Below, one piece after another: positions 1 through 64,000 of a stretch of 64,000 nt of DNA. A program made the position numbers and the translations under genes. The notes under the pieces are model-generated. The model saw only the letters and a program-made list of their open reading frames with translations, did not search any database and was not told the origin of the DNA. Position 1 is the stretch's first letter. Each line of letters starts with the position of its first letter. The DNA is from Polytrichum commune (lineage: Eukaryota > Streptophyta > Polytrichopsida > Polytrichales > Polytrichaceae): positions 25,730,001-25,794,000 of the forward strand of contig OX485803.1 of assembly GCA_950295325.1 (NCBI GenBank), read 5' to 3'.

Positions 1-439
1 CATCCGACTATCCCAATGCACCTACAAGAACTTGCTCCGGAGATTTTCAAGTAGGTTTTAGTTAAGTAGCTTTCACACATGTTCGTTGTTTTATCTACCA
101 AGCAATGAATGTTGGGTAGTTTTTGTCCCATCCCCAAATGCCTTACTACTCACCTATCTTACCATCGGTTTTTGTTAATGAAGCTCCTCGTGCCCTCATA
201 GCTAAGACTAAAAAGCAACCAATCACAAGGGTGGGAGGCGTCACTTTTAAAGTTCCTATATTCTTGCCTCATGTTTAGGTACCGATGGGAGGGTCGGTGG
301 TTGAGGCTTAAAACCTCCACTTTTAAGCCATGCCACATCATTTGCCACCTAGGCTCGGCACTAAAAAGAGCTGTATGTGTGAACCCTAGATAACTAAAAC
401 CGCTTTTAGACTAAAACTACTTCTAACTAATGTCAAGTG

Positions 440-560
440 GGAATGCCCCATTAGCTCATTTGGATAAGCTAACAAGGATTCAATTCGGGGTAAATCGCTC
501 TGATTCAATCTTGGTAGAAGGGAGAAGGCTTTGTGGTCAAAGATGAGCACATTTTGATGA
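440..560 (+). repeat. possible tRNA-derived SINE head
   Basis: TAGCTCATTTGG at about 452 matches the tRNA A-box. TGATTCAATC about 55 bases later resembles the B-box. The segment does not fold as a clean tRNA, so it would be a decayed tRNA-derived retroposon. No 3' tail or target duplication was identified. Confidence 0.3.
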
Positions 561-596
561 TTGCTATGTGAGAGCTTCTCACTTATGCGTGCGCAC

Positions 597-612
597 GGGG
601 GGGGGGGGGGGC
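597..612 (+). repeat. poly-G run
   Basis: An uninterrupted run of about 15 G in otherwise AT-rich sequence. Runs of this kind recur at 11718, 12046 (as C), 20031 (C), 37836 (C) and 50686. The one at 11718 marks the end of a MITE. Confidence 0.9.
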
Positions 613-1012
613 ACACATTTTTAGAACCGGGAACCACGTGTGAGCATGACCCTGAAATTAATATCCCTAATATACAAGATTTCTCCCTTTTAAAAATGAT
701 ACATGTATAATATGTAGCTAGGAAATCCCCTTGAATACATGCACAAGTGATAAATAAACAAATCATAGAGATTCCAATCATAAGTATACGCCAAAAAATC
801 ATATTGAAAATAAGGTTAAAATATTCTTAGCAAGACATATTTATTTATCATTGATGCAATCATTGTACACTTGTTCATTCATTGGATGTAACTCATACAA
901 ATTTGTATCTACAACATATGTCATTATGTCCAACGCAATGATGGTTGTCATATGCTAGTAGTCCCTGACAACTTGTATATGAAAGGTTTTGGTTGCCCCC
1001 GCTTAGGCAATA

Positions 1013-1090
1013 GACCAATCAACCTCTAGGCTTTGGGTTTAGTAGAATATGAGCTTGTGTTTTACCATCAAGCCTAGAGGTTGATTGGTC
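1013..1090. repeat. perfect 21-base-arm hairpin
   Basis: GACCAATCAACCTCTAGGCTT at 1013-1033 is repeated as its exact reverse complement at 1070-1090, around a loop of about 36 bases. It looks like a small fold-back element or the core of a MITE. No target-site duplication is visible. Confidence 0.75.
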
Positions 1091-1239
1091 TTAGTCGATT
1101 GTTCTTAGTCCATTGTAATAGTCAAATTTGAGTAGTGAACCACAATAGTTGACCACAACAATTGATCATAACAATCAACTGTTAAAACCAATATTTTTTT
1201 TTCTTGGACAATCAAATCTTGTAGCCAACAAGATCTAAT

Positions 1240-1282
1240 AGCTATGATGTTTTTTATATTTATATTTATATTTATATTTATA
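1240..1282. repeat. TTTATA-type microsatellite
   Basis: Tandem TATATTTA units in an AT-rich intergenic region. Confidence 0.85.
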
Positions 1283-1783
1283 CTTCGACTTAGCAATCAA
1301 CTTAACTGGTGACCAAGGGGTTGACTGTGTTAGTTTACCCCTTGGTGACGTGACATTTTTTGCTTTGGCATCATATCGCTGCCACAAGATGTGACATGGC
1401 GTGACGTGACAAACGCAGACTTGAAATGCCTAGTGAGGATGGACTCTAATAAGAATTTGTGGGTTTCAAAACTTGAAGATCAAACACACAACATGCTAAT
1501 TGAGTATCAAGTGCATTCAAGGTGTGACCAAAAACGAACAATTGAAATACAAGTTTACTTAGTGGAATTTCTCAATCAATAAATCCAAAGAAATGTGATA
1601 TTAAGATTGTAAGAATCAGTCGACAATAACCAAATACAACCACTAGGATCCATCCACTCATAAATGATAATTTCATTGATGCAAATATTTGTTGATTTTC
1701 AACTCTTTCATAGAACTCGTGTACAAATTACAATATTTCCAGTCTACTACTTGTTGGACCGATGCAATATGTGCAACTCACAA

Positions 1784-1805
1784 CTATATATATATATATA
1801 TATAG
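1784..1805. repeat. (TA)n microsatellite
   Basis: Uninterrupted alternating TA run. Confidence 0.95.
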
Positions 1806-3799
1806 TTGCTCTGCAATTCTAGTTGGGAAATGTCTATGTTATTGCGGAAGTCGACAAATTGATGGAGAAACAAAACATGACAGACATGGATAGAGTAAGG
1901 GAAATGAGTGCAGTTAGATCCTTTGTGGGGATGTAGTTGCAAGGCACAATACCCCTTGTAACAACATTGGCATACACAAACGCTGCACATCATGTGCGGT
2001 GGTCGATCCTCTGGAGCAGATGGTCGGGTCCACATCAACAATTGCAGTAAGCGAAAGGAGCGAGAAATGATCTTGTGGCCTGGAATGTGGATGATTACCA
2101 CCCACATCAACACATGTGGGTGATGTTCTCGATGCAAAACGCCCATATCTAAATGGCAGACTTGAAGGGTAACTTATGTGGACATCCCATAAGCTCCAAC
2201 ATTGCAAGTTACTGCAGAAAATGGGCATACAAGATCATGAAAAACGTGTTTGATAAGCTACCAACCAGAAACGGAATGGGAGCAACCCGCCGCATGGATT
2301 CATCCCATGTGTTGTATACAAGGACCGTGATCACCTCAGTGGGGAGGGGAGGATCTCTTGGGGCCCGGGCAAGTCTGTCTGAGGTTTTCCCAATGTCGCG
2401 TGAGTGAATCCCACCACCAGATATGGGAGTGAACATTGCAATTACATGGGAGTTACATCGCACCATCATTATAAACAAGGGGTGTTCAATAGGTGAACAA
2501 TCATGGCGAGTTGTATCCTCCACAAAATGCGCATTCTAGTCACTAGTCGCGGAAGCAGACTGCAGTTGGGAGATTCCCCCCCAAAAAGTGTTTTAAAAAG
2601 CAAAAAAGGAAAAAGAAAAAGAAATCAATCAAAAGATTTGTGCTTCACATTGCCATGGCCTTGTGATCAGATTCAGATCCTTCAGAAACACAGACACGCA
2701 TTGAAAGAGTCCATGCACCACCTCATCCACTCATTCACCTCCAAAATATTAGGAATCTATGGCACCCAGATTCTCAAACCACAGAACAGCCTAATCATGC
2801 AGGTAAGAGATTATCGATCTCGTTAACAGCTAGCTGCTATGATGGCCCATGGATGCATCTGCAAAACAGTTTTTAAGGGAGCGTTACCTGCATGGCATTA
2901 TTGGAGTATAGTATACTCGATCATGTCTCTTCCTGTAGCAAAGGCAAACCTGGATAGCTTCGAATCTTGAGTGAATGTCAATCATGTACGAGATCGCTTG
3001 ATCAGACAAGCGTTTCACATCATACCCTTAGCGACATAGCATGCTCGTGATCAAAGATTACTAGATCAGACTACTTCTCCGAACAACGCAAGGTTTGAGC
3101 TTCATGATACCCGCACTTATGCATGTTGACTGAGTAATGTGTCATCTTCCTGCGCACTAATTATGTTACAAATTCAGCACTCTCTCTCTCAGTGGAAGCT
3201 TAGAATGTTTGAAAGTTGACAAATGAATCCACTGGATCCCAGTAGTGCCAGCTGGGGCGACATGCATGAATGATTAGCACCTGAAATTAACAAGTCTGTA
3301 CGTGAAACTCGTGTGATCTCAGCCCTTCAGCTATCAGTGGGAATCGCCACTAAGTAGTCCGGCAAGACTGCAATTATAGTAGCTATGACTTCAGATTGAC
3401 TCGATGCAATGCAAACACAATAGGTTGATATCTTTTTTCCAGCTTAGTGAAGATCATGTGCAAATACAGATCCTGTAGATCGAGGCAAAGTTCATGCGGA
3501 TGGCTGTAACACTGCGAAACATGTGAAGCACTGAAGTTGGAAACCAAAAGTGCGATGCAACATCTAGATGGTTTTGGGACCCTCCTAGCAGAACTATGAT
3601 CTGTAGGCTTGCAGATTGTCCGTCCACTCAAACAAAAAGTGAAACAATGTCGGAGCTCTGCTGCATTTAATTCCATGCCCTGAAATATGGGCTGCCACCA
3701 GATTGATCAACCCTTAATGCCTGCCCACTCAATTTTGTTCGCTCACTGTGCAACAAACACGATGGGAAATTTGCATGACCTTGCCATTGATTCTCTCCC

Positions 3800-4560
3800 A
3801 CTAGATGGTTATAAAGTCTATGAATATGGAGTTAGAATCAAACATCGCAGGAGATTACAAAACAATGAAGTTGAAGAGAATTAGTGGTAAGATCACGGCA
3901 CATGTGATCTCCGTACTGAAATCATTGGGAGACAACGACATGAAGCAAAGCAACTTATTCAGGCACTTTCTGACAACTCGATGTGCAACACAGTCCAAAC
4001 ACGACGAGGTTTTGCGTGGTCTTATCACCGGTTCCCTCAGCAATTTCACTAGATGGTTGTAGAATCTATGAATATATGTGAATCAGAAATCAAACATTCC
4101 AATAGCTTACAAAACCATGTGGTCCTTTAATGAAACCATGGGGAGGCAGCGACGTTCAGAAGCAGCTAATTCGAACACTTGCTGCAAGCAACGACTCTTC
4201 AAGAAAGCCTCGATTTATGCTCTTCTCATAATTTTGCAATCCCAAAGCCATGAAAGCTCTTAAGAAAGGTCCTTGGATAGCCTTTCGCTGATATAATGGT
4301 ATGTTTAGAAGTGGATAATGGCCTCTCTTATCCAACTACGCAAAAATATGACACCCCTTTACAGGCATTATGTTGTGGAACATCCAGATTGAGAGGAACA
4401 ATCTTACCTTAAACAAAAGAATAGATAAGTTGCTAGTAAGGTGAAACACAAGAATATGGCCGCGTCACAACATTCAGAAGCAGCTATTTCAGACACTTTC
4501 TGCAAGCATCGGCTCTTCACGAATGCCTCGAGTTATATATTATGGCTCAGTCAGCAAATT
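3800..4560 (+). repeat. diverged tandem duplication, unit about 250-300 bp
   Basis: ACTAGATGGTTATAAAGTCTATGAATAT near 3801 reappears at 4049 as ACTAGATGGTTGTAGAATC with similar following sequence (AATCAAACAT, then TTACAAAAC). The downstream part, TTCAGAAGCAGCTA followed by CTGCAAGCA and CTCTTCA, occurs at about 4155 and again at about 4473. The copies have drifted and carry stop codons. They may derive from an old coding repeat, but I cannot name one. Confidence 0.6.
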
Positions 4561-4947
4561 GTGAGTACGATACTCCGACGAGGAGGGGAATGGTCACTTA
4601 CGATATTGGCCTCCTGCTGCATACATGTGGGTTCAGATCCTCATGCTCTTGCGTCTCCTTCACCCAGATCTTTGAAAGCGGTTACGACCCAATCTCATTG
4701 ATAATTGGGGGAAGCCTGTATACAATAAACATGGTTGAGTAGCTACACATGAGCTGGGTGGGTAGCCCTCATACATGCAGCTGGTACGTGTCGACAATGA
4801 AGACGCCGGTACCTACTTGCGAAAGGCATTAACTTTCGATTTAATATTCAATAGTTACTAGGCCGAGGGGTAGATGTACAACAATTACGCGAGTGTGATA
4901 GAAATGCTCCGAGTTATAATGCAGTCGTTAGTTCAAAGTGGCAGCCA

Positions 4948-5036
4948 TAGCAGCAGCAGCAGCAGGCCCGGTGCACGATTTGCGACGATTCAAGCGTGTG
5001 TAGTGTAGGCATACAGCTGCTGCTGCTGCTGCTGGG
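4948..5036. repeat. CAG...CTG inverted triplet repeat
   Basis: An AGC triplet run at about 4948-4965, followed by GGCCCGGTGC, faces a GCTGCTGCTG run ending in GGGCAC at about 5015-5038. The two can pair as a hairpin with an extended CAG/CTG stem. Confidence 0.7.
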
Positions 5037-6409
5037 CACATGGCATGGGCCTCGTTCCAACATCCATGACTTGGACTGCAATATCTCCTTTTCCTGCAGC
5101 CCTGCTAATTCCTCACCACCTAACATGGATTGATGGTGCTAACACCGTGAATTTAAACACAGAGCATACCAAAAAAATCTCATATTTGAAAACTTGTCTT
5201 CAAGAGATGATTCCTAGCAATTCGATAAGGGATTCCAACACACTACAACATGTCTTGTTTGAATCATGTATGCAAAAGTTATGAGGATTTAGGGTTTTAC
5301 TAGTAGCGTATGATCCAACACCAACACGGAAACCGGATGTTAACTTTTAAGACAGTAAACATTCTTAAAGCCGATATGTATTTATTGTGCAAGATATTAG
5401 AGTGTGACGTGTTCATTTGAGGTTGTAGTGTATTATACAAGTAGTAGTGCATCAATATATAGAATTTTAGTAGTTTTCAATGTGAGATTTTTTGGAAACT
5501 TCTAGAATCTAAGCACAATATGATTAGGAGATGAATGTTTAGAGGAGGGTGAATGCTCTAGCATGCCCTATAGGCTTTGCATTGGGACCCTTGCACCAAC
5601 ATTAATTTGACACCTCCTAAAAAAGCTCATTAGGATGGGTACTATGTTAACAACCTGCTATAGTCACTATCAAAACTAGAATGATGTTTATTGTTTTAAA
5701 ATAATCCAAGCACACAATAACACATGTCTTTTTGGTGTCCATTCTTAACTACAAGTCTTGCCATATACCACTCAAATATAGGTACCTCATTAGGTAGAGT
5801 TCCCACATATCTAAGCGCCACTTCACACACGGCCAAAGGGCCGTGACCATGTAATTGCGAGGGTGCTTAACTCTCATCCAAAGGCCGTACTAGCTATCTA
5901 ATTGACATGGTCTACCGGAATTTGCGTTAAACCTACCTCTCGGAGGTGAGCTTGACCCAAATTTCTGCAAATCACGAAACATTACCCAAAGTTTACCATG
6001 TAAAAAATCCATGTAGACTTTTCATCCATGATATTTTCTTTGGGTCCTTAGGCCTTCACCTTTCATCTAGTGAAAGCCTACACCTGAAGTGAAGTCACGG
6101 CATTCTAAGATCTCTCATATAACCTTCACTTCTACCTAGTGCCAGGGTTGTCTATCGCGACGTCATGACGGTGTCGTGCCGTCATGTCGTGTCGTGTCGT
6201 GACGGACCCCTCCGTCACGACACAATAGGGTCCACGTAGGGTCAACATAGGGGGAACGGACTAGGGTGGGTAAAATACTTACCTTCTTGCCAAGGTGGCG
6301 TCCTATGTGGCAAAAAACGCCGACGTGGTCGTGGATATGCCTAGCGCCAGGTAAATCATTTTGCCATTTTGTTTACCATTTTGTTAAAATCAAAGTAGTA
6401 AAAAATGAC

Positions 6410-7258
6410 TAAGGAGGGTGTGGGGCGGACGGGGGACGAGGGTGGGGCGGACGGGGGTGGGGGGGGGAACGGAGCGGACGGGGTCGGGAACGGGGGCGGG
6501 AATTGGGGGGGGGGGGAACGGAGCGGACGGGGTTGGGAACGGGGGCGGACGGGGGGGAACGGGAGCGGACGGAGGGGGGGGGAATTTTTTTTTTAAATGG
6601 GGCGGACGGGGAAGGGGGGGGGGGGAAACTGGGGCGGATGGGGGAGCGGACGGGGGTGAACGGGGCGCGAACGGGGGGGAACAGGGCGTACGGGGTTGGG
6701 AACGGAGCGAACGGGGGGGAACGGGGCGTACGGGGTTGGGAACGGAGCGGACGGGGTCGGGGTCGGGAACGGAGCGGACGGGGCCGGGAACGGAGCGGAC
6801 GGGGGGGGGGGAATTTTTTTAAAAAAAATTTGGGGCGGACGGGGAAGGGAGAAAAAAAAACCTGGGGCGGACGGGGGGGAACGGGGCGTACGGGGTTGGG
6901 AACGGAGCGGACGGGGTCGGGAACGGGGGCGGACGGGGTCGGGAACGGGGGCGGACGGGGTCGGGAACGGGGGCGGACAGGGGGGAACGGGAGCGGACGG
7001 AGGGGGGGGAATTTTTTTTTAAAAATGGGGCGGACGGGGAAGGGGGAAAAAAAAAAAAAAAAAAAAAAAAACTGGGGCGGACGGGGGAGCGGACGGGGGA
7101 GCGGACGGGGGAGCGGACGGGGGAGCGGACGGGGGAGCGGACAGGGGAGCGGACGGAGGGGCGGATGGAGGGGCGGACGGGGGGGAACGGGGCGTACGGG
7201 GTTGGGAACGGAGCGGACGGGGTCGGGAACAGGGGCGGACGGGGGGGCGGACGGGCTC
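6410..7258 (+). repeat. G-rich strand-asymmetric minisatellite
   Basis: Repeated variants of GGAGCGGACGGGG, GGTCGGGAAC and GGGGGCGGAC, broken by blocks of A and T runs. The plus strand is almost free of C except in CGGAC. Closely spaced runs of three or more G give strong G-quadruplex potential. The frames it opens (Gly/Arg/Thr-rich) are by-products of the repeat. Confidence 0.9.
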
Positions 7259-7401
7259 TAGTAAATTTTCCCCCACTTTACCTTTACTTTGCTGACATGT
7301 CATCACACGTGGACATTGTAAATCCTACGTGTCCGAATTGGGTTAATGTAATTACACAAAAAAATCGGTAAAATTCAAGTCCGTCAGGATAAAGACAGCA
7401 T

Positions 7402-7437
7402 CCGGCATAATGTCGTGACGGCACGACATTATGCCGG
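7402..7437. repeat. 36-bp perfect palindrome inside the hAT element
   Basis: Arm CCGGCATAATGTCGTG, spacer ACGG, then the exact complement. It sits about 35 bases inside the right terminal repeat, as subterminal transposase-binding motifs do. Confidence 0.9.
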
Positions 7438-7753
7438 GATTACCCTCCGTCACGACACAATAGACAACCCTGCCTAGTGCGAAGTGAACTTGGATGGTCT
7501 CAGCCTCTCCGACCAATGAGAGATCTTGAAAAGCAATGGTCACGGGCCTTCAGTGTCGTGAATGAAGTGGCCCTAATTTTCAGCCCACAAACGTTAATTC
7601 CCCTTATCTCCCCCTTCAAGACCCTGCAGAAAGAGCACCGCCGTAAGTAAATAGGCCAGAGATTGAATGGATGAAAAGGGACACATAAGTTAGTCCCTCA
7701 TGCACACCTGCAGTCAAGCCTTTCCACCTTCGTCCTCACTCTATCCCTCCTAA

Positions 7754-8030
7754 GAGCCACTTCACACACGAGACTGACAGCCTGTGACCATTGCACTTCA
7801 AGCACTCTCATTGGTGGAAAAGCGGAGCCGGTCCAAGTTTGCTTCGCACTACGCTTGAGGGACCAACGGAGTGTGTGAATGCAAGATGGATGAAAAGTCT
7901 ACATGGATTCCTACGTGGCATCGAATGGATCATATTTCATGGTCACTTGGACTATTTTCACAAAAGGCCTAACACAAAATCAAGAGACCATGGCACTCAT
8001 GAATCTCACAACCACTATTAGATTGGGCCG
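7754..8030. mobile_element. partial Tourist-like MITE
   Basis: Begins GAGCCACTTCACACACGAGAC after a TAA. It matches the first roughly 280 bases of the complete copy at 48505 (shared ACCATTGCACTTCAAGC, GGTGGA, ACATGGATTC and GGTCACTTGGAC). The distal half and right end are missing or too diverged to see. Confidence 0.65.
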
Positions 8031-9040
8031 GTTATCAGAATTAGGTCTGTCTAACATATACTAACTTAATTATAAAGTAGATGGGTTTTAGATGATTTTA
8101 ATTTTTTTGAATTTTTGAATTTTTTAACTAGCCCACTTCTCAGAGGATATGAAACATGCAATTTTATATTAGATGGTTAGTAGATCCAAATTGAGGCCGT
8201 AGCCTCTAGTTACTGGAGCTCGTATGAATACCTCATATATTATCAAAGTGAAGATTGTTGTGCTCATTAAATAGTCATATAGGTCCCCCCAGTTTTGTTG
8301 ACTACTGAAATTCAAAGTTAGTATGGTTATCATGTTTTGAGCACGTAGTCCAATCTCTTTTAAACATTTGTTGTTCTAGTATCCATTCTTGGAACCACAT
8401 CAAACCACAAGCCACTCACTGATAAGTTACCGAACTAGACATGCCTACCATATTTGACTTCACAAATTTTGGTTCATATTTTGGGTCACATTGATAATGA
8501 GAAATAGGCACTTAAGATATTTGGGGTCATAGTATTGTGGATGCACAATATTAACCAACCCATGTTGTATAACACCAAATGTCCAAAAAATAAATGCTCA
8601 TATTTCCTTCAAACCTTGGTCATTTTTAACAAACAAGTAATCTATCTTGAAATCTAGCTTCTTGTGGTCTTTCTAAAATACCAAGATTGGAGTGACACTA
8701 TTTCATCAACATGCTCATGTGAGTAGACCCTCCAAGCCTATATATGGGGATTGTAGGTCTATATATAGAGGCCTACCTCATATTTATGGGTAGCCCGTAG
8801 ATTAGTTTCAAGATTGCCCAATAAAAGATTCTCTTTGAGGAGTTGCCTGAAAGATTATTCTATTTGGGGCGGCCTGTGAAAAACATATCACTACCCTAGG
8901 AGAAAATGAAAAATGTGTAATATTGCATTGTTGGCTCTAGTATCCAACAAAAGGGATACATACTTGGTATGTTCATAATGGTACCATTATGTTTAGAATT
9001 ACACATAACTATGTTGTTGTGAGCCAAATTTTTGGCCAAT
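8031..9040. other. AT-rich stretch, no gene seen
   Basis: No supported gene. The part at 8135-8300 resembles 46850-47030 (shared AGGATATGAAAC, then GTGAAGATT, GTGCTCATTA and CATAGGTCCCCC), so it is a dispersed repeat. Confidence 0.6.
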
Positions 9041-10513
9041 TAGTTAAACTATGGACAAATAGCTCGTAACTGGATGAAAATAGTTGAACCATAGGTTGGG
9101 AAGGTAGTTATAACTATTAGCACGGTCATAGGTGGCCTTAGTTGGTTGCAGAAACTATCGTCTTCCCCGCCGAGCTAAGAGGGCCGGCGAGGGGGAGGAG
9201 GACAAACAGTCTTCGATTATTGTTGAGCGCAGAGAAAAAACTATAGGTTGATCTCCCTCAGCACCGTAAGTGGGCGAGGTTAATTGTTAAATTATTTTTT
9301 GAGTAAATTTAGTGATCACCGCAGTGATTGCAGGACACTGGTTGCTACTGAAGATATTTTTATTTGGATCTTGAGTTATTGAATGACCGGAGTGGGTTGA
9401 ACTATTTTTTGGTTTCGAAGAAGTGATGTGGATTGTGAACTATTGTCTATTGTTGAAGTTGCCATTGATTGAGTAAGAGATTGAGAGCGTAGTCGAGCAA
9501 GTTAGAGTTTGCATCTGAAGCGGTCGAGTGAATGAGAAATAATAAACTATTGTCAGTATTGTGAGTGCAATTGATTGAGACCTAAACTGTGAATGGAATC
9601 AAGTAAGTTCTACTTGCCAAGAGCAATGTGATATTGAGAGAGAGAGAGGGAGTCGATTTACCTCAAAGTGAGAGAGTTGTGAACCCGAAAGAGGAGTAAG
9701 ATATGGGGAAATGTATGAGAGTCGAGCGATCAAGAAGGTATAAAGAATCTAAGAGTTAATTGGAAGGACAGAGACTATAGTCAGAAGGAGATTGAGTTTG
9801 GTGAAACTATCGTCTATGGAATAGGAACCTCTCCAAGTTCCAAGTCTGAGAGAAGTAGATATAGAGAGAGGTAGCCGAAACAGAGAGATAAAAACCATTG
9901 ACGTAGCAAGTAATATAACAACCTCTATGTAGGAAAGGATTATAGTGGAACTATCACCTGTCAGCGCTTTAAGAGGAGTAATCCCGAGCGGCAGAGAGTG
10001 AGAAAGTAGAACCATCGTGTGGTGAGATAATTGTACGTTGAATGAAAAACATTGTTGAGTGACAACAGAAGTAACCCAGAGAGAGACAGGCACCAAGAGG
10101 CCAAGGGTTGTCTAGGAAGGGAAACCACTTGAAGGGATAAAACCTGTGAAAGGCAACAGTCGTGTAAGAAAGTTGAAAGGCCAAGTATCAGTCAGTGAAG
10201 TGAAACGATTGACTATTGTTGAGCTTGTGAGAGGCAGTGAGGAAGAAGAAAGAGTAAATGGTTCAACCAAGTGAGACTATAGTTAAAGCAAACACTTTAG
10301 GCTGGTAAAAGTTAAGTGTGTTAAGTCAGTTAAATGAAAGAACCCCTGATCAACTGAAGTGATGGGAAATCACTTATGATCAATTGATTAGCGGTGGATT
10401 TGAGAAGTTAAGATTGCTAAAGTAATGTTGAATTAGGATAAAACTTTGGATCATCAAGGAGATGTAGGCATAAGTTGTCCCAGACATAAATGGAGTTTTA
10501 TATGATTATAGTA

Positions 10514-11624
10514 CACCCTAACCTTGATAATGTCACACCCTCCGTTTCACCAAAAAGTGTGATATAAACAAGGTGTGACATACTTGATAATGTCACATTT
10601 TGTGCATAATGTGATATTATCAAAAATATGTAGAAAATCAAAATATAATTACAATTTTTTTTAAATAACAAATACGAGACTTCAATGTTTTTGAATGTAA
10701 AATCTAATTCAAAATTGTGAATAACAACAAGAGCACATCATAATGTGTCATTGAGATCAGGTAAAGACCTCTCACTAGAGACAAAGAAGCTTCTAATGTC
10801 ACATTGTTTTGTTGATGTTAAATGTGCAACACCAATTCTAATGAGTTTGTCATGGATTTTTTTCCATTTCTAACAACTCATGAGTGCTAAAAATCTGAGA
10901 ACCTTGGCTAGCCATAAAATTCAAAACATCTTTAGCATATTTTTGTGCATCGCTTAGCTTCACTACTTTAGACTCATCATCACTGCTATCAACAATCAAT
11001 GGGTCCACTTCCATGAAATCAAGAACTTGTTCGCCATCTTGCACTAATTGCACAAGCTCCTCAGTAGAAAATTCCACCTCAAAATCATCTTCACCTTCCA
11101 TGTTTATGTGCTCCAAAGGACAATGCTTTTCTACAGGCTTGCCTTCAACATCCAAACTTAAATTTAATGCGGCGATGAGTCTACCCAATTCCAAAGTTGC
11201 TTCCTCCATTTTGGACTTCATACGTTCATCAAGATTGTTTATATCTGCATTCCACTCTGCAGGCAATATGGCGGACTTTCTCCAACAATTTCTAATGGTT
11301 TGATCATCTAATTTGAAATTACACAAGGCATCCCACTATGCCGAAAGCATTGAATGAGAGCTCATTCAATGACCCCCAATATGCTTTGCTTTAGCCCATG
11401 CTCACCCATGAACAATAATATCGAACCCATGCCCACCCATACAATCCATCCATACTTGATATTATCACATTTACACTACGGATTTTGAAAAAAAATAGTG
11501 ACATTATCAAGGGTGATAGGGATAATAACGAGGGAGTTTTACACTATGAAAATCGGTTTCAAACTTTTAGGTGACAATATCAAGGTGTTCTATTAACAAG
11601 GGCGACATTATCAAGGTTAGACTG
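10514..11624. mobile_element. internally deleted pogo/Tigger-type (Tc1/mariner) element
   Basis: Left end CACCCTAACCTTGATAATGTC follows TA at 10512. Right end GACATTATCAAGGTTAGACTG is followed by TA at 11625. A TA target duplication with CAGTCTAACC-like ends fits the pogo branch of Tc1/mariner. Subterminal copies of the TGATAATGTCAC motif recur near both ends. Only the C-terminal part of the transposase remains. Confidence 0.75.
10850..11326 (-). pseudogene. C-terminal fragment of pogo/Tigger-like transposase
   Basis: A 158-codon frame contains TIRNCWRKSAILP near its start. That resembles the conserved I-x-NCW-x-K-x-GIL segment after the DDE core of pogo/Tigger/jerky transposases. An acidic region (residues about 75-125) follows, as is common in these tails. 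The helix-turn-helix and the DDE catalytic core are absent, so the fragment cannot encode an active transposase. It lies inside the TA-flanked inverted repeats at 10514-11624, which supports a deletion derivative. Family recognition is by motif only. Confidence 0.65.
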
Positions 11625-11714
11625 TATCTAGAGACTTGATCTTTGAGTATGGAAGTGCAAGCTAACCAGATCAACTATTGTCTTGTGTGTTACCCTGGTT
11701 GTGGTTGTTGCAGG

Positions 11715-12064
11715 CTCGGGGGGGGGGGGGGGTAGTCATTGGTTGGAGTAGCAATACATGTGCGAACAAATGATAGGGTATTTTAAAAACATGGGAGCAA
11801 AAAATTATAATTGGGCTTAAGAGTAATATAGGGTATCAAAAATGGCACTGGACATCTTTAAAGTACTATAGGGTATGGAATAATAGGTAATTTGGAATCA
11901 TAAGTAATGCAAGCCATTTTTCTATTAACCCAAATTAGAAATCTACATAATGATAGCATGTGAAAAAAAGAAGAGAATTGAAAGTAATACCCCCCTATAA
12001 AATAGTGGTTGTTCGCACCTATATCCTTAACTTTTTAACACACTGCCCCCCCCCCCCCCCCGAG
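11715..12064. mobile_element. hAT-type MITE with poly-G/poly-C termini
   Basis: Starts CTCGGGGGGG (about 15 G or more) and ends with a long C run then GAG. It is flanked by the perfect 8-bp duplication GTTGCAGG at 11707-11714 and 12065-12072. Inside the homopolymer both ends share a GTGCGAACAA motif in inverted orientation. No coding capacity. Confidence 0.75.
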
Positions 12065-13903
12065 GTTGCAGGTTGTGCAGGGCGACTAAGACTATAGCTT
12101 GACTTTGATGACTATTGTTAGTTGCAGAAGCTGTGAATAATGATTTAATCTTGGAATCAATGAATGAACACTTTGTCTTGTATTGAAATTAATATTGACC
12201 AATTAATGAAGGAATTGTTGTGATTTGAAGATGCATTGGCCAATGGTTACAAAGACAATTGTGATACTCAAAGACTATTGTTCTCGAAAGACTATTGTTA
12301 TACAATCTCATGACGAGATGGTTACTACTGAGACTGACACACATAACCCACTGAATGAGAAACGGTGAGAGGAAACCTTGTGAGAAAGGAGAGTAAAAGA
12401 TGGATAAGTGATGTTTTAGATTGAAGATAACAACCCTATTGTCTGATTAATGAACTATAAAGTGACAAATGCCTGTAATAGACATTACTAAAGCCTTCCT
12501 TGAGAGTATGTACCCTGGGTTTGGGTTATTCAAATGAGAGCAAAAACCCTAATTACAGTTGTTCAAGAAGATTATAACATACACACAGAGGTGTATAATA
12601 TATGCATACATTTTTCATATGCTCTGCAAGTTGGATAAAGTGTACATGAGCAACCAATGTGTGCAAAATGTGGGTTGGTTCAAGAAGAGCCGCCGCTTAT
12701 CAAAGCGTCTCAAATTTGAGGTTGTTGTATGAGCCATTAGCTCAGTTGAGTGTCATTGAGTTGAAGGTTCTATGGGATGTCCTATGTGATTCTTACTTTG
12801 ATGTGGTGGTGAACTAAAAAATTGTTTTGTTTAAGGAAATGCAACAGTACAAACCTCCAACTACTCGTTGAATTGTTTTGGATAGGATTTTAGGTAGAGG
12901 TTGTTGCAATGTTTTTGGTAGATTATATAGTTTGGAACGTTTGGGTTAGAATTAGGGTTTGGGCTTTCTAGCTTGAGCACAAAAAGGTGGATGTTGTGTA
13001 TTGAGTGGTTTTAACCACTTGAACTTGAACAATGACAAAAATTGCTTCATATCTAACTGTGTAAACTCTAAAAAAACTTCGTAATTGGTGTTGGTTGGTT
13101 GTGTTCTAATGTATGCAATTGTGTTTAAACACAAATTTTGGAAGCATTTGCATGTGTTTTTAAACACAAACATTATGACCAATTTCATGTGTGTATATTT
13201 TGAATGAATATTTGCATACCTGGAAGCTAAATCGTGTGCATGTTGTGTTGAAGTGTGAATTATGATCTTGTACGTGCAAGTGTTAGATTTTATATGTCAT
13301 AAAAAAAAACTACAATTTACAACTACTATGTGCTCATGTAAAAGAAGGATTAGTACCAAGTTAACCTACCCATAGGGTCCTCAAAAATAATGAATGTTTT
13401 AAAATTACATAATGGTAGGGTCCACAATTTTTAACCTCTCCAATATAATACCCCCCTAAGCACCTTGTGTTCTCATGTGCTCCCACTAAATACAAGGGAG
13501 TGTGGGGGAACCTGTAAATGCACGGAATTCCGGATTAACAACCAAACCAGACTTTAGAGGGGAAATAGCTTGTTTGTTTTGATTAGGTTAGGGGAACTTA
13601 GGGTAGCTTAGTTGATTTAGAAAATAAGTCTTTGTACATCTGCAATAAAATGGTTAAAACGGACTCTTTAGCCGGGCCGGAACCGGACCAAAAATACCAT
13701 TGGATAACTGCCAGTTCCGGAGTGGCCGGAATGATGGCAGTTGTACGGGAATAAAACGGTTACCACGAATGGTTACGGAGCCGGACTCAAGGAGGAAGGA
13801 GGCACTTATGGAAATCATCGGCCCCCTTAGAGCCATTTACGCCGTGCGGCATTGCAGAGAGAAAGAGTGGTGAGGAGTTCTTGTCGAATCATCAGCAGTT
13901 GGA

Positions 13904-14488
13904 TTGCTGAGATTCTGTTTAAGGACGGATAGGGTTTGTCGCACGATGCCGAAGGTTAGGGAGGAAGATGAGCTCGTTCCGATTCCACTTAGGAATGTAG
14001 TGCTCGCCATTCCGAAGCGGGAGTTGGAGATGAGAGAATTAGTCGAAGACCTCACCCAGATGGGATGCGAGGGTCTCCTTGCGAAACCCTGGAACCTGCG
14101 GAACGAGGCGGTGCTGAGGGAATTTATGTTTGAGAGAGGGAATCAGTGGGAGAGGACAATGAGGCAGGATCCGGAACAGTGAACCGCATAAGTGTGGGCG
14201 GATGTTTATGGGTTCGCGCCGAGGAAGGGAGAAGGGTGGGCAAGCCGGAAGGACACTTACTTCGTAGGAAAATTCAGGGCAGAGCACGATCCGAAGGATG
14301 GGTTCTATCCGGTAGATTGCAGAAACCCTAGGGAGCGTAGGGTAATAGAATTTCTCCTCCCAACTCTCTACCCGGAGAAACCCAAGAGGTTGAGCATTAC
14401 GATGGCCAACACCATCTTCGGGGCACTGTCCGGAGCATGGCCGGTCAATTGGGGGCGACTTATCCAAGAATTGGTGGAGAAAAGATGA
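13904..14488 (+). pseudogene. unknown captured gene fragment, left-arm copy
   Basis: Two adjacent frames read as one protein broken by stop codons near 14180. The first part contains MPKVREEDELVPIPLRNVV and RELVEDLTQMGCEGLLAKPW. The second contains WADVYGF, KDTYFVGKF and RRVIEFLLPTLYPEKP, then MANTIFGALSGAWPVNW and a stop. The regular amino-acid composition suggests a real ancestral protein, possibly from a transposable element, but I do not recognise the family. It lies in the left arm of the inverted repeat, and the same stop region is broken in the right-arm copy. Confidence 0.5.
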
Positions 14489-15678
14489 CCCCCAATTGAC
14501 CGGCCGTGCTCCGGACAGTGCCCCAAAGATGGTGTTGGCCACCGTAATGCTCAACCTCTTGGGTTTCTCCGGGTAGAGAGTTGGGAGGAGAAATTCTATT
14601 ACCCTACGCTCCCTAGGGTTTCTGCAATCTACCGGATAGAACCCATCCTTCGGATCGTGCTCTGCCCTGAATTTTCCTACGAAGTAAGTGTCCTTCCGGC
14701 CACGGGTAGATCACTAAGTGCATTTTAAAAACAATGTGCGGCATAATATAGAGAGGATTAAAATCATTTGAAATAAAAATTATAAAGGAATTCCAAATAA
14801 TGATAGGGCCATTAAATGTAGACAATCCCATTATAAGTAAGTTAGATGGACATTAAACGTGGGCCATTATTTTTTTGTAAAATTAATATAGGGGCTGAAG
14901 ATAAGGATCTTAGAAGGTATGTTTAGTATGGTATGTATATTTGTGTTGTCATCTCCTATGTGTTTTCATCATAACAATGTTTGCAATGGTATTACTTTGC
15001 TATGGTCTCCTATGTGTTTTCTTCATAGCTTTGTTTCCAATGGTATTACTGTTTGCACACTTCTTTGTTTCCATACTTTCCCTCAACACTCATCAATTGC
15101 GTTAGGAAGTAGATTAGCTTTTATTACTTATAAGGAATATAGAGTACAAAAAATTGCAGTGACTTGGACAATATAAGTAATGGAAAGGTGCAAACAAATG
15201 GGCCATTTTTGAAATTTAAGTAATTATAGGGAGGTTTTAATTCAACCCTTGAAGGTAAATAGTCCCAAAACAAAAAACCCCCAGCCGCACGTGGTGCACA
15301 AAAATGCCTTAGAGTGATCTACCCGTGCTTCCGGCTTGCCCACCCTTCTCCCTTCCTTGGCGCGAACCCATAAACATCCGCCCACACTTATGCGGTCCAC
15401 TGTTTTGGATCCTGCCTCATTGTCCACTCCCACTGATTCCCTCTCTCAAACATAAATTCCCTCAGCACCACCTCGTTCCGCAGGTTCCAGGGTTTCGCAA
15501 GGAGACCCTCGCATCCCATCCGGGTGAGGTCTTCGACTAATTCTCTCATCTCCGACTCCCGCTTCGGAATGGCGAGCACTACATTCCTAAGTGGAATCGG
15601 AACGAGCTCATCTTCCTCCCTAGTAACCTTCGGCATCGTGCGACAAACCCTATCCGTCCTTAAACAGAATCTCAGCAA
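14489..15678 (-). pseudogene. unknown captured gene fragment, right-arm copy
   Basis: Reverse-oriented copy of the left-arm pseudogene. The N-terminal part (MPKVTREEDELVPIPLRNVV) ends at a stop near 15388, just before the VWADVYGF segment, and the rest is cut by the MITE at 14701-15327. The left copy reads DPEQ then stop; this one reads DPKQWTA then stop. The frame was therefore already disrupted before or soon after duplication. Confidence 0.5.
14701..15327. mobile_element. hAT-type MITE (CACGGGTAGATCACT family), copy 1
   Basis: Ends CACGGGTAGATCACT and AGTGATCTACCCGTG, with perfect 8-bp duplications CTTCCGGC at 14693-14700 and 15328-15335. It interrupts the right arm of the inverted repeat, so it is younger. 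It shares its interior with the copy at 18502-18998 in opposite orientation. This copy has extra sequence near 14935-15080 with a duplicated CTCCTATGTGTTTTC motif. Confidence 0.85.
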
Positions 15679-15849
15679 TCCAACTGTTGATGATTCGACA
15701 AGAACTCCTCACCACTCTTTCTCTCTGCAATGCCGCACGGCGCAAATGGCTCTAAGGGGGCCGATAATTTCCTTAAGTGCCTCCTTCCTCCTTGAGTCCG
15801 GCTCCGTAACCGTTCGTGGTAACCGTTTTATTCCCGTTTTATAACCCTT

Positions 15850-16080
15850 TCGAGGCTAACCCATTATATGTGGAGGACAATGACAAAAACTCCCAACACT
15901 CAAAAGGCCCCCAAGACACTAGAAGAGGAGCAACTAGAAGAGGAGGTCTTGGAGGTTGAGGTTGAGGAGGAAGCCCAAGCATAGGACGAAGGCGAGCTTG
16001 AAGAGGAAGCCCAAGTGTAAGATGAAGGCGAGGCTGAAGAGGAGGTCAAGGAGGGGGAGGAGGTCAAAGATGATAGCTAA
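15850..16080 (+). pseudogene. acidic C-terminal tail remnant
   Basis: Reads as an acidic, Glu-rich repeat (EEEQLEEEVLEVEVEEEAQA, then DEGELEEEAQV and DEGEAEEEVKEGEEVKDDS) interrupted by two in-frame TAG/TAA codons. It resembles the acidic tails of plant transposase or chromatin proteins. I cannot assign a family, and no upstream exons are seen. Confidence 0.35.
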
Positions 16081-16574
16081 GTTGTCTAGTTGGATTGCTT
16101 TTATTTTTGGCCAATGCTTAGTTTAGTTTGTGCTTTGTGCTTTGATATGCTCTTGGAGTGTGGAAGTTTCCTATCAATTAGAGTTAGCTCTTTTGGCGAC
16201 AAATAGCTTAATGAATGCACTAGAATATTTATGGCGCCTTGATGGAACTGTTGCCATAGCTCAAGGGGTGTCGTTCTAGCAACACACCTTTTGAAAGGCA
16301 TTTTCTCAAGCACCCACAAACCAATGTACAATGATTTTTCTCAAAAATGCCCCCTTTGAGCTTGAAAAACTTCCCCAACAAGGAATGTTTTGTGCTCAAA
16401 GCATGCATTCTTGACTAGATTGTGTTGTGCTACTTAGCACAAATACTACAATAGGGTATGTCGCCAACAACACCTCATTTTTGCCATATTCTAGCAAATA
16501 TTCATCACCCAATAAAAACAAATGTGGCCTCATTGGGCATTAAAGCAATTTAGGATTGGTTTACACTATGGATT

Positions 16575-16662
16575 GTGAAGTTGGACCATGGAAGACTATG
16601 GACCATGGAAGACAGACCATTTTTCAATGGTCCAAGTTCATGGTCCAACTTCCATGGTCCAA
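16575..16662. repeat. GGACCATGGAAG inverted/direct repeat cluster
   Basis: GTTGGACCATGGAAG and a second GGACCATGGAAG face CATGGTCCAACTTCCATGGTCC within 90 bases, so the segment can fold back. It may be the end of an unidentified element. Confidence 0.6.
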
Positions 16663-16967
16663 TTTTTTTTTAAATTAGTTTTGAAAGCCTTGGGCCCCTC
16701 ACTAGGTGTAAACCGAATGTGGACCAAGAAGAATGACCATGCACCAAAAAGTGAATGTGTTGGGTTTTTTAAATACATGCCCAAAAAGGGCAATTTTGAA
16801 AAAAATAAATCAAGTTTGACCATTCTCTTGTCTTCTCTTGGGCTTCACTTGTCTTCACTTCTTGTTAAATGTGTTAAAGATGTGGATTGCAAATCTTCTC
16901 ACAACATTTTGTACCAAAAAATGAGCGATTTAATTTGTACATGTGACATGTACCTTGTGTTGTCACT

Positions 16968-17287
16968 CGACTAAATAGGATATTTAGTTTTTGATTATAT
17001 TTAATGTTGTTACCACCCTACCTTGCTCAACACTAATTTTCAATTCTTTGATAATTAGTGTTAGAAGATTTGTTAGAAGATATGTCGATATTCTCCTTTC
17101 ATCATTGTTAAAAAAAAAATTCATATCCTTACTAACACTAAATTCAAATATGTAACTTCCACATATTACCATAATTGACATTCAATGTTTGAGTTTACAT
17201 TTAATTTTACTTACTTTCATAGGGTCATCGATATTTAGTGTCTGCATTCATATTTAGTGTATCAAACACTAAATATCCTATTTAGTG
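16968..17287. mobile_element. MITE with palindromic ends (CACTAAATA family), degenerate copy
   Basis: Right end CACTAAATATCCTATTTAGTG lies before TA at 17288. The left end has drifted (CGACTAAATAGGATATTTAG). The interior shares TTGCTCAACACTAATT with the copies at 36833 and 47844. Confidence 0.55.
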
Positions 17288-17421
17288 TAGTGGAAAACTA
17301 TGCAAAAAAGAATAGCAATCGTTTTCCCATTGTGGTTCTTTTGACCACCCTAATCTATAGTCGCTAAACGACTACATTTTTTTCTTTTTTTCTTTTTCAA
17401 CTGTAATTTTTGAAATTTCTG

Positions 17422-17482
17422 GGGCGTGTAATATACCATCGGAAAAGTATTTTCAAGACCTTTCCAACGGTATATTGCAAGA
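17422..17482. repeat. short fold-back repeat
   Basis: AATATACCATCGGAAAAG near 17431 pairs with CTTTCCAACGGTATATT near 17459. It is probably a MITE relic. Confidence 0.5.
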
Positions 17483-17829
17483 CCCCAAATTTCAAACACT
17501 TTAGTTGGTAGACCAAAAAAACAGATTTGCACTTGAATTCTTGAGTTCTAGATGTGTCACATTGTTTGGTGAAACATGTGGGAGCCGGTTTAAAGGATAG
17601 AGCAAGGTAGAAATGATATGTCTCATGGGCTTTAATATGATCAAGGCACATAGAGGGTAGATTTACGTCTCAAGATTCAATATAGCACATAGATGCTGAA
17701 AAGTGTGCCTTGTGAGCCTTACCTAGTGGGAAGAGTTGAATACTAAGCCCCAAAATTATTTTCATTAAAATTTTATTAAAACGGCATTTCTCTGCCATGG
17801 GCCCTTGTTTTTTCCTACCAGACCACCTC

Positions 17830-19290
17830 CCTTGCTTCTCAAAGGGAAGTGTCGTCGGCAACACCCCAATTTTGACCACTATATTTTACACTTCTTTTTC
17901 TCTCTACTATGGAGTTGCATCTCAAAGCTACAACATAAATGCTTTTAAAAATGTAGCTTAAAAGAGGGTGTCATTGCCAACACCCCATTTTTTGCCATAG
18001 TTTTTAAGCTACTACTCTGTAGCATTGAGCTTCAATTTTGAGGCAACAAAAAAAGTGTAAAAAAAAGTGGTTGAAAGGTCGTGTCACTGGCAACAACCCC
18101 TTCCGACCACATTTTGTTATAATTTTTTCTATTGCTCCCAACTCGGGGGGTGGACCTAAATGACATGCGTGGGTCACTATGAAATTAAACCCCCTATATA
18201 CAAGAAGTTTATAGGGAAAAAAAAGTGCCTACTATACTAATGGCATGCTAGGACTCATGAATTATACTAAGCATTTTAATTTAATGTGATAAAAACCTTC
18301 ACTATATATCATGAATTTAATAGCCTTAATTGCACATAAAATCATTTTCCACTTTCCAATGAAAAAGTCATTTTAATCCATAGCATGTAACTCAACAATT
18401 GCATCAGACAAACCAAGTCGAGAGCATAAGAACTCAGCCACAAACTAGAGAGCATAACTTAAGGAAGCCCATGAGTGCTCCAAGAGCCTGTAGTTTGTAA
18501 ACACGGGTAGATCACTCTAAGGCATTTTTGTGCACCACGTGCGGCTGGGGATTTTTTGTTTTGGGGCTATTTACCTTCAAGGGCTGAATTAAAGCCTCCC
18601 TATAATTACTTAAATTTCAAAAATGGCCCATTTGTTTGCACCCTTCCATTACTTATATTGTCCAAGTCACTGTAATTTTTTGTACTCTATATTCCTTTTA
18701 AGTAATTTTGAACAGACGGAAATCCCAATTATCATCCATCCCCGTGAGTACTAAACCCATTTACATACCATACTAAGCATACCTTCTAGGATTCTTATCT
18801 TCAGCTCCTATATTAATTTTACAAAAAAATAACGGCCCACGTTTTATGTCCATCTAACTTACTTATAATGGGATTGTCTACATTTAATGGCCCCTTCATT
18901 ATTTGGAATTCCTTTATAAATTTTATTTCAAACGATTTTAATCCTCTCTATATTATGCCGCACGTCGTTTTTAAAATGCACTAAGTGATCTACCCGTGTT
19001 TGTAAAAACCTAGAACCCAAATGCAAACCCTAACAAAAACATACATGGTATTCATTTGAGGACTACAACCATATGATAACAATGAATGAAAACAAATATT
19101 GGATGAAATCAACACATCTATTGTCAAATTTTCCTCTACATCTTAGGGTCCCTTTTGTACATCTACCTTTATTTTAAAAAGGTACACCTTTTTCAAAATA
19201 AAGATTTATTTTTAGGATGTAGCCTTTTAGAATGTACACAATAAAGAAAAATAATACTCCCCCTTTATGTATATTATATATACTAGTGCC
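17830..19290. repeat. diverged segmental repeat, copy A (with MITE insertion)
   Basis: Contains several diverged units of about 115 bp around GTGTC(G/A)(T/C)GGCAACACCCC-type motifs (17850, 17965, 18080). A segment follows, with GTAACTCAACAATTGCATC, AGAGCATAA and CAAACCCTAACA, that matches copy B at 19720-20170. Copy A carries a 497-bp MITE that copy B lacks. Confidence 0.65.
18502..18998. mobile_element. hAT-type MITE (CACGGGTAGATCACT family), copy 2
   Basis: Ends CACGGGTAGATCACT and AGTGATCTACCCGTG, flanked by 8-bp duplications TTTGTAAA at 18494-18501 and 18999-19006. The paralogous segment near 19880 reads CTAGTTTGTAGATACC without the element and acts as an internal empty site. The left interior matches the copy at 14701 in reverse. 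Confidence 0.9.
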
Positions 19291-19369
19291 TCAAATAATA
19301 ACCCATCTTACACTCACGTTAGTATGAAGAGTCCACCCCCAGGGGTTCCCAATGAGTTTGTAGCAGTTG

Positions 19370-20170
19370 AAAGGGGGGTGTTGTCGCTGACACCCCCCCC
19401 CCCTTTCAGTCACAATTTTTAAGTTGCCACTCTCTAGCTTTTGGTTGCAACTCCACAACAACAAAAATGAAGCACCAAAAATGGTCAAAAAAAGGGTATC
19501 GTCGACGACATCCCTCTTTTGGCCACTTTGTTTCACTTTTTTTTCCTCGTTCTTGTAGAGTTGTAACGCAAATTTGCAACAAGGATTCTTGAAAAATGTG
19601 GCCAAAAAGAGGGTGTTGGGGGTGGCACCCCCTTTTCAACCATTTTTTGTACATTTTTGTTCTTGCTCTTGTAGAGTTGCAAAACACGTCTACAATGTGG
19701 ATGCTTGAAAATGCATATAAAATCTACTTTCACTTTTCAACCAAAACATCATTCAACATCTTTTAATTCACAGAATATAACTCGACAATTACATCCAACA
19801 AATAAAGACAAGAGCACAATAACTTAGCCTTGATCCAAAGAGCAAAACTCAAGGGAGGCCATGACCGCTTCAAGAGCCTCTAGTTTGTAGATACCTGAAA
19901 CCCAAAGGCAAACCCTAACAAGATTGGATGCAGTACTTTTGGATGACTATAACATTTGACAACAATGAATGAAAATGTAGAGTAGATGAAACTAACATAT
20001 CTACTGTCAAAACATTTGTCTAAACCTTAGCCCCCCCCCCCTTGTACATCTACCTTTACTTCAAGATTCTTAATAGCCTTTTAAATTATAGACACTAAAG
20101 AAAATTTATGCCTCCCCCTTATTATACACTATGGACGCTAATGCTTAAATGATAACCCTTTCTACAATCA
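19370..20170. repeat. diverged segmental repeat, copy B (empty site)
   Basis: Three diverged units of about 115 bp (centres near 19385, 19500 and 19615) share GGGTGT(T/C)G...ACACCCCC, CCACTTTG/CATTTTT and CTTGTAGAGTTGCAA. A segment similar to 18340-18495 plus 19007-19280 follows. The MITE site is unoccupied. Confidence 0.6.
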
Positions 20171-20299
20171 AGTTAGTTTATATGTGATTACCACAATAGT
20201 TTCAAACAATAAAATGCTAAGCTAGATACGTTTAGGCCTTAGGAAAGTACCTCATATATTGTGTAGTAGATAAGAATGAAGGTTTTGTTGAGGAAGAAC

Positions 20300-20480
20300 C
20301 ACCCTTTTGACTGAGTGGTTAAGGAAATAATAGGGTTAAGAGATTTCAACTCTGCTTAGAATAGGATTCAAATAGAGAAACAATGTGTCAAGGGTGACTA
20401 CTTTTTATGAGTATTATAAGGCCATTGGGTTGTGTTCTACTAGGTTTGAATGTATGTATGTAGTGTTGTGGCCCCAAATA
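20300..20480 (+). repeat. possible tRNA-derived SINE
   Basis: GACTGAGTGGTTAAGG at about 20310 resembles a tRNA Ser/Leu A-box region. AATAGGATTCAAAT about 55 bases later resembles a B-box. No clear 3' tail or target duplication was found. Confidence 0.35.
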
Positions 20481-21032
20481 AGTAAGTCTTGTATCAATAG
20501 AAGAGATAATTGTACCAAGTATTTTAGAGAGGACTAATCATTTGACAATAGGGATGCATGTCAGTGAGAAGTTTATATATTTCAGTACGTGAAGGATTGT
20601 TGGTGTATTTGAAGGTTTATAAAACCTAACACTATATTCGTTAATCGGAGACTTTTGAAAGTCTCAAAATAAAATATGCCCATAGTTTGGGATGCCAATA
20701 TTGTGGGCATATGGAATGTTGGGAACATCAAGAACATGACAATTTAAAAATTCGCACGTAAAGAATATTCCTAATACTAAAAATAGAAAATTGCAATTAT
20801 AATGAAAACGTGAACTCCATGTGGAAAATAACAAGCGAATATAAAAAACAAATGGTTTATGTCATTATAGAGTTTGGGGTGCGCATCCCATAAGTAAGGT
20901 TCTTATGGTTTTGGATGGCACATCCCAAACGTATACCACAATGGAGTGTGACAAGTCTACTAAGTCTATTAAAAACCAAGACTACTAAGTACTAATGTTT
21001 TTTCCCGCCGTTAACTTTCACCTATGTTATGT
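20480..21032. other. 3' flank of the DUF7869-like gene, no gene seen
   Basis: AT-rich, with a small hairpin (ATGCCCATAG...TGTGGGCAT near 20678-20712). It should include the 3' untranslated region of the minus-strand gene. No element terminus could be recognised. Confidence 0.4.
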
Positions 21033-24000
21033 TTACCCATCTCCATCTTCCGCTTCATATCCATTCTCGGCGTCATTTTCCGCAGCTGCAATACGTGCCA
21101 AGTTGTCTTTGGCAAAATCTATATGTTTTTGGGGGATGGTCATTGCTTCTGTGTTGGAACCTTTGCGCGGCTTCCAAGCACAAAGTATAGTATCCGTGTT
21201 TATCCAAACCGGTGTGTACGCTGAGTCCACTGTCCACTTAAAATTCTTTTTGGTGTCCCAACCTAAATAAGTGCGGAGCACGTTGTGGTCTTTAGTGCTT
21301 GGACGACAATATTCCACCTCAATTTGACGAAAGTTGGGGCTAGTTCGAACAAAATTGGGTGAAGACAATGCTTTTACCAACCAAATTGGCTTGGGATGCT
21401 CCTCATCCCCAGCTCGTACGAGGACCAAATACCCTTCATGGCAATCAACACCTACACGAAACGACGGTGCCGGTCGATTGCGGGCAGGGCCAACGTAATG
21501 CTCGTCCATTGCGAACTCTTCACGAACGTCTCCATTGCTGAAAAACATAGTATCGGACTCGACAACCGTCAAACGACTTTGTGGCCAAAATCCTTGTGTC
21601 AAAGTCGTACGGGTGTCGCCACCAAGTGTCATCAAGGCTGAGCGAATGCGATCCCAATACGCGATCAACGGTTCATGGGTATCTCTAACACGTCTTGTGA
21701 TGTCCTCCTCGCACAACTCTTTCCAATATTCAATGAATCCGGATATGCCTTTGATGATTTCCGGCCCATTCCTCATGGGTTCGGGTTTGCAAGGCTTTGG
21801 TTCCCCATCCGGGACCAAACATTTCCCATCATTGTCTTGACGCCATACGAGTATACCATCATCCGGGCCCCAATTAGGAGATGTGCACAAAAGCTTGAAT
21901 TGCATGGCCGGGAGACCATCGTCCCTCATATAAAATCGGAATTGTTGTGCTTTGGTATGCCCCACCAAACGGTCCCCTCCCTTCAACATGTATGGCTTGA
22001 TGAAGGCCTTGAAATTTGGTACTTCCTCAATCAAGTGCGGAATTACTGGCATATGGTCCAAATCCATATACGATTTCATAAGAAGAGGTATGGTTGGAAA
22101 ATCTTCTTCATGCAACTTCATGCTCCACCGTCCGAATGATGCATCAATGTCGTCGTGTGTATGTCCCACCATCAAGAAAGACACAAACACCTCCTTGAAG
22201 ATTCCTTTCGCCACGAGCAATGACCAAAAACAAAATACGTATCGACATTTGTTGTCCTTCGCACAATTATCAAGTTGAACGTGGAGAGTTGGAGGCAATG
22301 GTTTTGCACAAATGGGCTCTCCGGGTGGTTCTGGCAATGACGACATACAAACCTCCTTCCCCAAAAGCACTGCCTCATAAAGGGATGTGGTTCCACAACC
22401 ATCAAAAAGTGCACGGGAAGAATGTACCGGTGGCTTCTCAAGATCGCGCAACAGTTTTGCAAATGAACCCACCGTGTGGTTAGCATCCCCAGGGTAAAAA
22501 TCCAAACCATAATGGGCATACTTTACGTCCCCATGGCCGTGGGCAATCATACCTGGAAAAAACAAACGATGCGTGACCAAAATAATCAAATAACCACTAA
22601 ACGGATGTATGGAGTTGGACATTTGCCAAACACACCCAAGAAAATTGGATAGACTTTAAACACGTAGTTGTGATTTCATACAAACCTGTGACAGCTACGG
22701 GCAACTTGAAGAGACCATCCGTGGCCTTTATTTTGCGTGCATAACAAGGGCATGCGGTCTTGGCGTGGTCCATTTTATCATGGATGACTGTTAGAACCTC
22801 TGTGGGCCTCATTATGGATAGAGCACGATTCTTATAGTAATCTTGACGGTGTGCCTCTTGATTGTTGACATGTTCAATATATTTTTTCTGGTGTCTGGAA
22901 TGAGATTCAGTGCCTATGGGGTGGGCGTCTCGAAGACCTTTGTATTTTTCACACGTCGTACATCTAGCGAACTTGTCCCCGGGTCTTTTCAGAATGTATT
23001 CCGCAAACTGCTGGTTTTTAATCACACTCAACTTGGACAAAGAAATGGGCCCACATCCCGCTATGCGACCCACTTCATTGATGTCCGTTAAGATGTTCTT
23101 CCATTTTGTGCCCGTGGGCAACACCATTTGAACAACCTTCTCCCCTGACGACAATGTCCTCGTCTTGTGGGGCATTGCATCGGCCAATGGCACTATGATG
23201 GTGGATAGTGTCGCGGACGCTTGCAGTGTAGCCTCCCTAGGTTTCTTTGTGCCCGAGTTGCCATGAAATCGAGAGCGGCGACCCAACGATGAATATTTTC
23301 GAAACCTATAAAAGTCAGCCTTGGAGACGGCGTGGATGGTATACCACGCTGTACAACACACATCAACATTCTCAAGTGTCACCACCTTATGCCCATGGGT
23401 ATCAAGGTGCAAATTTCTGTGGACCTCGAGTTTCTTAGCCGACCTCATACGAAAATCCGCAAGCCACATCTCTTGACGCAGAGATCTAATTTTCTCCCGC
23501 GGGAAAAATTGGCAACATTTCCTCGCGCAACAATCCTTGCCGGACACTAGACGGATAGATTCGTCCCCCAAAAGCCGATCCCGTCGACGCTCCTTATCTC
23601 CGCGAGGCACACGGTTTGAATCATATCTACGGAGGCCTTTGCGAGGACGTGTTGTGGCCAACAAAGCTAATTGTGTTTGCTTATGCCGCCGCTCATGATC
23701 CCACAAACTCACTTCCTCATGTAGAACTCGACGAAGCGGCCATCGACGCAAGGAAAATCTCCATGTCACCGGGAACTCTACCGGAAGCAAAGAGTTCAAG
23801 ATGCACACGCCAACATCATCGAGACCTAGGGCGTTGGCATCGACACAATCACGGGGATTGGAGTTTCTACATATACCATCTGCCACCGGGACACCAACCT
23901 CGTTGAGTAGAACGACATCAAGGCCAACCCATTGCTCCCTCCCGAAACCGGCACACAACGGAATGTCATCGTGGTCATCTCCGGAATGCAGAGATTGTTC

Positions 24001-24162
24001 GTGGACTTCCAAAGATTCATGGGAGGATGTATCCACAAACACCCCCCTCACGTTTGGCACACCATTACTATCTGCCGACGGGGAAGACAGTTCACATTCA
24101 GCATCGGATGACGATGCATACGTCGACAACTCCAATGAACTATCACCCACATGCAACGCCAT
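21033..24162 (-). CDS. DUF7869-like, DDE/RNase H-fold transposase-derived protein (two exons)
   Basis: Exon 1 is 24162-22686 and exon 2 is 22552-21033 on the minus strand. Joining them across a GT-AG intron keeps the frame and gives 998 residues ending in TAA. The N-terminal fifth is acidic and Ser-rich. A Cys cluster (CCARKCC, about residue 208) is followed by FPREKIRSLRQ. CTTCEKYKGL and HDKMDHAKTACP precede the splice point. Exon 2 carries QLDNCAKDNKCRYV (about residue 586) and VGHTHDDIDASFGRW (about 623), the hallmark segments of DUF7869-type proteins; their acidic residues suit a DDE nuclease core. A C-terminal domain with GYLVLVR, YLGWD and ILCAWKPRK follows, then an acidic tail. The family is common in transposon-like genes of plants and animals. 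I chose the ATG at 24162; an in-frame ATG at 24339 would add 59 unlikely residues. The frame is intact, so it may be active or domesticated. Family assignment is by motif memory. Confidence 0.7.
22553..22685 (-). other. intron of the DUF7869-like gene
   Basis: Minus-strand donor CACAG|GTTTGTA and acceptor TTTTTTCCAG|GTATGATTG. It is 133 bases and splits a Gly codon, so V-T-G-M-I-A is restored in frame. Unlike the introns of the plus-strand gene it contains no palindrome. Confidence 0.75.
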
Positions 24163-24487
24163 ACAGCCTAGACCAACCACCAGGACATGATCAACCCAAC
24201 CACCACCGCAATGCATACAAGAGAGGATAGAATATATGTGGAGATAAATGGCCCAAAATTGACAAACAAATTTTGGTGCACCATTGGAGAACCTCACGCA
24301 CAAAGACGAACGCGCGTCCCAAAAAAACGTTTTAAGCATACGTCTAGGTTGTTCACTAATGTAAACAATACATGGACAAAGATGAGAACACTCGTTAGTC
24401 GTCCAGGAGGGCCCTGCTGTTCGGACCAGCGCCTGTCCACATACAACCGACGACGAAATCAGAAATCCGAGAACGCCACATGCATTT

Positions 24488-24503
24488 ACGAACGCGCGTT
24501 CGT
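24488..24503. repeat. 16-base palindrome ACGAACG-CG-CGTTCGT
   Basis: Exact member of the locus-specific palindrome family, 5' of the minus-strand gene. It aligns with the diverged copy at 33880 in intron 3 of the plus-strand gene. Confidence 0.95.
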
Positions 24504-24761
24504 GACCTCAGTAACTTCTCCATGTACATCCGGCGGCCTTCGAGATCCCTCAAATGAGAGCACCCTGAGGAATATCGGTTTTGTAGGTCAAAGTACCATG
24601 TTGACTTAGGAACCTGCGCGATATACTATCACAAGAGAACACTTGTCCATACGCACAAAATTAGCAAATCTGCAGATGATGCCTGAATCAACTCCAACAA
24701 TATTTTGAACACTGAGCACCTCCATATTGTGAATTTGATTATGTTGACTTTTGCGTACCTA

Positions 24762-24791
24762 CCCATTTACGAACGGACGTTCGTAAATGGG
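24762..24791. repeat. 30-base palindrome with ACGAACG-GA-CGTTCGT core
   Basis: Arms CCCATTTACGAACG and its complement are perfect around a central GA. This is the longest perfect copy of the family. Confidence 0.95.
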
Positions 24792-24928
24792 TGCGACCCC
24801 GTGTTCACATCCTTCACGGACGAGCGATGAGCATATTTTTCTTGCTATTCTGTGTTCGTAAATTACTGCCATACTGATGTGCATGAATGAAGATGTGTTG
24901 CTGGATGCGTAGACAATAATGACATGTA

Positions 24929-25559
24929 TTTATGAACGAACGTTCGTAAATTCCCGACCATCAGGTAACAATAGATACGGGTCAAATAAGTATGTATGAT
25001 CCTCGAAGGCATATTTACGAACGCACGTTCGTAAATGACTGTCATGGATTAAGTGCATGTGACTAACCATATGAGTACCTCAATCCAGAACATGCTCTCA
25101 TGTGGGATTTACGAACGCACGTTCGTAAATTACCGACCAACAGGTACCAATAGACAAGGGTCAAATATGTATGTATGAAACTCGAAGGCATATTTACGAA
25201 CGCACGTTCGTAAATAAATGCCATGGATGATGTGCATGTGACTATCCATGAGTAGCTCAATCCAAAACATGATCTCCTGTGGGATTTACGAACGCACGTT
25301 CGTAAATTACCGACCATCAGGTACCAATAGATAAGGGTCAAATATGTCTGCATGGTCCTCGAAGGCATATTTACGAACGCACGTTCGTAAATAACTGAGA
25401 TGGATTACGTGCATGTGACTATCCATATGAGTAGCCCAATCCAGAACATGCTCTCATGTGGAATTTACGAACGCGCGTTCGTAAATCCTTGCCATGTCCA
25501 GGTCCGAATCGTTTGTCTAAACCTGAAGCTCTTCATCTTTACGAACGTGCGTTCGTAAA
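24929..25559. repeat. tandem array with two palindromes per unit of about 178 bp
   Basis: Palindromes start at 24929, 25014, 25108, 25193, 25285, 25370, 25464 and 25538. Spacings alternate between about 85 and 92-94. The intervening sequences also alternate: type A contains ACCGACCATCAGGTACCAATAGA and TCGAAGGCATA, type B contains GTGCATGTGACTATCCATATGAG and CAGAACATGCTCTCATGTGG. That makes about three higher-order units. The first palindrome has one changed base and the last two have different centres (CG, TG). It lies in the presumed 5' leader of the DUF7869-like gene. Confidence 0.95.
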
Positions 25560-25840
25560 GTTCCGGTATTTACGGCGGTATATGCGGTAGGTACAGCCTG
25601 TACTGTACCTGGGTGGTGTAGGGTTGGCGCACACGAAATGGCTTGAGCGCGTTCGGTGAGGTCTGTAGAGCGCACACTTGCATGTGCCGCTGAAAAGAGC
25701 TTTGTTGTGGGGGGAAGAGCTTTAAGTACTTCACCCCGCTGGTTCAAAATCCCTTGGATGCTCTTTAAAAAGCAGATTCCCGCCGCCTTCTTTGACCTAA
25801 CAATCTCCCATTCCATCCATGCGGAATTATATAAATAGCA
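25560..25840 (-). promoter_or_regulatory. possible promoter/5' leader region of the DUF7869-like gene
   Basis: GC-richer than the flank beyond it. On the minus strand it contains CTTTTTAAAGAGC, which could serve as a TATA-like element, before transcription toward 24.2 kb. If so, the palindrome array would be in the 5' leader. Positional inference only. Confidence 0.25.
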
Positions 25841-25935
25841 TTGTCATGTATGGAACATGCCTTGCATGCACGCCAACATATTGAAAATATATAAATCGGT
25901 TGCACACCTTAGTTGTGACCAAGGTCTCATCGAAA

Positions 25936-25948
25936 TATATGTATATAC

Positions 25949-25980
<32 letters not shown>
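25936..25980. repeat. (AT)n microsatellite
   Basis: Long alternating AT with a few ACGT interruptions. Confidence 0.95.
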
Positions 25981-25985
<5 letters not shown>

Positions 25986-26097
25986 ATGTCTAAATATGGA
26001 GATGGTTAACATTGAATATTTAATGATTTGCGACTAAGGTATGAAGTCCAAGTTAATTGACAATTGATGCCTAATAAAGTTATGAATGTCGAAGTCA

Positions 26098-26100
26098 TAG

Positions 26101-26141
<41 letters not shown>

Positions 26142-26144
26142 CAA
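26098..26144. repeat. (AT)n(AC)n compound microsatellite
   Basis: An alternating AT run passes into an alternating AC run. Confidence 0.95.
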
Positions 26145-27117
26145 TGAGGTCAGAGTGGCTAAGAAACATGTTGCGGACGCCCCTAAAATTATAGGTATCA
26201 TATGTTTCACATCAAAAAATGACCGTAATATGGTCACCAAGTGCATGAATACAACTAAAAAATCGGGTTAATCCATAATGGCTTGCACTAGGGTAGATTG
26301 AGGACACTATGAACTAATTATACCTAATAATATATGTAAGTTAGGTCTTCTTTCAAATGGTATCTAGGTGTGAAAATAAGGAATTAAAATGGCATGAGTA
26401 GGAAGGATTAATCAATTTGTAATGCTGCATAGTATGATAGCGTAATGATCATTGAGACTTGAAACCATACTAGCTACCGTAACGTTGAATCATAGTTACA
26501 ATTATTATGTGTTTGACGTCCTATTGGAAATTGAATTTTCGTCCACTTGTTGTAAGGGTACGGATACACATTGGTTAAATGTTTATTAGATCATTGGTGA
26601 TATTTATAGTGGAATGCATTGTTCGATTGTTAGTTTAAGTTGACACATGATTAAATGAGTTGAGGTCCTATTGGAAATAGACTTTTAGGGTTTGGGGAAA
26701 TGCACTATTAATTTGGAATGGTGCATACAATAGTATGTACTTACAATTAATATATGTTTTGCATCCTATGAGAAGGATGTGCATCATCATAGCTTAAAAT
26801 GTTGATATAAATTGAAGTCTTAAGACATGCATGTTATTATAATAAGATCGTGGATTGTGTGATGAAATTTCACTCAGAACTATTAAGGTGAAAGTGGGAA
26901 TATTTGAAATTTCACTTATCACTTAAACCAAAGTTTTATCTCAAATCTATTAATTTGGAATGTGAAATTGACAATTGCCATCATTATCAATTATTATAGT
27001 TGTTATGAACGGAATTAAGCATTCTCCATCCAACCAACATTGGTAGACCAATTTGACCTGCCCTCAGAAAACAACATGGCCACATATAAGAAAGGTTGGT
27101 AAGATAAAAAGATGCAG

Positions 27118-27192
27118 GGATGTAGGGTTTAGGGTTTGCGGTTAGGGTTTAGGGTAAGGGTTTGGGGGTAGGGTTTAGGGGTTTAGGGTTTG
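27118..27192 (+). repeat. interstitial telomere-like (TTTAGGG)n tract
   Basis: About ten TTTAGGG or near units (TTTGCGG, TAAGGGT, TTTGGGGG). This is the plant telomere motif, degenerate and internal. Confidence 0.85.
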
Positions 27193-27777
27193 TGAAAGTT
27201 GTGTATGTGGTATTTGGGTTTAGGTTTTAGATTGTTACTAGGATACATTACACACACAAACAATATTGACTCCTCAAAAACCCTTGTAATTGCATTAACT
27301 TCATTCATCGCAAGCTCGTAGTTGATGCTAGCAAAATAGTTGACCACTCCAGAAATGCATTAGTTCAAGCTAACACCTAATATTAGAACTTGAATTGACA
27401 TCCTATCGTATAGCAACTCTGCGCAATCTCATATTATTATGAATTCTTTTTTGCATGTAATATTTATTTGAGGAACCATCGAATTAATTGAAAGATATCT
27501 AGCTCTTACATAAACTATATTTTAAAACACCATATATATATCTTTGGGGGTGGATTCTACATTGACAACCTAGGGAGTGACATGCATTGTCTATTACGAA
27601 TTAACTGAGCATATTTTCCTAAAATATGTTTACAAGGAATCCAAATGTAGAGGTACTAAGGAAATAAAACGAGTAAAATTCATGTATTTGAACTAAGCTT
27701 GTCAAGTTAATGCCTTAAACGCGTCCATTACATATAAATATGTCAAAGCATGAGAATAACATGAAGGGTTCCAATAT

Positions 27778-27862
27778 ACAACCATCTCCCATCTCCCATC
27801 GCATCCCATCCCATCCCATCCCTTCCCATCACCTCCCATACCATCCCATCCCATCTCTCTCC
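27778..27862 (-). repeat. CCCAT/CCATCC microsatellite
   Basis: Tandem CCCAT units with CTCCCAT variants. It is followed by a GC-rich stretch (CGGCGCACC..CCCCGCGCCCC) and AGAGGAGGAGCGGAGCG. It could lie in the promoter of the plus-strand gene, but no core element is certain. Confidence 0.85.
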
Positions 27863-28039
27863 CAACCCTAGCCAGTGGAGTTGTGCCACGTGGCAGGTGC
27901 TGGGAAACCCTAGCGGCGCACCTACCTCCCCGCGCCCCTTCCTCTTCTCCTCATTTGTCATTTCGAGGAGAGGAGGAGCGGAGCGTTTAGAGAGCGAAGC
28001 TCTTGCTTTTTTTAGTCTTGAAGTTTTAAATTAGTTTTG

Positions 28040-28385
28040 TTGCAAGTTTTGAGAGATTTCAGATTGAGAGCTTGTGTGAAAGCTTTTGAGTTTGTGAAAG
28101 CTTTCATTGTGAAAGCTTGTGAGTTTGTGAAAGCTTTCAGTGTGAGAGTTTGTGAGTTTCAAAAGCTTGAGAGCTTGAGTAGGAAAGCTTCAGAGTTTCG
28201 GATTGAGAGCTTGAGGGTGATCTTTAGAAGCTTGAGAGTTTAAGGAAGCTTCAGAGTTGAAGCTTGAGAGTTTAAGGAAGCTTCAGAAGTGAAGCTTGAG
28301 AGTTTAGGGAAGCTTCAGAAGTGAAGCTTGAGAGTTTAGGGAAGCTTGAGAGTTTAGGGTTTGCTTAAGAGTTCAGAAGCTTGAG
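28040..28385 (+). repeat. AAGCTTGAGAGTTT minisatellite
   Basis: Degenerate repeats of GAAGCTTGAGAGTTTAGG and GTGAAAGCTTGTGAGTTT, with AAGCTT recurring about every 20-30 bases. The short frame across it (repeats like VKAFEFVKAF) is a consequence of the repeat. It lies between the presumed promoter and the palindrome-rich leader. Confidence 0.85.
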
Positions 28386-28399
28386 AGCTACAAGGTTGT

Positions 28400-28780
28400 G
28401 AGTTTTGTGTACATAGGAGTATACTAGGGTTTGTATATAAGCTGTGAAGGCTTGAGGTCTGCATTAGAGAGTTATCTGAGTGTGCATTTGAAAGGCAATT
28501 GAGTATGCAGTTGTGAGGATTTCTGGGATTTTCAGAAAGAGAAGAAGCAGGGATTGCAGTGTGCAGCATTTCAATGTAATTTGTTATCCTTTCCAACTCC
28601 TCTCACATTCTGAAAATGTTGCTTCTTGAATTCAATTTCTTTTGTTACATGCAATGTGAACTATCACTCTTTTCTTCATGTTTCATTCTGCATCTCATTC
28701 TGCATCTCAATTGCTTTATGATTGAAGAATTGCATCATTCTGACCAAAATTTTGCAGGCACGGCTGCAAGCAGAGTAACT
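28400..28780 (+). promoter_or_regulatory. possible 5' leader/intron of the plus-strand gene
   Basis: Non-coding and T-rich, ending in a good 3' splice-like signal, AATTTTGCAG|GCACGG near 28757. This is compatible with an untranslated first exon upstream of 29533. No start site can be fixed from sequence alone. Confidence 0.25.
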
Positions 28781-28872
28781 AATAAGTGAGTTATATACAT
28801 ATACGTATATATACGTATTCGTATAAACACGAATACATATATGTACGGACAGGGGATCCCAAAACCATCACA

Positions 28873-29504
28873 TATACGAACGCTCGTTCGTAAATGGACA
28901 TACACTGCATACCCACCTCCATTTACGAACGCTCGTTCGTAAATGGACATACACTGCATACCGAACCTCCATTTACGAACGTGCGTTCGTAAATACGCAC
29001 TCCACGTTCTTTGAGATGATCTATATTTACGAACGCACGTTCGTAAATATACTCAAAATATCACTCAGAAAGAACCTTAACTTAAATATGAACCTCTATG
29101 AATATCTAAAGAACAAATACAATTTTGCGAACACCAATAAGACAAATCACATGTACTTACGAAAGATAAATCAACCAAATATCCGAAAAGATAGACCAAA
29201 TGGACATACTTACGAACGCACGTTCGTAAATGAATCCAAACCTATAAAACCTATATCTTTTACGAACGATCGTTCGTAAAAATAACCAAATATATTACAA
29301 ACACATTCATGACGAGTAGTCTCTTTGATCTTCATATCTTTTACGAACGCTCGTTCGTAAACTCAATACTAAAAATTTATATGATCTTGCAACCCCTCAT
29401 TTACGAGCGAACGTTCGTAAATATAATTACATCAATTGCAAAGACGCATTAACACTGCGTAGTCTGTGGGATATGCATGTCACTTACGAACGTTCGTTCG
29501 TAAA
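28873..29504. repeat. cluster of nine palindromes in the leader of the plus-strand gene
   Basis: Copies start at 28873, 28922, 28972, 29026, 29209, 29259, 29340, 29400 (one mismatch) and 29483. Central dinucleotides are CT, CT, TG, CA, CA, AT, CT, AA and TT. The first two units include a direct repeat of about 50 bases (GGACATACACTGCATACC). The other spacers are unrelated to each other, so only the palindrome is shared. Confidence 0.95.
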
Positions 29505-29512
29505 GTCACTAA

Positions 29513-29532
29513 TTGTTTATATTCTGTTGCAG
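29513..29532 (+). other. 3' splice site just before the chosen start codon
   Basis: A T-rich tract ends in CTGTTGCAG, directly followed by ATGGCAAGA. This implies an upstream untranslated exon. The acceptor lies 28 bases after the palindrome at 29483-29504. Confidence 0.6.
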
Positions 29533-32500
29533 ATGGCAAGATCAAGCAGAAGCGCCATTGAGATGTTCGCGGTGAAGGTCGATGGCCTCCCAGAGTCGGT
29601 GTTAGACGATAACGGCAACGACAACTATGTCCCCAAGGAAGACTTCATGGGGGAGTGGACGGCACTGCCAGAGAAGATCGGGGACGGCCTCTTCTGCATG
29701 CGCTTCACCTACGAGCTGGAGACAAGACCGGACCAGCCCGAACAGTGGGTTCAAATGAAGACGTGGGAGATAGAGTCCATAGAGGCCCAGGGGGAGTATG
29801 TAATTCTGGACATGAAGAACAAGAAGGATCATATCAACCTCTTGTTACATTTTCAGAAAAATACCTTCTCCTACCAATACGCCACCAATAACGTAGCGGA
29901 AGATGCCAAGCACTTCGACCTGGACGGCCTCTTCTCCAAATATGCGTTGAGCCCATACTGGACTGCAAGGAAATTGAACGCCCTGGCATTGAACATCTCC
30001 AAATACAACAGTGTGGTCACTGAGGCAAACAAGAAGAAGAAGAGCCCCAGGAAACCATCCACATCAGGGGCAGGAGGATCTAGAAGTGCACCCAGGCCTG
30101 TGCCTTCCGCTAGCAGGGCGACGGAGGGCCCCAGTAGACACTCCACGCCATCGAAGAGGACAAGGGAGGAGATGGAGAAATCGGGAGTAACGGAGACCGC
30201 AGAGGTGACCTCGCCTGTCGTAATGCCCACCCCCTTGAAAAAGGGTGAGAACCCTGACGCTGTGAAGGCCACGAGGATCCTTCGAGACTTCAACAACTAC
30301 TCGAAGGATTGCTGGCCCATGGGACGCCACTTCACATTCAACGTGGACTGCTTCAAGTGCGAGATGTCCCCCAACAAATGGGTGGTTCGCTCTCGCGAAA
30401 GCGGTGGTGTGAAGTGGCAGATAAATAATCTAATGAACAACGTCAAGTGGGACAGGCAGACCGTCTGCGTCATGCCGAAGGGGCTGACATCCCGTCCGAC
30501 GGAGAAGGACTGGCCACGGATCCAGAATGGAGAGTTCTGGATCATAGACGGCCAACACAGCTTGGAGGCGTCCCAAATAATTCTCAAGGACGACAACTTC
30601 CAGCATGAGCTGAAGGAGGACTTGCGCTACTGGAAGGCGTTCTTGGTGTGGTCGGACGATTGGGACAAGCTGCGGAAGATATCCACCTTCCTCAACTCCG
30701 GCAACAAAATCAAGGCCTTCGAGGCGTCGTGGGCAGCCAACATAGTGGCTGCAAGGGACGTCTGGGTCGCCCATGGGTGCCCCCCTAAAGAAAGGGAGAA
30801 CGCGAAGACGCCGTCTCCACAATGGAAGGTGAGTTTACGAACGAACGTTCGTAAATATCTTTGACATTCAAATTTTCAAGTTCTTTGACATTCAAACTTA
30901 CGAACGTGCGTTCGTATTTTGTGCGTTACTGATGTTTTTCTTGCTGCAGGCATTCTGCGACGCGATGGTGGACAAGTTCTCCTCCATCGACATGAAGTCT
31001 ACAACAACCAAGTCTGTCCTGGAGCTCAAGGGTGAGCTCCGCCTCATCTGTTGCAACAGGGACACTTGGGAGTTGTGGACACAATTTTTTGATGCGCACA
31101 GCTCGGGCGATCTGGTCAACCCCGACACCGAGGAGAAGTACAGCGCGGAGAAGACCGGGGAGGCCCCTCCACTACTGAGGGAGTTCTTCAGGTCCCTTCA
31201 AGGGTTAACAGAGTCCGAGTTGCAGAGGTGCGCGGTGCATCTTCTTGGGAACACTGTGGGAAGAACCATCCCATACCCGAAGATATTTTTGAAGAGGCCA
31301 AGACACAAGCCCGGCACGTATTCCATCAAGGAATGGTGCGAACACCGCAAGCTGAAGACTGCTGCAATGAGGGAGTTGAGCGCCCTAATACCAGAGTACG
31401 CACTCATCCTAACCGACGGGGACGTTAATTGGGCCAGCTGGAAGATGTTCAAGGTCGACTACAACATCTCCGGACCCTCAATGCGTTGTCTTGTCAAGGA
31501 GCACGCCTCCATTTTGAAGCAGAAGGGGAACAAGAGGACAAAGAAAACCGAGACGGATCCCCAAGAGGTGGAGCAATACAGAAGTTTTTTGACGCGGAAG
31601 AGGTTGGCCACATTCGAAGGAGTGGCCAGATTTTGTCTGTTGACAAAAGGAGTGGAGAGGGTGACATTTTCCAAGTGGGACCGGACCATGAGCAGGGCCG
31701 AGGTGAGGGAGGATCGACGGGGGTGCCCATTTGCCCTGATCGATTTCAGGGGGATCCCCGGTGCGTCGAGGCAGGGGGGGAAGGACATACCTTTCTACGA
31801 CCCCTTCATGGCCAAGTTCAAGGAGCACAAGTCTCCGGACATGAGGGAACCTCACGTTTGGCTGTGGATAGTCGAGCAGGAGAAGCTCTCTGCTGTAGTC
31901 GACCTGTACGAGAAGTCGATCAAATTTGAGTACAGCATCTTCCACAGCACTTACGTGCCCGCCAAGACGGAAGGGATCGTGGCCATCAACGAGGCCAGGG
32001 GGAACAAACAGGTGGGGGCGGTCAGCCTCGTCTTCTTGACGTACAACGCGCTGCGGAATGGGCGAGCCCCTGTCAAGGCGAACACTACGTTCAAGAAGAT
32101 CTACAGCATCCCCCATCCCCCTCCCAAGGATCTGCTGCAGGAGACCTTGTACACTGTCTTCCCGGCGATGGAACTCAGGTTGGAGTTCTACGTCTCCGTT
32201 TTGCAGAGCGTGGCAATAAGCGGAGAGACCGTGTACAACGTTTGTGGCGGCAGCAAGTTCATGTACGCTGCGATGGTAAGCTCTCCAACTAATATTTACG
32301 AACGCTCGTTCGTAAAGTTCACCTCAACTTGTCTTGGGTTTGATGACATTGTTTCTCGTCGTTGATGTTTACGAACGCACGTTCGTATTTTCTAACGTAT
32401 TTGCTTGAATCTCATATGCTGGGGCTGGTCGTCAACAGCTTCATTGAAGCCATCGACGAGGAGGACTTCCACGTGCACAGGGCGAAGGCCTCCACGATGG

Positions 32501-35235
32501 ACCTGGAGGACATGTCCCTCCCGAGGACGGACATCAACATGCCCGTCGACGAAGGCATGCCCGCCATGGAGACGGACGACGACGAGCCCGCGCCCTCCTA
32601 CAACGTCGAGGCGATCCTCCGATCCTTGGACGTCACTCCTCTCCGCATTTTGGCGCCGTCGGGAAATCCATCCGACGTGCAAGGGACTCCGGGTGGATAC
32701 ACGGGGTCGTCGGCGGGGACAACCCAAGATGTCCTCCCCGCGAGAACGTCTGGAGCAGAGGCATTCGGCACTCCCGGGGGATGCTCAACATCCGTGTCGC
32801 CCAGGCCGATCGTGGTTCCCAAGATGGAGAACCTCGACCTTCTGGACCAACGGTCCCGACCGACGTTGGACCAGTACCGCAACACGAGGCGGAGGATGAA
32901 GAAGACCCCCTACGTGGAGCTGCCTCCGGGGGCAATCATCGAGGTCTCCGATGAGGACGAGGGCGACATGGAGATCATGGTCGAGCTGGGGGTAGACTTT
33001 GACAAAAACAAGAGGGTCAAAGAGGAGGCGTTGTCCGTCGCCGAGCTTAACGCCAAGCTCGAGCAAAAGATGAAGGAGGACATGGCGAAGGCGGCAGAGG
33101 AGAATGCCAAGAAAATGTTCGCAATTCAGGAGGAGCTGAGGCAGTCGAACAAGAAGACGGACGCCATCCTCGCCATGCTCCAGCGTATGCAGAGCTTCTC
33201 GGCGCCCCCCCAGCCGGCCTACCCCTTCACTGGAGGATACCCCTCCCAATCCCCTCCACCGGGCATGTTCACCGGAGGGCCTTCCCGCCAGCAGGCGCCC
33301 CACCCCACGCCTATTGGCACTCCTCCGCCACCAGAGGTTCCCTCGACCACCTCCCACGATGTTGTGGCGGCGGCCATCCAGGAGGACGAGGATTTACGAA
33401 CGCGCGTTCGTGAATCTTCAGGTCCTCCAGTCCTCACCCCTCCCCCTTCAAGGGTAGGACTGCCCTCATACACCGATGCATCGTCTTTCACCGTCGTCCC
33501 CAGGGTAGTAGACAGACATGGCGATGACTCTGCGCGACACACTGACATGGTCATTGTGGAGGACACGCAGGGGAGCCCCAATGATGCACCAGGGGTGCAT
33601 GGGATGGACGTGGAAGAAACCCATGCGGCGTGGATGGAGGATGTCAGGATGGACGCGCTCGACCTGGGCGCCGAGGAAGAAGACGCGCTGCGCATCCAGG
33701 CGACACAGGCCTCTCAACCGGAGCGTGAGGCAGAGGCCATGGAGACAGAGGCGGCTGCAGCTGTGGAGGTTACGAACGCGCGTTCGTTAATCGTTGAGGA
33801 GGGACCTGCTGCTCGGTCCAGCGCCGCTACCCCTCCCCCCGATGACGAGGTAACTCTCCTCTGAGAATACCATTTTTTAACGAACGCGAGTTCGTAACCT
33901 CTCTAACATCGCGATGTTTTTATCTTCATCGACATCCAGTGGCCTTGCGAGAGCCCTCTTCAGCGGTCCCCCTTAGGGCCGAACAGTTTTGTAGGACACG
34001 GCATCATTTTGCCTTAGGAAAATGTGATAGACTATCACGTGAGAAATGTAAATATTCAACGGATTAATATATGAGCCTATGTTATCTGCATCGCGTTGCT
34101 TCAAATTCTCTGCCCTCGACCCCTTCTCGTATGTTGTATATGTTGATGAGATTATGTTGATTCTTGCATACCCACCTCATTCGCGAACGCTCGTTCGTGA
34201 AAGGCTGCGACCCACTGTCCACCTCATTCGCGAATGACCGCTCATTAATGTACGTGTAGCCGCGCTCACGAACGAGCGCTCGTAAATGATGCGCACCGCC
34301 CCCGCAGCCTTCATTCACGAACGCTCGTTCGCAAGTGTGCCCTTGAGCACATTTTCCTTGCACTCTCCTCACTTCCTCGTCTTTCCCCATAATGCACCGT
34401 CTTCATTTTCTACGCAAAATTTCATTATTGGATCATAGAATTAAACTAGTCGCGTTGTTCATCACAGGACCCCCCGGAGATTGGTCGCAACCCCTCTACC
34501 AGTGGACCTCCCACCCGGAACAAACCTTTCATCGTTTTTGACCTCAACGGGGTGTTGTGTCACACCCAACACATCCCAAGGGTCCCCACGCGTCCCTTCC
34601 GTCACCCCGACGAAAGGGACTACGACGGCGAGCTCGACACCCTCATTAACCGCAAGGCTGTCCGCGCCCGTCCCGGCTTGCGTGACTTCCTTCGCGAGGT
34701 GGTCGAGTTCGCTCACGTCATTGTGTGGAGCTCCATGTTCATGGAGAACACCGAGCCCATCGTGCACTTCTTGTTCCGCGATCTCCCGAGCCCTTGCCTC
34801 GTCCTCGGCCAAGAGGACTGCGACGAGCTGCTCGACGAGAAAGGTCAACCGGTGCCCAAGTTTGGCGGTCGGGGCGGAGGACAACAGTTCCTCAAGGTCC
34901 TCCGCTCGAGACTCTGGCGAGGCGTCCCCCGTCTGCAAGGGACGCCGCACGGGTGGTGGCCGACTCCAGAGAACACCGTCCTCATCGACGACAGCCCCAC
35001 CAAGAGCGTCTTGAACCCCCCGGGCAACGTCATCTTCCCAGACACTTGGACCGGCGATAGGCAAGACACATTTTTGGTCGATAGGCTAGCCCCCTACCTT
35101 AGAAGGCTCGTGCTCCACGCCGGTAGCATACCATTTTTTGTTAGGTCCAACCCCTTCGGCAATGCGGCGCTAAGCCCCCGCGATAATGTATTCAAGAGCA
35201 TCATGAGGCTCGCCAAACTCAATAAATTGATTTGA
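29533..35235 (+). CDS. 1,605-residue multidomain protein: DGQH/ParB-like, methyltransferase-like motif, coiled coil, FCP1-like HAD
   Basis: Exons 29533-30828, 30950-32275, 32422-33849 and 34468-35235 join in phase 0 (432+442+476+255 codons). Residues 1-160 are unrecognised. A basic linker (KKKKSPRKPS, PSKRTREEME) suggests nuclear targeting. At about residue 334, FWIIDGQHSLEAS resembles the DGQH/DGHHR motif of ParB/DGQHR-type domains. At about 860, GETVYNVCGGSKFMYAAM recalls the glycine motif of SAM-dependent DNA methyltransferases, without its usual Asp. A charged coiled coil spans about 1070-1134 and a Pro-rich linker follows. The C-terminus has FIVFDLNGVLCHT (about 1370), VWSSM and LIDDSPTKS, the order of motifs in FCP1/NIF-like HAD phosphatases. 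The second acidic residue of the first motif is Asn, as in some plant members. Exons are GC-rich against AT-rich surroundings. The intron 2 acceptor reads TG instead of AG. Exon joining is well supported; the function as one protein is inference. Confidence 0.65.
30829..30949 (+). other. intron 1, with two palindromes
   Basis: AAG|GTGAG donor and TTGCTGCAG|GC acceptor, 121 bases, phase 0. Palindromes at 30834-30855 (centre AA) and 30897-30918 (centre TG, ending CGTATTTT). The second ends 31 bases before the exon. Confidence 0.85.
32276..32421 (+). other. intron 2, with two palindromes and a mutated acceptor
   Basis: ATG|GTAAGC donor. Palindromes at 32295-32316 (CT) and 32368-32389 (CA, ending CGTATTTT as in intron 1). 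The expected acceptor, 32 bases after the second palindrome, reads CATATGCTG|GGGCTG where a CAG would be canonical. The next AG (32438) would leave the exon out of frame. Confidence 0.65.
33393..33414. repeat. palindrome inside coding exon 3
   Basis: Core ACGAACG-CG-CGTTCGT, read in frame as LRTRVRE in a Pro/Ser-rich linker of the multidomain protein. Confidence 0.95.
33770..33790. repeat. second palindrome inside coding exon 3
   Basis: Core ACGAACG-CG-CGTTCGT with TTA...TTAA flanks, read in frame as VTNARSL, about 60 bases before the intron 3 donor. Confidence 0.95.
33850..34467 (+). other. intron 3, with degenerate palindromes
   Basis: GACGAG|GTAACT donor and TTCATCACAG|GACCCC acceptor, 618 bases, phase 0. 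The junction restores PDDE-DPPEIG. It carries at least four imperfect palindromes (about 33878, 34180, 34263 and 34313), several with TTCGCGAACG or TCACGAACG variants. A diverged copy of its first roughly 500 bases lies at 24378-24860. Confidence 0.8.
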
Positions 35236-35346
35236 AATGCCTCCATGTCTTTGCTTGTATCATGTGGTTCACATTTACTAATGCTTGCTTCGTTTTTGGA
35301 TGTCTTTTGTTGTTGTGATTGTTGTTGTTCTTGTTCTTGCCCATAG

Positions 35347-36347
35347 TCTGCCCCCATATGCGACGCCCCTATGGTCGACGGCCCTTCCCGTCCCCTCTCG
35401 CCCCCTGCCTCCCCTTCCCGCGACGTCACGGGCTTCCAATTGCCATCCCTCTACCAGTTCTCGGCGGTCGACGCGGCCTCGGCCGTGGATTACTCCCGCG
35501 ACGTCGGCATCGACGACGGCGTCGTCAACAGCCCGCCCCCACCACTTGTCGCCCGCGCCTACGCCCCGTCGCCCTCCCCCCTCTCCAAGGAGAAACGGAC
35601 GCTCGTTCGTTTGGGACACCTCTCGCCCTCGAGGGACGACGCCGTCGCTCGTCGCGGGCCGAGCCGGCGTCTCCGCATGGAAGGCCCCCGTTGCCACACC
35701 TCCCCCGCCGACTCCGTTCCTCCCCCCGCAACGTCCTCCGCGATCGTGGGCCCTCCACGCCTCGACTCCCCCCCGCCATCCAACATAATTGCAATAGTTC
35801 CATCGGCTCCGGATGCTCCCGTCGACGCCCCCCTCGTTCCCACCGTTCCCCGCATGGACGTCCCCAAAGCCAAGGTGCCCTCCTCAACCCTGAACCCCTT
35901 TCTCGCTTTTGCTTTCCTTGTCTTCCGTTTGCGTGCCGTTCTCTTTACGAGCGCCCATCCCAAACCGCCCTCATTATTTTCCCCACTCCATTCCTATTCT
36001 TATCTTCCTATGACGTTGTTTCGCAGGTGGTTACCCGCTCGCTTGGTGCCCGGCCCTCCTCCACGTCCTCCTTGGATAGGCACGCCCTCAAGGCCGCATC
36101 TTCCGAGTCCGATCGTTGTCTGGCCCTCCGGAGAAGCGCAAGACGTTCCCTTTCGCAAACACCCTCGCATTCTACTTATAATACCACCTCTTACAATTCG
36201 GGAGCGCGTCCTGAAACATGCAAGAACGACACATATTCCTGTCCAGGCAACACACAAGGATACAGTCGTGGGCCTGAGATTTTTAGAGCCATGGAGGCCG
36301 CCAAAAAAAAGGGCTTAGCCGCAAAAAAAAATAATGGGTCGGACTAG
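35347..36347 (+). CDS. hypothetical Pro/Ser-rich protein, two exons (start exon not found)
   Basis: Frame 35347-35874 follows a good acceptor (TTCTTGCCCATAG|TCT) and is joined in phase 0 to 36027-36347 across a GTGCCC...TTTCGCAG intron, giving 282 codons before TAG. Codons are GC-ending like those of the upstream gene. The product is Pro/Ser/Asp-rich, with no recognised domain and a basic tail (AAKKKGLAAKKNNGSD). The first ATG in frame is at 35371. It begins 111 bases after the stop of the multidomain gene and may be a downstream gene or an alternative 3' part of it. A decayed palindrome lies in the coding part at 35591-35610 (read as KRTLVRL) and a half-site lies in the intron. Confidence 0.45.
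35591..35610. repeat. diverged palindrome in coding sequence
   Basis: GAAACGGACGCTCGTTCGTTT differs from the consensus by one or two bases in the left arm. Confidence 0.7.
35875..36026 (+). other. intron of the 35.3-36.3 kb reading frame
   Basis: GCCAAG|GTGCCC donor and GTTTCGCAG|GTGGTT acceptor, 152 bases, phase 0, T/C-rich. It contains the half-palindrome TTTACGAGCGCC near 35944. Confidence 0.6.
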
Positions 36348-36832
36348 TGTGACGTCTAGAAGCGTACTAGTGGGACGGACTCCCTAAATGGGCTTAGGTG
36401 TAGAACATATTTAAGTGCTTACTTTCTATGCTATTCCAAGTTACTCAAGACATTGATGGTATTTCCATTATAATTGTATTTCAATCCCAATTAATTCATT
36501 CAACTTCCATTCATTCTTCGCACCTTCCCTTCCATTCATAACGAGTTGTGATTTCATACGCAACTATTTTCATGTATGCCTCACATTTTTGTTCACTTCC
36601 ATGCCTTTATGTATAATAATAGTAGCATACCATTATACATATGGAATTTTTAGTCGTCATTACTGGTCCAATTTTGAAAGGTGCATCCTTATATAGTCTC
36701 ATAATCAACAAAAAGTCTCCAAATACCGAATATAGTGTTACCTTCTACGGATATAAGTATAAAAGGCATAGCAACAATGACATGGTAGTGCTATTGTAGT
36801 GCCGTAGCATAGCCTAGGTAGGAGAAGAAGTA

Positions 36833-37187
36833 CACTAAATATGATATTTAGTGTCACCAATTCTAATTGTCTTGCTCAATACTAATTGTAAACCGTAGTA
36901 TAAGTGTCACCAACACTAATTGTTAACCCAACATTATTTGGCATTCCTTGTGAATTTTGGGGGGATTATAGATTTACAGTGTTGCAAATACTGTCATTTA
37001 CCAAGTGATTTTTTCATCCAAATTTCACTCATCCATGACAATAGTTCATCACAAGTTGCTGACGAGAGAAGGTAGGGTTTTGGCCAATGGATGAACTCAT
37101 CCATCACCCATGACAATATTTGTTCACTTATTCATAAGAGTGTCATCCAAAAAGTTACCATAGTGGCATTAAATACCATATTTAGTG
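36833..37187. mobile_element. MITE with palindromic ends (CACTAAATA family)
   Basis: Left end CACTAAATATGATATTTAGTG is itself a palindrome. Right end is CATATTTAGTG. TA flanks both ends. The interior shares the CACCAATTCTAATTG and GATTTACAGTGTTGCAA segments with the copies at 43718 and 47844. Confidence 0.75.
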
Positions 37188-37262
37188 TAGTCCTTTTAGC
37201 GGTGGCTGGGATTACCAGAATAAGCTAGTATTGAAGGTACCGGGCCTAAAAAGGCTAACGTA

Positions 37263-37485
37263 CACTAAATATGATATTTAGTGTCACTTATTATTTGGAG
37301 TTACACCGAGCTATTTTTTTCTTACTAATGATGTATTTTTTTACCAAGTAGAGTTGTTAATGTTCTATAATGTCGAAACAACTATTTTGACATTTGTTGC
37401 CAAAATATGAGATACATACGGTAGTAAATAGATATATCATAGCGTACTTCCAAATAGTAAGTGACACTAAATATCATACTTAGTG
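37263..37485. mobile_element. MITE with palindromic ends, short subtype
   Basis: Ends CACTAAATATGATATTTAGTGTCACTTA.. and ..TAAGTGACACTAAATATCATACTTAGTG, TA at both sides, 223 bp. It is nearly the same length as the copy at 54014. Confidence 0.85.
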
Positions 37486-37489
37486 TAGT

Positions 37490-39480
37490 TAGCAATATAG
37501 TAGGGTCCTCTACTTGTAAAGGAAGTAAGTTGCACTAGGAATAAAGCCTTGCACTTGTAGTAAGGTAAGGTGGATGAACATAAGTCATAAACGACAAACA
37601 AGATAACATAAATTGTACTATGAGAGATGGTACTAACCCGGTATTTAACAAACCATGTAGCACTATGAAGGGGTAATGGACGGTCTAATGAAAATGACCA
37701 GTTCTATTAGGGGGCATAATATTCTTCAATATATATCTCAATATACTAATGAATAAATATTATAAAACTAGCAACTCTCGTGTCAAAATGAATACTTGTG
37801 ATGAAGTCATGTTCTATAGAAAATTATCATAGAGCCCCCCCCCCCCTTTAATTTTAATGTTCACTAATGTAATCAAGGACCTCAACTCTTGAATTAATTT
37901 TAAAACATATTATTAATGATGCAATGCATATTTTTCTTGAATGATTTTTATAGATTGCAATTCAGATAGAGCCTAAGGGAGAACCAATGGATACCCTACA
38001 TGCACATCATGTCTCCCTGGGACATGTTAGATATCCTAAGCATCTCATGTTTGATTTCTCACTTCCAACAAGTAATATGATTTAGTGCTTTAAGTACTAG
38101 GTTGAGTATCGTAGACATGGAAACCTCATCTAGTACTCAAAACTCTAAACATAGTTGATGTTTTTTTCCGTAATTGAAGCTTGAGGGCAACACATGCTAA
38201 AAAGCAAATGAATGATCATTCCAAGTATTTTTTTCATTTAGGATTTAGTCTTATTACGACCATTTTTTCATGTCTTTACTTTCCGAATGTAACTATGATT
38301 GACCCCAGATGTAATCAAAGCTTGGCTTATTTGCCTACAACTTGCTTAGATATGTGCTTCAAAAATATAAACAAATGTAATGTGCAGTGTAATATGAGCG
38401 TTGGAGTCCTCAAAATATAAATTTCCCAATTTCATGTATGCTACACTAGACATCTCCAACATCCTCAAATGTGTGAGTTTCATTCCTATTTGCGCTCGTA
38501 TTTATGCTCATAGTCAATTATGTTGAGGGTTTGGCATGCTTTGTTGAGGTGACCTCCCCATGTGTTCATGTCAAGACAATCCTTCAAACTCTCTACGTAG
38601 TTGTCAACTTTAGGTGACGATGACCCTATGAGTTACAATATCTTCTTAATGTGAAATTTTATTTACATTATGACATTTAGCATGGCATGGTGGGATACTT
38701 GAGATGATAGTCAAGTTACGTTTTAGTATATAACAAGAAGATGTTATTGAGCATACTAACGACAAGTGTCATGTGTTTACATTTTAGTATGCAAGAGGAA
38801 GATGTTTTTGAGCATACTAATCCCAAGTGTCATTAGTGTACACTTTACTCAACTTGTAGACAATTGTGTAACATGAGCAGTCACCTCATAACACTATTGA
38901 ACATACTCATGGCAAGATATTAGTAAACGCACTTGAATGCCAAGCGTCATGAGGCCACACTAATAATAGAATTGGTGATCATTAGTATAACCTAGCATAT
39001 GCTTCTAAAAAGGGTAAGTGACTCTATAACACATGTGACACAAAATACCATAAATGATGTAGCTCCATGGCCACAGTGATAGTTAAGTCAACTAAGCTTA
39101 GGACTCAACTCAACTCTTAACTTAACTGCCTCTTGAAGTTGAGTTTAAACTCTTCCTTTCATGATTTGTTCGTTAGGGAGCTATAAGACGCCTTAAGGTC
39201 AAATTATGTCATGCTTAGCTAATCCTAACTCTAGCTAGGTTTAGTGCAACCTCAAATTCTAGTTGACTTTAGGTTAACTAGCACTTCACTGACACTGGTC
39301 GGGACCTAAGGTATGTGGCCCTCATGTAATCACACTTCTCGATGGAATGAACACATGTATATATATTGAGTGATGTATTGCCAATTGCAAAGATGGTAAT
39401 TTAGGGATGTTTCATGAACATGCATCAAGAAAACTTGTGCTATGATGAGATTCGACATCTATGCAAACAATATTTTATGT
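37490..39480. other. AT-rich stretch, no gene seen
   Basis: No supported gene. There is a poly-C run at about 37836. A direct repeat of about 66 bases lies at 38715-38845 (AAGATGTTNTTGAGCATACTAA then CAAGTGTCAT, twice). Confidence 0.6.
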
Positions 39481-39499
39481 GAGCATATTAATCATTCAT

Positions 39500-40985
39500 A
39501 TAGAGTTGGAAGTGTCCACAGTAGGAGGCCACATACCCCATATATATATATATATATGTACTTTTATAACTTGATGTTCAGTGCAAACACTTTGAGTTCT
39601 TCCCTTTGGACTTTGATCACTTTTGCAACATCTTTGCTCCGATTGGAAAACTAAAAATTACAGTCTTTGTGACTCGCAACTTTTACAGTGTTGGGCACTT
39701 ATAACTGACAAACCCAATTTTGACTAGTCAAATTTGAAGTTGGAAAGAAAAAAAAACTCATTTATTAATCAATTTAATCTACACTACACTACACCCTTGG
39801 CTCCTCACCCATCCCTTTGCTTATTCTCTCTCCCAAAAAAGAAGTATAGTCCACCTCAAGATCAACAAGCATGCGCCACACTTTCAAGCAAAAGCAATAG
39901 AACCTATTATGTAGGTTCTCAAGTGTCTAGCCAAAAAGAAAAAGGCTCCTCTAATTGATTGGTTTGTGATGAAAACATAAAAGACCAAAGCATCTTATGT
40001 TCATTTTCATTAGCACTCGTTTATCAATACCAATAATTTGCTAATTTGCCTTATCCTTGAACATCTATGGCTCCGTGGAAAAAATAAAAAATAATTCAAA
40101 TTGGAAAATGACAAAATGAAGCCAGATCTTTCTCCACATTCCAACATTGTGTCTAACTAGTGTGCAACATTCTCCTTAGCAATTCTCGCAAACGGAAAAA
40201 AAAATAAAAAAATGCTAGTTCTAAGTGTCTAGCATTGTTGTTCAGAGTTCCAAATGAGACAACTCCTAAGCTAATCCAACATCCATAAATGTTTGTGAAG
40301 TTGGAAGTGTGAGTCCACAATAGGAGGCCACATACCATATATATATCCTTCTATAACTTGATGATCAGTGTAAACACTTTCAATTCTTCCCTTTGGACTT
40401 TGATAACTTTTGCATCCGTGCTCCGTTTCTAAAACTAAAAATGACAAGTCTTTGTGACTCGCAACTTCTAGTTTGGAGTTCCAGATTGGACGACTCCCAA
40501 ACCAATCCAACAACCAGAAATATCTGTGGAATTGGAAGTGTGAGTCCACAGTAGGAGACCACATACCATATATACATAGATCCTTCTATAACTTGATGAT
40601 GCTTGATAACTTTTGCATCCGTGCTCCGATTCGAAAATGAAAAATGACAAGCCTTTGTGACTCGCAACTTCTAGTTCGAAGTTCCAGATGAGACGGCTCC
40701 TGAGCCAATCCAGCAGCCAGAAATGTCTGTGGAATTGGAAAGTGTGTGTCCACAGTAGGAGACCACATACCATATATATATAGATCCTTCTATAACTTGA
40801 TGATGCTTGATAACTTTTGCATCCATGCTCCAATTCTAAAATGAAAAATGACAAGCCTTTGTGACTCGCAACTTCTAGTTCGAAATTCCAGATGGGACGG
40901 CTCCCGAGCCAATCCCACAGCCAGAAATGTCTGTGGAATTGGAAAGTGTGTGTCCACAGTGGGAGGCCACATACTGTCCATATAT
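39500..40985. repeat. tandem repeat, unit about 205-230 bp
   Basis: GTCCACARTAGGAGGCCACATACC recurs near 39514, 40313, 40545, 40748 and 40954. Each is followed by a TATA-rich run, CCTTCTATAACTTGATGAT, GATAACTTTTGCATCC, and ATGACAAGYCTTTGTGACTCGCAACTTCTAG. The last copies are most alike. The long minus-strand frame over it is a product of the repeat. Confidence 0.9.
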
Positions 40986-41039
40986 ATATATATATATATA
41001 TATAGGGAGAGAGAGAGATATATATATATCCATATATCC

Positions 41040-41480
41040 TACTAAGAGGATTATAGCGTGAGTGAGTGGAGGGGGGCAGGGCAGTGCAGGCACTTGAGTT
41101 GTGCATCAGAATTGCGGTGCTGGGGGTTTCGGCAGGTGGAGTTGGTTCACGTCCTTTTTCCTGCTGCTGTTCTTCAGAAGCCAAGCCAAGCCTTCCCTTC
41201 CCTTCTCTTCTGTTCTCTTCTGCTCTGTTCTGTTCTTCCTTTCAAACTTGGATTCAAGGTAGTTGGTTACGCCTGTGATGATCCATCCCCAGTACTTCTT
41301 TTTGTATGGAGTCAAGGACACAGTGTCCTCTGTCCATGGCTGCCTGCCTGCCTGCCTGCCCACCCTCTCACATGGCTCATCTTGTGCCTTGTGTCGTCAC
41401 TCTTCCTAACTGGATGCCTAATTGGATGCCTATATACCTTCATGCTTGAGTGGTATATATACATATATATATAGCAAGGC
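41040..41480. other. C/T-rich segment of unknown role
   Basis: Contains (TTCTG)n and (CTGC)n runs (41200-41240, 41340-41362). The composition resembles a plant 5' untranslated region, but no linked coding exon is visible. Confidence 0.25.
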
Positions 41481-42219
41481 TTGTAGTTAAGAACATACGT
41501 TAGATATATATATACGTACATATATAAGCATCATTTTAGGTTTAGTAGTTGACACGTTACACAAGCGGGAGGCGTTTTGTGATCGCTTTGAGAGATTGTG
41601 AATCTTCATTTTGGTCTTTTGCAACTTTACATCTCAACTTTCTATTTTGAATTTTGAAATGACGATCTTAATCAACATTCAAGTATATTTGGACAAACCA
41701 CTTGTCCAAAAATAATAAAGGAAAGGACGTGCCCTTGTGGGGACGAAAACTGCAAAAACAACAATAAAATGACCACAACTTCGAATGAACTTTGTCTTTC
41801 ATGTTCGCCAACCACCATATTTGTGTAGTTTTGTGTGTGTCACATTGGCGGTGGGAATCGTCCAGAATGCATGCACAAATCCAAGTATACTTAAACCCTT
41901 AGTTCCTTCACGACTCGTCCCCCGTTTATTGCAACTGGTAAAGACAACCGGTGGTCCGATCCAATGGCCGGAATCGTCTATGGAGTCTAAATTGCCCACA
42001 CTATTAAACAGCGCCACAATGCACATAATAAAAGGCACCTCAATCTCACTCACTCACTGACTACACATAATAGGTCCACATGTGTGGTGCTTCCGGATAA
42101 ACACTCCTGAGTGCGTCCTCAGGTAAACTAACTCCACCCTTACGCGATTAGCCTGGCGAGGGTAGGTATATCACACGCTCACATGGGGCTTTCCGAAAAG
42201 TGAGATTGCACGAAAGTAA

Positions 42220-42643
42220 GGTAGAAATACCATAACCTGTTAACCACCCTCTAGCCGTGCACTAGACCGCCGTCATAATGGTGAAGTGCCATTTCTAAAA
42301 CCGATCATGGTTCGGCAACAACTTCAGTGCGTGCACACTTAGTGTAGCCAATGGGAGTCAAGTGTTGATGTACTCCTGAGGTAACCGATTTAGGCGATGT
42401 TCTGTATGGAAATGCGGATTACCGTGTTCGGTGTAGAGAGAATCCAGTGAATGAGTAGGGGTTCGGACAACTTTCCACTTTGAAAAATTGTATCATTTTT
42501 TTGTATAGGGCAGAAAAACATGAAACCACTTGCATTCTTCATGAATCCTTCTCGTCTATCTCGGAAAATTGTCTCATGATTGCCAGACCCGATCTTCAAT
42601 GCGAACAAATCACCTTCTTTTCACGGGTTATGGTATTTCTACC
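42220..42643. repeat. inverted repeat pair, possible MITE
   Basis: GGTAGAAATACCATAACC at 42220-42237 is repeated as its exact complement at 42626-42643. The 424-bp interval has no gene. No target duplication was resolved. Confidence 0.5.
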
Positions 42644-42649
42644 TCAGTA

Positions 42650-43650
42650 GCGGCGTCACTTCTCTTCTAAATCTTAATCCAACGGTTTGCGACGGTGATG
42701 AGGAATCAGGGTCAAGTGGGCTGCAAGGACGGCTCGTGTTAAACAGTTTGACCACCCATTAATCTAGGGCCCCAAAGAGTCTTTTGTTTCCCCGCAGACT
42801 GCATGCTGTCCTTGGGAGGGCCTCGAGACTTAACTTGCTGTCAGGCGCGGCTGTGGCGTGAGCCCTAGCTAGCTTTTCCAAGGTGGTGCAATAAGCGCAA
42901 GAGTGATGATCAGAACCCCATCAATAAGAGTATTATATTAAAAGAGGCAAAAGGTACCTGGGGCGGGGCGGGGCGGGGGCCTGCAACAGGCACTAAGAGT
43001 TAGAGGGAGCGGCTACATGTTAAGTGAGAGGGAGAGAGAGAGGGAGAGTAAAGTAAGTTAAGTACCCTACCCACCCACCAACCAACGAAGAAGCAGCAGC
43101 AGCAGGCAGGGTGCTATGAGTAGCGTTGCAAGGACAGGAAAGGGTAAATATCCTTTATGAACAGCTTCAGACAAGACCCTTTTCCAGATCCTTGCCTCTG
43201 GTTCTCAAGATCGAGACTCTGCACTGCTCCCCCAGCCCCCCCGGCCCCCCCGGCCCCCAGTCAGGCCGCTGTCCTGAGGAGATGAGGCACGGCACCAGTT
43301 GAAGGACACGACGGGAAACGGCGCGCAGAGCAGAGGGAGATGGAGATGGAGATGGAGGTGGAGGAGGAGATGGTGGTTTGAATCTTCGCCCCAATTGCCG
43401 TGAGTAAATCCCAGCGACAGCAGACACACAGGGCCACAGATAAGCAGGGAATTATTGAATGCGGAAGGAGGAGGAGGAACGTACTAATCTCTCTCTGGAT
43501 TTATCCAGTGTTGATGGGAAAAGCACATCGGGAATCGTGCAGTTGTCCAGCACATTTCTTGTGTGGAGGGGGAGGGGGACTCTTGCTTCATGAGGAAGGA
43601 GGAGCTTCAGCTCCTCGGTGAGTTCTTTTCGTTTTGACAATAAAATTGCG
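42650..43650. other. purine/pyrimidine-rich stretch, possible 5' region of an unseen gene
   Basis: GGGGCGGGGCGG near 42962, GA runs near 43025, GCAGCAGCAGCAG near 43095, a C-rich run near 43225-43260 and GGAGATGGAGATGGAG near 43336. Such composition is common in plant promoters and leaders. No coding exon can be supported. Confidence 0.3.
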
Positions 43651-43717
43651 TGAAGTTGTCATTGTAACAGCATCGTTTAATCTTGGAAAAAACAAGGTTG
43701 GTTTCGTAGTGGAACTA

Positions 43718-44115
43718 CACTGAACGTTGTATTTAGTGTCACCAGTTCCGTGTTTTTGTTTTGGTCAATAGTCGTTGTAAACCGACGTTGACTGTAAACC
43801 TTAACAAATATTTGCCGGTTTGTAAGTTCTTTGGCACTGTAGATTCACAGTGTTACAATTATTGTCACTTACTAATGATTCGTGACAATATTTTATTACA
43901 GAAACGTCTCGATATTACATCCAAATTGCAATTATTCATGACAATATTTTATCACGGATTCCGAAATGTTGGGATGCAAAATGTGCCAGGGGTGGAGGGA
44001 ACTAAAAATAAGTTGAGATGGGCAGTATTTGCAAACTTATTCATAAGAAGTGTCACTAGAAAAGTTACCACAGCGACATTAAAATACCAGATGATACTAA
44101 ATACAATATTAAGTG
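43718..44115. mobile_element. MITE with palindromic ends (CACTAAATA family), diverged copy
   Basis: Left end CACTGAACGTTGTATTTAGTG, right end ACTAAATACAATATTAAGTG, TA flanks. The interior shares GATTCACAGTGTTACAATTATTGTCACTTAC with the 36833 and 47844 copies. Confidence 0.7.
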
Positions 44116-44459
44116 TAGTTTTTAAAGACTCCGTTAAGTCACACCTCAGACCATGTGGCTTGCAAGGAATAATTGCGACCTTCAACGTCTTGCAGATGGG
44201 ATGAAACAAAAGTTTAACAATATCAATCTAATGTAAGCTGGTTTTGTTGTGGAATTAATCTCCAAATACCGGAGCAAGTCACCTCTTTGGAGGATATATC
44301 GTATGGCTTGAGAGGAATGATTGGAATATTCAGCAGTTGTAGATGGAGAGGAAAGTCCAATGAACAATACGTTTCAGGTTGGATTTTGTAGAGGAGTTGG
44401 TTTCAAAGACCTCAAATCGGGAATAAGTCACTCTTTGGCTTGAGGAAAGTGATGTGGCC

Positions 44460-45548
44460 TTCGATGGGTTTGGGCGAACCAACCCATACACTCGTTCCTT
44501 GTTGGATGCCTAAACCCCTGCCTCCAAGGAACCAGTGCAGACCTTGTACAACCGCTAGCCCACGGACTTTTTGGGCTAGCGGCTAACCTAATAGCTAACA
44601 GTTATGGCTGAAAACGATTCTCGAAAAAAATGAGCTAGCCCAGCTATGGCTAGATCGCGGCTTGAAAAATTATGGGCTAGCCTAGCTATGGCTAGATCAA
44701 GGCCTCAAAAAATATGGGCTAGTCCAGCTATGGCTAGATGGAGGCCTCAGATTATATGGGCTAGCCCAGCTAGTTATTAGCTAGCTAAAGATAAGTCATG
44801 TAACTAAATTGGCTCAAGCTAAGGCCCAGCCATGTCATCCCTACCACTACCATACATTTTTTTAGGGTTGAGATCATTTGTCCATATCCAAGTGCATCCA
44901 AGTGCAACCGGTTACATGTTTACATCTTTTGATATGTCTTTACTCAAAGTGGGCTATATTCTCTACATTCCTCTAAAAAGATGGGTCGTTCTCTTGAGGA
45001 TTTGCAGAGGCATCAATGATGTTGAAGTTGAACAAACATCTAATGCCATACGATCCTGAAAAGTTGATCTTGTTGGATAATTCCGATTGGAAGAATCACA
45101 TTCCCAAACGCCCTATTTTCGATGAGGATGATGACAATTTGTTGGTAGAGAATGATGAGCAACATGTTTTAGATATTGATGACGATGAGTGATTTTGACT
45201 GATATGAAATATAATTGTATTGATGAGACAATGTCTCCTTGAATTCATTATATGAGCTACATGAATTAATTTATTAGGTCAACTAGTCCAGCTATATGTC
45301 TAAAAACGGTACCCCAAAAAAATGGGCTAGCCCAGCTATGGCTAGATCGAGGCCTCAAAAAATATGGGCTAGCCCAGCTATGGCTAGATTGAGGCCTTAG
45401 AAAATATGGGCTAGCCTAGCTATGGCTAGATTGAGGCCTCAAAAAATATGGGCTAGCCTAGCTATGGCAAGATTAAGGCCTCAAAAATATGGGCTAGCCC
45501 AACTAGCCAATGGGCTATAAAAGGTGGGAACCAGTGTATGGGTTCCTT
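44460..45548. mobile_element. putative DNA transposon remnant with GGGCTAGCCC subterminal arrays
   Basis: AACCCATACACTCGTTCC near 44483 pairs with GGAACCAGTGTATGGGTT near 45527. Inside each end lies a tandem array of a roughly 40-bp unit, TGGGCTAGCCCAGCTATGGCTAGATCGAGGCCTCAAAAAATA (about 44590-44790 and 45310-45510). A coding relic lies between them. Terminal repeats with dense subterminal motifs fit a hAT-like element, but the target duplication was not resolved. Confidence 0.5.
45025..45192 (+). pseudogene. C-terminal exon relic, possibly transposase
   Basis: A 55-codon frame to TGA reads KLNKHLMPYDPEKLILLDN, then DWKNHIPKRPIFDEDDDN and an acidic end LDIDDDE. It is preceded by GATTTGCAG, a possible splice acceptor. 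It sits between two GGGCTAGCCC arrays, so it is probably the last piece of that element's transposase. The family is not certain. Confidence 0.35.
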
Positions 45549-45549
45549 T

Positions 45550-47058
45550 GCCCCAGCCCCTTCGACGGCTACAGATTGCGTGAGAAGGAAGTCTAACAAA
45601 CGATACAGCAAGGCCTCCTTGAGTATGGGAGAAACGTGTGATCCCAAACAATTCAAACTTGCGGAAGTGGCCTAATATACTTGCAAAGTAACCTAATATA
45701 GTGCTTCGGCTCAACTTAGTCCACCACCAATGTTATGTACTTCCATTCCAACTCATAGAATATTCAAGCACCACTTATGGGCTTAGTTTTATGGTTAAAC
45801 ATCACACCTTTCATGGGGTTGTTCAATCTCACCATGTGCACCCAAGAGAATTGTGCCACTCTATTTCTTGTCATGGTGCAATCACCGGTGGCCATCTATG
45901 TTTTGGTAAAAGTTGTTATCATATCAACTTGAATCATAGCGTCTTATCTCTAAGTTGTCTTTGCATAATTTTACAACACAGGTGCAAGGACAGTAAAGTG
46001 GACAACTTCTAATCCTTGCCTAAGTTAACAAGTGAAAGTGATTCAAAACTATATACTAACTTTGAATGTTATGAAGATAAAAAAATAAAAAAATCATAGA
46101 CATTCAAAAAGACATATTGATCCACAAAGCCAAGCAATTTATGATGACAAAAACAATTCCAAGAGAAGTATATATATTTAGAAGATGTTGCAAGTGTTGT
46201 GCAAGTAGGTGATTTTGAACAAATACTTGTCTAAAATTTGGTATACCATAATGTTCCCCTCATTGTGTACATTGCATCATCCAGCCCATTGTTGTAGTGA
46301 ATTTTATTTAAAGTTTTGAAAAGAGGAGCATTGGCTACAACTATTGGAGTAGCGAAGCCACATATGGATGATTATAGAAATTATCATCCAAAAATACACT
46401 CATTCATCCAGAAGTTGGCAATCTCATCCATATTTTATGACTTTTAGGGGCATGTTTGACTAATTCATCCACAAAAATCATGGAATTATCACAAGATTTT
46501 CTATTTTTCTATTTTAGAATAGAAAATCGCTGGAGCATAGCCGGATTAAAAATCATTGCGTCATTGTGTCCATCCAATTAACCGCGTAGGTCATAGTGCT
46601 TCCATGTCTGGTTATTAGGTACCTTTCTACACAAAAAATTGGAGAGAAGGAATTAGCACATACAATCATACCTCTTATCCATCCAACATAAAACCCGGCA
46701 TAGGATGCTATGCAAAGGCTACTATTTTCAGTTTAGTGGACATTGGAATTAGCTCAATAAACCCTAAATTAGATACCTAGTCCAAGTCATTTGAGATGAA
46801 TCACCCACAAACCTAAGGTAGACGTGTGTTATGTGGATATCCAATGTTCTCTCTGCACCCACTTCTTGTAGGATATGAAACACACAAATTGTCCAAGATG
46901 GTTGACAAATCCAAAATCGTGCCTGTAGCTATTTGCCTCATATTTCTAGAGCTCAAGTGAATATCTTATTCATTTGTCAATGTGAAGATTCACGTGCTCA
47001 TTAGGTGGTCACATAGGTCCCCCCTATTCTTAGATTCACACCTAACCACATACCACTC
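45550..47058. other. AT-rich stretch, no gene seen
   Basis: No supported gene. The end part (46780-47030) matches the dispersed repeat at 8135-8300. Confidence 0.6.
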
Positions 47059-47059
47059 A

Positions 47060-47425
47060 AGTATGCCCCATCCTAGATCACATCTTCATGAAGCTGGGGC
47101 CCGACCCTCCCACGCCTCCTTCACTGCCCGGTCTTCCTGCCCACACCTACCTGGGAACTCCTCCTTGTTGGGAACCAATGTGACAATACCTGGTCGAAAT
47201 TACAAATATTCAAGTTGACATCACTTTCATTATTCCCAAGTTAATTGATGGAGTTCCTTCACGTGCCAAAGGAGCTTAATGGCTTAAGTGACTGGGTATT
47301 GTCACATTGGTTCCCAATGGGAAGAGTTCCCATGCAGGTGCGTGCAGGAAGACCACATGCACTGAAGGAGGCATGGGAGGGACGAGGCCCAACCGAATGC
47401 AGATGCGATCTAGCCCAGGACCTCA
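47060..47425. repeat. imperfect inverted repeat, arms about 130 bp
   Basis: TTGGGAACCAATGTGACAATACC near 47168 faces GGGTATTGTCACATTGGTTCCCAA near 47293. Pairing continues outward through CTCCCACGCCTCCTTCA and CTTCATG..GGGC against their diverged complements. Probably a fold-back MITE. Confidence 0.7.
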
Positions 47426-47843
47426 AATATAGGTGTCCAAATTATTTCTATGTTCAATTTAGGCATGTCTACCTTATACAAGGGGTCAAGCCTTTACGGT
47501 GGATGGATGAGGGGTACGCTCGTATGATAACTTAAATCCCTCACCCCAAAAAAACCGCACCGGGTTCTTTGACTTCTTTCTTCCCTTTGTGCCAACAACT
47601 ATAATGGCAATCAAAACGCATCACATGGGGCTAAAAATAATAGTATAAGTTCCATAAAACGACATCGATTGATGACCCACACGAAACTAACGGCAGTCCC
47701 CTCCCTCACTGTTTGCATTCCATTACTGTCTTGTCCTTGCATTCCTGATCACACATAAATTTACCACTTGAACTTGGCCTTCAAAATTCTATATTTCTAT
47801 ATATATATGATATTAAATACAAATTTTGCATACCACTTAAGTA

Positions 47844-48233
47844 CACTACATAGTGTATTTAGTGTCACCACTTCTACTTGTTTTGCTCAACACTAATTGT
47901 AAACCGCCCGTGTAGTGTCATCAACACCAAATAGAGTTCTAACCTTATTTGTCATTCCTTGTAAAAAAAAACAATGTGGACATTGTAGATTTATAATGTT
48001 GCAATTATTGTCACTTACTATATGATTTTTCATCCAAATTCCAGTCATCCGCGACACAACTTCATCATGGAAATGCTAAGATACAGTATCTTATACCGAA
48101 CTTTGTAAGTAGCTCATTACAACATTGTAAGTTTGGATGACACTATTTTGTGAAGTTGTTCATGAGAAGTGTCATAGGAAAAGTGACGATGGTGACATAA
48201 ATTGCCATATGACACTAACTACACTATTTAGTG
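47844..48233. mobile_element. MITE with palindromic ends (CACTAAATA family)
   Basis: Left end CACTACATAGTGTATTTAGTG, right end CACTAACTACACTATTTAGTG, TA flanks, 390 bp. The interior is shared with 36833 and 43718. Confidence 0.75.
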
Positions 48234-48504
48234 TAGTAAGGGCTTATTGCTCACAACATTCATGATTCCGATTGGTACTTCAAGCAAGTGCCCCCAATTC
48301 TTGGAAGTTGAATATTACCTTACCTTTCCGTACACAATTTATGATAGTTTACTAATATGCCAAACTTGGGTCCAACATCATCATAATATGATTAAATTTC
48401 GCTTACGTCATCCGGCGTGTCACAAACCCCGTCGTCATAAAGACGTGTTTGTGAGTACAATGTGGTCATGGCACATCAATGAACCGGTTGAGTTTGAGAA
48501 ATAA

Positions 48505-49012
48505 GGGCCACTTCACACACGAGACTGAGAGCCCGTGACCATTGCACTTCAAGCACTCTCATTGGTGGATGAGGCGGAGCCGGTCCAAATTCGCTTCACA
48601 CTATGCTTGTGGGACCAACGGAGTATGTGAATGCAAGATGGATGTGAAGTCTACATGGATTCTTACGTGGCATCGAATGGATCATGTTTCATGGTCACTT
48701 GGACTATTTTCAAAAACCACCTCTTGCAGGTAGGCCTGACACAAAACCGGGAGACCATGGCACTCCAAACGTTCACAACCGTTGGTTTATTCTATTTTAT
48801 TATGTGTGAAGACCCGCGTGCATAGAAATTCATTGAAATAGCATTTGGTTAAGGGCCCAGTCACGTATGGCTTCACACTACACTTGAGGGTCCGTGACCA
48901 CACTGCATGACTTTGGAGGTGTGTTGGGACAACCTTTGGACACTTTCTACACTTTCTTTTGAGCTCTCCCAATTTCATGGTCACGGCTCTTGGCTCATGT
49001 GTGAAGTGGCCC
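48505..49012. mobile_element. complete Tourist-like PIF/Harbinger MITE
   Basis: Ends GGGCCACTTCACAC and GTGTGAAGTGGCCC with TAA duplications at 48502-48504 and 49013-49015, 508 bp, no transposase. It is the best-preserved copy of the family also seen at 5815, 7754 and 54387. Confidence 0.85.
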
Positions 49013-51382
49013 TAAGCAGTTGAAGTTCAAGAATTCATGAAAAATTACCATCATATTTGGGGAATCTATGGAATATACTTTAGGTCATAGATTTGCAGCC
49101 TTGAGGGTGAAAATAGTATCTGAACGTTGTAAGTTTTGGGGGTTGTTCCTTTCTTTCCTTCTTTCTTTCTTTCTTAAGAAATTTGCAAGGATACCCCTTT
49201 CCTTCTGTTGGGTGCATCCTAATGAACTTGAATATTTCTATATAGAACTCTCTTGATGTTGAGGGTATTCCAACCTACAAACATCAACATTTTATTTTCT
49301 TTCTTTTAAAAAATATAGGAGGCGCCTAGCCACCTAGTTAGTTTTTCCGTCAAGTAGAGAGAAGATTTCACAGCTAGAAATCGAACTACCAACCACTCCA
49401 TTCAGTTCTAGGTACCTCTTCATTATCATCTAGTAGTTTAGTTTAAGGTCATCTCGGACCTGTCAACACTTATTTTCACTATAATTATATGTTATTCACT
49501 TTAATGTGAAATCCAACTCCCTAATGAAGATGAGGGAGGAAGACTTCAAAGTAAGTTTAACAAAAGTGGATAGGATACAATGATTGCAAAATTGAAGCTT
49601 AAAATTAGGGCAACAAGTCAAATTCATATTGGTATTTTCATTTTGAATGGTGAGATGGACAAGCACATCGGAACTATATATATATATATATATATAGTAA
49701 TCATGCACATATTTTTTTAAGATGGTTGAAATGGAAAAAGAGAAATTTTGATTGTTTGTACAAGTCATGCTAATGTGATATAAATTAAAATTTTACAGAG
49801 ATTTTTTTAATTTTGTGAAGCCTTGAATCTCATCATTAACTGTAAGAATATTTTTAAATCAATCTAGGAAAATTTAAGGTATGAAAGTTGCATATGCAAC
49901 CAAATAAAATACGATTTGTTTGTGCATATAAGTACTTGACCGCGCAGGCAATCAAAGCATCATAATAGTTGGGCCAAGGAGGTTGCGGGCTAGATACCGT
50001 CAAGCAATAGACACCTACGAGTTAATGGGATACAACATTACCAAGGGGATGCCGTGGCTAAGAGGGCTAATGAAATCCACCAATGGGTTGATTGAGGGGG
50101 CCAAGCAAGTCCCTCTCAAAAGATGGCAGCACACTTAGATGGCCTGAAACCAAACACTAAATTGCAAAATACACCTTGATCTCGACCACAATTGCCTTCA
50201 GTAACTTGGGTACTTAATTCATGGTCCAAATGGTCAATTAATCATCAAAAAGGGGATATTTGCTACCAAGAGGTCATCACACAAGATGGTGCGAAATGGT
50301 CGTTCCCACATTCCAATTTCACCAACAACCATCACATCAACACCCAATAATCATAACAAGTCAACACCAATTAACTTGATTTTTGTTATACCTATGCCTA
50401 CCAATTGGGAGTAACTCTACTCAATTGGGACTTGAAGCCTAGTGCAAATTCGGCGGCGCTACCTCACTATACCATGCACCATGACTTTCAATTCCAAGTA
50501 CAAATCCGCCACCGTCCCAAAAAGAACATCCACTATTCAACTTCCTACACTTCTTGACATGGCCTACAAAATTTGCCTACTACAAGGGTTTCAAGGGAGT
50601 TGTGGAAATTATCCGTGATTAAAGACCCAAATTACATATAGTGGGATCCAATTGAACTCATTTCTAAACACCAAAAATTGGGTTTTGGGGGGGGGGGGGG
50701 TTATTGCACCCTAGAAGGTGTTGTGAACCAAAACCAAGCGTTCATGATTCCTTCTACAACTAAGGATTCGTGCCACTCCAGTAAATTGAAAGTGAAAGCA
50801 TTAGGATCTCTTGATCTCTTGATAGCATTAACCCTAAACCTTTGGGGAGTAGGTTTTTACTAGACCACCTTCCTTCAGTGGCACAAATTCTAAGCCTTCT
50901 TCTTCTTCGGCTTCATACCAATATCATACCCATGATGATAACATTAAGTGAAAGAAATCCTTGTACCAATTCAATATATGTTTTTATGTTCATACCAATC
51001 TAACAATGGTCACAACCCTCAACAATAATGTGGAGGCGCGCTCCAGTTTATCATATCTCAATAGAAGAAGGCCATGTTTTCGTGGCAACCATGTAAATTG
51101 AAGGTGAAAAAGTTGAGAACCCCTCACAGTTCATAAACAAATTCTTATAAGTGAATTTTACCTTGAAATCAAATTTAAAGGCCTGAATTGTCTACTGGAA
51201 TGCATCATAGGCAAGCCCACAGGTGCCAGTTTTTGCCAGACCCCATTCCATAAAAGAGATTATTAAAAGAGACTTTGAGTACACCTCTGTACCATAAATG
51301 TATTTGAGAACAAAAACACTTTAGGCACCTTCTGTTGGTTAAAAACCATTTCTGTACCAGATTCTTTCACCAGCAATTCAAA
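49013..51382. other. AT-rich stretch, no gene seen
   Basis: No supported gene. It has a (CTTT)n run at about 49158, a (TA)n run at 49676-49696 and a poly-G run at 50686-50700. Confidence 0.6.
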
Positions 51383-51453
51383 GCCCTCGGTGAGGATCGA
51401 ACTCACGACCTTTCCCTTACGAAGGGAACGCACTACCACTATGCTACGAAGGC
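51383..51453 (-). tRNA. trnT-CGU: tRNA-Thr (anticodon CGT)
   Basis: Read on the minus strand, the 71 bases fold as a full cloverleaf. The acceptor stem is GCCTTCG/CGAGGGC (one T-G pair) and the D arm is GCAT-AGTGGTA-GTGC. The anticodon arm is TTCCC-TTCGTAA-GGGAA with anticodon CGT (decodes ACG, Thr). The T arm is GTGAG-TTCGATC-CTCAC. A-box (TAGCATAGTGG) and B-box (GTTCGATCC) promoters are present. There is no intron and no encoded CCA, as expected for a nuclear gene. A T run for Pol III termination lies about 25 bases beyond the 3' end. Confidence 0.9.
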
Positions 51454-52570
51454 AATTTGATGATTGAAGTCCTTTCTATTTTGTAATAAACACAACTTGC
51501 GCTAATAGGTGCGTGTAATTGTATTTATTATGCTTCTTGAAAATTTTATATACCTAGTCAATCAATTTCTTGAGATTTCTTTCAACTTCCCTTGAACATA
51601 TACAACACTAGACCCCTAGTAAAGCAATAATCTGGAATAAAGACAAGTAAGCACGCGTCCTCATGAAGGTATGCATTAGTGAATTCAAAAAAGGTCTAGA
51701 TGTGAGAGGATGGATGCACATTCCATTCATGAACGACATTGGAAGGTGATGAGACGAATGGAATGGAGTATTTGGACCCCAAGTTTCTCGGACCACGCCC
51801 TAATGTAAACCCACCTTTAGCAGGCTAAGTTGCAAGAAAGTCTTGGTGTTTAATATTGTGATTGTATGCCTAGCAACATACAATACAAGTGTGATGTTGT
51901 ACAACAAGAGGCCCACAATGACAAGAATAATTTTGCACATAAGTATCATCACATACGAAACGAAGTTGTTGTAACCTTTCACGGTCCTCCCTTGACAATG
52001 TGATGCTCTTGAGAAACCACCAAACCGAAGTTTAATCGAAAAGTTGTGACGTGAAGAATGCAGCATTTGGAACTTCATTGCTATAACGTGGAGGTCTCCC
52101 TCGAAATCAAAGAATTTTGTTAACAAACTTAGGACTAGAATTTTTTGAGCCTAACTTTAAGTCGACCCACAACGTTTTTGACCCAAACTTGCTACTTGGA
52201 TCTTTGTGGATCCCTCAAAACAACATGACATTTAGAGTTAGCTTTAAAAATGTCATATTAGAACTGTTAAATATAGCTCAATACATTTGAATTTAAGAAA
52301 TTAGTTGATGGAAGGTTTGTCGTACTATTGACATCCTGCTTTTTGAAGCAATTTGTGACTCTCACTTCAAGTTCTTCATTCCATTTAAACTTAGTCTAAC
52401 TCGACTACGTAAACTTGATGCTTCTTACACTAGAGTTCTTGCAGTTCAAATCAAAATCTATGTTGTAAATGGTTTCAATTTGTACTCGATAGATTGAATT
52501 CCTCGATTAGCTTGGTCCCTATATTAACCTCAAAGACGTCTATTTAGTGAGTGTCAAGGATGATATCACC
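51454..52570. other. AT-rich stretch, no gene seen
   Basis: No supported gene or recognisable element between the tRNA and the AAAAG microsatellite. Confidence 0.55.
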
Positions 52571-52571
52571 A

Positions 52572-52603
52572 AGAAAAGAAAAGAAAAGAAAAGAAAAGAA
52601 AAA
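52572..52603. repeat. (AAAAG)n microsatellite
   Basis: About six tandem AAAAG units. Confidence 0.95.
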
Positions 52604-52917
52604 CGCTGGTATTTAATACCAGCATGAATACGAGCTTGTTGGCCTTGTACTGATCACTATATCCTGTGATGCAGTATAGGGTGTTATGCCTCCTTTGGGA
52701 GGTGAGCTCTGGTAGCGTGCCATGTTGTTGAATTTGGTTTAAGGTGGGGGGACAGGGGTTTGTTTTGTTATCAAGTTTTCTTTTGTTTAGGACTAGGTAT
52801 GTGAGGTATTTAATGGCGTTTAATGGATGATATCACCATGATATAATAAGATTGATAATCGCAGATACATAAACTTCCTCCCATCATCGTTAGCCGCCAT
52901 TTCACATAAATAAAATA

Positions 52918-53407
52918 CACCCTAAACTCCGTAATATCAACCTCCATAATGTCACACACTCTCTAATATCCCGAAACCCTAGGGAACGGATGTTCATAGT
53001 TCAAATCTCACTCCTTATTGTCACATTTCTTTTTCTTATATCATGAAATATGTCATTAATGCAAAGCATTAAAGAATTCAACCCATGCCCTCGCATTGCA
53101 CCATGTGTCAACATGTGGAGTGTCTTCTTCTTCTTCTTCTTCTTCTTCTTCTTCGTCTTATGTCACTTGTTGAATGTTGGTGCATGCGTCCGTCACATCG
53201 CCCCGGAAGGCCAAGTGGAGTAAACCACACTAGCGTAGGTGACAGGACAACGAATTCAAATTATCCTCACATCTCCTTTGTGTTATTCCATAATATCACA
53301 TGCTGCACTATTTCTATAATATCATGCATCCATGTTAACACTACAAAACTCTATAATATCACGTGCACTTTGGTTGCCACAGGTGTGATACTACGGAGTT
53401 TAGAGTG
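52918..53407. mobile_element. mariner-type MITE (CACCCTAAACTCCGTA ends)
   Basis: Left end CACCCTAAACTCCGTAATATCA and right end TGATACTACGGAGTTTAGAGTG with TA at both sides, 490 bp. The ends are similar in style to the pogo element at 10514 (CACCCTAACCTTGATAATGTC). Internal repeats of ATAATATCAC flank a (TTC)n run at 53125-53156. Confidence 0.75.
53125..53156. repeat. (TTC)n microsatellite
   Basis: About ten TTC units inside the MITE at 52918. Confidence 0.95.
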
Positions 53408-53748
53408 TATTTCAAAATTGCAAAGGTGGTGGTGGTGGGGACCATACATTTTCACCTCACAAACAAACCCACCTCACACAAAGCCCAAAGCGAGTCAATT
53501 ATTGACTTGAAGATGATTGGATCCATGATCACGGAGTTTTAAAGTCAATATAACTTACTCCCGTCACTTTAGTAGCGTCATTTGCCTTGACATCGGCCAT
53601 TGCTTCCGCTTGAAGAATGCCACACAACCCTCGAGGCGGGTTTATTTTACTATTAAATCAACTCAAAGTGAAACCTCAATCACATTGCCACACATACAAA
53701 CTACCTGCAGTAATCTAGGAAATGAATGAATGAACTGCAGGTGTAGTG

Positions 53749-53961
53749 CAGTGATCGGGGAGATTTTTGGGCATTCATAACCGGTTGAGATTATCCTAGT
53801 GTTTGCAAGTCCAACCGGTTACGGAAAACTGGAATTGGGGTATATTCTTTAAATTCCTCTAAAATGATTGGTAAATTTCCTGCAGTTTTGAACTTGAACT
53901 GGTTATTTTTCAAATTCAACCGGTTCATTTGTAACTAACTGCCAGTTCTCCCTGATCATTG
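53749..53961. mobile_element. small hAT-type MITE with ACCGGTT motifs
   Basis: Ends CAGTGATCGGGGAGA and TCTCCCTGATCATTG with perfect 8-bp duplications GTGTAGTG at 53741-53748 and 53962-53969, 213 bp. AACCGGTT recurs inside. Its centre (CAACCGGTTAC, GGTATATTCT, ATTCCTCTAAAA) resembles 44900-44985. Confidence 0.85.
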
Positions 53962-54013
53962 GTGTAGTGTGATGTTCAATCGTAGCCTTTTGTATAGGGT
54001 GGTTTGGCAACTA

Positions 54014-54234
54014 CACTAAATATGATGCTTAGTGTCACTTACTATTTGGAATCACGCAATGCTATCTTTACTTACCGTATATCTCATGTTTTACCAACAA
54101 CTGTTAAATCGGTAGTGTGGAAATTATAGAACATTTACAACTTTACTTGGTAAAAATTTATGGCAATGGTAGAAAGATATACGTAGTATTGTGTGAATCC
54201 AAATAGTAAGTGACACTGAATATCATGTTTAGTG
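54014..54234. mobile_element. MITE with palindromic ends, short subtype
   Basis: Ends CACTAAATATGATGCTTAGTG and CACTGAATATCATGTTTAGTG, TA flanks, 221 bp. It is a close relative of 37263-37485. Confidence 0.85.
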
Positions 54235-54386
54235 TAGTTCTAGATGAGTGAGTTCATTATCTTACATCACCAATCCAAAATCAGAACTTTTTAGGCAATT
54301 TAACAAACCATGTTTTATTTTAAAGTGAATTCTCAACGAATAACCAAAGCGTTGCCAGGAACCACTGATCGATGATGAATCTGTAA

Positions 54387-55324
54387 GGGCCACTTTACAC
54401 CACTGGCCAAAGGTTGCAACTGAGAAATTGTGAGGGCCTTGAAACTCATCTAAATGCCGTTACCATAGACTCTAATTTTTTTTACATTGATTTTGGTGTG
54501 TCACGAGCCTTCAAGTGTAGTGTAAAGACATACGCAACATTTTATAGTAGATCAAGACTTTGGAGATTTTTGAAGTGTTACGGTCTCCCAATTTTGTGCT
54601 AGACCCACCTCTTTGAATAAATTATTGTACGAGCGTACCTCTCATTCATCCACCACAAAAAAACCCTGAAACAATATGCAGCCCAGAGGTTAATATTCTA
54701 TGGTTGATTTGACATTGGAATTTGCGGGAATTAGAGTATTCGAAGTCATTTGAGATGAATCAACAACAATTTTATAGGAGGTGAAACATGTTCTTGTTGA
54801 ATGGATAAGAGGTATGCTTATACGTATATGGTAATTCCCTCTCTCCTTTGAGTTGAGCTTGACACAAAATCCGGTAGACCACGAAACGCCATCCATTGCA
54901 GGCCATGCGAAACTCCATGTAGATTTATCATCCATTCAAACTTCCAAGGCCCCTCAAGCCCTCAAACTCTAATGTAACGTGAAGTGGGACACAAAATCCG
55001 GAAGACCACGAAACGCCATCCATTGCAGGCTGTGTGAAACTCCATGTAGATTTATCATCCATTCAAACTTCCAAGGCCCCTTAGGCCCTCAAACTCTAAT
55101 GTAACGTGAAGTGGGACACAAAATCCGGAAGACCACGAAACGCCATCCATTGCAGGCCGTGCAAAACTCCATGTAGATTTATCATCCATTCAAACTTCCA
55201 AGGTCCCTTAGGCAAGCTCTAGTGTAACCGTGAAGTGGGTCGGCCTCCGCACTTTCAACCAATGAACGAGAGACGTTCGATTTCAATGGTCACGGCTCCT
55301 CAAGCTCGGGTGCAAAGTGCCCCC
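54387..55324. mobile_element. Tourist-like MITE expanded by an internal tandem repeat
   Basis: Left end GGGCCACTTTACACC after TAA at 54384. The right end, about GCAAAGTGCCCCC, comes before TAA at 55325. It is longer than the 508-bp family member because it holds a three-copy 127-bp tandem repeat. Confidence 0.65.
54861..55240 (+). repeat. three-copy 127-bp tandem repeat
   Basis: Units start at 54861, 54988 and 55115 (GACACAAAATCCGG, CCACGAAACGCCATCC, ATTTATCATCCATTC, AACGTGAAGTGG). They are nearly identical, so the expansion is recent. The unit contains the GTGAAGTGG end motif of the host MITE. Confidence 0.9.
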
Positions 55325-58300
55325 TAAGGGTAGTGGCAAAAGTTGGCTTGAAGTTCTCCTCCTTACTTGGCCTTTTGTACATGGACAAGTACAACCCCAT
55401 GCACGACGAGCACAAGAATTGAGAGTGATAAATTTAGTGGGTGCAGAAAAACGGCGGCGGAGGTGGGCCGAGGCGGGGCCGAATACATGCCACGATTCTC
55501 GTGTATGTACGTGTATGGGTGTCCTCCCCTTCCCTCCTCCTAAGGAAGAAGAAACTAAGTAAGCGCCAAACCTATTGCATATGCTACTACTACTACTAAA
55601 TATACGACCTAAGTGGCAAGCATATATATATATATATATACATATATATACTACTATAAATACGCCATTTCACGCGTGTGTCCCGTGCTCCAACTTATTA
55701 CTAACTTGCGGGGTGTATCGTAACTTTATTGCGCCCGGGATTGTGTGTATGGATCACACCTAGACACTCATCTCTATGAGCTGGGCCCCTACAACTATTA
55801 CATGATGTGGAAATGCATGCAATTCTATTATAGCATATATATTTATGTATTTAGTAGAGTTGATGTCGAAATCAACATCAGAGGTCCTAAACTATACCGA
55901 TTATCCTTCAATTAGTAAGGGAAGGCTAATAGTGCGTGTCGGAAATTAGTGAGGTTGATACTAAATCACTTTATGCTATGAAATCAGTGCCACCAAAAGA
56001 TCTAGGAAACATTGTTCATTTCGACACTGTTCGCTGAAAATATTATATATAGCAACACAATTCACTAAAAGTACTGGCACTATTCATCTTGGCACTTTTC
56101 ATTAACAAGTATGTGTTTGCAAATTATTTATTTTCATTCTACAAGCACCTTAGAGCACACACTAATTTTCTTGAAATATTTGGTAAATGAGCATGTATTC
56201 ATGAGGTTTGTATCACTCAGTACATATTTTAGCCCTCATTAGTTTTGAGACTTGACAAAATATTGTGTGTTTCGGGAATTAGTACCACACGCACTATTTG
56301 GAATGATCAGTGTAGTTTCGAGGGATTCACTTGAGATGAAAAAACCACAAACCTATGGGGGTCATGTTTTTACTAGATGCCTTTAGACCTCTTGGTAATA
56401 GTGGTAGGGGTCCAGTTCAAAGAGGTGGCGTCTAGCCCTGGCTTGGGGTATGACTCATGAGAAAATGATGTATATTGGGCTCCACATGATGCATCTTCCT
56501 AAATTTCATCAATTGGTGAGAACTTATGAGAGAGGGATGAAGTTTCATGGTAGCATCCATTACCAACATACATGAAGTCTTATACAATCAGTGAAAGAAG
56601 AATGCAAATATACTATTGTGTAAGATTTGCAAAATTTTCAATGATGTAGGACAAGTTACCAATGATGCATATCAATTGTTTAGGTCTCATATGCTTATAG
56701 TTTACACTAAGCTTTTGATTTAGTGTGGACCACACTATTCATCATCAATCACACTAATTATCTTACAATCTCTGGTTGGCAAATAGAGAGGGTGTCGCAT
56801 GCCACTTGGTGCTATGTGGCCAGTTACAAAGGCCATTTAATCAACATGGCATATTAATTTTAATGTCACATCAAATCATATATTTGTGTATCATGAAAGT
56901 GGGTGAAAGCACCGTTCAAACTCAATTCCTAACTTTCACAACCAATTTAGCAATAGCTTCCACCAATTTAATTAGAAATTATAAATCAAGTTAACTATGT
57001 ACACGGCTAACTTCAATGCATGTTGTGAGTATTTTCATGATTCGGTATTCACAAATCAATTCCATAAAAGACATTACTTTACTTCATGATCAATACAAGG
57101 AGAATGGGCTCACATTCTTTAATTACTTTATTTCAAGGGAAATAGCACCTTGTGAATAAGATTCTCCAAGTGCTCCTTACTCTTCATGGCTAGCTCCACT
57201 AAAATGTTGATTGACCGCTCTTCTTCAACCTTGCTTGCCACATTTGCAGGGATTGCTTGTACATTGTGATGGATATGTCCACCTACAATGGGCCTACAAA
57301 TTACAATGTGATTCTTGAACTACGAGCCTCAACTCTTTGGTTGTACTACAAAACATCTATGTGGACGATTGGTCATTGCTACTCAACCTTTAATTATAAA
57401 AAACAAGTATTGTGCAAGATGCCATGCCCACAAACATGGATCATGGTCCACCTTTTTTTAGTGAAATTGCTTGAGAAGATTCATATGGTTGCTAGAGTGG
57501 AGCGAAGGTCCAATATCATGAAACCGAGGTGTGCCACATGGAAAGTTGGTCTGGAAAATCATGAGCTTAGGTTTAGAAGGTTCATGAAATTGATAGCAAC
57601 ATTAAGATATGCAAGTGTTATTCCGTAACTTCTCTTAATTGGACACCTATATTTGATGGGTGTGTGGTTTAGTGAGGAACAAAGAACAAACATCATAAAG
57701 ACACATGTTTGTAAGAGATTGCATCATGTCTTCAAATTCTATCGACTACTTCACACTCAATAAGTGAACACAATTTGTAGGACCTATGTATTCAGTTAGG
57801 AAATTGACAAGTCTTGCAATTCTGATAACCGTAACTTAGGGGATGTCCGATTTTCAATCTAATTTTTGACGATGCTTCATCACAAATTTGTTGTGTCATT
57901 GTTTAAAATGTGGTAGAAGTTCCCAAGGGTTGGACTTTTCATACCACGAACAAACCAACGTGAGTGTAAGAAGGGTTATTAATTTAGGCATTAAAATACA
58001 TAGTATACACAAGGGAGAGGTTTTTTTTTTCTTCTCTACTCACTTACACACATCATTAGGTATTCAATGAAGAGTCCACCCTTAGGTAGAAGTTGGAGCA
58101 TATGAAAAACCAAATAACACCCACATACATTAGAGTTAGCCTTTAACTTAACCCCTAACTTCCCATACCAATTTCCCTCAATATGTCCAAAAAATGTGAC
58201 CTCAATTTCAGTGACCGTAGCTGAAGATCTAATGTGTTTTTGACAAATCCAACCATATAGGTGTTTGCAAGTTTGAGGTGACTACTCACAGTCCAAATGT

Positions 58301-59290
58301 TAAACATTGAAGTTTAATTATATAGGATATTATAATGGGAATGTCAATAGTGGTCTGAGGGTCAACAATTTAGAAATCAATTTAGGGTTGGTTTTTTCTA
58401 TCAAACCCCCACTCAAATCGTCTCCAAATGTCAAAATGCTACATTGATTTAAAAGAAGGGCAATATACCTACTCAAATCAGCTCACAAATCTTGAAACCA
58501 TTATTTTGTGATTTTTTGGTAAGCTTTGGAATTTGAGGCAGTGGTGCCACAATTGCGCACCTTCCACGTGGATTTACATCCACCAACACATGTCCAACTA
58601 AAAATTCCAATGGTAGATGTTTAAGATATGTTGCGTTTGAGTGTCATGCAAATTTTCATATCAATTCGGAATCATTTGCACATACTGATCAACAAAAAAC
58701 ATGTTTAGGATATGTTGCTCCTTTACTACAGAGGTGATAAATGTCAAGTTTTGGTTGGTGGACCGGTTCCACTATAAAAAAATATTAGAGCACATTCTAA
58801 TGTTTGAATTGATCTAAAAATAGCTAACTTTGTTGAATCAAAATAACAACCAAGAATTCATCCAAACTAGTGTCAAAGGGGTCAAACATAACTACTCACA
58901 ACCAGACTATGGTTGCACATAGGACAATTAGGGGTTAATGATACTTTTTGTTAAAAGTTGGTGTCCTATGATATTCCATTGGTTGTTTTGCATACAATAT
59001 CAATAACTTCTTTCCACTTCGAGTGTTCCATGCTCGGACTTGGTGTTTGAATTTGAGTGAAGAACAACCTAATCTATCATTTCATGAAGGGGTCAAACTC
59101 ATTTTAGCATCTCTTTAGCATGCCAAAATGAGTTTAACCTTCAATAAACAAATATAGCTTGCTCTTCGTTCAAACCTGTACTTTACCTCCAATCATGCAC
59201 CAAAAACTTACCGAACGCCGTAGGTGTTGAAAGCAAAACAACTAACTCTCAATCAAGAGTCAAATTGAGTTAGAAAAATCACTTTATCAC
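55325..59290. other. AT-rich stretch, no gene seen
   Basis: No supported gene. It has a (TA)n run at 55622-55649. The frame at 57257-57628 has no recognised domain or favourable codon use. Confidence 0.55.
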
Positions 59291-59662
59291 AAGCCTCATA
59301 AAATTAGGCATTTGCATAAATTAAACATATTAGCTAATTTATGTGCGCCACGCCCCCGGGACGCCTAAAATAGGTGTTTTTCAAGAAATGCCTGGAAAGT
59401 GCTCAGAATTGGACAACTAGAGTGTGTTTCATATGACGTTGTGTGTGGCATGTTTTATTATGTTGATAGTGAGAAGGCTCTCATCAGCAAAAACGACCGT
59501 CAGGAGCGTGATTGCGCGTTGAACTACGCAGACTCGTCGTTGAGACATACACATCCTGAACATTTTTGAAATGTTTTTTTTTCCTTAATTTATGCAGGCC
59601 GCTCTAATTAGTTTATACATTTTAGACGTCTATTTATAGAACGCCTAATTTAATGAGGCGTG
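59291..59662. mobile_element. candidate MITE
   Basis: AAGCCTCATAAAATTAGGCAT at the left faces ACGCCTAATTTAATGAGGCGT at the right, with further inverted similarity (GCATAAATTAAAC, TTTAGACGTC). The target duplication is not resolved. Confidence 0.5.
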
Positions 59663-60630
59663 CTCTATCACGACAACATTGGTTGGATTGTGGTCAATGA
59701 GATCCATAAGTATAAGTGCGAAGTAAAAGGGCTCATTGATTTTCTACCAAAACTACCGGGAGCCTGGGTGAAGTTGCAATCGATTGGCTAACAATCATGG
59801 ACACATGTTTTGGCTTGCAGAATTTCATCCTAAATTGGCGCTGAATTTGGACTCCATAAGAGGTTGGAGATCTCGAGATTCGACCTAGTAAGTTAAAAGG
59901 ACTTGCCATGGCCCATTATTCCCAACAATATGGCTTTCGATGCCTTGGGAAAGGGATTCCTTGGGTTGAGGTTGTACAATGCTATATATGGCCCACCAAA
60001 CCATCAACAAATGACAAGTGGTCGCCAAGTCCATGATATTTTCTTGCTCCTTATATTAAACTACAAAGACATGATCCAACTTGGTTTCTTGAGCCCTACA
60101 CAATAGTTAGAGACACATATCACCAACATCCTTATGCCAACATTCATATAGAAATCTCTTCGTGCACTTAAACTTTATACACATGTCCGACTTGGATTTT
60201 TTCTTGAATAATAGAATACTTGTGAAGTGCAGTCATTAAAGGACCATGATTCACATCTATATGGCTAAAAATATTAAAATGTTTTTCTAGACCTCTGAAA
60301 ATGAATCTCATCACATATCTTGTTGTTCCGATGAGAGACTGGAGAAAAAATTGACATGATTCGATGAAGTCGGAGTTATTATAAATTGTTGAGGAGTTGA
60401 AACATAACATTTTTGAACAGTGTGCGTACGTGTGGGCCCGTGATTATACAATGAGGTACACTTTATGAGATATAGAGGATAACCATGCACTTGGAGGCAA
60501 TAAAAAATTTCAACAGCTACATCTACAAAAAGTGCTTACTCAAATTGAAACCAAGATATTATGCGTTGTTTCCAAAAACAACACACACGCACGTGCGCGC
60601 ACGCACACACACATACACACACAAACCAAC

Positions 60631-60661
<31 letters not shown>

Positions 60662-63600
60662 GAATAAAACAATTAAAATAAACGATACAAAACGTTTTTT
60701 TAATTTAAATTTAAAAACTTTGAATTTGAGAATCCCATTTTGGACGCTGAGGCAATGAAGGGTTAAAGCAGCTGTCAGCACAGGTTGCAACTTCCACACA
60801 CATAGCTTGAAGACAAGCTGTGAGATGAGATGATCTTGTGATTTGAAGAGCAGACTGATTGGAAAATTACCTTGCTCCCAGGCTGCTGTTGATATCAGCT
60901 ACTCAAATGCTGAGTCCTCTGCATTTATCATTGAGCCTAGCCCCAATATGACTAATTTACATACAGGGTAATAGGAGATCATCAATATAGCTACCACGAC
61001 CCAAAACTACATCATCATAATCCAAACTATACAATTGGTGGATGCAAGCCTGTGAAGTTACCGGATTGATTAGGATGTAGAATTTAAGTAGCTGTATATA
61101 CATATATAGTTTTTTATGTTATGGGTGGCCTTGATAAATCCCTCCCTCACTGCTGGAAACGGCGAAGGCAGCCTAAAATATGATGTAATTAATTTCTATG
61201 ACAATATCTAGCAGGCGAGCTATCCCATCCAGGGTTCCAGGGTTTGGACCTGCATGAAGTAGTAGTAGTAGTAGTAGTAGAGCATGCAGTCAAATAGGTA
61301 AGGATTTTAGGTTTTCTCAATTTAGTTCTCAATAGTACGCTTGTGAGTACACATCTCTAATTCGGTGCACGGACTATGCGGCTGTAATATCATTCAAGAA
61401 ATAAGATTGCAGAGGCCACATCATGTCCATATTGCAGTAGTACTTTGTGAACATGATCAGAAAACGGATACTCTAGGATTCAATAATGAAAGAACACACC
61501 GTATATTAACTTCCATCTACCTAAAATATGTGACTCCTTTTCTGACATTTGGCCAAAAATGGTCAACACAACGCGTGCATTCAACACTCCATTTCACCAA
61601 ATCAATTTGAAAATAGCACATCCATTCAATGCAAAAATGTCAAGGAAATAATATGGCCTTTGTCGTGTCTGCGAATGAGCAGCTATGCTCACTTGACGCC
61701 ACCCACTCGACACTTTGCATGGCCAACATGTCAAATGAACATTGAGAAAATGTCGATCAATTGATGTGGTCACCCGACACTTTGATGTCATACTTTTATG
61801 TCAATGGAACACACATTCTCTACTTGTAAATTGGAATGCTGCAGGAGTCGGAACGATGAGCCTGGTCACTGCATCTATTGCTTCATCATGTCATGAAAAC
61901 ATGCAGAAGCTGCCCCCCAACACACACACATATATATTAATGCCAGCTCCCTTGGGAGCAAGCATGAACCAAGAGCCTCTTTGTCTGCACGCTATTGTCC
62001 CCTTTTGGTGGTGGGTTCTATTGTACAGTAACAATTGTCATAACCCTAGAATACAGTTCAAAATATTGTCATCAAATATGATAAAATCAACAAATAAAAG
62101 CCCACCATAAATCGATCATCAAATTCTGCGAGGACCCCACCTCTTTTTGCCCTTAGTTTCTTGGAATAGATCACTTGCAAACACGCAATCTCTACGGAGC
62201 AGTGCGAGTAGGGATTGGTAAGACCAAACAGACGCCACGTTGTGTACGCCTGGGCAGTTATGTTTCAAGGTTCTCATAGGGAACCTTCATGTTGATCCCA
62301 CATAACATTATCTAGCAGCTATCAGCCGTTCCATTCTAATAGTATTCATTCACAGTGCTTCACCTGAAACTCACTCATTTTCCAAGTTGGATCTACTTCC
62401 TGACAAGCATCCTTAAGGTATAATTCTAACACGTTGCATGCCTTGCCCCACCCAACATGGTCACTCATCTGAATAATGTTATGCACCTGTGTGAAATTTT
62501 GAAGTTTAAAAATAAAATAAATAAAATGAGCAGGTAGAAGGTGACCAGGAGGAAAGTAGCAATTGAAGTTTACAGGAGACGGAAGCGCAGGCTGAGAGGA
62601 ATGGATTCTTCTCTGCTGTGCATTACGAAGAGTGCCAATCGGACGCAATTAGCTGACAAGCTCCATGAACTTGTATGTAATTACTGCATAACAGGCAGCA
62701 GCCATCCCTGAGGGACTAATTCCCTCTCTCTCTCTCTCTCTCGTAACAAGTGGCACCAACTTAGCCTTAGCATCTGAACCTAACTCACTCGGAGCCTGCA
62801 GCCAGTCATCCAGAAACCCTGCACATTCCCAACCGACATAATATGTGAATCTCGGTAGACGTTACCAAACTGCAGTATTAGTCCTCTTCATGTGCAGGCA
62901 GCTTGGACGTTGAAGGCAGGCAGGTAGCGACAGTGAAGGCGCAAGCTGCATGATTTTCATGATGCTGATGCTAATGATGGACTAGATAATCAGCAAGAGG
63001 AGAATTGAGAGGCAAATTATCCATCTACTCAAGTTTGTTACCGGTCACAACCAATCACTCATCCAATTAGAGTAGAAGGGTTACCATATCTCAACACACG
63101 GAAGCACGATCACATTCCACAATGCTTAAAATTTTGTTCATGAGCTGATCAGTTATGACCAATAACCAGCTCAAGTAGGAGGGTGGCTCGCCCACTCCTG
63201 CGGCTCATCATCCCCTCTCTCTCTCATTGATTATCTAGTCCACAACCATTTGACATATTAGGTGGCATTATGGGAATTTGGGGAACTCCTTCCACATAGC
63301 ACAATCCTCTCCGTCCCTTGTCCTCAATCCAGTCCGTCAATCTCCAAGATCGGTGTGATCTAGAGAAGAGGCCGCCAAAATGGATATGTCCAGTAACCCC
63401 TCCCAAGCCTAGAAAGTTACCCAACCCACAACCAATCAACTCATGGAACACATCATCTGAGAATTACGGATGCATGAGATCGTGCCCGCCTATATCGACC
63501 GAAATATATTGTGACAAGTTGTGATGATGATAACCCTTGTGCCCTTGCATGCGCGATCGGTTACTAACGACGATGAAGGAGGTGAGAAAGGAGGGGTGGG

Positions 63601-63700
63601 GTAAGTGAGTGAGGTAAGTTTGTTGTTGTAGCTAGACATGGCGACATGATGGAAAGCAACTTGGAAGGAAGGCGGACAGTGCAGTGGTGCAAGTGGGGGA
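59663..63700. other. AT-rich stretch, no gene seen
   Basis: No supported gene. It holds (AC)n with poly-A and (GA)n at 60590-60663, (GTA)n at 61258-61280 and (TC)n at 62724-62742. Confidence 0.55.
60590..60663. repeat. compound (CA)n / poly-A / (GA)n microsatellite
   Basis: ACACGCACGTGCGCGCACGC, then CACACA, a run of about 20 A, then GAGAGAGA. Confidence 0.95.
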
Positions 63701-63719
63701 GGGCAGTCTGCGCAGACAG

Positions 63720-64000
63720 ATCAGAGGTGCACGATGGGCGACTCTTCTCTCAGACGAGCTGATCATCGCCCATCTCCATCTCTCTCTCCTTCCTTCTTTG
63801 TCTGTGTCTGTGTCTGTGTCTGTGCGATCTCTCTCTCCACGCGTGTGGGCGCAGATGGCGTGGCTCTTGCTTCACGGGTTGTGCTACGCCTCTCTCACTT
63901 GGTACGGCTGCAGGATCCCAAAATCCCTTCCACCTCCACCTTTACCCAATCAACGGGGACAGCCGACCGCTAGTTGCAGATCGATGAGCCGGTGGAGTTT
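63720..64000 (+). other. C/T-rich segment at the window edge
   Basis: (TC)n and (GTCTGT)n runs near 63778-63825, followed by GC-richer sequence to the end. It could be the leader of a gene starting beyond the window. The short frame from 63734 is not convincing. Confidence 0.25.

Follow-up and report, generated by a model that had tools for sequence, protein, structure and literature searches.

Palindromic sites co-diverge with the second protein of a two-gene DNA transposon from the moss Polytrichum commune

Introduction

VANDALs are Mutator-like elements, and VANC/VANDAL is, to our knowledge, the sole case in which a transposon encodes a sequence-specific anti-silencing system whose motifs co-evolve. 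Canonical plant CACTA elements have target site duplications (TSDs) of 3 bp and the sites of the En/Spm protein TnpA are subterminal, while the parS sites of bacteria are few per replicon. A study on Arabidopsis VANDALs describes an element protein, VANC, and family-specific short noncoding motifs which differ between related families and co-evolve with the protein; the motif of VANC21 consists of nine bases (YAGTATTAY), has one orientation and is not a two-fold palindrome (PMC5735166). For the wider CMCT clade, a second study reports TSDs of 2–5 bp, C(2)C and H(3-4)H motifs placed in CMC between the second D and the last catalytic acid, and, in fungi, DNA transposons that carry a methylcytosine-oxidising enzyme, the TET/JBP dioxygenase (PMC12730594).

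Here, we analysed a window of 64,000 nucleotides of P. commune DNA, to which all positions refer. A first-pass annotation had suggested that two divergent genes, termed A and B below, and a shared palindrome may form one large element, a candidate undescribed mobile or selfish system. The term "undescribed" fits the literature searched, as far as this goes: DUF7869, the domain of gene A, was absent from it and no such two-gene palindrome system appeared among the titles listed.

Results

The window contains a 16,112-bp DNA transposon which encloses all 23 exact copies of the palindrome and is delimited by the following features:

20628–36739, no strand: whole transposon; alignments of other genomic copies end at these bases, with inverted repeats and a 4-bp TSD
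20628–20656, plus: left terminal inverted repeat, 29 bp, CACTA-type, AACACTATATTCGTTAATCGGAGACTTTT
36711–36739, minus: right terminal inverted repeat, 29 bp, minus strand reading AACACTATATTCGGTATTTGGAGACTTTT
20624–20627, no strand: left TSD, ACCT, 4 bp, identical to 36740–36743
36740–36743, no strand: right TSD, ACCT, 4 bp, identical to 20624–20627

The inverted repeats, initially detected as the pair 20620–20656/36711–36747, and the ACCT duplication thus lie where the first-pass annotation had advised to look, just outside 20.6–36.5 kb. The TSD had earlier been read as TAA/TTA, which was dropped after other copies fixed the element ends as AACACTA...TAGTGTT, the CACTA starting two bases in. 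Its length of 4 bp is not the canonical 3 bp of CACTA elements and falls within the 2–5 bp of CMCT. Terminal inverted repeats and a TSD of fixed length identify the element as a cut-and-paste DNA transposon; gene A encodes its predicted transposase, which has an RNase H fold and three acidic residues:

22686–24339, minus: gene A exon 1 (predicted; translation starts at either 24339 or 24216), CxxC...H(6)H finger
21033–22552, minus: gene A exon 2, DUF7869 (PF25273, E 5.6e-39), predicted DDD transposase catalytic domain

The profile match and the RNase H fold in a structure model of the relative P0002 agree with the initial description of a minus-strand DUF7869/DDE-like gene. Two aspartates of exon 2 are kept in 53 of 53 aligned rows; in the finger both cysteines and the first histidine are kept in 52 of 53 and the second histidine in 45 of 53. 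The CxxC pair (C134/C137) precedes the first D, and no CxxC was recognised by eye between D320 and E402 of P0002. Exon 2 is 94–96% identical between subfamilies (70–95% for the exons of B), and those relatives of gene A that bear an organism name are from mosses only. Gene A is accordingly predicted to encode a DDD transposase, and a transposase role is thereby suggested for the unnamed domain DUF7869.

Gene B is composed of four exons:

29533–30828, plus: exon 1, with a weak ParB-like stretch at about 30530–30600 (WIIDGQHSLEAS)
30829–30949, plus: intron 1, two palindromes (30837, 30900)
30950–32275, plus: exon 2, conserved core with homologues; C-terminal half faintly resembling a DNA methyltransferase fold
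32276–32418, plus: intron 2, two palindromes (32298, 32371); acceptor without AG in the window copy
32419–33849, plus: exon 3, two in-frame palindromes (33396, 33772)
33850–34467, plus: intron 3, four near-palindromes (33880, 34183, 34268, 34317)
34468–35235, plus: exon 4, NIF/FCP-type phosphatase domain (PF03031, E 6.6e-16; motif DLNGVL)

The single faulty splice acceptor noticed previously is that of intron 2, where AG is present in six of six other aligned copies; AG-acceptor models reaching the same end comprise 1,588–1,601 residues instead of the 1,605 first given. From the former label "ParB-like/HAD", the HAD part holds as the NIF/FCP domain of exon 4, for which PDB sequences gave weak matches to CTD small phosphatases (best E 0.012). 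The ParB-like part shrinks to a weak PHROG match (E 0.096) in the relative P0090 only, exon 1 of the window itself having no such match; in Pfam the same stretch of P0090 weakly matches DUF6551 (E 0.03) and DUF1015 (E 0.043). PHROGs, NCBIfam and Pfam provided no confident name for exons 1–3, and PDB sequence searches with exon 2 and P0090 nothing convincing. Weak structural matches relate exon 2 to the DNA methyltransferase fold, as does, weakly, a profile comparison (p 0.07; control p 0.66), and the structure model of gene B is poor (mean pLDDT 46) and unreliable over the ParB-like stretch. Gene B is unclassified at present and encodes a CTD-phosphatase (NIF) domain as well as a stretch that weakly resembles ParB. 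The open reading frame at 35347–36318 is not taken as coding, its dN/dS being about 1.5 (dS 0.02).

The palindrome (consensus ACGAACG-NN-CGTTCGT) was found as ACGAACGNNCGTTCGT in 23 exact copies at 24488–33787, with 0 expected from 100 shuffles, and with one mismatch in seven further copies (24932, 29403, 33880, 34183, 34268, 34317 and 35595); these counts match the about 23 exact and at least six near copies seen at first. At up to three mismatches 36 matches are obtained, all at 24306–35610 and none elsewhere in the 64-kb window, also as first described. Fifteen of the 23 exact copies have the longer form TTTACGAACG-NN-CGTTCGTAAA, and the spacer NN is represented by 14 dinucleotides among 278 copies, CA being the commonest. 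Several palindromes belong to tandem arrays with units of 179 and 49 bp. Apart from those in gene B the sites are distributed as follows:

24488–25556, no strand: nine exact palindromes and one near copy 5′ of gene A, partly inside the 179-bp tandem repeat
28876–29501, no strand: eight exact palindromes and one near copy 5′ of gene B, in a probable 5′-UTR intron
35595–35610, no strand: final near copy of the palindrome, about 1.1 kb inside the right end

The assignment to a 5′-UTR intron is based on a CAG acceptor-like site which directly adjoins the ATG of B; in the relatives P0097 and P0098, palindrome-like peptides precede a similar start. The proposed location upstream of both genes holds, with the correction that the copies lie mainly there and in the introns of B, and only 2 of 23 (33396, 33772) are exonic. 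The distances of 3.86 kb to the left and about 1.1 kb to the right end fit regulation better than end recognition.

In the genome, the 27-bp core of the terminal repeat occurs 2,093 times (≤2 mismatches; control 0) and the window palindrome 5,602 times (reversed control 4). The first 100 listed of these 5,602 palindromes fall into five clusters, each near a terminal repeat of the family. Among 100 terminal repeats listed, there are 14 facing pairs 6.8–18.2 kb apart besides the window, 11 of which were fetched. Both genes and 17–26 palindromes are present in nine of these 11 repeat-bounded places, and hence co-occur as units, as anticipated for one large element with common boundaries; the original interpretation as a mobile system was largely right. 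Other copies have their own 4-bp TSD pairs (CATA in copy X4), which are perfect in eight of the 11 places besides the window and imperfect in E1, E7 and E8. The computed boundaries, duplications and linkage of genes and sites establish a mobile unit. Fragment E7 retains gene A and six palindromes, but of B just a part of exon 4. X4, a gene-poor derivative, retains 33 palindromes spaced by 33–34 bp almost without genes, so that the sites need not accompany the genes. X1, X2 and X3 each have one recognisable end, X3 being decayed by two stops in A exon 2 and three in B exon 2. The element has a mosaic structure, and its dS is uneven.

Both genes are constrained, as reflected in dN/dS values of 0.02–0.21, among them 0.15 for A exon 2 (window versus X3) and 0.02 (versus X3, dS saturated), 0.07 and 0.16 for B exons 1, 2 and 4; A exon 1 was left out as it is out of frame in X3. 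The half-sites are likewise under selection. Among seven copies they are 100% identical in intron 1 and 99% in intron 2, against 63% and 64% for the rest of the respective intron. Both palindromes of exon 3 are retained in X3. In pairwise alignments with X3, which may be drawn to the palindromes, the half-sites 5′ of gene A are 96% identical versus 49% for the rest of this region, with one of nine palindromes missing; 5′ of gene B three of eight lack an aligned partner and the others are 86% identical (48% outside).

Peptides derived from palindromes are found in 30 of 61 relatives of B (controls: 1 of 85 relatives of A and 201 of 12,200 shuffled proteins). The site classes for this count and for the B tree were chosen after inspection of the tails, and a scan of 65,536 palindromes served as the blind test. 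It ranks the window's palindrome first for its own clade (11 of 13 relatives) and TTGGGTCG-NN-CGACCCAA, tied with CTGGGTCG-NN-CGACCCAG, first for a distant clade (13 of 41). Random controls, comprising 3.8 million 8-NN-8 sequences, reach no more than 8 and 6, respectively, and the seven relatives outside both clades gave nothing above control. The peptides of the distant relatives predicted TTTGGGTCG-NN-CGACCCAAA, of which this genome contains 9,731 copies, against 0 for the control. In the one site cluster of this divergent family that was read, a B gene sharing about 35% identity with that of the window carries the second palindrome in both matching introns and none of the first within the 3.5 kb read. 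The site sequence is altered in introns and coding frame alike. The frame after intron 2 has no detectable similarity to exon 3 of the window. Therefore, site and B protein co-diverge.

On the B tree (58 rows, 30 without site label; P0094, P0097 and P0098, being exon 1 proteins, were excluded, as were rows whose core is shorter than 250 residues), the three site classes need two changes, the minimum, compared to a mean of 10.8 for shuffled labels with 0 of 200 as low. P0100, with the variant TTTCGGTCG form, was counted in the distant class. The window class is not one clade, as P0116 and P0120 adjoin the third class with weak support; this class, ACGACCG-NN-CGGTCGT, is predicted from two peptides and has 0 matches in this genome.

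Discussion

We consider it rather probable that a dimer of B binds the sites of its own family and thereby regulates or de-silences the element, with gene A as the DDD transposase. Binding by B rather than A, its dimeric state and any consequence for silencing or transcription are inferred. In a cut-and-paste element with two divergent genes, gene A would provide the DDD transposase, while B would recognise as a dimer the two-fold symmetric sites (10-NN-10). These crowd the regions 5′ of both genes and the introns of B, where bound B might act, most likely by keeping its own family active, either through countering of silencing or through activation of both genes. The phosphatase-like tail of B might perhaps act on RNA polymerase II. 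Upon a shift in the specificity of B, the sites of the element would shift too. Gene A shares the element with B and hence would also be expected to co-diverge.

The sites might alternatively be bound by transposase A and assemble or regulate transposition from internal positions, like TnpA in maize En/Spm. Such a role, which we regard as unlikely, would suit the linkage of A and sites in nine of 11 fetched places, the conserved finger of A and fragment E7, where A and six palindromes persist although B is reduced to part of exon 4. However, the sites of the window lie at a distance from the ends (3.86 kb and about 1.1 kb), unlike the subterminal TnpA sites, and apart from the array 5′ of A they surround and occupy gene B; moreover, A exon 2 stays 94–96% identical between subfamilies whose B exons differ more strongly (70–95%). 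Binding by a host transcription factor, whose sites the element would have hijacked, is still less probable: two-fold symmetric promoter and intron sites are usual for host factors, but here the sites track the B tree with the minimum of two changes, two B lineages in one genome have different sites, and the first 100 listed of the 5,602 sites are all clustered near terminal repeats of the family.

A function at the RNA level is conceivable, as introns 1 and 2 contain two sites each, the first of intron 1 adjoining the donor, at positions kept in relatives; the palindromes would then form hairpins in introns or leaders which control how the B transcript is spliced or processed. A varied 2-nt spacer suits a DNA-bound dimer, whereas a hairpin must open its innermost pairs, and sites are also found 5′ of A as well as B, as in-frame copies within an exon and, 33 of them, in the almost gene-free X4, which makes this explanation quite improbable. 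Least of all do we expect functionless tandem-repeat passengers spread by slippage and gene conversion, in spite of the tandem arrays (179 and 49 bp; 33–34 bp in X4) and the mosaic structure with uneven dS; single intron sites are fixed in place with perfect or near-perfect half-sites between flanks drifted to about 63%, and the site sequence changed in introns and coding frame alike.

The similar layout with a different palindrome in a distant relative within this genome suggests that each transposon family recognises itself by its own code. A broader proposal, to which we give somewhat less than even credence, is a self-recognition code in a DNA transposon lineage probably of plants, in which B founds an unnamed family, the sites are rewritten element-wide, including a coding exon, at each change of specificity, and orthogonal families coexist, each activating or de-silencing only itself. 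The B family may then combine a ParB-like front, a methyltransferase-like core without the usual catalytic motif (DPPY/DPPW in the beta class and MT-A70) and a phosphatase tail. A joint change of protein and site is testable, since one genome holds two site sets (5,602 and 9,731) and the specificity is predictable from protein relatives; natural protein-site pairs could also serve as orthogonal DNA-recognition parts.

Viral contigs, searched with exon 2 of either gene and with the two palindromes, yielded no related locus or 0 matches, and the 53 pattern matches of the B alignment in prokaryote contigs include no relative, which speaks against an origin from viruses or bacteria. Rfam indicated one tRNA only. 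The element resembles CACTA/EnSpm (CMC) elements in that its terminal repeats contain CACTA...TAGTG, in its large size with a transposase and a second gene, and in the repetition of a short site at which a protein of the element binds (TnpA there, putatively here). It differs in its AACACTA ends, the 4-bp TSD, internal rather than subterminal sites, a transposase matching DUF7869 and no other Pfam transposase, and, judged from P0002, the absence of C(2)C between the second D and the last acid. A 16-bp two-fold symmetric site and a faint ParB-like motif recall bacterial ParB-parS, but the similarity is below any cut-off, each element has dozens of sites and neither of the two genes is a ParA. 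Fungal TET/JBP transposons also carry an additional gene with a possible effect on silencing (PMC12730594), but B is of no known class and has its own sites.

The closest parallel is VANC/VANDAL, where motifs, often in tandem, lie 5′ of one gene while other genes have them in their introns (PMC5735166). Here too, private motifs dense in noncoding DNA co-evolve with a protein, but they are two-fold palindromes and two of them are in coding sequence; exons 1–3 of B match no Pfam family at cut-off. The mechanism would be like that of Arabidopsis VANC but built from apparently unrelated parts, anti-silencing being proposed by analogy. If true, a second anti-silencing code, based on apparently unrelated proteins and found in a different type of transposon, would imply that such codes evolve repeatedly.

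Results

Two divergent genes and their palindromes in one transposon

Gene A (minus strand, predicted DUF7869 transposase) and gene B (plus strand, four exons, an unclassified protein with an NIF/FCP-type phosphatase end) lie in a 16,112-bp DNA transposon, whose limits, 20628 and 36739, are fixed by aligning it with further copies from its own genome (64 contigs, 407.8 Mb): similarity ends at these two bases. The first-pass annotation had proposed looking for terminal repeats and target duplications near 20.6–36.5 kb, and both are present: the ends read AACACTATATTCG...CGAATATAGTGTT and are flanked on either side by ACCT. The palindrome ACGAACGNNCGTTCGT occurs in 23 exact copies in the 64 kb, all within 24488–33787, against an expectation of none, and in the longer form TTTACGAACG-NN-CGTTCGTAAA in 15 of the 23 by our count. 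Its reported confinement holds when up to three mismatches are allowed, as all 36 matches in the window then fall at 24306–35610.

Features of the transposon
20620–20656 and 36711–36747: inverted repeats enclosing genes A and B
Upstream of gene A (minus strand): nine exact palindromes
Upstream of gene B (plus strand): eight exact palindromes
B introns 1 and 2: two exact palindromes each
B exon 3: two exact palindromes, in frame
B intron 3: near-copy palindromes

Genome-wide, the terminal repeat is found at 2,093 sites with at most two mismatches (control 0) and the palindrome in 5,602 copies (reversed control 4). Among 100 listed of the 2,093 terminal repeats, 14 facing plus/minus pairs 6.8–18.2 kb apart were recognized besides the window, and 11 of these were fetched. 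Both genes and 17–26 exact palindromes co-occur, as the annotation had anticipated for a real unit, in nine of the 11 places (15.5–18.2 kb), and a perfect 4-bp duplication is found in eight. Copy E7 contains gene A, six palindromes and a fragment of B exon 4; copy E8 contains neither gene nor palindrome. Within each of the fetched palindrome-bearing elements, ACGAACG recurs and no other 7-NN-7 palindrome does. The 9.5-kb derivative X4 (contig C1 of this genome, G000 C1:639070-648560, L018-L019; duplication CATA) has lost almost all coding sequence and retains 33 palindromes in arrays, which suggests that the sites alone are kept, acting in cis for a trans-acting protein. The spacing in these arrays is 33–34 and about 93 bp. 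Between the window element and copy X3 (L015-L017), dS varies from 4.2 in B exon 1 to 0.2 in A exon 2 and 0.02 in the 3' part; the copies are thus probably mosaics generated by recombination or gene conversion.

Other features of the window
6161–7257: G-rich minisatellite, about 1 kb, GC skew reaching 0.3, 12–67 bp units around GGGGCGGACGGGG
10850–11335, minus: 161-residue frame, which we take to resemble the end of a pogo/Tigger-type transposase
36830–37494, immediately beyond the transposon's right end: a self-palindromic CACTAAATATGATATTTAGTG repeat in four related copies, two of which pair into a short inverted-repeat unit (37261–37487); resembles a separate miniature element of CACTA type
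40400–40974: tandem array, 204-bp unit
44620–45505: tandem array, 42-bp unit
51382–51453, minus: tRNA-Thr (CGT), the sole RNA gene found in the window
54861–55239: tandem array, 127-bp unit

Conservation of the sites by selection

Seven copies drawn from several subfamilies were compared. In B intron 1, all 588 pairwise cells of the half-sites (single palindrome arms) agree, vs 63% for the remaining intron, and in intron 2 the values are 99% vs 64%. Two copies, E3 and X3, show no AG at the acceptor of B intron 1 in this alignment and retain both palindromes there. Between the window and X3, identity is 96% for the palindromes upstream of A (49% outside; one of nine missing) and 86% for those upstream of B (48% outside; three of eight missing), although the alignment may be drawn to the palindromes. 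The 278 exact sites in 13 elements carry 14 different spacer dinucleotides, and the same elements contain 99 one-mismatch sites. An RNA hairpin would have its innermost pairs forced open by the 2-nt spacer; constant arms around a varied spacer suit a dimeric DNA-binding protein better.

The site sequence changes with protein B

Searches found 61 B-family proteins, many of which are exon 2 reading frames continuing into introns, their tails reading as translated palindromes. The tail peptides are YERxFV, TNxRS and RTxVR in the near clade, to which the window belongs, and LGRxTQ, WVxRP and GSxDP in the distant clade. Exact palindrome-peptide matches occur in 30 of 61 B relatives; among the controls, 85 A relatives gave one such match and 12,200 shuffled sequences gave 201. 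When all 65,536 8-NN-8 palindromes were tested blindly against the B relatives, TACGAACG-NN-CGTTCGTA ranked first in the near clade, with 11 of 13 proteins, as did TTGGGTCG-NN-CGACCCAA, tied with CTGGGTCG-NN-CGACCCAG, in the distant clade, with 13 of 41; the best of 3.8 million random 8-NN-8 sequences reached eight and six proteins, respectively. Each of the three reading frames contributes in either clade. For the remaining seven B proteins no palindrome exceeded the control. Less secure is a third site class, represented by LRPRGRK in P0095 and P0096.

On a maximum-likelihood tree of B exon 2 (58 rows, 28 with site label), the three classes require two changes, the minimum possible (shuffled mean 10.8; none of 200 shuffles needs so few). 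The proteins of the window's class do not form a single clade, as P0116 and P0120 carry its site and adjoin the third class with weak support.

An apparent second family in the same genome

The distant-clade palindrome TTTGGGTCGNNCGACCCAAA, derived solely from peptides before the genome search, is present 9,731 times in the genome from which the window comes (none for the control; about 0.006 expected by chance on our arithmetic). The one cluster sampled at the DNA level, L048 (3.5 kb), contains a B gene with about 35% identity to the window's exon 2 and 70–75% to the distant clade, a frame break in exon 2, and no copy of the window's palindrome. The long frame after its intron 2 occupies the place of the window's exon 3 without detectable similarity to it.

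Distant-class sites in L048
Intron 1: two
Intron 2: one exact and one near
Long frame after intron 2: two in frame, one just past the frame

On the side where gene A would be expected, the 0.9 kb covered encodes, on the minus strand, a piece with 70% identity over 43 residues to exon 1 of the window's gene A. This B gene with distant-class sites and an adjoining A piece therefore appears, judged by sequence, to represent another family in this genome, laid out divergently like the window's element but with its code rewritten. Elsewhere (G000 C1:616089-617357), 17 distant-class palindromes form an array with a spacing of 78–79 bp, more regular than in the window element. The third-class palindrome has 0 sites in this genome, a count that neither confirms nor excludes the class elsewhere.

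Discussion

The best reading is that B, as a putative dimeric binder, would recognize its own family's sites and thereby keep or make its own family's genes active. Because the sites lie upstream of the genes and in introns, not near the ends, and CpGs are present within them, this putative binding may counteract or recognize methylation. The proposal draws on one genome, one divergent locus at the DNA level and a poor structure model of B.

The element differs from canonical CACTA transposons by its 4-bp duplication, its AACACTA ends and an A-type transposase without CxxC between the catalytic acids, and is therefore not counted among them. Neither do we file it as a VANC member, since it is of another transposon type, has a two-fold symmetric site and, among Pfam families, no protein family common to VANC and gene B was found. 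VANC of Arabidopsis is the closest working model: its motifs are private, lie upstream and within introns, expand in tandem and differ from one related family to another (PMC5735166).
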